46,030 bases of DNA from Kiritimatiellia bacterium. Lineage in GTDB: Bacteria > Verrucomicrobiota > Kiritimatiellia > RZYC01. The notes under the pieces were generated by a model that worked only from the letters and a program-made list of their open reading frames with translations, had not been told where the DNA came from and made no database searches. The DNA lies in the NCBI GenBank assembly GCA_028708815.1, contig JAQVYB010000012.1, forward strand, positions 1 to 46,030, given 5' to 3'. Made by a program: the position numbers and the translations under genes. Of the stretch, positions 1-46,030 are shown in pieces (the stretch's first letter is position 1; every line of letters begins with the position of its first letter).

Positions 1-1125
1 CAGCCCACCAATGGTGCGGCACCTTATACGCCGGGCGAGTGGACCCTGCTTTCAACGCGCGGAGTGGCGCCGCTCGGCACGGCCTATGGACGCACCGTTT
101 GCGCGCTGGTTGGCAACGACGACGCCTTCAGCGGCGCGGTCTGGTTTGATGATCTGACCCAATCATTGGTTTCCACCGGTGGCTCCTCTTCGGGTCTGCT
201 GCTCAATCCGGGCTTTGAAGACAACATCACTGGCAATGCCTATGATCTGGATGCCGCCGGTGAACTGCGTCATTGGACCTGGGGTGGCGGAGATAATGCC
301 GGCTTCATCGTGAATGACTATGCGCAGGCCGGCGATCAGTCGCTGGTGCTGACATGGCCAGGCAACTACATGTTGCAGGATTTTGAGGCGGACCCCGGCG
401 AGCAGTATGTGATCTCCGGCTACATGTTTACGCCCTCCGGTGCGGACAAGTTCACCAGCGATTCCAGAAGCTATGGCTATATTATGGTGGCCTTCTATAT
501 TGATGGTGCGGAGGATCCCGTGCTCGAAAACATCTACATGACCGAACATTTCACGGCATCGAGTCCGGCCGATGAGTGGGTCTACTTCTGTGTGACGAGC
601 ACCGTTCCGGAACCCGTAGATCCCCTCAGTGTAGTTGTTGGGCGCGTGGCCTGCACTATCTATTCCGATGATCCTGATGGCGATATCATGCTGGGTGGAA
701 TTATTTGCTACGACAGCCTCTCCGTGGTGAAGGCCGGTAGCGCTGCGAACCCCTTTGAGGAGTGGCAAACGCAGTGGTTTGGTTCCACCTCGGCAGCCAA
801 CGGCGGGTTGCACGATGACTTTGATGGCGACCGTTCGGACAATTGGTCCGAGTTCATTGCCGGAACCGACCCAACCAGCGACAGTGCCTTCCTGGGCATG
901 AACTCCACGTCTGCCGCCGGACAGAAAATAATCATTACCTGGCCGAGCACTGTTGGACGCTATTACCGGATTCTCGGTACGGAAAACAAGAATCTGACCG
1001 GATTCGAGGTCATTGCGTCGAACATAGCGGCTACGCCATTCGTGAATACGTACACCTCCTCGCTTCCGGCGTCTGTTTCGACATACTATTACCGTCTGGA
1101 AGTGAGTACCAACGCGTTCCAGTAA
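1..1125 (+). CDS. secreted modular protein, C-terminal part (5' end outside window)
   Basis: The reading frame is open from base 1, so the start lies outside the window; 374 residues are visible. The order is the end of one galactose-binding-like beta-sandwich module (ending VWFDDL), then a full second module opening with NPGFED and closing near residue 245. A calcium-binding thrombospondin-3-like stretch follows (DDFDGDRSDNWSEF then GTDP), then a C-terminal beta domain rich in aromatic residues (ITWPS, YYRI, YYYRL). This module order is common in large secreted or surface proteins of Verrucomicrobiota, Lentisphaerota and Kiritimatiellota, where it accompanies polysaccharide degradation or adhesion. 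No catalytic domain is visible, so the enzymatic role, if any, is in the missing part. A hairpin terminator lies just downstream. Confidence 0.75.
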   Translation, partial: QPTNGAAPYTPGEWTLLSTRGVAPLGTAYGRTVCALVGNDDAFSGAVWFDDLTQSLVSTGGSSSGLLLNPGFEDNITGNAYDLDAAGELRHWTWGGGDNAGFIVNDYAQAGDQSLVLTWPGNYMLQDFEADPGEQYVISGYMFTPSGADKFTSDSRSYGYIMVAFYIDGAEDPVLENIYMTEHFTASSPADEWVYFCVTSTVPEPVDPLSVVVGRVACTIYSDDPDGDIMLGGIICYDSLSVVKAGSAANPFEEWQTQWFGSTSAANGGLHDDFDGDRSDNWSEFIAGTDPTSDSAFLGMNSTSAAGQKIIITWPSTVGRYYRILGTENKNLTGFEVIASNIAATPFVNTYTSSLPASVSTYYYRLEVSTNAFQ

Positions 1126-1151
1126 GTGGAGTCTGTTAACCAAAGACATAG

Positions 1152-1188
1152 AACGGCCCCTTACACGTGAGTGCAGGGGGCCGTTTGG
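1152..1188 (+). terminator. hairpin terminator after the first gene
   Basis: A perfect 9-bp stem, AACGGCCCC at 1152-1160 against GGGGCCGTT at 1177-1185, has a 16-base loop and a short T tract. It separates the modular protein gene from the next gene. Confidence 0.6.
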
Positions 1189-1281
1189 CTTGACCGTTTG
1201 TTTCGAAAAGTAGATTCTTCGGCTGCGGAGGCCGAAACAACAAGCAAATCGTGATGAACCATCAGTGAAAGGCAGAAAAAA

Positions 1282-1965
1282 ATGATCCATCCTAACGCAA
1301 ATGGAAAACACACACGAAGGCATCTCCAGCGTGGTGTGTTGACCCTGCTGGCCATTGGGTCTTTATTCACAGCACACGCCGAAATTAAACGGGTACCTGG
1401 CGCTCCATTGCCGGGTGCCATGCTGAACACATTGGATGAAGGCTATGTGGGCTTCCCGGTAAAAAAACTTCCCTTGATTCTTTATGACGATGCGAATACC
1501 ACGTTTTCGCGACCCTACGTGCCATCGGGCTGGATGGGGAATCATGAAGTCATTGATTTTGACGAAGGCTGGAAGAAGAGACCTCACAGCGGTGCGACTT
1601 GTATTCGCGTACGCTGCGGCATGTCACACTCCTGGTTCGGCATTGTCTGGCAAAGTCCGGCCAATGACTGGGGCGACCAGGAAGGCGGATGGGATTTAAT
1701 CAACGCCCGCCAGCTGAGCTTCTGGGCCCGAGGGGAAAACGGCGGAGAGAAGGTGGAGTTCAAGTTCGGTATTCTACGGGAAGATCAACCCTATCCGGAT
1801 ACCACCGGAAATAAAGGCCTCACGGTTTCTCTTACCCGATACTGGAAACAATATGTGATTCCGCTCACAGGAAACAAACGCTGCATCAAGACCGGCTTTG
1901 TCTGGGTAGTGGATGGATGTGATGAGGGTTTCACCTTCTATCTGGACGATATTAAATTTGAATAA
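1282..1965 (+). CDS. secreted carbohydrate-binding-like protein of unknown function
   Basis: This is a 227-residue protein with a positively charged start (KHTRRHLQR), a hydrophobic stretch (VLTLLAIGSLF) and an AHA-like cleavage site near residue 33, so it is probably exported. The rest looks like a galactose-binding-like beta-sandwich: RQLSFWARGENGGEKVEFKF, a later YWKQYVIPL strand and a closing FYLDDIKFE, the usual end of such modules. No catalytic domain is seen. The start at 1282 has AAAGG about 10 bases upstream. It is flanked by another secreted modular protein, which suggests a shared extracellular polysaccharide role; that is inference. Confidence 0.6.
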   Translation: MIHPNANGKHTRRHLQRGVLTLLAIGSLFTAHAEIKRVPGAPLPGAMLNTLDEGYVGFPVKKLPLILYDDANTTFSRPYVPSGWMGNHEVIDFDEGWKKRPHSGATCIRVRCGMSHSWFGIVWQSPANDWGDQEGGWDLINARQLSFWARGENGGEKVEFKFGILREDQPYPDTTGNKGLTVSLTRYWKQYVIPLTGNKRCIKTGFVWVVDGCDEGFTFYLDDIKFE

Positions 1966-2043
1966 ACGGATCCTCTGCTTTTCGGCGGAGGGATTGCTGC
2001 AGTTCATGCAGGCTCCAGAATGCATCATCTCCACGTATTGAAT

Positions 2044-2072
2044 TTGACGCCAACGAAAAGTACTGCTAAGGA
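2044..2072 (+). promoter_or_regulatory. possible promoter for tRNA-Arg
   Basis: TTGACG at 2044-2049 is followed after 17 bases by TAAGGA at 2067-2072, about 30 bases before the tRNA. The -35 is good and the -10 is poor. Confidence 0.3.
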
Positions 2073-2102
2073 TATCCGCGAAAAAAAACCGGCCGAATAC
2101 AC

Positions 2103-2179
2103 ACTCCGGTAGCTCAGTTGGATAGAGCAACGGATTTCTAATCCGTCGGTCGCGGGTTCAAGTCCTGCCCGGAGTGCCA
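2103..2179 (+). tRNA. tRNA-Arg (anticodon TCT)
   Basis: The cloverleaf folds by eye. The acceptor is ACTCCGG with CCGGAGT, the D stem GCTC/GAGC, the anticodon stem ACGGA/TCCGT with loop TTTCTAA (anticodon TCT, reading AGA/AGG), and the T arm GCGGG-TTCAAGT-CCTGC. The discriminator is G and the CCA end is encoded (2177-2179). It stands alone rather than in a tRNA cluster. Confidence 0.97.
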
Positions 2180-2188
2180 TTTTAATCA

Positions 2189-2218
2189 ACGGGTTACGCG
2201 AAAGTGTGCCCCGTTTTT
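2189..2218 (+). terminator. terminator after tRNA-Arg
   Basis: ACGGG at 2189-2193 pairs with CCCGT ending at 2214, followed by a run of five T. It lies 10 bases after the tRNA CCA end. Confidence 0.6.
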
Positions 2219-2303
2219 GTTTGTCCGTATAGCCATAATACCGTCATTGCGTTTAGGCCTTCGTATGGACGGATTCTTCGCAAACACACACATTCTCCTG
2301 GAG

Positions 2304-2807
2304 CTATTTCAATGCCTTCAGCGCGGCCTCGTAGTCCGGTTCCTGGGTAATTTCCGGCACCAGTTGTGCGTACGTGACGGTTCCTGTTTCATCCAGTACG
2401 AAGACGGCGCGAGCGAAGAGTCCGCGAAGAGGACCATCCACCAGTAGAACCCCATACTCTTCTCCAAATTCGGGCGAGCGAAAGGCCGAGGCGGTATGCA
2501 CCTTTTCAATGCCTTCGGCAGCGCAGAAACGGGCGCCTGCAAAGGGCAGGTCCATGGAAATACAAAGGATGACGGTATTGGGGATGGAAGCCGCTTCCTG
2601 ATTAAAACGCCGGATGGATGTGGCACAAACCGGAGTATCCAGGCTGGGAAATATGTTCAGAAGCACTTTCCTGCCGGCCAGGTCTGCAAGCGGGATTTCC
2701 GACAGGTCTGCCTTGACGAGGGTGAAAGCGGAGGCCTTGCTTCCCGGTGCAGGGAACGTGCGCTCCGTCGTGTGAATAGGATTGCCTTTCAAGGTAACGG
2801 TGCTCAT
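2304..2807 (-). CDS. tpx: thiol peroxidase (Tpx)
   Basis: This is a 167-residue peroxiredoxin of the Tpx class, which reduces hydroperoxides with electrons from thioredoxin. The peroxidatic cysteine is in LDTPVCATS (about residue 61) and the resolving cysteine in ARFCAAEG (about residue 95), the Tpx spacing. The conserved N-terminal GNPIHT and the closing EPDYEAALKAL are also present, and the length is typical. An in-frame GTG lies one codon upstream, but AGGAGG sits 5 bases before the ATG at 2807 and only 2 before the GTG, so the ATG is chosen. It lies 17 bases downstream of accA on the same strand and may be cotranscribed with it. Confidence 0.95.
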   Translation of the reverse strand: MSTVTLKGNPIHTTERTFPAPGSKASAFTLVKADLSEIPLADLAGRKVLLNIFPSLDTPVCATSIRRFNQEAASIPNTVILCISMDLPFAGARFCAAEGIEKVHTASAFRSPEFGEEYGVLLVDGPLRGLFARAVFVLDETGTVTYAQLVPEITQEPDYEAALKALK

Positions 2808-2824
2808 CACGCCCTCCTGTGTTT

Positions 2825-3781
2825 TTATTCCGTAAATTTTCCGTAAGCCCTGATTTTTTCGTACCGGGTTTGCAGGAGCTGGTCGGTGTTCATGGATTGC
2901 AGATCGGAAAGATTTTTCAGGATGGCGGTTTTCAGGTTGTCAAAGGCGACTTCGGGTTCATTGTGCGCCCCGCCTAATGGTTCGGCGATGACTTCATCCA
3001 CGAGGCCGAGTTGTGTCAGGTCGCGCGAGGTGATTTTGAGGGCCTCGGCAGCTTTATCGGCATAGGCTCGGTCCTTCCAGAGGATGGCCGCGCATCCTTC
3101 GGGAGAGATGACGGAGTAGTAGGCGTGTTCCATGATCAGCAATCGGTCGCCCACGCCAATGCCAATGGCCCCGCCGCTACCACCTTCACCGGTGATCACC
3201 ACGACGATGGGCGTCGGGATCACAGACATCTCGCGTAGGTTAACGGCAATGGCTTCGGCCACATGACGTTCTTCTCCCTCCATGCCGGGGAAGGCCCCCG
3301 GGGTGTCTATGAGGCTGACAATGGGCAGGCCGAACTTGCCGGCCAGTTTCATCAGGCGGAGTGCTTTGCGATATCCTTCGGGATAGGGACAGCCGAAGTT
3401 GCAGGCCAAATTGCTCTTGGTGTCGCGCCCTTTCTGGGTGGCAATAAACATGACTTTCTGTTCGTCGATCTGCGCAATGCCGCCGATGATGGCACGGTCA
3501 TCGGCATAGAGTCGGTCGCCGTGCAGTTCAGTAAAGTCGGTGGAGATGGCGTCGATGTAATCTTTTGGATAGGGGCGCGTCGGGTGGCGGGCAATCTGCA
3601 CCTGCTGCCAAGGGGTGAGGTTGCTGTATATTTTTTCCTGCGTTTCGCGGATTTTTTTCTGAATGCGTTCGACTTCCTGCACCATATCCACTTCGTGGCC
3701 TTCGCCGGCTTTGCGCAGTTCTTCGAGTTTATTTCTCAGTTCAACCACCGGTTTTTCAAAGGGTAGGGCGTATCCATTCAT
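2825..3781 (-). CDS. accA: acetyl-CoA carboxylase carboxyltransferase subunit alpha
   Basis: AccA pairs with AccD to move the carboxyl group from biotin-BCCP to acetyl-CoA, the first committed step of fatty acid synthesis. The 318 residues match the family length. Family marks are the N-terminal coiled coil (LRNKLEELRKAGEGHEVDM), FTELHGDRLYADDRAI, the acyl-CoA-binding IDTPGAFPGMEGEERHVAEA and the oxyanion segment GEGGSGGAIGIGVGDRLLIM. A TTG four codons upstream is in frame, but GGAG lies 6 bases before the ATG at 3781, which also gives the usual N-terminus. accD is not in the window. Confidence 0.96.
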   Translation of the reverse strand: MNGYALPFEKPVVELRNKLEELRKAGEGHEVDMVQEVERIQKKIRETQEKIYSNLTPWQQVQIARHPTRPYPKDYIDAISTDFTELHGDRLYADDRAIIGGIAQIDEQKVMFIATQKGRDTKSNLACNFGCPYPEGYRKALRLMKLAGKFGLPIVSLIDTPGAFPGMEGEERHVAEAIAVNLREMSVIPTPIVVVITGEGGSGGAIGIGVGDRLLIMEHAYYSVISPEGCAAILWKDRAYADKAAEALKITSRDLTQLGLVDEVIAEPLGGAHNEPEVAFDNLKTAILKNLSDLQSMNTDQLLQTRYEKIRAYGKFTE

Positions 3782-3797
3782 GAGAGGCTCCAACAGA

Positions 3798-4796
3798 TTA
3801 TTTAATGGTTACGGTCGTTCCTACGGGAACAAGCGTATAGATTTCTTCGATGTCTTCGTTGAGCATGCGAACGCAGCCGGCGCTGGATTGTTTGCCAACG
3901 CTTTCGGGTTCCCAGGTGCCGTGCAGCCCGTAGCCGCGTATGTTCAGAGAAAGCCAGTGGGTCCCAAGCAGGTTTTCGGGATCCCCGTAAGGTACGCGCT
4001 TGCCGTCGGGCCGCCACCACGTGGGCTGAGCGACGCGGTCAGTGATCTGAAATTCGCCTTCGGGTGTGCGTGCAAATTCTCCGGTGCCGACCCGGTAGCG
4101 CTTAAAGAAGCGGTCGTTAAGGTAGAGCACGAGATCATTGTCGTTCTTATCGACCACCATGGAAAAGGTGCCGTTCAGAATGCGGAACCGATCACCCAGT
4201 CGGATCAGCGAGCCCCTTAGATTGTTGCCTTTCTGAATCAGCTCCACGGTGGTTTTGTATTTTTTGGCCAGTACGGCGAGCGTATCGCCTCGGCTGACGG
4301 TGTAATCCACCTTTTCTTCCATGGGATAGGGGGCGAAAACAAGGCTGGTGTTCACCTCGCCGAGGAGCGCTTCGGCCCGTGCGCGAGCCGCTGGATTGGC
4401 GGAGGCGTCCAGTATTTCAAAACAGACTTCGCGTGTGCCCGGCAGGTCTTTTTCGGCGTATCGTTTTTCGGCGTTTTGGATCAGTTCGGGGCCTGGGTCC
4501 GGTTGGTTGGCGGCATATTTCGGAGGCGGCGGCGGGGTAGGGCGGGGGACCGCCGCGGATTGGGCGGAGGTGCCCTCCGACAGGGCGGATGACGGTTCGA
4601 TGCCGCCTGTTGCCTGAGCCGGCTGTTCGGCCTGTTGAAGTTCCTGTTCAAAGGCTTTATCCGCCGCCTGCTCGGAGCGGTGGCGCGCCACCAGCAACCA
4701 GATGATGCCGCCGGTCACGAGAATGACCAGCAGTAGCACGAGACGAAAGCAACCTTTTTGACTGCGTTGTGGTTGGTGTAAATAGATATCTTGCAT
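3798..4796 (-). CDS. LysM and YkuD L,D-transpeptidase, membrane-anchored
   Basis: This predicted cell-wall enzyme forms 3-3 peptidoglycan cross-links or attaches proteins to the wall. It has 332 residues. There is one membrane segment (about 19-37, VLLLVILVTGGIIWLLV), then a Gln/Ala/Pro-rich linker with seven consecutive prolines near 88-92, a short helical repeat-like part (105-150), a LysM peptidoglycan-binding domain (164-207, YTVSRGDTLAVLAKKY) and a C-terminal YkuD catalytic domain. The catalytic motif is complete: His292 in LHGTW, and SSAGCVRM with Cys308. The single N-terminal anchor places the catalytic domain in the periplasm. The gene sits 16 bases upstream of accA on the same strand. 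Confidence 0.9.
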   Translation of the reverse strand: MQDIYLHQPQRSQKGCFRLVLLLVILVTGGIIWLLVARHRSEQAADKAFEQELQQAEQPAQATGGIEPSSALSEGTSAQSAAVPRPTPPPPPKYAANQPDPGPELIQNAEKRYAEKDLPGTREVCFEILDASANPAARARAEALLGEVNTSLVFAPYPMEEKVDYTVSRGDTLAVLAKKYKTTVELIQKGNNLRGSLIRLGDRFRILNGTFSMVVDKNDNDLVLYLNDRFFKRYRVGTGEFARTPEGEFQITDRVAQPTWWRPDGKRVPYGDPENLLGTHWLSLNIRGYGLHGTWEPESVGKQSSAGCVRMLNEDIEEIYTLVPVGTTVTIK

Positions 4797-5040
4797 GGCT
4801 CCGTATATAGCGAAATATATCCTTTTGTCCAGAAATTACCGGAAAGGAGCATTCTTCCGGAATCGGGCATGTTTTTTGAGTCAGCAGGATTTTGTGCGGC
4901 AGGGGGGGAGGGGTGTGGAAGCTGTCACGAGGGAACAAGACTGGGTGATGAAAAAAACAAACGGGAAACTGGACTGTACCTCCTCTGATGTGTACTCTTC
5001 GCGCCTGTTTTAACCCAACCTGGAAACTGCACGGAAACGC
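4797..5040. other. intergenic region between divergent transpeptidase gene and lepA
   Basis: There are 244 bases with no convincing gene. They contain a short hairpin (CCGGAA at about 4841 with TTCCGG at about 4856) and a G-rich run, within which GGGGAGGG at 4905-4912 matches the FtsK-orienting pattern GGGNAGGG. Promoters for both flanking genes must lie here, but none stands out. Confidence 0.5.
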
Positions 5041-6846
5041 ATGAGAGATACATCGCATATACGAAATTTCTGTATTATAGCCCACATTGACCATGGGAAA
5101 TCCACCTTGGCTGATCGGATGCTTGAGCTGACCGGCGCGGTGGAGAAACGTGACCTGAAGGAGCAGTTGCTCGATGCCATGGACCTCGAACGCGAACGGG
5201 GCATTACCATTAAAGCGCATCCGGTGACGATGAAGTATCGGGCAAAGGACGGAAAGGACTATCAGTTTAATCTGATTGATACGCCGGGGCATGTGGATTT
5301 CTCGTATGAAGTGGAGCGGAGTCTGGCCGCCTGCGAGGGGGCGTTGCTTGTCCTTGATGCCGCCCAGGGCGTGGAAGCGCAGACGGTGGCCAACACGCAC
5401 CTGGCCACGCTGCACAATCTGGCCATCGTTCCCGTCATTAATAAAATAGACCTCCCCACGGCCAATGTGGAGGAAGTCAGCCGGCAGGTGGAGGACATCC
5501 TGGCCATCCCGATGGATGATGCGCTTCAGACCAGCGCCAAGACCGGCCTTGGTATTGAAGCAATCATGGAGGCCATCGTCCATCGCATTCCTCCGCCCAC
5601 GGTGAATGAGGAAGCGGATACGTTCCGGGCGTTGGTTTTTGACAACGTCTATGATGCGTACCGCGGGGTTATTTCCTATATCCGCATTGGTGAGGGCTCG
5701 CTGAAGCGCGGTGATAAAATACGCCTCATGAGCAATGGGCAGGATTACGAGTGCAAGGAGGTGGGCCGCTTTTTGCCAAAGCCGACCCCCTGCGAGGTGC
5801 TGCGGGGCGGTGAGGTGGGCTACGTGATCGGTAATATCAAGAAGCCGTCAGACATCCTGATGGGCGATACGATTACGCTCGCCCGTTCTCCGGCCACCAC
5901 GCCCATGCTCGGTTTCAAAAAAATTCATCCGTTGGTGTTCAGCGGGCTTTATCCGGTGGTTACGTCCGATTATGGAAAGTTGCAGGCCAGCCTGGAAAAA
6001 CTTCAGTTGAATGACAGCTCGCTGGCCTATCAAGCGGAGAGTTCCGTGGCGCTGGGCTTTGGTTTTCGCTGCGGTTTTCTGGGCCTGCTTCACATGGAAA
6101 TTGTGCAGGAGCGCCTGCGCCGCGAATTCGATGTGGACCTGATTACGACGTATCCGGGAGTTATTTATCATGTATATCTAACCGACGGGACCATGCTGGA
6201 GGTGGATAATCCGGTCTACCTGCCGGAAGTCACCCGCATTGACCGTATTGAAGAGCCGCTTGTGAAGGCATATATCATCTCTCACAATGAGCATATCGGT
6301 GACATGATGCAATTGATCATGGACCGGCGAGGTGATGTGGAAAAAACGGATTCCATGGATACGCGGCGCGTGATGTTGACGTGTCTGCTTCCGTTGAATG
6401 AAATTCTGCTCGACTTCAATGATAAATTGAAAAGCATCAGCCGGGGCTATTCCTCGATGGATTACGAGCCGTTTGGCTATCAGGTAAGCGATTTGGTCAA
6501 ACTGGAAATTCTGGTGCACGGCGAGCAGGTGGATGCCTTTTCCTGCATTATCCATCGAAGCAAGGCGGTGGGGCGCGGGCGCGAAATCTGCGAAGCGCTG
6601 CGTGAGGTGATTCCGCCGCAGATGTTTCAAATCCCGTTGCAGGCAACCATCGGGCGGAATATCATTGCCCGCGAAACGATTCGTGCGTTGCGTAAGGATG
6701 TGACATCGAAGTGTTATGGTGGAGACATTACGCGAAAGCGCAAGCTGCTCGAGAAGCAGAAAGAGGGAAAGAAGAAGATGAAATTGATCGGGAAGGTCAG
6801 TATCCCTCAGGAAGCCTTTATCTCCGTGTTGAAATCCAAGATCTGA
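5041..6846 (+). CDS. lepA: elongation factor 4 (LepA), ribosome-associated GTPase
   Basis: LepA is a translational GTPase that binds the ribosome and can drive back-translocation or help ribosome maturation. It has 601 residues, the family length. GTPase motifs are AHIDHGKSTLADR (G1, residues 14-26), RGITIKA (G2), DTPGHVDFSYEV (G3), NKIDLP (G4) and SAKTG (G5). The LepA-specific C-terminus is present, ending KLIGKVSIPQEAFISVLK with the lysine-rich RKRKLLEKQKEGKKKMK before it. The start ATG at 5041 has only a weak ACGGAAA upstream. The gene is 25 bases before lepB, the classic lepA-lepB pair. Confidence 0.97.
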   Translation: MRDTSHIRNFCIIAHIDHGKSTLADRMLELTGAVEKRDLKEQLLDAMDLERERGITIKAHPVTMKYRAKDGKDYQFNLIDTPGHVDFSYEVERSLAACEGALLVLDAAQGVEAQTVANTHLATLHNLAIVPVINKIDLPTANVEEVSRQVEDILAIPMDDALQTSAKTGLGIEAIMEAIVHRIPPPTVNEEADTFRALVFDNVYDAYRGVISYIRIGEGSLKRGDKIRLMSNGQDYECKEVGRFLPKPTPCEVLRGGEVGYVIGNIKKPSDILMGDTITLARSPATTPMLGFKKIHPLVFSGLYPVVTSDYGKLQASLEKLQLNDSSLAYQAESSVALGFGFRCGFLGLLHMEIVQERLRREFDVDLITTYPGVIYHVYLTDGTMLEVDNPVYLPEVTRIDRIEEPLVKAYIISHNEHIGDMMQLIMDRRGDVEKTDSMDTRRVMLTCLLPLNEILLDFNDKLKSISRGYSSMDYEPFGYQVSDLVKLEILVHGEQVDAFSCIIHRSKAVGRGREICEALREVIPPQMFQIPLQATIGRNIIARETIRALRKDVTSKCYGGDITRKRKLLEKQKEGKKKMKLIGKVSIPQEAFISVLKSKI

Positions 6847-6871
6847 ACCCCTTCCCGGGAAATGAGGCCGC

Positions 6872-8077
6872 ATGAACTATTTTGAAAAACGACGATTAAA
6901 CAAACTGGTCCGGCATCTGCTTCACGAGGCGCTCCATGCACGCCACATGCGGGAGGACGTGACCTCCGGCGATGTGCTGCATGATCTGGATCAGCGCATG
7001 GATGCCCTGCGGCAGGCATCGAAAAGCGGGGCGGGTAAAGAGGAGGTTCTCGGACTGTGCGAGCGCTTGAGCGAGGGCATTTCCAAGGTCATGCCTCACC
7101 GTGAACCCCGCAGAATCAGGGAAAATGTGGAGGTGATTGTGGTGGCGCTCGTGGTGGCGCTCGGTTTTCGCACCTATTTTATTCAACCGTTCAAGATTCC
7201 CACCGGCTCGATGCAACCCACACTCAACGGCATCACGTTTCATCCGCCGGCGTCGCTGGGCATCTTTAATACCTATCCGATGCGTTTGTTTAACACGGCA
7301 CTTTTCGGCAAGTATCCCGTTCGCATACGCGCCGTGCAGGATGGCCGTATCCGTTATCTCGGCTACGGCAAAGATTCTTTTATCATGACCGGACCGGGCC
7401 GCACTCCGGATCACCCGAAAATCAAAAATCTGGACACCTCTTTTCGTGCCCATTTCTACACGATCCCCGGTTCCAATATGCGCATGCCGGTCCCGGTGGA
7501 ATTCGAAACCTATGTAAAGGACGGCGACCTCGTGCATAAGGGTGATCTGCTGGCGGCAGGAACAATCTGCCTGGGTGATCATATATTCGTCAACAAGGTA
7601 AAATACAACTTTACGCGACCCAGACGGGGAGACATCTTTGTGTTTGATACGCGGGGCATTGATTTCCCGAATATCAAGACCAATAATTTCTATATCAAGC
7701 GTTTGGTCGGCCTGCCGGGAGAGTGTATTGCCATTCATGAGCCGGAGCGTGAGGACGACGTGACGCAGCGTTATCTCCTGGTGGACGGCCAGAAAATCGA
7801 GACGCCGCAACCTTTTTACCGATTGCTGCACGGAGCCGCCGAAGGGTACAACGGGTATGTTTTTCCGGGGGTGAGTTCCACGGAATTGCGGCGCGCAAAA
7901 CTGGCGCTCCCGGAAGATACGCTGTGCCTGGGGCCAGGGGAATATCTGCCTTTCGGAGATAATTCGCGGGAAAGTCTGGACGGGCGTTATTTCGGAGCGG
8001 TTCGGCAGGAGGATGTCGTTGGCCCGGCCTTTGCGGTTTATTGGCCGCTGAGTCGGCGCTGGGGTTTTACGAAATAG
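6872..8077 (+). CDS. lepB: signal peptidase I with long extra segments
   Basis: Signal peptidase I cleaves signal peptides from exported preproteins at the outer face of the inner membrane. This copy has 401 residues. An 80-residue cytoplasmic N-terminal extension rich in Arg, His and Leu comes first. One membrane segment follows (about 87-101, VEVIVVALVVALGFRTYF), then the catalytic serine box PTGSMQPTL (Ser113) and the catalytic lysine in YIKRLVGLPGE (Lys276). The GDN box is FGDNSRESLDGR. About 120 residues lie between Ser113 and the conserved LGDHIFVNKV, far more than in short enzymes. It follows lepA by 25 bases, so the two are probably cotranscribed. Confidence 0.94.
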   Translation: MNYFEKRRLNKLVRHLLHEALHARHMREDVTSGDVLHDLDQRMDALRQASKSGAGKEEVLGLCERLSEGISKVMPHREPRRIRENVEVIVVALVVALGFRTYFIQPFKIPTGSMQPTLNGITFHPPASLGIFNTYPMRLFNTALFGKYPVRIRAVQDGRIRYLGYGKDSFIMTGPGRTPDHPKIKNLDTSFRAHFYTIPGSNMRMPVPVEFETYVKDGDLVHKGDLLAAGTICLGDHIFVNKVKYNFTRPRRGDIFVFDTRGIDFPNIKTNNFYIKRLVGLPGECIAIHEPEREDDVTQRYLLVDGQKIETPQPFYRLLHGAAEGYNGYVFPGVSSTELRRAKLALPEDTLCLGPGEYLPFGDNSRESLDGRYFGAVRQEDVVGPAFAVYWPLSRRWGFTK

Positions 8078-8220
8078 GTGCAAATGCCCTCCCGTTGCGC
8101 TCCCCGATGAAATGAAAGCGATGCGCCTCGTACGAACAGCAGCATGATTCCATCGTTGCGTTTAGACTTTTTTCCGTATACAACGCGACATGAAATATAA
8201 CAGGAAGAGGTTTCTTGATT

Positions 8221-9423
8221 ATGGCACCGTCACCCATCGTATCTCTTGAAATCGGCACGTCGAAAATCCGCGCCTTGATCGGCGAACAATTGGAGGATGG
8301 ACAGATTCTGGTTACGGGCATGGGGGAGTGCGCCTCACGCGGTGTGCGCAAGGGAGAGATCATCCATTTTGAAAATGCCCTGGCCTGCGTGAAAAGTACG
8401 CTCGAGATGGCGGAAGAACAGAGCCGCGTGGCCATTCATGAGATTCATCTGGTCGTTACGGGTGGGCACATTCAGAGCGTGATCAATCATGGAAACGTCC
8501 CGGTGGAATCCGGCGAGATTTCCCGGGAGGATATTGAGCGGGTGATGGAGGTGGGGCGTACGTTGAGTCTTCCGCATGATCGGGCTGTGTTGCATACCAT
8601 CAATCAACATTTTTATGTGGATGATCAGCCCGGCGTGATTGACCCGGTGGGCATGGAGGGTTCCAAGCTTTCCGTGGATATGCTGATTATGCACGGCATT
8701 CGTAATCGGGTTAAAAATGCCGTTAAACTCCTCAAAAGCGCCTATGTGGAAGTGGCGGATGTAGCCTTCAGCGGACTTTGCTCGGCGCTGGCGGTACTTA
8801 CCCCGGAACAGAAAGAAAGCGGCGTGATCGTGATTGATATGGGCGGGGGCACGACGGATTATCTGGTCTACGGCGGGCGGGCCATCGCCTGTGCGGGCGC
8901 GCTCGCGGTTGGAGGCGATCACATTACCAATGACGTGGCCACCGGGCTTTGCATTCCGATTTCACAGGCAGAACGCTTGAAGCTGGAGTGGGGGAATGCA
9001 CTCCAAGGGCAATGCGCCGCGAGTCAAACCGTTTCGCTCCAGGCGGAAAGCGGTTTCCAAAGCAGACATGTGAATCTCTCGGATTTGCACATGATCATTC
9101 ATGCCCGTGTGGAGGAGATCCTGCGGATGGTGAAGGCGGAGATTGTGCGTTACAATCCGCTTTCCATGGCGGGTGCGGGGGTGCTTCTCACGGGAGGCGG
9201 GGCGCATTTAAAAGGGGTGTGCGAATTGGCGGCTCAGGTCTTTGAGATGCCCTGTCATGTGGGGGTTCCCCGAAACATCAGCGGATTGGCGGTGGTTACG
9301 GAAGGGCCGGAATATGCCGCACCTTTGGGGATGATTCGCTATGGATTCAAGACCACGGGCCGGCGGGAAGACGAAAACGGCCTGTTTTCGCGTCTGGTCA
9401 GCATGTTGAAAGGCTCAAAATAA
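8221..9423 (+). CDS. ftsA: cell division protein FtsA
   Basis: FtsA is an actin-like ATPase that ties FtsZ to the membrane at the division site. The 400 residues show the actin-fold phosphate loops SLEIGTSKIRALIG (phosphate 1) and VIDMGGGTTDYLVY (phosphate 2), the FtsA-type VVTGGHIQSVINHGNVPV segment (1C domain) and the adenosine loop VLLTGGGAHLKG. The C-terminus (FSRLVSMLKG) is a plausible membrane-binding amphipathic helix. AGGAAGAGG at 8202-8210 lies 10 bases before the ATG at 8221 and 4 before a TTG at 8215; the ATG is preferred but the TTG cannot be excluded. ftsZ follows 11 bases later. No ftsQ or mur genes are nearby. Confidence 0.93.
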   Translation: MAPSPIVSLEIGTSKIRALIGEQLEDGQILVTGMGECASRGVRKGEIIHFENALACVKSTLEMAEEQSRVAIHEIHLVVTGGHIQSVINHGNVPVESGEISREDIERVMEVGRTLSLPHDRAVLHTINQHFYVDDQPGVIDPVGMEGSKLSVDMLIMHGIRNRVKNAVKLLKSAYVEVADVAFSGLCSALAVLTPEQKESGVIVIDMGGGTTDYLVYGGRAIACAGALAVGGDHITNDVATGLCIPISQAERLKLEWGNALQGQCAASQTVSLQAESGFQSRHVNLSDLHMIIHARVEEILRMVKAEIVRYNPLSMAGAGVLLTGGGAHLKGVCELAAQVFEMPCHVGVPRNISGLAVVTEGPEYAAPLGMIRYGFKTTGRREDENGLFSRLVSMLKGSK

Positions 9424-9434
9424 GGTGCGCGGCT

Positions 9435-10625
9435 ATGGAAGTTCAGATTAAATCACGTGTCGGCAATCTGCATGAGTTGACGATGCTGGTGTTCGGTGTG
9501 GGTGGATGCGGAGTGCAGGTGGTTAAATCCATGACAGGCGGTTGGACCGAGCGTTTCAAAGGATATCTGCTGGATACCGATCCACAAATGCTGGGAGGCG
9601 ATTTTGATGCGGAGCCCATTCATTTGAATTCACGCGCAACGCAGGGCATGAGCTGTGCGGGAGATGTGGCCGCCGGACGTCGGGCCCTGAATGAAAACCG
9701 TGAACAGCTTTCGGAACTTTGCTCCATGGCGGACATCATTTTTGTGGCCGCCGGTTTCGGAGGTGGAACGGGTACGGGAGGGGCCAATGCCCTCGTGGAA
9801 ATCGCTTCCGATGCGGGAGCACTCGTGATCGGCTTCGTCGCCATGCCGTTTGATTTTGAAGGAGCGGAACGCAGGGCCATTGCAAAAGACGGGCTGCTTC
9901 AGTTTCAGGACGCGGCGGACGGTGTGGTTTTGGTGGAAAATCAACGCCTTCTGCCCTGGGCATCTGATAAAACAAGCATAGAATCTGCTTTCGAGGTGGT
10001 GGCAGAGACCGTGTCGAAAGATATTAGGGCCATGCAGCGTTTGCTGGCTTCTCCGGGCGTGGTGAACATTGATTTTGCGGATGTTCGTCGGGCCGTGATG
10101 AACAGTCATGGACTCTGTACCATGGTATGCGGTCAGGCATCAGGGAAGGGACGTGCCGAACAGGCGGTGAAGGGGGTGCTGGATCACCCGCTTTTTTGCA
10201 GCCGTGCGGTTTTGGCGAAGGCTTCCTCGGTGATTGTGGGGATCTGCGGTGGGCGCGATCTGACTCTGCGCGAAATAGATATTATCATGACTTCTCTGGG
10301 CGAAGTGTTGGGCGAACACGCCCGAATCAAAATGGGGACGTCGGTGGATTCCACCATAAAGGATGAAGTATCCCTGATCGTGCTGGCCTCCGAATCCAGA
10401 GAGGCGGGTGCTGATGCCTGCATGGAACAGCGGGAGTCTCTGGTTGTTCCGGGGGCCGGAGAAAAAATGAGTGGTGGGAAAAAGAAGGTCCGTCCTGTGC
10501 AGTCGAGTCTCAATCTGGATGCCCCCGGAAAGGGGCGGTTCAAGGATGTTGAGCCCACGCTTCGCAATGGAGAAGATCTGGACACGCCCACCTTTATGCG
10601 GCGCGGCATCAAGCTTCGCTCCTGA
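9435..10625 (+). CDS. ftsZ: cell division protein FtsZ, divergent
   Basis: FtsZ is the tubulin-like GTPase that forms the division ring. The 396 residues carry the tubulin signature GFGGGTGTGGANAL (about 108-120), the PFDFEGAERRAIA segment and the T7 synergy loop NIDFADV (Asn211, Asp213, Asp216) needed for GTP hydrolysis in the polymer. The C-terminal tail ends DTPTFMRRGIKLRS, a recognisable form of the peptide that binds FtsA. It is divergent: the first glycine loop reads FGVGGCGVQVVKSM where most FtsZ have GVGGGGxNAV, and LLDTD replaces the usual N-T-D strand. It pairs with ftsA. Confidence 0.92.
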   Translation: MEVQIKSRVGNLHELTMLVFGVGGCGVQVVKSMTGGWTERFKGYLLDTDPQMLGGDFDAEPIHLNSRATQGMSCAGDVAAGRRALNENREQLSELCSMADIIFVAAGFGGGTGTGGANALVEIASDAGALVIGFVAMPFDFEGAERRAIAKDGLLQFQDAADGVVLVENQRLLPWASDKTSIESAFEVVAETVSKDIRAMQRLLASPGVVNIDFADVRRAVMNSHGLCTMVCGQASGKGRAEQAVKGVLDHPLFCSRAVLAKASSVIVGICGGRDLTLREIDIIMTSLGEVLGEHARIKMGTSVDSTIKDEVSLIVLASESREAGADACMEQRESLVVPGAGEKMSGGKKKVRPVQSSLNLDAPGKGRFKDVEPTLRNGEDLDTPTFMRRGIKLRS

Positions 10626-10655
10626 AAAGTACGCCCGAAAATCTGTGGACTTTGG

Positions 10656-10673
10656 ATGCAGGTGTGCATTTTT
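10656..10673 (+). terminator. weak hairpin after ftsZ
   Basis: A 5-bp stem ATGCA/TGCAT with loop GGTG is followed by TTTT. The stem is short, so termination here is uncertain. Confidence 0.3.
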
Positions 10674-10721
10674 AAACGTTGTGCTTGAAATGTACCTCGG
10701 TTCCTTTCACATTCTGTAAAC

Positions 10722-13700
10722 ATGGGACAAGATGAGGAAAAACTCTATTTGACCAAGGATAATCTGCTGGAGTGGTCTGGGAAGAAAGTCTTTGAAGAAG
10801 GGCGCAGCCTGTTTGAGGCGGGGCGCGTCCGCAGGCTGGATCTTAGCCATACGCCGATGATTGAAGGAGCCATCGGTTATGGCGATCGGGTGTTCACCAC
10901 ACGTTTCAAGGTTTTGCCCGATGGGTCGGTGGATAATCAGTGCCCGTGCAAGGATTCGCGCGAGCGGGGGATTGTTTGTTCTCATGTGATTGCGGTGGCT
11001 TTGGCCTGGGTGGATCGTACGGCGGATCCGCGTCGGGAACGAGACCGGCGCATACGCAAAAGGCGGGAAGCTTTCAGGCGGGGCGTTCACTGCGGCGGCA
11101 TCAGCCGGCTTTCGCCCCGTGAGCCGGGTGCCATTCCGGCCACGCTGCGCCTTCGTATTTCCGGAACCTGGCAGGATGATTTTGCGAGGGATGAACTCCG
11201 CATTAGCACACAGGTTGTATTTAAAAACAGCAGAAAAAAAATCACACAGGTTGACCCGTCGCTCCCCTTGGCTTTTAATACACGGGATGCCCATCTGCTC
11301 TACGTGCTGGAAGATTTCTGTGAGGGAGAACCGCCTCCGGATGATCTCCTGCTTAATCGAAATCAGTTCTTGGAATTGATGGATGAATTGGCGCCTGGAA
11401 TCATTCACCTGAAGGAATCAGAACAGTCCATCAGAATTTTAGCCGAACCCGTGCAGCCGCATTTGGTGGTTCGGGCCGATCGTAAAACAGGTGAAGTACT
11501 GGTGGAGCAGCATTTGAACCTGCCGCCGGACGCCCCCCGTCCGGTCTTTCTGCCGGGCAGGCGAGCCGCCTGGCTGCTCCTGGACGATACGCTTCGTCCG
11601 CTGGATCCGGCGCTCCCGGAAGTCATACAGGCCTTATACGAGGGGCCGATGTGTTTGCCTTCGTCGCAAGTCCCGGAATTCCTTTTCGAGGTGTTGCCCG
11701 AATTGGAGGATCGAATTCTGATTGATGCAAATATTACGCAGAAGGCTTGCGTGATGATGCAGGGGACGCCCGAATTTGAACTGGAATTGAGCGGACGACC
11801 TGATGCGTTGCAACCCGCCTTGTATGTACGCTATGGAAAGGGTGGGGAGCGGTTTGTCGCCGGGCAACATGCCGGATCCTACCGGCAGGCCAGCCCCTCC
11901 GGGAAAGAGTGTTTTCATTTCATGATGCGCAATCCTGAAATGGAGGATGAAGGCTTGCAGAAGCTTCAGGTGTTGGGCATTCGAGGGATGCACGGTGAAA
12001 CACTGGAGGCCATCGAAGGAAAAACAGAAACCTTGAATTTTCTGGCGCGACAGGTGCCCGATCTGCGCTCACAAGGCTGGACGGTTTCATTCTCTTCTGA
12101 ATTGGAAAACATGATCCAGACGGTGGAGTGGATCAGTCCGAGGCTGGCCATCTCCGCAGGAAAAAGAGTCGGCTGGTACCAGGTGGACTTTCGTTTTCCG
12201 CTGCGCGATGGTGGATTCCTGAGTGAAACGGATATTGAAGACGCCGTACTTCTCGATGAATACTTTATTGAGTGCGATGAAAAGACGTACCTGTTGGACG
12301 CGAACCTGGTCGAGCGGGTGAATGCAGTGTTTGATGATTGTTCCGTGCGCGATGAAATTCCTTATTGCAGCCTGCAAGTGGGGGATATTCATGCCGGTTA
12401 TGTTATGTCGTCTCTGGAAATGATCCCCGGAGTGCAGGTGGAGACGGATGAATCATGGCGCAGGCAGGTGGAGAAGCAAAACCGCAAGGAGCGGATGGAT
12501 CCCGTTGTCTTGAACCCCGAGATGGAAAACGTGCTGCGCAGTTACCAGAAAACCGGGGTGAGTTGGTTGCGCTACATGGAAAATGGTGGGTTCAGCGGTA
12601 TTCTGGCCGACGAGATGGGCCTTGGTAAGACTGTTCAGACGCTTGCCTGGCTGCAATTGACCCGCGCGGATGAATCCGCACGTGGGATGCCGGCCCTGGT
12701 TGTGTGCCCCACCAGTCTGGTGGAAAACTGGGCGGCTGAAGCCGAAAAATTCACGCCGAACCTGCGAGTCCATCTTTCCACGGGCGCGCAACGTCAAAAG
12801 AAGTGGGACAAGCTGGAAGGCGCTGATCTAGTCATCACTTCGTATGCACTGCTTCGACGCGATATTGATTTTTATGCCCGTATCCGCTTTTCCGCCGCCA
12901 TCCTGGATGAGGCGCAGCACATCAAGAATCATTCCACCCAAAACGCCCGCTCCACGAAGCGCATCAAGGCGTGTTACCGTCTCGTACTGACGGGAACGCC
13001 CATTGAAAACAGCGTGACGGATCTGTGGTCCATTCTCGACTTTCTGATGCCCGGCTATCTGGGAACCCATCAGCAGTTCAAATATGTGTATGAAATGCCG
13101 ATCTCCAACCGCACACCGGATGGTCCTGTCGCTCAGGAACGGCTGCGCCGCAAGATTCATCCGTTTCTGCTTCGTCGGTTGAAGTCAGAGGTAGCCAAAG
13201 ATCTTCCGCCTAAAATTGAACGGGTGGCCCTCTGTACCATGACGCGCGATCAACAGGACGTCTATCAGCGCCTGCTGATGCACTACCGGACACAAATATA
13301 CGATCTGGTGCGCGATCAGGGGTTTGAAAAGACCCGGTTTGAAATCTTCAAAACATTGCTCCGTTTACGGCAAACGTGCTGCCACTTGGACCTGCTCAAG
13401 GATCCCGGCATAAAATATAAGGAGCCCTCCGGCAAGCTGGACTTATTTCACGAGTTGCTGGACGAAGCGCTGGACGGCGGGAATCGTTTGCTGGTCTTCA
13501 GTCAGTTTGTTTCGATGCTTCAGATATTAAGAAAGGAACTCACCAAACGGGGCCTTCGCTACAGTTATTTGGACGGGTCCACCAAGGAGCGTCTGGCGGT
13601 GGTTAATGATTTCAATTCGGATGCGGGAATCCCCGTTTTTCTGATCAGTTTGAAGGCCGGGGGAACGGGACTGAACCTGACCGGCGCGGATACCGTCATT

Positions 13701-13940
13701 CATTTTGACCCTTGGTGGAATCCCGCCGTGGAGGATCAGGCCACTGACCGCGCCCATCGCATTGGCCAGCAACGAACCGTATACAGCGTGAAACTCATCA
13801 CAAAAGACAGCATTGAAGAAAAAGTCCTGGCCATGCAGCGGCGTAAAAAAGCCATTATTGATGCCACGTTGGCCCGAGATAAAGACCAGGTCCTGGAAAA
13901 ACTGACCTGGGATGATGTTCAGGAACTCCTGACCGAATGA
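10722..13940 (+). CDS. SWIM zinc-finger and SNF2-family helicase
   Basis: This is a 1072-residue SNF2-type DNA translocase. A SWIM zinc finger lies at the N-terminus (Cys74, Cys76, Cys86, His88; CPC then CSH). A long middle region of about 500 residues resembles the bacterial SNF2-associated region. The ATPase core follows: ADEMGLGKTVQT (motif I, about 627), VVCPTSLVENW (Ia), DEAQHIKN (II, about 729), LTGTPIENS (III), SLKAGGTGLNLTGAD (V) and DRAHRIGQQR (VI, about 1008). The family remodels DNA-bound protein complexes; the substrate of bacterial members is generally unknown. No clear ribosome-binding site precedes the ATG. It sits 96 bases after ftsZ and is probably expressed on its own. Confidence 0.92.
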   Translation: MGQDEEKLYLTKDNLLEWSGKKVFEEGRSLFEAGRVRRLDLSHTPMIEGAIGYGDRVFTTRFKVLPDGSVDNQCPCKDSRERGIVCSHVIAVALAWVDRTADPRRERDRRIRKRREAFRRGVHCGGISRLSPREPGAIPATLRLRISGTWQDDFARDELRISTQVVFKNSRKKITQVDPSLPLAFNTRDAHLLYVLEDFCEGEPPPDDLLLNRNQFLELMDELAPGIIHLKESEQSIRILAEPVQPHLVVRADRKTGEVLVEQHLNLPPDAPRPVFLPGRRAAWLLLDDTLRPLDPALPEVIQALYEGPMCLPSSQVPEFLFEVLPELEDRILIDANITQKACVMMQGTPEFELELSGRPDALQPALYVRYGKGGERFVAGQHAGSYRQASPSGKECFHFMMRNPEMEDEGLQKLQVLGIRGMHGETLEAIEGKTETLNFLARQVPDLRSQGWTVSFSSELENMIQTVEWISPRLAISAGKRVGWYQVDFRFPLRDGGFLSETDIEDAVLLDEYFIECDEKTYLLDANLVERVNAVFDDCSVRDEIPYCSLQVGDIHAGYVMSSLEMIPGVQVETDESWRRQVEKQNRKERMDPVVLNPEMENVLRSYQKTGVSWLRYMENGGFSGILADEMGLGKTVQTLAWLQLTRADESARGMPALVVCPTSLVENWAAEAEKFTPNLRVHLSTGAQRQKKWDKLEGADLVITSYALLRRDIDFYARIRFSAAILDEAQHIKNHSTQNARSTKRIKACYRLVLTGTPIENSVTDLWSILDFLMPGYLGTHQQFKYVYEMPISNRTPDGPVAQERLRRKIHPFLLRRLKSEVAKDLPPKIERVALCTMTRDQQDVYQRLLMHYRTQIYDLVRDQGFEKTRFEIFKTLLRLRQTCCHLDLLKDPGIKYKEPSGKLDLFHELLDEALDGGNRLLVFSQFVSMLQILRKELTKRGLRYSYLDGSTKERLAVVNDFNSDAGIPVFLISLKAGGTGLNLTGADTVIHFDPWWNPAVEDQATDRAHRIGQQRTVYSVKLITKDSIEEKVLAMQRRKKAIIDATLARDKDQVLEKLTWDDVQELLTE

Positions 13941-14058
13941 AGCCATCCATCATCTCGGTCGGCTTGGAGTCGTTTATCCCCGCGGCGTTTTTTGTGTCGC
14001 CATCCGCTCGCCAAGAGGACGGAATATCGCCCAACGTCACCGTAACGGCAGGAGGAGT

Positions 14059-14262
14059 TCAAGCCGCTTTTACGCAAATGCCGACTTGCAGTCTAACGTT
14101 AGCGCTATTCGGCCCGAGCAGGGCATTGTTGGTATTCCGTTTTTTGAATGACAGGATGGTAATGATTAGTGAAAGTAAGAGTATAATGATCGTTGAATAG
14201 CCGCCCATTCGAGCCCATAGGATCATCTCGGCGATTATTGGAGTGGTCTCTTCTCCCGTCAT
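14059..14262 (-). CDS. small putative membrane protein (67 aa)
   Basis: The only candidate gene in the 374-base gap 13941-14314. GGCAGGAG lies about 10 bases before the ATG at 14262. The product has a short acidic start (TGEETTP), one strong membrane segment (about 21-38, YSTIIILLLSLIITILSF), a basic KKR stop-transfer and a polar tail. No family is recognised. It follows the PAS-receiver gene by about 50 bases on the same strand. Its last 20 codons run through GCTAACGTTAGAC, which resembles the 3' core of an integron attC site. The rest of the gap (13941-14058) shows nothing recognisable. Confidence 0.4.
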   Translation of the reverse strand: MTGEETTPIIAEMILWARMGGYSTIIILLLSLIITILSFKKRNTNNALLGPNSANVRLQVGICVKAA

Positions 14263-14320
14263 GCTGTTTTATCTCCTGCCAACAGATGGGTCAGCATACA
14301 AAGCGAACGGATTGTTAGGC
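14091..14320 (-). other. attC-like pair of core sites around the small ORF
   Basis: On the minus strand GCCTAAC (14320-14314, overlapping the stop codon of the PAS-receiver gene) fits the integron core RYYYAAC, and GTTAGAC (14097-14091) fits GTTRRRY. Inner GTTCG and CGAAT can also pair. The two ends pair at 6 of 7 bases, but about 216 bases lie between them, longer than typical attC sites, and no integrase is in the window. This may be a coincidence or a relic. Confidence 0.2.
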
Positions 14321-15787
14321 GAGAAATTTTCCAACGGCTTCAACCAGTTCCGATTGACGAACCGGCTTCGGCAGTAGCGCGTGCTGGGCTCCGCTTCCAA
14401 TAATGCCGGCAATCTTTTCGGTTGGCATGAAACCGGTGCAGAAGATGATGTGAGGCATCTGCCAGTTGTTTCGTTCGCAATAGGCGGAGATTTCATCATA
14501 GGCCTGCTCGCCGTTTACGATCGGCATCATGGAATCCATGATGATTAGACCATGATGACCGTCAAAAAACTTTTCGAGGGCCTGACGTCCATCTGCCGCG
14601 CATTCCACGGTGATGTCGTCAAACGACAACTGAAGGAACTGAACGAAGATGTCACGAATAAGCTTCTCGTCCTCCGCCACCAGGATGGAGCGTACGGCAG
14701 AGGGCTTTTGATTCTCGGCGGGTAGTTTGAGGTCGTAGCGGATCGAACCGTCCTTATCCACGATTTGATTCAGCTCTTCACCCATGTGCAGTTTCTGGAC
14801 AATATCAATCAGGCGGGTGATTTCCCGTTTGTAATCGCCCAGCTTATCCTTCTCGGCCATGCTCAGCAAAGACTGAAGCGGATTGTTGAACTCGTAGCCG
14901 AGTGTACTCATGGTCTGCAGGCGTGTTTTGACTTCAGCGGCCTCGAGTTCCCGGCGGGTGGTGAGTTCCTGCATGACGGCAATTTGTTTCTGTTGGGTGA
15001 TGTCCTCCACAATGAACACCATGCCGGTGACGGAGTCGGTGGCGTCCCGGTTGAGTGCGCCGGTGATTTTGATATGGATGTGCTCGGAGGTGTCCGGATC
15101 GAGAACCGAAAATTCCGTGGTGTGTGATTTCAGATCGGAGATGGTGGCCATCACATTGGTGATGACGGATTCGTCGGAAAAAAAGGATTGCAGATGATGG
15201 CCGGTCACATCCTGATCGGGATCGCATCCGATCAGTTCAAGAAAGCGCGAGTTGGAAAAGAGAATAATGCCTTCCAGGTCTGTGACGAGTATGCCTGTGG
15301 CGGCATTCTGAAAGGCGTTGCGAAGCGTAAGCAGATAGTTCTGGGCCTGTTTGCGCTGGGTAATGTCGCGCACAAAAAAACAGGGCCCGTTGGAGGGGGG
15401 CATCCGCTCGATACCGACCGCGATTTCGGCCAGGAAGGAGGAGCGGTCGCCGCGGACGCATTTCCCTTCCATCAGGGTATGTTTTTCGGCGTCGATATTC
15501 TTGCAGATCATTTTGAGCAGATCTTCGTTGGTTCCCGCAATGATGTTGGTGATGTTCAGTTCGCGCAATTCTTCCTCCGTGTAGGCGAACATCTGTTGAG
15601 CCTGGGCGTTGACATCCATGACCCAGCCTTCATCATCGGTAATGATCGCCGCATCGTAGATGCTGTTGAAAAGAGCGGCAAAGGGCGTCTGGTTATCATA
15701 GGGGCGACCCACGACAATGCGGGGCGCTTTCTTGATAACGATGGCTTTCGGATACATCACGGATGGAGAAGACTTGAGATGGCTCAT
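14315..15787 (-). CDS. PAS-PAS-receiver protein with degenerate histidine-kinase H-box
   Basis: This is a 490-residue cytoplasmic signalling protein. PAS domain 1 spans about 35-145 (ending RDITQRKQAQ) and PAS domain 2 about 155-267 (ending VEDITQQKQ). A helical segment at 285-335 has the form of a HisKA dimerisation helix, but its H-box reads STLGYEFNNPLQSL, with Tyr298 where kinases have the phosphorylated His. No HATPase domain follows. A complete receiver domain (367-488) has AEDE acidic residues, phospho-acceptor Asp418 in IIMDSMMP and Lys474 in LLPKPV. It therefore probably cannot autophosphorylate and should need a partner kinase, or act as a PAS-gated scaffold. No partner kinase is in the window. 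Confidence 0.85.
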   Translation of the reverse strand: MSHLKSSPSVMYPKAIVIKKAPRIVVGRPYDNQTPFAALFNSIYDAAIITDDEGWVMDVNAQAQQMFAYTEEELRELNITNIIAGTNEDLLKMICKNIDAEKHTLMEGKCVRGDRSSFLAEIAVGIERMPPSNGPCFFVRDITQRKQAQNYLLTLRNAFQNAATGILVTDLEGIILFSNSRFLELIGCDPDQDVTGHHLQSFFSDESVITNVMATISDLKSHTTEFSVLDPDTSEHIHIKITGALNRDATDSVTGMVFIVEDITQQKQIAVMQELTTRRELEAAEVKTRLQTMSTLGYEFNNPLQSLLSMAEKDKLGDYKREITRLIDIVQKLHMGEELNQIVDKDGSIRYDLKLPAENQKPSAVRSILVAEDEKLIRDIFVQFLQLSFDDITVECAADGRQALEKFFDGHHGLIIMDSMMPIVNGEQAYDEISAYCERNNWQMPHIIFCTGFMPTEKIAGIIGSGAQHALLPKPVRQSELVEAVGKFLA

Positions 15788-15814
15788 GATAAAAATCCCG
15801 TATGCTTATTGTTT

Positions 15815-15842
15815 TTGACACCACACAACAGGTGGTTATATT
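15815..15842 (+). promoter_or_regulatory. sigma-70-type promoter for galE
   Basis: A perfect -35 TTGACA at 15815-15820 is followed after 16 bases by TATATT at 15837-15842 (5 of 6 to TATAAT). Transcription would start near 15849, ahead of galE and divergent from the PAS-receiver gene. Confidence 0.65.
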
Positions 15843-15918
15843 ACCAGCGGTTTCAAATTAATCAATCAGGCATTATCAGATGCCGAAAAAAACAAATAAA
15901 CGGCGGGATGGCGCAACA

Positions 15919-16890
15919 ATGAAACTTTTAGTCACAGGCGGAGCGGGATATATCGGCAGTATTACCAGCGAATTACTGCTGGATGCAGGCCATGAAGTGC
16001 ACATTTTCGACAATCTGGGACGAGGCCATCGCAAGGGTGTGGATGATCGGGCCTCCCTGATCATCGGGGATTTGGGCAATCGCGCCGATATTCGCAAGGC
16101 CATGCTGGAGGTCCGCCCGGACGCCGTTCTTCATTTTGCCGCCTATGCCTTGGTGGGTGAGTCCATGGAGTGCCCGGAAATGTATTTCGACAATAATCTC
16201 ATCGGCGGGATTCACCTGGCGGATGCCATGATCGAGGCGGGCGTTAAAAAAATTATTTTCTCTTCCACCTGTGCCACCTATGGTCAGCCGGAAACCATGC
16301 CGATGACCGAAGATTTGCCCCAGCTCCCGCAGAATCCCTACGGTGAATCCAAGCTGATGCTGGAACGGGTTCTTCAATGGTATGAAAAGCTGCACGGGAT
16401 TTGTCCGGTGTTTCTTCGCTATTTTAATGCCTGCGGCGCGACCGGCAAGTTCGGAGAAGATCACGAACCGGAAACCCATCTGATTCCCCTGATTCTGCAG
16501 GTACCGCTCGGGAAACGCAAAAAAGTATTTATCTTCGGCGATGATTATGACACGCCGGACGGCACCTGCATCCGTGACTACATCCATATTTCGGATTTGG
16601 CGCAGGCGCATATTCTGGCACTGAACGAGGGTATCTCCGGCGCCTTCAACCTGGGGAATGGCGGTGGTTTTTCCGTCAAAGAGGTGATCGAGGTGGCGCG
16701 CAAGGTATGCGGGCATCCAATTCCGGCTGAAACGGCGGCGCGTCGTCCGGGTGATCCGGCGCGACTCATCGCCTCTGCCGAAAGGGCTCATTCCGTTTTG
16801 GGCTGGAAGCCGCAGTATCCTGACATCAAAACCATCGTTGAGCATGCCTGGCAGTGGCATCAGGCTCATCCCAACGGCTACGAAGATTAA
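15919..16890 (+). CDS. galE: UDP-glucose 4-epimerase
   Basis: GalE interconverts UDP-glucose and UDP-galactose using bound NAD, supplying galactose for surface polysaccharide or taking part in galactose use. The 323 residues are an extended short-chain dehydrogenase. The NAD-binding LVTGGAGYIGS is at the N-terminus, the catalytic serine segment reads FSSTCATYGQPETMP and the catalytic Tyr-Lys pair lies in NPYGESKLMLE. RYFNACGA and the DGTCIRDYIHISDLAQAH segment are typical of GalE. An in-frame ATG at 15880 would add 13 basic residues (PKKTNKRRDG) not usual for the family, so the ATG at 15919 is preferred, although its ribosome-binding site is poor. Confidence 0.94.
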   Translation: MKLLVTGGAGYIGSITSELLLDAGHEVHIFDNLGRGHRKGVDDRASLIIGDLGNRADIRKAMLEVRPDAVLHFAAYALVGESMECPEMYFDNNLIGGIHLADAMIEAGVKKIIFSSTCATYGQPETMPMTEDLPQLPQNPYGESKLMLERVLQWYEKLHGICPVFLRYFNACGATGKFGEDHEPETHLIPLILQVPLGKRKKVFIFGDDYDTPDGTCIRDYIHISDLAQAHILALNEGISGAFNLGNGGGFSVKEVIEVARKVCGHPIPAETAARRPGDPARLIASAERAHSVLGWKPQYPDIKTIVEHAWQWHQAHPNGYED

Positions 16891-16929
16891 CGGCAGCCGG
16901 CCATCGACCCGTCCGCACTGCGACACTGA

Positions 16930-18588
<1,659 letters not shown>

Positions 18589-18623
18589 ACGTCCCAAACG
18601 GAATTCAACTCATTCGGAGAACC

Positions 18624-19199
18624 ATGAACAGCGAAGAAGCCCTCGTCCTATTCCGCCAAACCAACGCCCTGCTTACCGGACACTTCGAGCTGCGCTCGAA
18701 ACTGCACAGCGCCGAATTTTTTCAATGCGCGCATGTCCTGAAGTATCCGCAACATGCCGAAGCCCTCTGCCGGGCGCTCGTGGAAAAAATACGCACCGAA
18801 AATATAGAGCTTTCCGTGGATGGGGTGATTTCGCCGGCGATGGGTGGTATTCCCGTGGGTCATGAAGTGGCGCGCGCACTGGGGGTTCATCACATTTTTG
18901 CGGAAAAACAGGATGGGGCACTTGTCCTGCGCAGAGGATTCAAAATCGAACCGGGAAGTCGCTACGTGGTGGCTGAAGATGTGGTCACGCGGGGAGGGCG
19001 TGTGCAGGAGACCATGGACATTGTGACCGGTAATGGAGGGATTGTCGCCGCGGTGGGGGTGCTGGTGGACCGCAGCGGCGGTGCAGCCTCTTTCGATGCC
19101 CCCTTCTTCAGCCTCATTCAGATGAATCCGGTGACTTGGACGGCGCAGGAATGCCCGCTTTGTCGTCAGGGCGTGCCCATCGAGCATCCGGGCAGTTAG
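18624..19199 (+). CDS. pyrE: orotate phosphoribosyltransferase
   Basis: PyrE joins orotate to PRPP to make orotidine 5'-phosphate in pyrimidine synthesis. The 191 residues include FELRSKLHSAEFFQ near the N-terminus, GVISPAMGGIPVGHEVARAL, the PRPP-binding loop YVVAEDVVTRGGRVQET and the C-terminal ECPLCRQGVPIEHPGS. This is the short form with the Cys-x-x-Cys end that occurs in many non-enteric bacteria. GGAG lies 5 bases before the ATG at 18624. An open frame continues upstream into pgi but is not coding there. Confidence 0.94.
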   Translation: MNSEEALVLFRQTNALLTGHFELRSKLHSAEFFQCAHVLKYPQHAEALCRALVEKIRTENIELSVDGVISPAMGGIPVGHEVARALGVHHIFAEKQDGALVLRRGFKIEPGSRYVVAEDVVTRGGRVQETMDIVTGNGGIVAAVGVLVDRSGGAASFDAPFFSLIQMNPVTWTAQECPLCRQGVPIEHPGS

Positions 19200-19239
19200 T
19201 CGGTCATCGGGCCGGCCATTCAATATGTGATTTATCCAA

Positions 19240-19271
19240 AACACCGGTTGCAATTCCGGCAAGGCGGTGTT
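19240..19271 (+). promoter_or_regulatory. inverted repeat upstream of vapB, candidate autoregulatory operator
   Basis: AACACCG at 19240-19246 is matched by CGGTGTT at 19265-19271, a perfect 7-bp inverted repeat ending directly before the proposed vapB start. VapBC complexes usually repress their own promoter through such repeats. The direct repeat ATGCATTTATGCAT follows over the start. Confidence 0.4.
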
Positions 19272-19517
19272 ATGCATTTATGCATGAGAACAACCATTGA
19301 CTTGGATGATGACTTGGCCCTGCGTGCGAAGAAGGAAGCACTGGAGCGGCGAAGTTCCCTCAAGGCCCTCGTAGAAGAAGGGCTTAAACTGGTGCTGGCC
19401 CAACCGGCAAACCACGAGTTGGAACCGCTCGATGTCTTGGCAGGAATGGACCGTAAAATTTGGACAGGCGTAAACGTGGAGCGCTTCATTCGTGACGCTC
19501 GAAGGGGATGGAAATGA
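19272..19517 (+). CDS. vapB: VapB-type antitoxin
   Basis: This 81-residue protein has the typical antitoxin beginning MRTTIDLDDDLALRAKKEA, a ribbon-helix-helix DNA-binding segment, followed by SSLKALVEEGLKLVL and a C-terminal tail that should wrap the toxin. It neutralises the VapC nuclease and is expected to repress the operon. Two starts are possible. ATG 19272 has AAGG 7 bases upstream and is used here. ATG 19284 gives the more familiar MRTT start but has no ribosome-binding site. It overlaps vapC by 4 bases, the usual antitoxin-first order. Confidence 0.85.
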   Translation: MHLCMRTTIDLDDDLALRAKKEALERRSSLKALVEEGLKLVLAQPANHELEPLDVLAGMDRKIWTGVNVERFIRDARRGWK

Positions 19518-19933
19518 AAACAAAAAAGGCCTTTTGGGATACCGATATTCTACTTTACTGGATCGAGCAGGAAGCGGCGCACCTGCCGCAAACTAAGGCC
19601 CTTGTCGACTGGCAGAAGGCCCAGAGCATCGAAACGGTAACCTCTGCTTATTCGCTGGCGGAAATCCTGGTGCGCCCCATATCGAAGGGCAATGCCGAGG
19701 TGGCCCGAAAATACAGCAATCAAGTGAAAAAGATGGGGTGCATCGAATTCGGCTCCAACGAAGCGCTGGCGTATGCCTGCATTCACGCGGATCATCCTGA
19801 AATCAAACCCCCCGAGTGCATTCAGTTGGCTTGCGCCGTGGCGCACGGCGTTGATTATTTTTTTACCAACGACCGAAAGCTGAGCCGGATCAATATCGAT
19901 GGAATAGGGGAGATCATCTACCTGAAAAGCTGA
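19514..19933 (+). CDS. vapC: VapC-type PIN-domain toxin
   Basis: This 139-residue PIN-domain ribonuclease is the likely toxin of the pair; most studied VapC proteins cut tRNA or rRNA. Metal-binding acidic residues are the Asp of AFWDTDILLYW, the Glu of YSLAEILVRP, a Glu in IKPPECIQLACAVAHG where most relatives have Asp, and the Asp of FFTNDRKLSRI. The start at 19514 overlaps the vapB stop as ATGA and has AAGGGG 6 bases upstream; an ATG at 19508 leaves no spacing. The pair is inserted between pyrE and the NDK-like gene, neither of which is related to it. Confidence 0.9.
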   Translation: MKTKKAFWDTDILLYWIEQEAAHLPQTKALVDWQKAQSIETVTSAYSLAEILVRPISKGNAEVARKYSNQVKKMGCIEFGSNEALAYACIHADHPEIKPPECIQLACAVAHGVDYFFTNDRKLSRINIDGIGEIIYLKS

Positions 19934-20021
19934 TATGAAGCCAATCGTTGACCAGCCAACCCACCCATCGCTTCACTCCCTTCGCCGACGCCGTCTTAAC
20001 CCCGTAAGGAATGAGTAGATC

Positions 20022-20930
20022 ATGGAAAATCAACCGTTTGTATTTATCAAGCCGCATGCCTTTGACAACCGCCGGACGTTGGACTTCATCGACTCCCATT
20101 TTGAGCGTAATAAAATCTCCTGGATCAGAAAGGGGACGATCACCGGCGCACAGATTCGGGCCGGCAATCTGGTGGACCGCCACTATTCTGTAAACGCCCG
20201 TGTGGGTACCGTTCGCGATCCTTCCACGTTGGATATCGGTGAGGGTGGACGCGCGAAGTTTCGCGAATGCTTTGGGGAAGACTGGGATGCGGTAATTGCC
20301 GAAAACCGCATGGTCAGCGGTCTGGTGCTGCAGGAAAAGCTGGATGGTAGCGCGGAAAAAGCGGATGCGGCCTGGAGTGCCTCGTCCAAGAGAACCAAAG
20401 TGGCGGGTGGTCATTATGTGGCTCGGTCCGAGGCTCTGAATCTCTACATCCTCAACGGCTTTTACCCGGTCGTGCGAGAAAGATATATGGCGGATGAGGC
20501 CTCCATTGCTTATGGCATCATCACCTTTTCCTCGAATGATCTGAACTGGAAAGACTTTCGCCACGAGGTGATCGGGGCCACCAATCCTGCCCAGGCCGAC
20601 AAAAAATCCGTGCGCGGATATCTGTTTGAACACGCGGAAGAATTCGGTCTGACCGTGAACAACGGGGATAACGTGATTCATGCCAGTGCGTCGCCTTTTG
20701 AAGCGCTGATCGAAAAAAATCTTTGGCTCGAAGGCTGTGATTTGGCGAGTGATCCATTATATGCGCTGCTGAATGCCGCCGGCATCGGCCTGGCGGATCT
20801 CTTGCGTGAGTACGACGCCAATCCGGTCGTTACCCTGAACTCCGGCGAAACGGGCACACTGTTGGATGTGCTGGAAGACAAGAACACCGATCAGGTGGCC
20901 GATATACTGATTCAACGCGGTCAAAAATAG
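20022..20930 (+). CDS. enlarged nucleoside-diphosphate-kinase-like protein
   Basis: This is a 302-residue protein built on the NDK fold, which passes a phosphate between nucleoside di- and triphosphates through a histidine. Recognisable parts are FVFIKPHAF at the N-terminus (usual IKPDA), GFYPVVRERY at about 146, VIGATNPAQADKKSVRG (183-199) and NVIHASAS with the catalytic His220. Ordinary NDKs have about 140 residues. Here roughly 100 residues are inserted between the first strand and the GFYP segment, and about 70 are added after the histidine. The Asp-to-His change in IKPHA and HASAS for HGSDS make activity uncertain. It precedes the DAHP synthase gene by 15 bases. Confidence 0.75.
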   Translation: MENQPFVFIKPHAFDNRRTLDFIDSHFERNKISWIRKGTITGAQIRAGNLVDRHYSVNARVGTVRDPSTLDIGEGGRAKFRECFGEDWDAVIAENRMVSGLVLQEKLDGSAEKADAAWSASSKRTKVAGGHYVARSEALNLYILNGFYPVVRERYMADEASIAYGIITFSSNDLNWKDFRHEVIGATNPAQADKKSVRGYLFEHAEEFGLTVNNGDNVIHASASPFEALIEKNLWLEGCDLASDPLYALLNAAGIGLADLLREYDANPVVTLNSGETGTLLDVLEDKNTDQVADILIQRGQK

Positions 20931-20945
20931 AAACGGAGCAGGTTC

Positions 20946-21977
20946 ATGATTGTTATTTTAAAACCTCATCCATCGGATGACGAGGTGCGGAATATCGAGG
21001 AACGGGTGCGGGATCTCGGTTACGAGCCGCACACGATTCGCGGCGAAGTGCGCACTGTGGTGGCGGCGGTGGGCGATGAAACCACACACCAATCACTCGA
21101 AACGCTGCTGAGCATCCCGGTGGTGGATCGCGTGATGCCGGTTCAACAAAAATACAAATTGATCAGCCGGGAGACTCATCCGGATGATTTTGTGGTGAAT
21201 GTTGGCGGAATACCTGTTGGAGGAGAGGTTTTTCAGGTTATTGCGGGACCGTGTGCCGTGGAATCTCAGCAACAGGTTTTGGAGGTGGCCGAACATGTAA
21301 AAGGGCAGGGGGCCTGCCTGATGCGCGGCGGAGCTTTCAAGCCGCGCACTTCTCCCTATGATTTTCAGGGTCTCGGAGAGCCCGCCCTCGAAATGATGGC
21401 CCGCGCACGGGATGCCTTTGGTTTACCGGTTGTCACTGAGGTGGTACGGGAATCCGACGTGGAGTTGGTGGCCCGATATGCCGACATGCTTCAGATCGGC
21501 GCACGAAACGCATTGAATTATTCCCTGCTTGAAGCAGTGGCCGATACCGGCAAGCCGGTACTGCTGAAACGCGGCATGGCGTCCACCGTGAATGAATGGC
21601 TCCTGGCGGCGGAATACATCGTAAAACGAGGCAACCGGAATGTGGTTCTTTGCGAGCGCGGAATCCGTACCTTTGAAACGGCGACGCGCAACATGCTCGA
21701 TATCGGCGCGGTGGCGATTGCGAAAAAAGAAACCTGCCTGCCGGTGGTGGTGGATCCCAGTCACGCGGCGGGTCGGGTGGATTTGGTGGAGCCGCTTGCC
21801 AAAGCCGCCATTGCCGCCGGTGCGGATGGATTGCTCGTCGAGGTGCATCCCTGTCCCGAGAAGGCCACCAGCGATCAGGCTCAGCAATTGGATTTCGATG
21901 GGTTTACCTCTTTTATGGAGCATATCAAACCGTACATTGACCTAGCCGGTAAGAAATTCGGCCCGATCAACCGGTAA
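20946..21977 (+). CDS. aroF: 3-deoxy-7-phosphoheptulonate (DAHP) synthase, type I-beta
   Basis: It condenses phosphoenolpyruvate and erythrose 4-phosphate, the first step of the shikimate pathway to aromatic amino acids. The 343 residues comprise an N-terminal ferredoxin-like regulatory domain of about 70 residues (MIVILKPHPSDDEV) and the TIM-barrel catalytic domain. Barrel marks are IAGPCAVES, LMRGGAFKPRTSPYDFQGLG, LLKRGMASTVNEWLLAAEYI, LCERGIRTFETATRNMLDI and VVDPSHAAGR. The N-terminal domain is the Thermotoga-like type that binds tyrosine or phenylalanine, so feedback control by aromatic amino acids is likely. aroF here means the I-beta enzyme, not the E. coli isozyme. Confidence 0.94.
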   Translation: MIVILKPHPSDDEVRNIEERVRDLGYEPHTIRGEVRTVVAAVGDETTHQSLETLLSIPVVDRVMPVQQKYKLISRETHPDDFVVNVGGIPVGGEVFQVIAGPCAVESQQQVLEVAEHVKGQGACLMRGGAFKPRTSPYDFQGLGEPALEMMARARDAFGLPVVTEVVRESDVELVARYADMLQIGARNALNYSLLEAVADTGKPVLLKRGMASTVNEWLLAAEYIVKRGNRNVVLCERGIRTFETATRNMLDIGAVAIAKKETCLPVVVDPSHAAGRVDLVEPLAKAAIAAGADGLLVEVHPCPEKATSDQAQQLDFDGFTSFMEHIKPYIDLAGKKFGPINR

Positions 21978-22037
21978 AGACGGCTACCTCCAGGCGATTG
22001 TGCTCATGTTTCCTTCAAAAGAGACACTTTTAGTTAG

Positions 22038-23213
<1,176 letters not shown>

Positions 23214-23228
23214 AGAAGGAGAATCAGT

Positions 23229-23585
23229 ATGATCAATAACACGTGGCTTATCTTGGCAATGGGGACCCCCGGCGGCGCGGGCGGCGGCGCAACTCAGCAA
23301 TCCCCGGTATTCATGTTTGGCTGGATTGCCATCATGATTGCCATCTTTTACTTTCTGATGATTCGCCCTCAGCAGAAACGCGCCAAAGAACGACAGAAAC
23401 TGTTGGATGCCATCAAGAGCGGCGATCGAGTGGTCTTTGGCGGAGGCATTCTGGGCACCGTCACCAATGTGAAAGAGAAGACGATTCTCATAAAAATTGC
23501 CGACAACGTGAAGATTGAGGTCAGCCGGGGTGCTGTGACCCAGGTGCTGGAGAAGGGCGATACGCCTGAAGACGAACAGAAATAG
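23229..23585 (+). CDS. yajC: Sec translocase accessory protein YajC
   Basis: This small inner-membrane protein associates with SecDF and the SecYEG export channel. The 118 residues begin with a Gly/Ala-rich periplasmic part (GTPGGAGGGATQQ), then one membrane segment (about 30-48, FGWIAIMIAIFYFLMI). The hallmark RPQQKRAKERQKLLDAIKSG follows, then VVFGGGILGTVTNVKEKTI. AGAAGGAGAA lies upstream of the ATG at 23229. It sits 15 bases after tgt and 36 bases before secDF. Confidence 0.96.
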   Translation: MINNTWLILAMGTPGGAGGGATQQSPVFMFGWIAIMIAIFYFLMIRPQQKRAKERQKLLDAIKSGDRVVFGGGILGTVTNVKEKTILIKIADNVKIEVSRGAVTQVLEKGDTPEDEQK

Positions 23586-23621
23586 GCTTCGATAACATTT
23601 GGAAAGACGAGGAATCGAATC

Positions 23622-26168
23622 ATGGAAAAGAATGCTGTGTGGAAATGGCTGATTCTGGTGGCGCTGATTTGTGGGTCGTTGGCCCTGGTATATCCGCCGC
23701 AGGAAAAGGTAACGCTTGGATTGGACCTGCAGGGCGGGACCAGCTTTATTGTGGAGATTGATCAGGAGCGCCTCCGGAAAGAAATCCAGGAACGCGAACC
23801 CAACAGTACACCGGAAGAGGTGAATGTACAAATGAAGGAGGACATCGAGCGCGGCAGAGAAATCGCTCTCGAAGTGATTCGGAACCGTGTGGATGGACTC
23901 GGCATTGCCGAACCAATTATTTACTCCGCCAGTTACCGGGATCAGGAACGAATTATCGTGCAGTTGCCGGGGATTGATGAGGACAAACGGAAATCGGCCC
24001 GGGAATCCATTGAAAGCGTGGCCTTTTTGGAATTCCGCCTCGTGCATGAAAAAAGTGATGAATGGACCGGCGAACTCTTTTCCAAAAACAAGGCGCCGAA
24101 AGGATTTAAAATCAGTGAGCAGGGCAAATATTACGTCCGAGATCACGCCGCTGTAAAAGACGAACAGATGGGGCGCTCCTTTCTGGATCAGTTGAAGAAA
24201 TATGAATATCACGCCAGCTGCGAATTTCTGTTGGAGCGCGAAGTGGATGAGACCGGTCGCGAGATATACCGTCCGTTTTATGTAGAAGTGCGCCCGCTGC
24301 TGAAGGGGGATGCTGTCAAGGCGGCCAATGTGGATTACAACAGCATGACGCACGCCCCGTATGTCTCCATGGAATTCAATTCCTCCGGAGCCACCCGCTT
24401 TGCCAATATCACCAAGAATTATGCACCGCGTGGCCCGAAGAATCCGAAAAGTGATGAAGGTCGGCAATTGGCCATCGTGCTGGATGGGACGCTCTATTCC
24501 GCCCCTTCGATCCGCGAGGAAATTCCGAGTGGCCGGGCCCAGATCACTGGACGCTTCTCGCTTCAGGAATCCACTCGACTCGCCAACGTATTAAGCACCG
24601 GAAGCCTTCCGGTTCCCGTGCGTATCGTTCAAACGCAAACCGTGGACCCGACACTCGGGCGTGATTCCATCGAAAGTGGAGCCAAAGCGGCGGTCATTGC
24701 CTTTATCGCCGTGCTGATCTTCATGCTGATTTACTATATGAAAGCGGGAGTGGTGGCGAATCTGGCATTGTTTGTGGATATGCTGCTGTTGCCGATCGGG
24801 TTGGTCGTGGCGTCCGGCTTTCTCGGCCTGCTCACTGGCGGATCGAGCTTTACCGGAGCATCGGTTGGGCTTCCCACACTCACGCTGCCTGGTATTGCCG
24901 GTATCGTCTTAACCATGGGTATGGCGGTGGATGCAAATGTACTTATTTTCGAGCGCATTCGGGAAGAACTGAACGCCGGTAAGAGGCTGGTCCCGGCTAT
25001 TGCCGCAGGATACGAAAAGGCCTTCAGCACGATTTTTGACTCGAACATTACAACGCTGGTGACAGCCGTGATTCTCTTTGCATTCGGCTCAGGGCCAATC
25101 AAGGGATTTGCCGTGACGCTGACGGCAGGCATCGTGGTCAGCATGTGTGTGGTACTCATCTATACCAAGATGTTCTTCCGCATAATGACCGATAAGTTCA
25201 ATGTAACAACCCTTCGCATGTTCTCGCTTGTCAAAAATACGAACATCAATTTTGTGGGCTTGCGGCACCTGGCCATTGCCTTCTCTCTGATTGTGCTGGT
25301 GGCCACATGGACACCCTTCTTCATGCGCGGAATTGAAAACAATCTGGGGGTTGATTTCACCGGCGGCACAGCATTGCTCTACCGCTTTCAAGAAAAACAA
25401 CCTGTTGAAATCATCCGCGACCTGCTGAATGCAGACGGAGTTTCCGCAACCATTCAGTATCAGGGCGAAATGATGCCGGATGCCACGGGAAAAATACGCG
25501 AATACGTGGAAATTCGTGTGGGTGAAAATGATGGGGAGAAGACAAAAGAGATTGTCGAAGCTTCCTTGTCTCAATTCGGTTATGAGTTGAGCAAGGAGGA
25601 TCAGGTTCGCGGGCAGGTAGGCAGTGAGCTGCGTCGCAAAGGCATCATGGCAATCATCTGGGCCATGGCGGGTATTGTGCTCTACATCACATTCCGTTTC
25701 GAGTTTGGATTTGCTGTGGGTGCCATCGTTGCACTGCTGCACGATGTTCTCATTACCGCGGGTATCTATACGCTGTGTGGGCGTCAAATCAGTCTGACGG
25801 TGGTTGCGGCGCTCTTGACAATTGTCGGTTATTCAGTCAATGACACCATTGTCGTCTTTGACCGTATTCGGGAAGACCTGAAGCTGGTCAAAGGCAAGAC
25901 GTTTAAGGAAATAGCCAATCTCAGCATCAATCAGACCTTGAGCAGAACGGTTCTGACATCCATGACTACGTTAATCAGTGTCCTGGTTCTGCTGTTTTTC
26001 GGAGGCGGCTCCATCTATGACTTTGCCCTGACTTTGTTCATTGGTATAATCGTCGGAACCTATTCCTCCATCTTTGTGGCTACCCCGGTGGCCATGCTGT
26101 GGCACAAGGATAAAAAGCCAATGGCACAGGTGACGGCCCCGGCGGCTGCTCAAGTACGTAAATCGTGA
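23622..26168 (+). CDS. secDF: fused protein-export membrane protein SecD-SecF
   Basis: SecDF uses the proton gradient to pull proteins out of the SecYEG channel on the periplasmic side. In this 848-residue protein SecD and SecF form one chain, with 12 membrane segments expected. The SecD half has GLDLQGGTSFIVEID near residue 33, a large periplasmic P1 domain, and DANVLIFERIREEL in its fourth segment. The SecF half begins near 545 with FTGGTALLYRF, and has the twin motif YSVNDTIVVFDRIREDLK. Fusion is known in Bacillus, Bacteroidota and Chlamydia. The stop overlaps the recJ start by 4 bases. Confidence 0.96.
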   Translation: MEKNAVWKWLILVALICGSLALVYPPQEKVTLGLDLQGGTSFIVEIDQERLRKEIQEREPNSTPEEVNVQMKEDIERGREIALEVIRNRVDGLGIAEPIIYSASYRDQERIIVQLPGIDEDKRKSARESIESVAFLEFRLVHEKSDEWTGELFSKNKAPKGFKISEQGKYYVRDHAAVKDEQMGRSFLDQLKKYEYHASCEFLLEREVDETGREIYRPFYVEVRPLLKGDAVKAANVDYNSMTHAPYVSMEFNSSGATRFANITKNYAPRGPKNPKSDEGRQLAIVLDGTLYSAPSIREEIPSGRAQITGRFSLQESTRLANVLSTGSLPVPVRIVQTQTVDPTLGRDSIESGAKAAVIAFIAVLIFMLIYYMKAGVVANLALFVDMLLLPIGLVVASGFLGLLTGGSSFTGASVGLPTLTLPGIAGIVLTMGMAVDANVLIFERIREELNAGKRLVPAIAAGYEKAFSTIFDSNITTLVTAVILFAFGSGPIKGFAVTLTAGIVVSMCVVLIYTKMFFRIMTDKFNVTTLRMFSLVKNTNINFVGLRHLAIAFSLIVLVATWTPFFMRGIENNLGVDFTGGTALLYRFQEKQPVEIIRDLLNADGVSATIQYQGEMMPDATGKIREYVEIRVGENDGEKTKEIVEASLSQFGYELSKEDQVRGQVGSELRRKGIMAIIWAMAGIVLYITFRFEFGFAVGAIVALLHDVLITAGIYTLCGRQISLTVVAALLTIVGYSVNDTIVVFDRIREDLKLVKGKTFKEIANLSINQTLSRTVLTSMTTLISVLVLLFFGGGSIYDFALTLFIGIIVGTYSSIFVATPVAMLWHKDKKPMAQVTAPAAAQVRKS

Positions 26169-27877
26169 AGCGCTGGATAACGGCGCCGATTGACTTGGAA
26201 GCGGTGGACAGACTCGTCCAAGAGAGTGGTCTGCCGCTTTCCTTTTCCAAGCTATGCGTCGCCCGCAATCTTCGCACCTTGGAGGATGTGCAGGCCTATT
26301 GTGATGTCCGCCTGAGAAATCTGAGCAATCCTTTTGATTTGTCGGGTGTGGAGGAGGCGGCTCAACGCCTGTTGCGTGCGCTCAATAACAAAGAACGGGT
26401 GACCGTGTTCGGTGATTATGATGTGGATGGCATTACCTCCACAGCACTGCTCATTCATCTCTTTTCCGAACTCGGCATCCTCGCCACGCCTTTTATTCCA
26501 GACCGGATGGAAGAAGGATACGGCGTAACAACCGAGGCCATGCAGCGCTGTCTGGAATGCACGAATCCGAGCCTGATTGTTACCGTGGATTGTGGGATTT
26601 CTTCCATTAGTCAGATCGAGCTTGCGAAACAGGCCGGTGTGGATGTCATTGTCACCGATCACCATGAGCCGGGTGCCACGCTTCCTGATGCGGTGGCCGT
26701 CATAAATCCAAAATTGCAGGGAGCATCTCCGTATCATGAGTTGGCCGGGGTGGGGGTGGCCTTCAAAGTCGCCCATGGGTTACTCAAGCTTGGGCGTGCC
26801 ACAGGGCTTTCCGGCTTTGAAGAGGTCGATCTGCGGCGCTACCTTGATCTCACAGCGGTCGGTACCATCTGTGATCTGGTTCCACTCATCGCTGAAAATC
26901 GAATCCTGGCCCGACAGGGCATTGCCCGCCTTCGCAAAACGGAAAATACCGGGCTGAAGGCGCTTGCGGCCTGTGCATCCATCCATTTGGACGAGGCGGA
27001 TAGTTATCACATCGGGTTCCAATTCGGTCCGCGCCTGAATGCTTCCGGACGCCTTTCAAGTGCCGAAACCTCCCTTCAACTTCTTTTGTCCGACGACACG
27101 GAAGCAGCCGCAGAAAATGCCGCGATACTGGATGAACACAACACCGAGCGCCGCCGCCTTGAGGCCTCCATTCTGGCCGAAGCCTGCTCGCAAATTGATG
27201 CGCGGCTTGATCCCGTGCATGATTTCTTTCTTGTCGTCTCATCCAACACCTGGCATCCCGGGGTGATTGGTATTGTTGCATCGCGTCTTGCTAAAAAATA
27301 CCGACGCCCTACAGCGGTTATTGCCGTTGATGAAAAAGGAGAGGGCAGGGGATCGTGCCGCAGTATCGAGGATTTCAATATCGTCGAAGCTTTGAACCAA
27401 TGTGAATCGTTTATGGGGCATCACGGTGGACATCCCATGGCAGCCGGTTTCAGCATCCATAAGGACCGGATTGCCTCCTTTTCCGAAGCCATCAATGAAC
27501 TTGCCCGAAGGCATCTCGAGGGGCGCGACTTGAGGGAATCCGTGCGTATAGATTGTGAGTTGGGCCTGGGCGATCTGGATCGGGAGCTGTATCGCCGGAT
27601 CGAGACTTTGGCGCCCTTCGGCATGGGGAATCCTAAACCGGTCATCTCTGTTGGAGGGCCAGGCGTTCAGGTGATCAGCAAGCGACTCGTCGGACAAAAG
27701 CATACGAGACTGAGTGTAACGGATGGCCGGAACAGGACGAGCGGCATCTATTTTAATTGTCTGCCGGAAGATATTCCCGAAGGAGACGTGTGCGTGGCCC
27801 TGACGCTTCAGCTCAATCATTTCAATGGAAACACGAATCTCGAAATGCAGGTGCTCGACATCGCGCCCTATGTATAA
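26165..27877 (+). CDS. recJ: single-strand-specific 5'-3' exonuclease RecJ
   Basis: RecJ degrades single-stranded DNA from the 5' end in recombination and mismatch repair. The 570 residues carry the DHH phosphoesterase motifs VFGDYDVDGITS, VTVDCGI, VTDHHEPG, the GPRLNASGRLSSAE segment and the DHHA1 motif MGHHGGHPMAAGFSI, followed by an OB-like C-terminal domain. The start is a GTG that overlaps the secDF stop as GTGA, so translation is probably coupled. This is the last plus-strand gene before the strand switch at the putative terminus. Confidence 0.96.
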   Translation: MKRWITAPIDLEAVDRLVQESGLPLSFSKLCVARNLRTLEDVQAYCDVRLRNLSNPFDLSGVEEAAQRLLRALNNKERVTVFGDYDVDGITSTALLIHLFSELGILATPFIPDRMEEGYGVTTEAMQRCLECTNPSLIVTVDCGISSISQIELAKQAGVDVIVTDHHEPGATLPDAVAVINPKLQGASPYHELAGVGVAFKVAHGLLKLGRATGLSGFEEVDLRRYLDLTAVGTICDLVPLIAENRILARQGIARLRKTENTGLKALAACASIHLDEADSYHIGFQFGPRLNASGRLSSAETSLQLLLSDDTEAAAENAAILDEHNTERRRLEASILAEACSQIDARLDPVHDFFLVVSSNTWHPGVIGIVASRLAKKYRRPTAVIAVDEKGEGRGSCRSIEDFNIVEALNQCESFMGHHGGHPMAAGFSIHKDRIASFSEAINELARRHLEGRDLRESVRIDCELGLGDLDRELYRRIETLAPFGMGNPKPVISVGGPGVQVISKRLVGQKHTRLSVTDGRNRTSGIYFNCLPEDIPEGDVCVALTLQLNHFNGNTNLEMQVLDIAPYV

Positions 27878-28156
27878 ATTCTTCGTTGCCGAATCTGACG
27901 GGTGCGATGCCTACTGAAGATAACCAACGTCACTCTACGAGATAGAATCACTTCGCACGTAGGAAAAAAGCACTATGAATATCCACAGCCAATCAGATCA
28001 AAGGCCACGAACAGTAACGTCGCATAATATATGTTATGCACACCACGTGGTGTTTGGGGGTACCAGATGTTGTGGATTTGGTTATTCACAGGCTGTTAAG
28101 AGCGGTCAGCGGTTATCGACTCTGCGCTGGATGACGAGCCAAAGCGGACGATCTGC
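27878..28156. other. gene-free gap at the strand-switch point
   Basis: A gap of 279 bases lies between convergent recJ and glgA. It holds the candidate dif site, a perfect 12-bp palindrome CACCACGTGGTG at 28041-28052 overlapping its right end, and several DnaA-box-like nonamers (ATATCCACA 27979, TTATTCACA 28082, and inverted TGTGGATTT 28071). No convincing gene or hairpin terminator is seen. Confidence 0.6.
28017..28044 (+). other. dif: candidate dif site (XerC/XerD recombination at the replication terminus)
   Basis: The 28 bases split into an 11-bp left arm ACGTCGCATAA, a 6-bp centre TATATG and an 11-bp right arm TTATGCACACC. Against E. coli dif the inner 18 bases match at 16 positions (CGCATAAT, TAT and TTATG blocks); the outer arm ends differ. 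XerC and XerD cut either side of the centre to resolve chromosome dimers. The position in a gene-free gap, exactly where gene direction flips from plus to minus, supports the call. The consensus is known; the assignment here is inference. Confidence 0.75.
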
Positions 28157-29614
28157 TTAGAGTGCCAAGGCTTTGTGATACACGTCCAGATATTCTTGTG
28201 CGGCGTGATCCCAGGAATGCTCTTCGCGCATGTTTCGGCGCATTAAGTCTTGCCGGAAGGTCTTGTCAGCATATTTCTTCAAGGCCATCTGTAAGGTGTC
28301 GTACAAGGCTTCTCCGGAGTATTGCTCGAAGACAAATCCGTTTCCATCTGGAATGCCATTCCCCGTCTCGTCACAGCAATTGCGGATGGTATCTTTTAGT
28401 CCGCCGGTGGCGTGCACGATGGGTATAGCGCCGTAGCGAAGGCTGTATAACTGGTTCAGGCCGCAAGGCTCAAATCGTGAAGGCATGAGAAAGAAATCTG
28501 CGCCGGCCTCGATCTTGTGCGACAGTTCTGTATTGTATTCCAGACGAACCACAAAACGATTTTTCCAGCGCTCCGACCATTCGGTGCAAAGGTCGTGATA
28601 TTTTTGCTGGCCCGTTCCAAGAATAACCATGGATACGTCATGTTCCATGATTTTCTCGATGGCTTGCGCCAGTATATCCAGCCCCTTTTGCTCGGCCAAC
28701 CGAGTGACGATGCCGATTAGCGGGCGCTCGATATCCGGGTCAAGGCCGGTCAACTGAAGTAAATCTGCCTTGCAGGTGAGTTTACCATCGGTGTCGTCGG
28801 CGGAATAATTTTTTGCAATGTGACGATCTGTTTCAGGATTCCATTCGGAGTAGTCCACACCGTTGAGTATCCCGATCAGCTTGTCGCCCTTGTCCATCAG
28901 AACGCCTTCCAATCCGCACCCGTGTTCACTGGTACGTATTTCCGAGGCGTAGGTTTTACTGACGGTTGTGGCATACTGGGAAACGACAATGCCGGCCTTC
29001 ATGCAGTTCAACTGATTGTAGTATTCCATTTCGTACATGTTGTAGCAGGAAAATGGAAGGTTGGAGACGGGAAAGGAGGAACCGGGATAGACACCCTGAT
29101 AAGCGAGATTATGAATGGTATACACGGTCCGTTCCGACTGCGCCCTGCCCCCGCCGTTTATTCCGTGCCGCAGGAAAAGCGGAAGCAGCCCAGTTTGCCA
29201 GTCATTGCAATGCACAATGTCGGGCTTGATTTTCAGGGTATCAATTAAGGCTACCACAGCCTTTTGAAAAAAGGTAAAGCGTTCAAAGTTATCGTCATAA
29301 TCGCGGGTGGAAAGTCCATATAAAAAAGTACGATCAAAAAATTCATCACGCCGAATGTAATAAGTCTTCGGAAAGTCTACTTCATCCAACCAGACCTCTG
29401 CTGTGTGATTGCTTAGCCCGACGGGAATCTGAAGGCGCATCTGGGTGTCGCGTAGATTCCGGTTTCGCTCCATAATCTGGCGGTAACACGGAATGACCCG
29501 AATCACCTCTACGTCGAGTCGCGCCAGAGCATCGGGCAATGCTTTGGCAATATCGGCCAGCCCTCCGGTTGACGCATAGGGACTGATTTCACTGGCGGCA
29601 AATAGTACTTTCAT
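28157..29614 (-). CDS. glgA: glycogen synthase (ADP-glucose dependent)
   Basis: GlgA extends alpha-1,4-glucan from ADP-glucose. The 485 residues are a GT5/GT-B glycosyltransferase with MKVLFAASEISPYASTGGLAD at the N-terminus, HCNDWQTGLLPLFL, YTIHNLAYQG, GILNGVDYSEWNP and the C-terminal donor site FFLMPSRFEPCGLNQLYSLRYG. One oddity is the substrate-binding K-x-G-G-L motif, which here reads STGGL with serine at the lysine position. An open frame runs 21 codons further upstream, but the family start is the ATG at 29614. No other glycogen genes are nearby. Confidence 0.93.
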   Translation of the reverse strand: MKVLFAASEISPYASTGGLADIAKALPDALARLDVEVIRVIPCYRQIMERNRNLRDTQMRLQIPVGLSNHTAEVWLDEVDFPKTYYIRRDEFFDRTFLYGLSTRDYDDNFERFTFFQKAVVALIDTLKIKPDIVHCNDWQTGLLPLFLRHGINGGGRAQSERTVYTIHNLAYQGVYPGSSFPVSNLPFSCYNMYEMEYYNQLNCMKAGIVVSQYATTVSKTYASEIRTSEHGCGLEGVLMDKGDKLIGILNGVDYSEWNPETDRHIAKNYSADDTDGKLTCKADLLQLTGLDPDIERPLIGIVTRLAEQKGLDILAQAIEKIMEHDVSMVILGTGQQKYHDLCTEWSERWKNRFVVRLEYNTELSHKIEAGADFFLMPSRFEPCGLNQLYSLRYGAIPIVHATGGLKDTIRNCCDETGNGIPDGNGFVFEQYSGEALYDTLQMALKKYADKTFRQDLMRRNMREEHSWDHAAQEYLDVYHKALAL

Positions 29615-29702
29615 GATGATCAAGGTCCGGAAACGATACATTTGAGTAGATCGAGGTCGATTGGAGCAGTGGACCAACCAACGTGGGGCTATGCTAAATC
29701 AT

Positions 29703-30611
29703 TCATCGAACAAGGTAAATCATTTTTTTCGGGACATTATCCCTTTCAATATCGAGTACAATGGCACTGAGTCGACTATTAACAAACTCTTTCAGAAAGT
29801 ATTCGCCGCGTGACTGGCTGGTCATGTTCATGGAGTTCACTTTACGTATGCGGTCCCCCTGAAGGAGTCCCATGCTTTTGAAAAAAGCGTCCTCCCCTAC
29901 CATGTCCAGCTCATATCCGGCGATTTTCTGATTTTCTCCGTAGTCCGGCTTCAGAGAGATATAGATGGATGCAATGCGTTCGGGATCGTCCAGGAGTTCC
30001 GTGTAGTAATCCATCAAAGCCGTTCGATTCAAGACCCACCTGTTTTCTCCGACCTGTTTGGCATAAAGATTCTCCATCCAGGCGGTCGGCGTCATTTCCT
30101 CCACGCCCTCTATCCCGGAAGACAACGGGGCCGCATCCTGAAAACCGATCTGCAGAATGGATTCCTCGTCACCTTTTTTCAGAATGGCCCGATCCCGTTC
30201 GATGCATACGACCTGAAATTCATCCAGTAAGGCCCCCTCTTCCACCAGCAACTGCTCTCCGCTTTGCATTTGATCAATAATGGCGGTACGCCTGTTTAGT
30301 CCGCTGGATTGGCCGGATGAGAAAAAAGTGCCTGCCAATCGATAGCGATCAGCAAGGGGACTGTTCGGCAGGGGGAGCGTCCGTTCTTCCGCCGCCCCCC
30401 TCAGAACAAACCAAGCGGCCCCCGCCTTCGAGGCGACGGCATCTGGCGCCCTTTTCCCTGCTTCTTCCTGTTCACCGAAAGACGGGGGCAATGCCCACGC
30501 CTGCGTATCTGCGTGCGGCACACGGCGCAGCAGCACAGCGTATTGGAACGCGGCCAGCAGGAGAATCAGCATGGCGCCCCGGCGTATTTGTATGAATAGG
30601 CCTGTGTTCAT
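29703..30611 (-). CDS. GspC-like membrane protein with PDZ domain
   Basis: This 302-residue protein has the layout of GspC, the inner-membrane clamp of type II secretion. One N-terminal membrane segment (about 13-28, AMLILLLAAFQYAVLL) leads to a variable linker. A homology-region domain follows (about 88-155: YRLAGTFFSS, then AIIDQMQSGEQLLVEEGALL and ERDRAILKKG). A C-terminal PDZ domain (about 230-301) includes AGYELDMVGEDAFFKSMGLL and GDRIRKVNS. In type II systems the homology region contacts the secretin and the PDZ domain helps choose substrates. No other gsp genes are in the window. Its ATG lies 15 bases beyond the RNase P RNA end, and no ribosome-binding site is obvious. Confidence 0.7.
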   Translation of the reverse strand: MNTGLFIQIRRGAMLILLLAAFQYAVLLRRVPHADTQAWALPPSFGEQEEAGKRAPDAVASKAGAAWFVLRGAAEERTLPLPNSPLADRYRLAGTFFSSGQSSGLNRRTAIIDQMQSGEQLLVEEGALLDEFQVVCIERDRAILKKGDEESILQIGFQDAAPLSSGIEGVEEMTPTAWMENLYAKQVGENRWVLNRTALMDYYTELLDDPERIASIYISLKPDYGENQKIAGYELDMVGEDAFFKSMGLLQGDRIRKVNSMNMTSQSRGEYFLKEFVNSRLSAIVLDIERDNVPKKMIYLVR

Positions 30612-30625
30612 GTTCAGTCAAAAAA

Positions 30626-30992
30626 GCGAAAGGGCTTGTAAGCCGGATTTTGTTCCGTCCTTGCGGACGGCCTTGATCATTTATCTAGTGCGATCAACCC
30701 GGAACTCTCACGGATTTGCATCCGTATCGAAGCGGGCCGCCTCTTGTTCCCTATTTGATCTTGCTCCGGATGGGGTTTACCCTGCCTTCGCCATTACTGA
30801 CGAAGCGGTGGTCTCTTACACCACCATTTCACCCTTATCCCGCTCTCGCGGGACGGTATATTTTCTGTGGCACTTTCCATCTCCCACGATCTGGCATGGG
30901 AGTCCCAGGCTTTCACCGGGGCATCCCGCCCTATGGAGTCCGGACTTTCCTCTCTGGATCAAAATCCAGAGCGATCAAGCCACCCTTTCGCC
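30626..30992 (-). ncRNA. rnpB: RNase P RNA (bacterial type A)
   Basis: This is the catalytic RNA that trims the 5' leader of tRNA precursors. The ends pair perfectly as P1: GCGAAAGGG at 30991-30983 with CCCTTTCGC at 30634-30626. Conserved core blocks on the minus strand include GAGGAAAGTCCGGACTCC, ATAGGGCGGG, GGGTGAAATGGTG, GTAAACCCCATCCGGAGCAA and the 3' AAAATCCGGCTTACA. A T6 run follows the 3' end. The 5' end lies 2-3 bases after the stop of the upstream zinc-ribbon gene; TATATA at 31006-31011 inside that gene is at the right distance for a -10 box, although no good -35 is seen. Confidence 0.96.
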
Positions 30993-30994
30993 GT

Positions 30995-31702
30995 TTAATC
31001 ATTTCTATATACGATTCTTCCGCAATATGTGCAGACGGTCAGCGAGTCATTTTTCTTGGCATCATTGACCACCTGGGGCGGCAGATTCATGTGGCAGCCA
31101 CCGCAGGATCCGTTTTCAATGGGTACAATGGCCCGATCTTTCAGGTGGTTCATAATGCGTTCATATTTCGAAAGCATGTCCACCGGAATTCTTTCAGCCA
31201 GTTTCGCACGTTCCGGAATCAGGGATTCCAGTTGTTCCTTTAATACGGCATCCCGCTCATCCAGTTGAGTTACATCCACGGCAATGCGCGCCTCATCTGC
31301 CTTCATGCCCCTCTGAATTTCCTCAATTCTCTTTTTGACTTCATCGGTCTGGCCCATCAGGGCCAGTTGCTTGTCTTCCAATCCGGAGATGTCTACGCCG
31401 GCCTTCTCGATTTCATGTTCCAGCGCGCGGTATTCGTCGTTGTTTTTAATCTGGAACTGCTGTTCTTTGTATTTACGGATTTTACCGTTAATCAGATCGA
31501 TTTCTCCTTCTGTTTCCTTAACGGAGGCCAGGATTCTTTTCAGATCTTCCTGGGCCTGCTCCAAGGAATATCTATGAGCATCCAATCGATGGTCGAGTTC
31601 CTTTTTGCGCAGCGGGATATCTTTGCCTTCCTGACCTAAACGGGCCAGACGGCGATCTTTCTCCTGAATTACCAGCAAGTCATCCATTGGTGTCGTTGCC
31701 AC
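30995..31702 (-). CDS. coiled-coil protein with C4 zinc ribbon (DUF164/CT398 family)
   Basis: This 235-residue protein consists of a long antiparallel coiled coil (about 10-185, rich in Glu, Lys and Leu) and a C-terminal zinc ribbon of the form CGGC then CTYC (SCGGCHMNLPPQVV and TVCTYCGRIVYR). This matches the family of Chlamydia CT398, which was reported to bind sigma-54 and secretion-system parts; the role here is unknown. The start is a GTG at 31702 with AAAGGA 5 bases upstream. Relatives of this gene also lie beside rnpB in actinobacteria. It follows panD by 53 bases with no terminator between. Confidence 0.88.
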   Translation of the reverse strand: MATTPMDDLLVIQEKDRRLARLGQEGKDIPLRKKELDHRLDAHRYSLEQAQEDLKRILASVKETEGEIDLINGKIRKYKEQQFQIKNNDEYRALEHEIEKAGVDISGLEDKQLALMGQTDEVKKRIEEIQRGMKADEARIAVDVTQLDERDAVLKEQLESLIPERAKLAERIPVDMLSKYERIMNHLKDRAIVPIENGSCGGCHMNLPPQVVNDAKKNDSLTVCTYCGRIVYRND

Positions 31703-31755
31703 AATGTTCCTTTCACCCGTTTCGGTTTTCGTTTATGAGCTGACTTTTATCATTT

Positions 31756-32118
31756 TTACTGTGGGTTTTTTTCCACCACACGATTTCGATCATCCACATG
31801 CACAATGCGCGGCGTGTAATCCTTTGCCTCCTGCACATCCATCTGACAATAGGTGATAATAACCACCTCATCGCCGACCATGCCCAGGCGTGCCGCCGGT
31901 CCGTTCAGCATTACTTCGCCGGTATTTCGCGTGCCTTCGATCACGTACGTAACGAGGCGTTCCCCATTATTCACATTGAGTACATGAACTTGTTCGCCTG
32001 GCAGCATATCGGCCTGCTCCATCAGGAGCGGATCGATGCTGATACTTCCCTCGTAGTGCAATTCGAGGGCTGTCAGCACCGCACGATGAATCTTGGATTT
32101 CAACATTATTCTTTGCAT
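31756..32118 (-). CDS. panD: aspartate 1-decarboxylase
   Basis: PanD makes beta-alanine for pantothenate and coenzyme A. The 120 residues match the family. The proenzyme self-cleaves at Gly24-Ser25 in LHYEGSISID, making the pyruvoyl group on the new serine end. NGERLVTYVIEG, LNGPAARLGMVGDEVVII and the conserved VDDRNRVV follow. It is the last gene of the riboflavin-led run, 18 bases after ribE, so coenzyme A and flavin supply may be linked. Confidence 0.96.
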   Translation of the reverse strand: MQRIMLKSKIHRAVLTALELHYEGSISIDPLLMEQADMLPGEQVHVLNVNNGERLVTYVIEGTRNTGEVMLNGPAARLGMVGDEVVIITYCQMDVQEAKDYTPRIVHVDDRNRVVEKNPQ

Positions 32119-32136
32119 GGTTGTCAGCCGCCCCTC

Positions 32137-32781
32137 TCAAATGAGCCCGGTTTCCCGCAGGGAGTCCCAAGTGACCTCGCCGGGAACTCGTCCTCTTTCG
32201 AGTAATCTCCTAGCATATTTGCCCAAGAGGTCAATTTCAAGATTAACAAGCGTCCCTTTTTTCAGCTCGCCGAAGGTCGTTTGCTCATAGGTAAACGGGA
32301 TAATATGTACCGAAAACGTTTTTTTCGTCAATTCCGCCACGGTCAGGCTTACACCATCAATACCGACGGACCCTTTGTAGACCACGCCATCGAACAGTTC
32401 GTCGGAACAGGAAAATTCAAAAGACCAATCCCGTCCCACTTCACGGATGTTCTCGACAGTGGCCACGCCATCCACATGACCCACCACGATGTGGCCGCCC
32501 ATTTCCTGTCCCCATCGCAGTGAGCGCTCCATATTGATGAATTGCCCCGGTTGCTTGTAACCGAGGGTGGTCCGTTCAAAGGTTTCCCGCAGCACGTCAA
32601 AGTGCAGGGCGCCGTCGACCACATCGGTTACGGTCAGACAGATGCCGGAGATGGCAATGCTCTCACCGATTTCGACGGGATGATCCCATGGCTTACGTGG
32701 ATCGATGGCTATTCGGCCCCACTTTTCCTTCAAATCCAACGACTTGATGATCCCTTTTCTTTCCACAATTCCACTGAACAT
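32137..32781 (-). CDS. ribE: riboflavin synthase, alpha chain
   Basis: It converts two 6,7-dimethyl-8-ribityllumazine molecules to riboflavin plus the pyrimidine precursor. The 214 residues show the twofold internal repeat of lumazine-binding barrels: repeat one begins MFSGIVERKG with SIAISGICLTVTDV and FDVLRETFERTTLG, repeat two has GGHIVVGHVDGVA, GSVGIDGVSLTVAEL and VHIIPFTYEQTTFG. AAGGAGAG lies upstream of the ATG at 32781. It follows ribD by 14 bases. Confidence 0.96.
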   Translation of the reverse strand: MFSGIVERKGIIKSLDLKEKWGRIAIDPRKPWDHPVEIGESIAISGICLTVTDVVDGALHFDVLRETFERTTLGYKQPGQFINMERSLRWGQEMGGHIVVGHVDGVATVENIREVGRDWSFEFSCSDELFDGVVYKGSVGIDGVSLTVAELTKKTFSVHIIPFTYEQTTFGELKKGTLVNLEIDLLGKYARRLLERGRVPGEVTWDSLRETGLI

Positions 32782-32795
32782 AGGTGACTCTCCTT

Positions 32796-33926
32796 TTATT
32801 TTCTTTTTGAAATCAGCAGACTATCTTTTCCAACCAGATGCATTTCATTCCAACGGAATTCCGGTTTGTACGCCATATCCCAACGGGTTCCCTGAAGGAC
32901 ATGAACGCCCGATGTACCCAGAAAGCAGGGCGCAATAAAAAGATAGAGGCGATCCACAAGCGAGCGCTTCACCAACTCGCCGGCCAAAGATCCCCCACCC
33001 TCGCAAAGCACGTGCAGGAGCCCCATGGCTCCGAGTCGTTCGAGCAAATCGGCAATGTCCACCCGGTTGTTTTCCGTTTGGCAGACCAGGACGATTGCTC
33101 CGGTGCGTTCCACGCGGCGTATCTTTTTTCTGTCAGCCTGATCGGTCACGGCCAGTAGGGTTTGAGCCGTGTATTTGTCATTCAGAACCTGCGCGGAGAG
33201 CGGAATTCGGGCGTGGCTGTCCAATACAATCCGCCACGGCTTGCGGCCTAGCGCAGGTCTTGGAAGAAGGGAGGGGTCATCGGCCAGGACTGTGCCAACG
33301 CCCACCATAACGGCATCCGCCGTACGCCGCAGACACTGAACGACTTTTCTGGCTTCGGGGCCGGAAATCCAGCGGGATTCGCCAAGTGAGTCTGCAATCA
33401 TGCCGTCTGCCGTCATGGCCATTTTCAGGCTAAGCAGGGGTTTTCCTTCCAGGATGTAATTCTTAAAAGGGGCAAGCATTGCCTGCGCCTCGTTTCGTCC
33501 GGTGCCGGTGGTAACGGCGATTCCTGCGCGTCGCAGCAGAGTGATGCCTCGGCGGTAGTGTTTTGGATTCGGATCAGGAATGGCCACCACGACGCGACTC
33601 ACGCCGGACTTCAGGATACAGTCCGTGCATGGTGGTGTTCGGCCGTGGGTGGAACAGGGTTCAAGCGTGACATACAGTGTTGCACCACGCGCGGCTGTTC
33701 CGGCCTTTCGCAGGGCCATGCGTTCGGCATGTTCGGCCCCCGCGCAGCGGTGATATCCGGCGGCCAGGAGCTGTCCCCTTTTCACGACCACGGCACCGAC
33801 CGGCGGGTTGGGCCGAGTGGTCCCCTCCCCGCGTTCGGCCCATTCCAGAGCCAGGCGCATCCAGCGTGCATCCTCCTGTGCGTCGGGGATGTTTTCTCCA
33901 ACCGTTTTTTTATTCGCTCGGTTCAT
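32796..33926 (-). CDS. ribD: bifunctional riboflavin deaminase/reductase RibD
   Basis: RibD carries out the deamination and side-chain reduction steps of riboflavin synthesis. The 376 residues comprise an N-terminal zinc deaminase (about 20-165, zinc ligands in GAEHAERMALRKAG and LEPCSTHGRTPPCTDCI) and a C-terminal NADPH-dependent reductase (about 165-376, KMAMTADGMIAD, GVGTVLADDPSLLPR, HVLCEGGGSLAGEL). The start at 33926 overlaps the end of ftsY by 17 bases, so the two genes are translated from one message. Confidence 0.96.
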   Translation of the reverse strand: MNRANKKTVGENIPDAQEDARWMRLALEWAERGEGTTRPNPPVGAVVVKRGQLLAAGYHRCAGAEHAERMALRKAGTAARGATLYVTLEPCSTHGRTPPCTDCILKSGVSRVVVAIPDPNPKHYRRGITLLRRAGIAVTTGTGRNEAQAMLAPFKNYILEGKPLLSLKMAMTADGMIADSLGESRWISGPEARKVVQCLRRTADAVMVGVGTVLADDPSLLPRPALGRKPWRIVLDSHARIPLSAQVLNDKYTAQTLLAVTDQADRKKIRRVERTGAIVLVCQTENNRVDIADLLERLGAMGLLHVLCEGGGSLAGELVKRSLVDRLYLFIAPCFLGTSGVHVLQGTRWDMAYKPEFRWNEMHLVGKDSLLISKRK

Positions 33927-34803
33927 CCTGATTCAACAGGGCCTCCACAAATTGTACTTTACTAAAGGGTTCCAGGTCATTTTCCTGCTCGCCGAGTCCG
34001 ATCAAACGCAGAGGGATGCCAAGCTCCTGAAAGATGGAAAAGACAAATCCACCTCGGGAGGAACCGTCCATTTTAGTCACCACCACACCTGTTAAATGGA
34101 CCGCTTCATGAAAAACACGTGCCTGTGCAATGGCATTGCGGCCGAGGGATGCATCCAGGACCATCCAGACTTCCTGTGGTGCATCGGCTTTCACCTTGGC
34201 GATCGAGCGGCGCACTTTCTGCAATTCGGTCATCAGCGGTTGTTTGGTATGCATGCGTCCGGCGGTGTCAATGAAGAGATAGTCATATCCCCGTTGCAGT
34301 GCGGCTTCGGTGGCGTCATAGGCGACGGCCGCCGCATCGGCGCCCTGTTTGCCTGCCACTATCTCGCAACCCAGGCGTTCTGCCCAGATACGCAACTGGT
34401 CCGTACCCGCTGCGCGAAAGGTATCTGCGCCGGCTAACAGGGCGCGATGCTTTCGGCTGTTGGCCTGAAAACCAAGTTTGGCGCAGGTGGTGGTTTTACC
34501 GGAACCATTGACTCCGACCAGCAGAACCACCTGAGGTTTGTCTACGGGATCCCAGTTGAATCCTTCCTCCGCACTCAGGGATTGAAGCATGGCTTCTCGT
34601 AACAGAGTCTGTCTTTCTTTGACTGATTCGGCCCGCCCTACCGTCTTAATCCAGTCTGCCGCCAGTGCCGGTGCCACATCGGCGCGAATCAACTGCTCTT
34701 CCAACTCCTCAAGGGAAGCCGCCCGGGATGCCGTACCGCTCCCCCGAAAGAGTCCCCCGAGGGTACGGCGTGTCAATCGCAGCGCTTCAAGCCATCCGGC
34801 CAT
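33910..34803 (-). CDS. ftsY: signal recognition particle receptor FtsY
   Basis: FtsY is the membrane-associated SRP receptor GTPase that delivers ribosomes making membrane proteins to SecYEG. This is a short form, 297 residues, without the long acidic A domain of E. coli. The N domain is at about 1-90. The G domain has GVNGSGKTTTCAKLG (G1), LLAGADTFRAAGTDQL, FIDTAGRMHT (G3), TKMDGSSRGG (G4) and LIGLGEQENDLEPF at the end. Its ATG overlaps the nusB stop by one base (TAATG) and its 3' end overlaps ribD by 17 bases, placing it inside the riboflavin transcription unit. Confidence 0.95.
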   Translation of the reverse strand: MAGWLEALRLTRRTLGGLFRGSGTASRAASLEELEEQLIRADVAPALAADWIKTVGRAESVKERQTLLREAMLQSLSAEEGFNWDPVDKPQVVLLVGVNGSGKTTTCAKLGFQANSRKHRALLAGADTFRAAGTDQLRIWAERLGCEIVAGKQGADAAAVAYDATEAALQRGYDYLFIDTAGRMHTKQPLMTELQKVRRSIAKVKADAPQEVWMVLDASLGRNAIAQARVFHEAVHLTGVVVTKMDGSSRGGFVFSIFQELGIPLRLIGLGEQENDLEPFSKVQFVEALLNQDEPSE

Positions 34804-35270
34804 TACGGGGCCCTCTTTTCGGTTTCCGGGTCCGTGGCCGGTTTGCCCTTCTGCTCTGCTGTGATGCTTCGCAGCAATTTGTCGAGCACTCCATTGACAA
34901 AACGTCCAGACTCCGGATTGCTCAGATCTTTGACCAGGTCAATGGCTTCATTGATAGAGACGACAGGAGGAATATCGTTGCAGTAGAGCATTTCATAGGC
35001 CGCTACGCGAAGCACATTACGATCCACGGCGCCCATACGTGAGAGTTCCCAGTTATCGGCACAGGAGATGATACGGCGGTCGATTTCATCCTTGTTGCGC
35101 AGCACGCCATAGACAATCTGTTCGGCAAAGGAAATCACCTTGTTTGATGGTTTTTCCTCTTCCTGCTGTCCCCAAAAAAGTTCGAGAGCCTCGGCGGGTT
35201 GATCCGGGTTGAAATCCATTTGAAAAAGGAACTGAGCAGCCCGTTCGCGGGCGGTGTGACGTATAGACAT
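34803..35270 (-). CDS. nusB: transcription antitermination factor NusB
   Basis: NusB binds boxA RNA with NusE (S10) and prevents early termination in rRNA operons. The 155 residues are an all-helical NusB fold with HTARERAAQFLFQMDFN at the N-terminus, EIDRRIISCADNWELSRMGAVDRNVLRVAAYEMLYC shortened here to its core DNWELSRMGAVDRNVLR, and INEAIDLVKDLSNPESGRFV. The frame is open upstream, but AAGGA lies 7 bases before the ATG at 35270. It starts 2 bases after the ribH stop; ribH-nusB is a common bacterial pair. Confidence 0.95.
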   Translation of the reverse strand: MSIRHTARERAAQFLFQMDFNPDQPAEALELFWGQQEEEKPSNKVISFAEQIVYGVLRNKDEIDRRIISCADNWELSRMGAVDRNVLRVAAYEMLYCNDIPPVVSINEAIDLVKDLSNPESGRFVNGVLDKLLRSITAEQKGKPATDPETEKRAP

Positions 35271-35272
35271 AG

Positions 35273-35794
35273 TTATTTCCTTATGGACTGAAAGACCTTC
35301 ACCATTTCCAATGCCGCCAGTGCTGCGTACCATCCGCGACTTTTCTTTTCTCCCGTGCAGCGCTCTTCCGCCTGGGCGAGCGAGGCGGCGGAAATGACTT
35401 CATAAATCACCGGGAGAGCATACTCTATGGACATCCGGCCCAGTGCGAGGGCGATATGCTCATTGATCAATTGGGCGTGCTGGGTTTCCCCCTGCACGAC
35501 CACCCCCAGAGCCAGAATCGCATCATAGTGACCATTTTTAGCCAACTCTCCGGCGATGGTCGGAATTTCATAAGCGCCGGGCACCCATATCAGTGTGATG
35601 TCGGCTTCTTTCACCCCGTGTTCGATCAAGGCCTGCACGGCGTAGCGGGCCAGCTTCGAGGTTAATTCGATATTAAAACGGCTTGCCACAAGGGCACACT
35701 TCACATTCTCACCATCGAAAGATCCGGTAATCTGCTGAATCCCCTCGAAGGACGGAACATTCAGGGCCGTTTCCATATTGATTTCTTTTTTCAT
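35273..35794 (-). CDS. ribH: 6,7-dimethyl-8-ribityllumazine synthase
   Basis: RibH condenses the pyrimidine and the four-carbon phosphate into lumazine, the penultimate riboflavin step, usually as a 60-subunit shell. The 173 residues carry ALVASRFNIELTSKL, WVPGAYEIPTIAGELAKNG, ALGVVVQGETQHAQLI with the catalytic His region, and LPVIYEVISAASLAQAEERC. AAGGAA lies 8 bases before the ATG at 35794, and the gene follows ribBA by 14 bases. Confidence 0.96.
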   Translation of the reverse strand: MKKEINMETALNVPSFEGIQQITGSFDGENVKCALVASRFNIELTSKLARYAVQALIEHGVKEADITLIWVPGAYEIPTIAGELAKNGHYDAILALGVVVQGETQHAQLINEHIALALGRMSIEYALPVIYEVISAASLAQAEERCTGEKKSRGWYAALAALEMVKVFQSIRK

Positions 35795-35808
35795 AAGAAC
35801 AGTTCCTT

Positions 35809-37038
35809 TTAGAGGAGGTGGCCCATTTTGTCCTTTTTGGTTTTCAGATAGCGCTCATTATGGGCGGTACTGGCCACTTTAATCGGTATCCGTTCGGTAA
35901 TGCAGAGGCCGAACTGCTCCAGCCCGTCCACCTTGCGCGGATTATTGGTCATCAGGCGAATATGATGCAATCCAAGATCAGCCAGAATCTGAGCCCCGCT
36001 GCCGTAATCCCGCAGATCGGCATCGAAGCCCAAGTGGATGTTGGCTTCCACCGTATCCATTCCTTTTTCCTGAAGGGCATAGGCATGCATTTTATGTACC
36101 AGACCAATCCCTCGTCCCTCCTGGCGCATATAGAGAACCACGCCATGACCTTCCTTTGCGACTTCGCGCATGGCGGAATCCAGTTGCTCGCCGCAATCGC
36201 ATCGCGCGGACTTGAATACATCACCCGTAAGGCATTCACTGTGAATTCGGACCAGAGCAGATTCCTGTTTTTCAGGCTCTCCCATGACCAATGCGATGTG
36301 ATGAAGGTCATCCAGCGTGGAATGGTAGAGCTTCAGTTTGAACAGGCCATACATCGTCGGCATCTCTACGCATTGCACCAAGTCCACCAGTTTTTCTGTT
36401 CTGCGGCGATACTTGATAATCGCCGCCACTGAAACCAAGGGAATCCCGTGCTGTTTTGAAAACTCCAGCAGTTCGGGAACTCGCGCCATCTGGCCGTCCT
36501 CGCGCAGAATTTCGCAGATCACGCCGGAGGGATTCAGCCCGGCCAGACGCGCCAGATCCACCGCCGCCTCGGTATGGCCGGGCCGCCGCAACACCCCTCC
36601 ATGCACGGCTTCCAGCGGAAAAACATGGCCGGGCCGCCGAAGATCCGACGGTCGGCTGTTTTCATCGATCAGCACCTGAACGGTGGCTGCTCGATCGTGG
36701 GCGCTTATGCCGGTGGTGACCCCCCGGATCGTTGCATCCACGGAATCCATAAAGGCCGTGCCGAACTGATCATTCTCGCCGCGCGGCACCATCCGGGAGA
36801 GTCCGAGGCGTTTTAACGTCTCTCTCTCCATCGGGACACAGACGAGGCCGCGGCCCTGCTGTGCCATGAAATTGATAATCTCAGGGGTCACTTTTTCAGC
36901 GGCACAGATGAGATCCCCTTCGTTTTCCCGCTGCTCGTCATCGCTGACGATGACTATGCGGCCGGCCCGGATGGCCTCCACGGCTTCTTCCACGCTGCTG
37001 AATCCCTGTTCCTGCTGTTTTTCTTCTGTTTTTTTCAT
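35809..37038 (-). CDS. ribBA: bifunctional DHBP synthase / GTP cyclohydrolase II
   Basis: RibBA starts both branches of riboflavin synthesis. The N-terminal half (about 10-205) is 3,4-dihydroxy-2-butanone 4-phosphate synthase with [28 protein letters not shown] and [17 protein letters not shown]. The C-terminal half (about 210-405) is GTP cyclohydrolase II with [20 protein letters not shown] (zinc cysteines), [14 protein letters not shown] and [13 protein letters not shown]. The ATG at 37038 directly follows the poly-T of the riboswitch terminator, so no room is left for a normal ribosome-binding site. The only candidate is CGGGA in the terminator 3' stem, about 7 bases upstream. Confidence 0.96.
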
Positions 37039-37072
37039 AAAAAAATCCCGAAAGACCTTTCATCTTCGGGAC
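37039..37072 (-). terminator. riboswitch-controlled terminator before ribBA
   Basis: On the minus strand TCCCGAAGA pairs with TCTTTCGGGA around the loop TGAAAGG, followed by seven T. The T run ends at the ribBA ATG. This is the expression platform of the FMN riboswitch: bound FMN should favour the hairpin. The 3' stem also carries the only Shine-Dalgarno-like bases. Confidence 0.85.
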
Positions 37073-37093
37073 AGACCTCAACTATATGCGGAT

Positions 37094-37248
37094 CTTTTCT
37101 CATCCAGACTGTTACTGTCGGCTATGGATAACCGTCCATCGGCAAAAAGCCTTTTGACGGGTGACCATATCAATCCGCCCCACCTGGGCAGAGTCGCGGG
37201 CTCTCACCGCCGGTCAGGAATTACTTTCCTCCTAAATACAGAGAAAAG
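37094..37248 (-). promoter_or_regulatory. FMN riboswitch (RFN element)
   Basis: The conserved RFN blocks are present in order on the minus strand: AGGAAAGTAATTCCT, GACCGGCGGTGAGAGCCCGCG, then AGCCGACAGT and AGTCTGGATGAGAA. The closing stem P1 is perfect, CTTTTCTC (37241-37248 complement) with GAGAAAAG (37094-37101 complement). The RNA senses flavin mononucleotide and switches off riboflavin genes. It lies between the promoter at about 37278-37305 and the terminator before ribBA. Confidence 0.97.
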
Positions 37249-37277
37249 GCACCTTGTCCCAAAGATTTACAGGGGGG

Positions 37278-37305
37278 ATAATATTTCTTTTTGTTATTCA
37301 CGCAA
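37278..37305 (-). promoter_or_regulatory. promoter of the riboflavin operon
   Basis: On the minus strand TTGCGT (37305-37300) is followed after 16 bases by TATTAT (37283-37278; 5 of 6 to TATAAT). This places the start near 37271, about 23 bases before the riboswitch. Confidence 0.55.
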
Positions 37306-37389
37306 GGGATAATATGATTTAAGTTCTCCGTTCGATTCCATCCTTGCGGGATGGTCCAATCAATCAACGATTTTTAATGAGGCATCTGT

Positions 37390-38493
37390 ATGGGTTTTGA
37401 GAGTGGTAGTATTGGATTTCGTCTATTCTGGCTTCCCCGGTCTTTTCCGGAGGATGCCGCCGAACTTTTTGCTGAACATGCCGCCCCACCGCTCTCCACG
37501 ATTGGAGAGGAACCCGTTCACGGCTGGGTCACCGGGCGCCATATGCTGGACCGGCACATCACGGCGGAAACCGCCTTTCGCGGACAGTATCTTTATCTGG
37601 CCATGCAGCAGGCTGAACGAAAAATTCCTTCCTCCCTGCTTCGGGCGGAATGCAAAATGGAAGAGTTGGCGCTGATGGCGGCGGAGGAGAAACCCTTCGT
37701 CAGCAGGCAGGAACGTGCCGAGATAAAAAAATCGGTTATGGAGCGCCTGCTGCCTCAGATGCCTCCCCAAATCAAAGGGACGCCTTTGGTATATTCGCCG
37801 GGCGCGACGTATCTCTATGCGACGGCGCTTCCGGCCAAGCAGTGCGATGTGTTTACCGCATTGATTCAGCAGACCCTGGGGTTTGCCATACTTCCCTGTA
37901 CCCCGGAACTGGCCGCACTTCAGCGGACGAATACCGATGTGAATCAGTGGAACCCCATCTCCTTTTCCCCGGATGTGCCGCGTGATCTGATGGAGGTGAC
38001 GCCCGGGCGCGATTTCCTGACCTGGCTGCTTTTTCATTCGGAGGCGTGCGGTGGTTTCTTCTCCGGTCACGAATCGGGGGTGGTGCATGTGATGCTTGAG
38101 GGGCCGCTGCTCTTCACGCATGAAGGCGGCGGGGCCTATGAGATTGTCCTGCGCAAGGGAGAACCGCTGCTGAGTACGGAAGCCAAATCCTGTTTGCTGA
38201 GCGGGAAAAAACTGCGTCAGGCGCGTGTCACCTTCGCCATCGGCGAGGAAATATGGGCATTCAATCTGGATGCGGATGAGTTAATCTTCCGTAATCTTTC
38301 GCTTCCGAAAATTGAAGAGGTGTTGGATGCTTCAAGCCACTTTGAGGAACGCATCCGCCGGCTGGAACGTTTTCTGGAAATTTTCTTCCTGGTCTTCGAC
38401 CACTTTACCGAAATCAGAAGTTCGAAGGCCGAGTGGAACGGTATGCAGAAAGACATCTTCAAATGGGTACAGAACCGCATTGGGAAAATTTGA
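37390..38493 (+). CDS. rdgC: RdgC-like recombination-associated protein
   Basis: RdgC forms a ring around DNA and limits RecA-driven recombination. This 367-residue protein has the RdgC plan. GWVTGRHMLDRHITAETAFR and YLYLAMQQAERKIPSSLLRA correspond to the segment where RdgC has a GWV strand and KILPASVV. RQERAEIKKSVMERLLPQMP fits its KEQVLLELLPRAF segment, and a tandem second half follows. GAGG lies 7 bases before the ATG at 37390. It is divergent from the riboflavin operon. A downstream membrane protein gene begins 18 bases after its stop. The similarity is by motif only, so the family call is good but function is not proven. Confidence 0.7.
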   Translation: MGFESGSIGFRLFWLPRSFPEDAAELFAEHAAPPLSTIGEEPVHGWVTGRHMLDRHITAETAFRGQYLYLAMQQAERKIPSSLLRAECKMEELALMAAEEKPFVSRQERAEIKKSVMERLLPQMPPQIKGTPLVYSPGATYLYATALPAKQCDVFTALIQQTLGFAILPCTPELAALQRTNTDVNQWNPISFSPDVPRDLMEVTPGRDFLTWLLFHSEACGGFFSGHESGVVHVMLEGPLLFTHEGGGAYEIVLRKGEPLLSTEAKSCLLSGKKLRQARVTFAIGEEIWAFNLDADELIFRNLSLPKIEEVLDASSHFEERIRRLERFLEIFFLVFDHFTEIRSSKAEWNGMQKDIFKWVQNRIGKI

Positions 38494-38511
38494 TCGGCAT
38501 GTAATCGCTTC

Positions 38512-39456
38512 ATGAAAAAAATCGGCATACTTCTTTTGGCGGGTTTGATCGTTGGGTTGCTTGCGGCGGTGCTGGTTGTCGGGATTGGTCCGGTGTGGCA
38601 TTCGCTCTCCGCGCGTTTTGAACGGGACGCAGAACAACGGATGGAAGAGTCGGGAACGAAAACGGATGAGGCTGAAACTCCGGAACGCTCACGCCTGGCG
38701 ATAGGTCGGATGTTGTCCCCAAAGGCATCCGCTTCGGAGGCGGTTCCGGCGGTCACGCCGTCCGGGACCAGCGGCGAGTCCGAGGCCCTGAAAAGAGAAC
38801 TCGCACGACTACGCAGCATCAACACGCAACTCCAAACGCAACTGGCCGAAATTCTCTCCTGGATGCTCGTGAATTACAAAGGGCGCTATCCCCTTGCGGA
38901 AAATCAGATCACCAACCTGAGTTTTCATGCGGCGACCGATACCTTCGAATTAAATCCGGCCGTCGCCGAATTCATGCATTTGGACAGTAATGAAGTGGAT
39001 ATGATCAGCGATTTGCTGTCGTATGGCGGCGAGATGGTGAACGAGCTGGTGGCCCAAAATATATCGGTCACTGAATCGGACAGCGGTAAGGTCGTGCTTC
39101 ATATTCCGTCCTTCCCTGAATATGGCGGCATACTTCGGGAGGATTTGTATACCGCGCTGGAAACGACACTCGGCCCCACGCGATTTGATCGCTTCATGGA
39201 TGTCACCACAGGCCAATTCGATGCCGACTTCAACTACTTTGGTGACGCCAGCCATACCATTATCTTCGAACCGGTTTATTCGCCCGACGATGATTCCCTG
39301 CAATGGCGCATACGCGACGGCTGGATCATACGGGAAGAGGATGCCTCCAAAACGATACGAGCCACCGAATCTCTCGTGCGGGAACTGCCGGATCACTACT
39401 ACAAATACGTTCACTATCTGCCCGCGTATCTCTTCGTGGATGAGACGACACAGTAA
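38512..39456 (+). CDS. membrane-anchored coiled-coil protein of unknown function
   Basis: The 314 residues start with MKK and one membrane segment (about 4-26, IGILLLAGLIVGLLAAVLVV), so the rest is probably periplasmic. A charged, disordered linker (35-90) leads to a short coiled coil (92-118, ALKRELARLRSINTQLQTQL). A folded C-terminal domain of about 195 residues has no recognised family; it is rich in Asp, Tyr and Trp (DADFNYFGDASHTIIFEPVY, WRIRDGWIIREED, YYKYVHYLPAYLF). It sits 18 bases after the rdgC-like gene with no clear ribosome-binding site, so it may be translated by coupling. Confidence 0.65.
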   Translation: MKKIGILLLAGLIVGLLAAVLVVGIGPVWHSLSARFERDAEQRMEESGTKTDEAETPERSRLAIGRMLSPKASASEAVPAVTPSGTSGESEALKRELARLRSINTQLQTQLAEILSWMLVNYKGRYPLAENQITNLSFHAATDTFELNPAVAEFMHLDSNEVDMISDLLSYGGEMVNELVAQNISVTESDSGKVVLHIPSFPEYGGILREDLYTALETTLGPTRFDRFMDVTTGQFDADFNYFGDASHTIIFEPVYSPDDDSLQWRIRDGWIIREEDASKTIRATESLVRELPDHYYKYVHYLPAYLFVDETTQ

Positions 39457-39627
39457 CGATCCCGCGGGCTTCGGATGCCGATTCAGCCCATCGATGCGTC
39501 CGGCACCATCGTTCTGATTCACTTCGGGACGACCTTCAACAAATCGAGAGAGCGACAAATTCAGAGAGGCCTTGCTCTGGCAGAAAGAGAGCCGTGAATC
39601 TGTACCGCAAATCTAACGTTACATGCT

Positions 39628-40317
39628 CTAGGCGTTTTCCGGAGGCGTTCCAATCGGGCGTTTTCCGGAGCGCTCGGTGATGAGTGCCAGCAGGTAGCTG
39701 TTGGAGCGGAAAACCTCCTGACAATAAGGGCACACCTGTTCATCCTGTATGCGCAATGCATCGTAGGGCAATTGCCGGGAACAGGCGGGGCAACGCACGG
39801 CGGTTTTGTCGTCATAACGCCCCTCTTCCGCCTCCTTTACCGGTCCCTTTGCCGATTCATCCATCTCCGGTTGAGCCGTCGTTTCCACTTCGGTTTTCAG
39901 CGGTTCTTCGGGTTCTTCATCGGTTGGTTTCAGCTGAACAGGCGGGGGTGTTTTCTGCGGAGGAATGGTGGCTGATGTATCGGATGCGGCTGCCTGATCG
40001 AGCTGTTCATTCAGTAGGGCCGTCAACTCCTCCACACGCGTGGCGAGCGCATCAAGTTTGAGCAGCACGGGATTAAGACTTAAACCTCCTGTCGGCGGAG
40101 TGGCGGCGCCCTCCCCTTCCGGCAGCTTGACGCCGTGATCCATTTGCTCCATGAGCTGAGAGTGAAACGAGGCCTCCGCTTTGATCTGCTTTTTCAGAAT
40201 CACGCCGATGTTTTTCATTTCCCGACTCATGGCATTGTAACGATAGGCCACCATGAACAGCGATACAATCAACGCGCAGAACACCGTTGCAATTACAATG
40301 GCCATCGTTATATCCAT
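39628..40317 (-). CDS. membrane-anchored zinc-ribbon protein of unknown function
   Basis: The 229 residues comprise one N-terminal membrane segment (about 5-25, MAIVIATVFCALIVSLFMVAY shortened: VIATVFCALIVSLFMVAY), a helical or coiled-coil part (28-110), a Pro/Glu/Thr-rich linker (115-170, KPTDEEPEEPLKTEVET) and a C-terminal zinc ribbon with Cys176, Cys179, Cys196 and Cys199 (CPAC then CPYC). Its ATG shares a base with the stop of the upstream receiver gene (TGATG), so the two are translationally coupled and probably act together. A basic MSREMKNIGVILKKQIK after the membrane segment suggests that the body is cytoplasmic. No function is recognised. Confidence 0.7.
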   Translation of the reverse strand: MDITMAIVIATVFCALIVSLFMVAYRYNAMSREMKNIGVILKKQIKAEASFHSQLMEQMDHGVKLPEGEGAATPPTGGLSLNPVLLKLDALATRVEELTALLNEQLDQAAASDTSATIPPQKTPPPVQLKPTDEEPEEPLKTEVETTAQPEMDESAKGPVKEAEEGRYDDKTAVRCPACSRQLPYDALRIQDEQVCPYCQEVFRSNSYLLALITERSGKRPIGTPPENA

Positions 40318-40889
40318 CAGGTCGTTTCTCCCGATTCTTTCGGCTTTTCCGATTCGTCCGGTTTTGCTGATTCTTCCGGTTTTTCCGGCTCTGCTGCCTC
40401 TTCCGGCTCGTCCGGTTTTTCTGATTCTTCTTCTTTTTCTGGCTCTTCCGGTTCGTCTTGCTCGTCTGGTTCTTCGAATTCCTCTGGTTTTTCCGTTTCC
40501 TTCTGGATACGTACCGTATGCGCCACTTCCTGCATGATCTTCTGTATCTGCTCGATCGGAGTAACTTTGAGTATAAAGTTTACGGCCCCCAGCTTAAAGC
40601 ATTTTTTGACCACTTCTTCATCTACGTAGGCCGACATCATAATTACTTTGGCTTCGGGATGCGCGTCAATCAGTTCCGCGAGTGCATCGAGCCCGCTTTT
40701 CATGGGCATGTCAATATCCATGAGGACCAGATCGGGTTTGTAGCGTCGGTAATAAGTAATCGCTGCGGCACCGGTGGCCGCCATACCCACCAGTTTCATG
40801 CCTGCGCGTTCGATCACCATTTTAAGCAGAAAGCGAATGTTCGCTTCATCATCCACAATCAGTACGGTCGGTATATCAGTCTCTTTCAT
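40317..40889 (-). CDS. CheY-like receiver protein with Glu/Pro/Lys tail
   Basis: The 190 residues contain a complete receiver domain (about 7-127): IVDDEANIRFLLK acidic pocket, phospho-acceptor Asp58 in LVLMDIDMP, Ser86 in MMSAYV and Lys108 in FILKVTP. Instead of a DNA-binding output domain there is a low-complexity tail (130-190) built of Glu, Pro, Lys, Ser and Asp (EKPEEFEEPDEQDEPEEPEK and similar). It is thus a single-domain regulator that probably acts by protein contact. The ATG at 40889 overlaps the lpxA stop (ATGA), and its stop overlaps the next gene; an upstream ATG at 40910 is less likely. No kinase is in the operon. Confidence 0.85.
   Translation of the reverse strand: MKETDIPTVLIVDDEANIRFLLKMVIERAGMKLVGMAATGAAAITYYRRYKPDLVLMDIDMPMKSGLDALAELIDAHPEAKVIMMSAYVDEEVVKKCFKLGAVNFILKVTPIEQIQKIMQEVAHTVRIQKETEKPEEFEEPDEQDEPEEPEKEEESEKPDEPEEAAEPEKPEESAKPDESEKPKESGETT
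40318..40500 (-). repeat. low-complexity Glu/Pro/Lys codon repeat
   Basis: On the plus strand the region reads as repeated TTCCGG, TTCTTC and GGCTCTTCC-like units. It encodes the acidic tail of the receiver protein in degenerate 4-6 residue units (EEPEK, EKPDE, EKPEE). Such tracts change length easily between strains. Confidence 0.6.
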
Positions 40890-41674
40890 GATTCTCTGAT
40901 GGCTCCGCATATCCCCCGATCCGATTTTTCAATAAACCGCCAGATTTCGCCGGCGGGCCCCTCCGGAAATTCCGCTTTCATTTTTTCGAGCGCCTGGCTG
41001 GTATTCAGGCCTGAGCGATAGAGCATCTCAAAAGCGCGTTTGATTTCCTTGCGTTCGGACGGCGTGAATCCGGCCCGTTTCAAACCGATGAGATTCAGCC
41101 CGGCAATGCGGTTGCGCTCGGAACTTTCCGTGGTGCAGAAGGGCGGGATATCTTTGCCGATACCGCTTTGGCCGCCGAGCATGGCCAAACGTCCGATTTT
41201 CACAAACTGATGAATCACTACGGTACCGCTGATGAAGGCGCCCTCGCCCACCTCCACATAACCGGCCAGCAGGGCCGCATTGGCCACAATCACACGATCA
41301 CCGAGTTGTACGTTGTGCGCGAAGTGTGAAAAGGCCATCAGGAAGCACTGATTGCCGATCACGGTTCTTGTTTCCGGCTTGGTGCCCCGGTGTACGGTGA
41401 CGCCTTCACGGATCACGCAGTCGTTTCCGATATCGACATAGGTTGCGCCGCCCGGGAAGGAAAGGTCTTGCGGAAGATCGCCCAGAACGGCCATGGCGTG
41501 TACCCGGCATCGTTGCCCCAGTGTGGTGTAGGGGTGAATCACCACATGCGGCCCAATCACGCAGGCATCCCCGATACGCACGTCATCGCCGATTACCGAA
41601 TAGGGCCCGATTTCCACGTCCGCTCCGATTTCGGCGGTTGTTCCGATGATTGCCGTTGGATGAATCTTTGTCAT
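40886..41674 (-). CDS. lpxA: UDP-N-acetylglucosamine acyltransferase (lipid A synthesis)
   Basis: LpxA puts the first fatty acid on UDP-GlcNAc, the start of lipid A, so the organism should have a lipopolysaccharide outer membrane. The 262 residues form a left-handed beta-helix of hexapeptide repeats (IHPTAIIGTTAEIGADVEIG), then LGDLPQDLSF, VTVHRGT, the catalytic His in FSHFAHNVQLGD, FVKIGRLAMLGGQSGIGKDI and a helical C-terminus. The other lpx genes are not in the window. It is cotranscribed with radC upstream and the receiver gene downstream. Confidence 0.96.
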   Translation of the reverse strand: MTKIHPTAIIGTTAEIGADVEIGPYSVIGDDVRIGDACVIGPHVVIHPYTTLGQRCRVHAMAVLGDLPQDLSFPGGATYVDIGNDCVIREGVTVHRGTKPETRTVIGNQCFLMAFSHFAHNVQLGDRVIVANAALLAGYVEVGEGAFISGTVVIHQFVKIGRLAMLGGQSGIGKDIPPFCTTESSERNRIAGLNLIGLKRAGFTPSERKEIKRAFEMLYRSGLNTSQALEKMKAEFPEGPAGEIWRFIEKSDRGICGAIRES

Positions 41675-41683
41675 GTAGCACTC

Positions 41684-42445
41684 CTAAAAAGTTACCAGGC
41701 CATCTTCGCGCAAACTCACAAATGAATAGGAATCGCGTTCAGGATCACAGCCGAGGATTATATGGTCCAGCAGTTTGATATCAATGATTTTGCCGCACTC
41801 AATTAAATTTCGTGTGATGCGCAGGTCTTCCCGGGAGGGGGCCGGATCGCCCGAGGGATGGTTGTGGGCGACGATCACGGATGAGGCGGAGGTGCGTATG
41901 GCCTCGCGGAAGACCTCGCGCGGATGAACGAGGCTGGCATCCAGGATGCCTCGGGTAATCTCCCGTGGGCGTTGTTTGAGGCCGTTCTTCGCATCCAGAA
42001 TCAGGAGCCAGAAGGTCTCGCCTTCGCGCCCTCGGAGGAGCGGGCGGATGGCTTCGGCCACATCCGCCGGAGCGGTCATGCGTTTTTTCGGAGCGTTTTC
42101 TTCGTCCCGTATGCGTGTGCCGATTTCCAGTGCGGCCTTCAGCACCTGAGCCCGTACCTGCCCCAGGCCCTTGAATTGCGCGAGTTCATCCACGGAGGCC
42201 AGAGAAAGCGCCGGCAGGGAACCATAGTGCAGGATTAAATCCTGTGCGATACGCAGTACACTTCGCCCGTGAATGCCGCTGCGCAGAATCAGCGCGATCA
42301 GCACCTGATCGGAGACATTTTCCATGCCGACGCGCTCGGCCAGTTCCCTTGGCCGTTCATGCATCGGTAAATCGCACACGCGGGAGGTATCCACCGGCAG
42401 CGGATATTCATGTACGACGGCAGGGGGTGTCGCGCGACTCGTCAT
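41684..42445 (-). CDS. radC: RadC-family protein (JAB/MPN domain)
   Basis: The 253 residues have a helix-hairpin-helix-like N-terminal part (VDELAQFKGLGQVRAQVLKA) and a C-terminal JAB metalloprotease-like domain with VIVAHNHPSGDPAPSREDLR, the HxHPSG zinc motif, then KLLDHIILG. Originally named for DNA repair, the molecular role of RadC remains unclear. Its start overlaps the hflX stop by 4 bases (ATGA). It has about 30 extra residues at the N-terminus. Confidence 0.94.
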   Translation of the reverse strand: MTSRATPPAVVHEYPLPVDTSRVCDLPMHERPRELAERVGMENVSDQVLIALILRSGIHGRSVLRIAQDLILHYGSLPALSLASVDELAQFKGLGQVRAQVLKAALEIGTRIRDEENAPKKRMTAPADVAEAIRPLLRGREGETFWLLILDAKNGLKQRPREITRGILDASLVHPREVFREAIRTSASSVIVAHNHPSGDPAPSREDLRITRNLIECGKIIDIKLLDHIILGCDPERDSYSFVSLREDGLVTF

Positions 42446-43779
42446 GCGTTGTATTCTCCATCGACCTTTGATTTTTCTTCATCATACACGGTTTGGGTGA
42501 TTTCGTATGCAGCATAACGTCCCGACATGGCTTCCTGCATTCGAACGTGCATCAGGATGCCCGAGGGGCCCGTCCCCTGCTCCAGCACGGTCCCGTGCGT
42601 ATGAATGGCGGCTTGTTTCTGCGCTTCGGCAAATGGAATCCGAAGATACCTCTCCCGAAAAGAGGACCGCAATTGATCGGCCAGCAGGGCGAGCAGATTC
42701 GGCAGTCCTTCACCGGTTTTGGCGGAGATGGGTACGGCCAGTCGATGCATTTTACTCAGGCGCTCGGCCTGCATGGCACCCATCGGCGTATCCATTTTGT
42801 TCATGGCCATAATGGTTTGCCGGTCGCCGATGCCGAGTTCATCCAGCACTCGATGCACGGCGGAAATCTGCTCCTCCACCTGCTCGCAGGAGGCATCCAC
42901 CACATGAACCAGCACATCGGCCTCCATCACCTCTTCCAGCGTGGCGCGAAAGGCCTCAATCAAATGATGCGGCAGCTTATTGATAAAGCCGACGGTATCG
43001 CTGATCAGCGCGGGAAGCTGATTGGGTAGTTCCACTTTTCGCACCGTGGTATCGAGCGTGACAAACAAGGCATCTTTGACCTCCACATCCGCCTCGGTCA
43101 GCGCGTTGAGCAATGTGGATTTTCCGGCGTTGGTGTAACCAATCAGGTAGGCGGTGGCCCATCCGTGGCGTTTTCGTCCCCGCCGCAGTTCCTGACGGTG
43201 CCTGCGTACATCCTTCAGATCTTTCTGAATGCGGGTGATTCTTTCTTTAATGCGGCGGCGGTCCACTTCCATCTGTTTTTCACCTGGTCCGCCGCGTATG
43301 CCGATGCCGCCGGTCTGACGTTCAAGATGGGTCCAGAGTCGGCGCAGACGGGGCAGTTGATAATTCAACAGGGCCAGCTCGATCTGCAGAATGCCCTCCC
43401 GGGTTTTGGCATGGCGTGCGAAAATATCGAGAATGACCTGCGTGCGGTCCACCACGCGGCAGTTGAATGCCGCCTCGAGATTGCGTCCCTGTGCGGGAGT
43501 CATTTCATCATCGAAGATCACGCAGTCACACTGCTGCTCCTGAATGACCCCGGCCAGTATTTCTGCCGTTCCCTTTCCGATGTAATGGCTGGACTGTACG
43601 GCCCTTTGTTTCAGCACCTGCTGTTGCACCACGGTTCCACCGAGCGCGTGCACGAGTCGAGCCAGCTCCTGAAGGGAGTCGTTGGCCGGCCATTCATCAT
43701 CCTTGTTCCGGATCACACTCAGGAGCAGGCAGCGTTCGCCCGGCGGTGTGGTGGCCCAACCGGTTGTTTTTTCTTTCAT
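42442..43779 (-). CDS. hflX: ribosome-dissociating GTPase HflX
   Basis: HflX binds stalled ribosomes and splits them, notably under heat stress. The 445 residues show the HflX N-terminal domain (SSHYIGKGTAEILAGVI, DCVIFDDEMTPAQGRNLE, RQTGGIGIRGGPGEKQMEVD), the GTPase core (LIGYTNAGKSTLLNAL, DTTVRK, SDTVGFINKLPHHL, NKMD, ISAKTGEG) and a short C-terminal domain. It lies one base after miaA; miaA-hflX is a widespread neighbourhood. Confidence 0.96.
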   Translation of the reverse strand: MKEKTTGWATTPPGERCLLLSVIRNKDDEWPANDSLQELARLVHALGGTVVQQQVLKQRAVQSSHYIGKGTAEILAGVIQEQQCDCVIFDDEMTPAQGRNLEAAFNCRVVDRTQVILDIFARHAKTREGILQIELALLNYQLPRLRRLWTHLERQTGGIGIRGGPGEKQMEVDRRRIKERITRIQKDLKDVRRHRQELRRGRKRHGWATAYLIGYTNAGKSTLLNALTEADVEVKDALFVTLDTTVRKVELPNQLPALISDTVGFINKLPHHLIEAFRATLEEVMEADVLVHVVDASCEQVEEQISAVHRVLDELGIGDRQTIMAMNKMDTPMGAMQAERLSKMHRLAVPISAKTGEGLPNLLALLADQLRSSFRERYLRIPFAEAQKQAAIHTHGTVLEQGTGPSGILMHVRMQEAMSGRYAAYEITQTVYDEEKSKVDGEYNA

Positions 43780-44715
43780 TCAGTTTCCCGTCTTATGGAT
43801 AAAAGCAGGAGGCATTTCCTGCCAACAGGTCCATACCCGGTCGGCCAGCTCCAGCTCGTTTGATTCATTATGCACATCAATCCACTGCATATCAAACTGA
43901 TGATTGAACCAGGTCATCTGGCGCTTGGCCAGTTGTCGGGTTCGGGCGGCGGTTTGCGCCATCGCCTCTTTCTGCGGCATTTCCCCGCGCAGCACGGCGA
44001 AGGCCTCGCGGTAACCGATGGCCTGCAGGGCCGTTTGCGAAAGGGCCTCGCCCTGGCTCAGCAGGTGTTCGGCCTCGTCGAGCAGGCCTTCGGCATACAT
44101 CGCCCGAACGCGCAATTCGATACGTGCGGTCAGTTGCGCCCGATCCCGGCGCAGCCCGAGTAACGGGTGCGGCCCGTTCGTTTGCCAGTCCGACCGCTTT
44201 CCGAAATCCGGATGCCGACTTTTTTCCAGGGCCCGGATGATTCTTCGCGGGTTGGCCGGGTCGCTGATTTGCTCATAGGTTTCCGGGGCGGTTTTTCGGG
44301 CATACTCCTGAAGTCCCTGAAGGCCGGATTCCAGCAGCAGTTGGTCCATTTCGGCGCGAAAAACCGGATCTGCGGGCGGACTTTCATTCAAACCGGCCAG
44401 CAGGCATTTGAGATAGAGGCCGGTTCCTCCGGCCACCAAAAGCGTCTCGTCATGCACCGTGTTCTTCACATAGCCCATAAAATCGCCTACGCTGAAGGTC
44501 GTGTTCGGGGTAGCCAGATTCACCCCGTAATAGGTTGCTTCTTTGCGCGCGCGATCATCGGGTTTGGCTGTCCCGATGTCCATGCCCTGATAGACCGCCA
44601 TGGAATCGGCGGAGAGAACGGGCAGGTTATGCAGAAGGGCCAGCCGATGGATCACGGCGGATTTGCCCGCAGCAGTCGGGCCGGCAAGAACATAGACACG
44701 TTGCTTATTCGTCAT
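43780..44715 (-). CDS. miaA: tRNA dimethylallyltransferase
   Basis: MiaA adds an isopentenyl group to A37 of tRNAs that read codons starting with U. The 311 residues carry VLAGPTAAGKSAVIHRLAL (P-loop), SADSMAVYQGMDIGTAKP, VGGTGLYLKCLLAG and the C-terminal RTRQLAKRQMTWF. Three starts are possible (44742, 44727, 44715). None has a good ribosome-binding site; 44715 gives the usual short lead before the P-loop and is used here. All three overlap the end of lspA (by 11 to 38 bases), so coupling is likely. Confidence 0.94.
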   Translation of the reverse strand: MTNKQRVYVLAGPTAAGKSAVIHRLALLHNLPVLSADSMAVYQGMDIGTAKPDDRARKEATYYGVNLATPNTTFSVGDFMGYVKNTVHDETLLVAGGTGLYLKCLLAGLNESPPADPVFRAEMDQLLLESGLQGLQEYARKTAPETYEQISDPANPRRIIRALEKSRHPDFGKRSDWQTNGPHPLLGLRRDRAQLTARIELRVRAMYAEGLLDEAEHLLSQGEALSQTALQAIGYREAFAVLRGEMPQKEAMAQTAARTRQLAKRQMTWFNHQFDMQWIDVHNESNELELADRVWTCWQEMPPAFIHKTGN

Positions 44716-45175
44716 GTGGCGGTTCATGGCTGCCGTGCGCATCCAGGTAGGAAGAGAGCAGATAAAGCCCTACTCCGGTGCAGATCGCGGCATCGGCCAC
44801 ATTGAACGATGGCCAGTGCCAATTGGCAACATAGAAATCCAGAAAATCGGTGACGGCACCCTGTTTAATCCGATCAATCAGATTGCCGATAATCCCGCCG
44901 GCCAGCAGGCCGAAGGCCGCCCGATGCACCCGCCCGCCGTTCAGAAAGGAGCGTCGGAAAAGGACCATCAGAATCAGCATCACAAAGGATAGCAGCGAGA
45001 GAAACAGATTCTGATTCCCGAGCATACCCCACGCCGCACCGGTATTGCGCAGATGCGTCAGATTCATCAATCCGGGAATCACTGGACGCACACTTCCAAA
45101 CGCCAGATATTCCCGGACGAAGAACTTGGATACCTGATCCAGCACCACAATCGCCAGGCAGATGAACAGACTCAT
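44705..45175 (-). CDS. lspA: lipoprotein signal peptidase (signal peptidase II)
   Basis: LspA cleaves signal peptides of lipoproteins after lipid attachment. The 156 residues have four hydrophobic segments, the N-terminal VLDQVSKFFV, LRNTGAAWGML, GGIIGNLIDRIKQGAVTDFL with catalytic Asp110, and FNVADAAICTGVGLYLL with catalytic Asp128. The His-rich tail HGSHEPPHDE overlaps miaA. It lies 26 bases after the DksA-type gene; the dksA-lspA order is also found in Chlamydia. Confidence 0.96.
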   Translation of the reverse strand: MSLFICLAIVVLDQVSKFFVREYLAFGSVRPVIPGLMNLTHLRNTGAAWGMLGNQNLFLSLLSFVMLILMVLFRRSFLNGGRVHRAAFGLLAGGIIGNLIDRIKQGAVTDFLDFYVANWHWPSFNVADAAICTGVGLYLLSSYLDAHGSHEPPHDE

Positions 45176-45201
45176 GAATCATTCCCCGATCGGGTTGCAG
45201 T

Positions 45202-46002
45202 TCAATAGCGGGTGGAGAGCGTCGGCCCGAGCGGACGGTATTTCACGGAACCTTTTTCTTTGGCCGATTTGCACTTGATGCAGAACCGGGCAAATGGCAG
45301 CGCCTCCAGACGCGCCTTCTCAATCTGACAGTTGCAGTCCTCACATGAACCATACGTGCCATCGTCAATGCGGCGCAGCGCATCGTTGATTTCATACAGG
45401 ATATCGTGTTCGGCACTCACCAGATTCAGGGCGAATTCGCGGTTGAAGTTGTCCGTCCCGTGATCGGCCATGTGCATGCCGTGCATCGTCATATCGCCCG
45501 CCGTATCCTTCATCGAGCGGTTCAGGCTGTCATCCGTCAAAAATTCAATTTCCCCCAGCACGCGGTCACGCAGATTCTGCAAATCCCTTTTCAGCATCTT
45601 CCGATTGCTTTGCGACAACTTGCTCATGCCCCGCTTGTGCACTTCGTTCAAGGTCTTCTTGAAGGAATCCATGGCGCTTTTCGAATTCATCTGCGCCTTT
45701 TTCCCGCCGGAAGCCGTTTTTTTGGCCTTGGCAGGTGATTTTTTGGCCTTTTCCGCCGGGTTTTTAGCCTTTACCGGTGTTTTTTTGGGCTTTTCAGCTA
45801 TTTTTTTGGGTTTGGCAGGTGATTTTTTTGCGGTTGCGGCCTTTTCCGCCGGTTTTTTGTCGTCTTTGGCTGATTTTTTAGGTTTTTCGGCCTTTTTTAT
45901 GATTTTTTTAACACTTTTATCTGTTTTCAGAGCTGTTTTTTTTGTCTTAACGGGGGTACTTTTTTTTGTTTTTTTAACAGTGGTGATCGTCTTTTTTGCC
46001 AT
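45202..46002 (-). CDS. DksA/TraR-type zinc-finger protein with histone-H1-like tail
   Basis: The 266 residues fall in two parts. Residues 1-105 are almost only Lys, Ala, Pro, Thr and Ser in PAKK/EKPKK units, like the C-terminal domain of histone H1 or bacterial histone-like proteins, and should bind DNA. Residues 110-266 are a DksA/TraR C4 protein: a coiled coil (KMLKRDLQNLRDRVLGEIE), MADHGTDNFNREFAL and the zinc finger DDGTYGSCEDCNCQIEKARL with Cys220, Cys223, Cys241 and Cys244. DksA proteins reach into the RNA polymerase secondary channel. AGGG lies about 9 bases before the ATG at 46002. It probably starts the lspA-miaA-hflX-radC-lpxA run. Confidence 0.88.
   Translation of the reverse strand: MAKKTITTVKKTKKSTPVKTKKTALKTDKSVKKIIKKAEKPKKSAKDDKKPAEKAATAKKSPAKPKKIAEKPKKTPVKAKNPAEKAKKSPAKAKKTASGGKKAQMNSKSAMDSFKKTLNEVHKRGMSKLSQSNRKMLKRDLQNLRDRVLGEIEFLTDDSLNRSMKDTAGDMTMHGMHMADHGTDNFNREFALNLVSAEHDILYEINDALRRIDDGTYGSCEDCNCQIEKARLEALPFARFCIKCKSAKEKGSVKYRPLGPTLSTRY
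45712..45995 (-). repeat. lysine-codon repeat tract
   Basis: The segment encoding the Lys/Ala/Pro tail has degenerate 9-15 base units and many runs of 5 to 9 T on the plus strand (A on the coding strand), for example around 45770-45830 and 45940-45975. It is prone to length change and slippage. Confidence 0.65.
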
Positions 46003-46030
46003 GATTAGTACCCTGCTTTATAGTTAATGA

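Follow-up and report, generated by a model that had tools for sequence, protein, structure and literature searches.

A highly probable chromosomal dif site in Kiritimatiellia, at a switch of KOPS and GC-skew polarity

The window analysed here is a stretch of 46,030 nucleotides from a Kiritimatiellia bacterium. It contains a gap of 279 bp without genes (positions 27878-28156), flanked by the convergent genes recJ and glgA, both of which are identified by profile (Table 1). Within this gap lies the 28-bp sequence ACGTCGCATAATATATGTTATGCACACC (as read on the plus strand), which the initial annotation had proposed as a dif site marking the replication terminus. The sequence and coordinates given there are exact, and the observation as a whole is confirmed. 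In the site a 6-bp centre separates two 11-bp arms that are inverted to each other, and the 28 positions form a block of conservation. The core CGCATAA-TATATG-TTATG is identical to the inner part of E. coli dif at 16 of 18 positions, as had been noted; over the full 28 bases, 17 positions match in the orientation of the initial annotation and 21 in the reverse orientation. The right arm, TTATGCACACC, is atypical, the commonest form in the class being TTATGTNNANN, while the central hexamer in relatives is mostly TATATC, TATATA or TATATG. A perfect palindrome overlaps the right end of the site, and ACGTGGTG also stands after dif in another member of the family (G002).

Table 1. Features of the window and the basis of their annotation.
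Feature	Position	Strand	Basis or remark
dif site, 28 bp, ACGTCGCATAA TATATG TTATGCACACC	28017..28044	+	sequence, single copy, relatives, skew/KOPS switch, matrix score 38.2
predicted XerC-binding arm ACGTCGCATAA, nearly fixed in class	28017..28027	+	likeness to XerC arms
central hexamer TATATG	28028..28033	+	by position
predicted XerD-binding arm TTATGCACACC	28034..28044	+	sequence
perfect 14-bp palindrome ACACCACGTGGTGT, overlapping right end of dif	28040..28053	.	sequence
recJ, convergent left neighbour	26165..27877	+	TIGR00644, 521 bits
glgA, convergent right neighbour	28157..29677	-	TIGR02095, 536 bits
lepA, 21 kb from dif	5041..6846	+	TIGR01393, 923 bits
signal peptidase I, adjoining lepA	6872..8077	+	TIGR02227
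KOPS-like GGGNAGGG, left flank	3761..27350		+: 3761, 4535, 4905, 10143, 18991, 21303, 22594, 27343 (n=8); -: 6849 (n=1)
KOPS-like GGGNAGGG, right flank	29143..40116		-: 29143, 33823, 40109 (n=3); +: 0

The 28-mer was expected to be present as a single copy, and the core pattern indeed matches exactly once in the assembly (4.02 Mb in 272 contigs, 95% complete), in which a reversed-pattern control found no match. A weight matrix built from 51 distinct sites of relatives, with this genome left out, gave 28017-28044 a score of 38.2 bits. The opposite strand of the site scored 5.4 bits and the top score among 20 shuffled windows was 9.3. There is no better dif match elsewhere in the window, the next separate place scoring -1.4 bits. 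The match is well beyond chance.

The site lies at a point where several features of the window change direction. A crude selection of open reading frames placed 17 of 23 on the plus strand to the left of the site and 17 of 21 on the minus strand to the right. Two of the four right-hand plus frames have no Pfam match, and the strand counts given previously (18 of 23 plus, 18 of 20 minus) are therefore essentially right. GC skew is positive to the left of the site and negative to the right, and its cumulative maximum within the window, at 29,672, falls about 1.6 kb away, close to the site. The KOPS-like motif GGGNAGGG also switches strand here (plus to minus 8:1 on the left and 0:3 on the right). 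A KOPS switch at dif is a published hallmark (PMC13342612), and it is found both in the window and across the 41 genomes described below. The position of dif and the end of replication need not coincide (PMC13342612), so the suggestion that the site marks the terminus is best read as placing it at the polarity switch; it does not imply the exact end of replication.

Equivalent sites are present in most of Kiritimatiellia and in much of the phylum. With the core pattern CATAANNTATATTATGCGACGT, on the opposite strand, 190 of 288 class genomes have a match when up to 3 mismatches are allowed. With a limit of 2 mismatches, 229 of 388 genomes of the phylum have one, and here a single match to the reversed-pattern control was seen. 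Among named contigs, matches came mostly from Kiritimatiellae and Lentisphaeria, with others from Desulfobacterota, Margulisbacteria and a few Alphaproteobacteria; on this evidence the class is taken to be Kiritimatiellia as broadly defined in GTDB. The site is conserved in relatives, some of which still have glgA adjoining dif. Among 74 distinct stretches conservation drops steeply where the 28 bp end, and just beyond them the signal is weak. One genus (g12 of family f10, including G011, G026 and G037) gave no match to the class dif in the pattern search; its genomes carry two XerC/D-type recombinases and FtsK-gamma, and its dif has probably diverged.

The flanks of the site, about 10 kb on each side, were compared in 40 genomes of the class, making 41 with the window. 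Skew is higher to the left of dif than to the right in 40 of the 41. For KOPS the counts are 99:13 to the left and 7:106 to the right. Locus by locus, KOPS polarity is concordant in 36, tied in 5 and discordant in none. Two near-complete genomes, G145 (4.1 Mb) and G080 (3.9 Mb), were sampled at about 20 places each, every 0.2 Mb or so. In both, dif is at the plus-to-minus switch in skew, with the minus-to-plus switch roughly opposite. The skew shift is seen locally in the window, and by whole-chromosome sampling in these two relatives only. The gene glgA adjoins dif in 14 of 42 relative loci, an adjacency common to several families, and lepA is within a few kb in 21 of 42, from which it follows that the neighbourhood is partly old. 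Signal peptidase I is often the closest neighbour of dif in relatives. Loci with neighbours other than glgA and lepA have the same polarity.

XerC and XerD act at dif to separate joined chromosomes before cell division. A profile search of the present genome identified a full-length XerD (358 bits, against a cut-off of 329.6), FtsK-gamma (97 bits) and, at a contig end, the C-terminal half only of a XerC. Each of 16 relatives encodes two or more XerC/D-type recombinases, and FtsK-gamma is present in 15 of them. A single-recombinase system of the XerS/difSL or XerH/difH type was considered and rejected: the XerD equivalog is above its cut-off, and the XerS model, which was the single-Xer profile scored, gave 116 bits, below its cut-off of 267. 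These systems resemble the present one in having a tyrosine recombinase acting at a terminus site; they differ in their arm sequences, and what the present genome encodes is a XerD equivalog together with a fragment of XerC.

On this basis, a mechanism can be proposed in which binding and catalysis by XerC and XerD, the order of strand exchange and the pairing of arms with proteins are carried over from E. coli and from relatives. Homologous recombination would turn a pair of sister chromosomes into a dimer. FtsK at the septum would load on GGGNAGGG motifs, which point to dif from both arms of the chromosome, and would move the DNA until the two copies of dif come together. FtsK-gamma would then activate XerD. 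Strand exchange over the central hexamer, carried out by XerC and XerD on the two 11-bp arms, would yield monomers.

The same KOPS and skew switch is present in 40 relatives and the window, and two near-complete chromosomes show a terminus-type switch; we therefore consider it almost certain that this bacterium has its chromosomal dif at the 28-mer, which XerC and XerD are predicted to bind and recombine. The dif interpretation of the initial annotation is supported, in that every check proposed with it that was run came out in favour. It is very improbable that the site instead derives from a plasmid or a mobile element that uses Xer recombination. Relatives do have dif-like sites whose central hexamers are altered, and in G001 two such sites are on phage-like contigs, but the present site is flanked by two housekeeping genes, recJ and glgA, and lies at the switch in skew and KOPS, the adjacency to glgA is shared by several families, and the genome has no other such site. 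Convergent gene ends, a near-palindromic core and the 14-bp palindrome over the right end are also what one would expect of a bidirectional transcription terminator, or of a palindrome bound by a regulator, that resembles dif by chance. This is barely credible, given that there is mostly one copy per genome, that conservation forms a block of 28 bp, and that the position is fixed with respect to KOPS and skew in some 30 families, whatever the flanking genes.

Dif has apparently not been described before for Kiritimatiellia, and a literature search for dif in this class found nothing specific. It was predicted earlier for three Verrucomicrobia, using proteobacterial and firmicute profiles (Kono et al., 2011; PMC3025954); these belong to the same GTDB phylum as the present genome, and Kiritimatiellia are absent from the dif table of that work. 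The site shares with E. coli dif and its XerCD/FtsK system the 11-6-11 layout, the core, the single copy, the KOPS switch and the presence of genes for XerD and FtsK-gamma. It differs in its outer arms.

The left arm is predicted to bind XerC and the right arm XerD, an assignment made from sequence. The dif of Geobacter sulfurreducens is ACGTCCCATAAGATATATTATGTAAAGT, in which ACGTCCCATAA is the XerC arm (PMC2731167), and this was the likeness used to assign ACGTCGCATAA, the two being identical at 10 of 11 positions. The Desulfobacterota form of dif, of which this is an example, has nearly the same XerC arm, and AYGTCGCATAA is present, with KOPS polarity as in the class, on many contigs of Desulfobacterota; unlike the class, they retain a canonical XerD arm, TTATGTAAACT or TTATGTTAAAT. 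The minus-strand reading GGTGTGCATAA-CATATA-TTATGCGACGT was tried first, because GGTGTGCATAA resembles the E. coli XerC arm, and was dropped in view of the variable arms of relatives, many of which are exactly TTATGTAAACT or TTATGTTAAAT. In the comparison with E. coli dif, the class consensus shows no clear preference for orientation (19 as used here against 18 reversed), and Geobacter favours the orientation used here (22 against 20).

With the arms assigned in this way, the XerC arm AYGTCGCATAA is nearly fixed in relatives and the XerD arm, TTATGTNNANN, is variable. This was quantified with a search blind to positions 2-5 and 24-27, which gave 98 matches after near-duplicates within genera were thinned by hand. 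The information content is 6.31 bits at XerC positions 2-5, compared with 2.30 bits at XerD positions 24-27, and the 98 matches have 11 distinct arms on the XerC side against 42 on the XerD side. The initial annotation had suggested a lineage-specific form of dif. This is right, and goes further than was proposed: the fixed ACGTCGCATAA is a signature, and the right arm varies between genera. The element would be a dif of known kind, in a Kiritimatiellia version in which the half that usually varies appears to be fixed, and the half that is usually fixed appears to vary. The tendency for the XerD arm to be better conserved, which is not a defining feature of dif, does not hold here, given arms assigned by sequence. 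Kono et al. found the XerD arm to be the conserved one in all phyla (PMC3025954), and Carnoy and Roten likewise report a trend opposite to that in the present class, with the XerD arm better conserved (PMC2731167). The class could serve as a natural counterexample to the rule by which constraint falls on the XerD half of dif. In practical terms, AYGTCGCATAA-TATATN-TTATGTNNANN is a usable dif signature for a largely uncultured class, and places the terminus in fragmented genomes.

The direction of dif relative to KOPS bears on the arm assignment. It is the same in every informative class locus, including L212, L213 and L217, in which glgA and/or lepA are on swapped sides, which gives a hint of selection on dif orientation. 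When E. coli dif is put to the same test, its XerD arm falls on the side where the class has the arm assigned to XerC, and for this reason an exchange of roles retains some probability, in which the same dif would have its fixed arm (read as TTATGCGACGT) bound by XerD and its variable arm by XerC. Both the orientation and the gradient of conservation would then agree with E. coli. Under the sequence-assigned arms the orientation relative to KOPS is opposite to that of E. coli dif, published work has XerD binding the better conserved arm, and the site in the window aligns better in reverse to E. coli dif (21 against 17 of 28). Against this, the variable arm is often exactly a canonical XerD arm, the fixed arm is close to the XerC arm of Geobacter, and some genera of family f31 have kept TTATGTAAACT while the other arm has changed to TTTGCGCATAA, which is like the E. 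coli XerC arm, with KOPS polarity unchanged. This last pattern supports the assignment adopted here, and we regard exchanged roles as unlikely.

With XerC assigned to the fixed arm, it could tentatively be proposed that purifying constraint has shifted away from the XerD arm and onto the XerC arm in Kiritimatiellia and related groups, and that dif also keeps a single orientation with respect to chromosome polarity, the opposite of that in E. coli. We find this combination rather doubtful. If true, this lineage would differ in how the two recombinases divide their labour, or in the side from which FtsK activates them. The orientation is discordant in 2 of 51 named contigs of Kiritimatiellae and Lentisphaeria, and it is not universal in the phylum: family f65 has two-replicon genomes in which one dif of the two is apparently reversed. 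A literature search on dif orientation returned unrelated papers only.

Several genomes of the phylum carry further sites that resemble dif. G454 has about 30 in one genome, mostly as inverted pairs, and in this genome (L229, L244, L304-L314), and also at L238 in G438, such pairs surround segments of about 135-141 bp. The inner copy reaches into prepilin-like genes, where it overlaps their start codon and leader (MYIMRR..FTLIELLVV). The segment contains a ribosome-binding site, which points toward the gene in about ten copies; in three or four others it points away. At L244 the segment lies between two divergent prepilin genes and faces one only. Similar inverted pairs surround 159-160 bp in G489, G506 and G460 (L317-L321, L242, L249), and at L320 in G506 a prepilin reading frame apparently starts within the segment. 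The segments at the prepilin genes look like an invertible expression switch driven by Xer and dif, with inversion as a putative event. A literature search for Xer-driven pilin switches found nothing specific; a Xer-linked inversion has been proposed in Ureaplasma (PMC3599477).

Extra dif-like sites with class arms and other central hexamers are found at L339 and L340 in G001, on contigs with phage-like genes, and at L341 in G146, near integrase-like genes. These are possibly Xer-using integrated elements or plasmid resolution sites. Finally, G419 (C1 and C2; L336, L337, L345-L364) and G430 (C1 and C2; L334, L335) each have two contigs of 2.4-2.8 Mb, and every one of these has its own dif. On both contigs of G419 skew goes from positive to negative, with the switch near dif, which suggests two chromosome-sized replicons.
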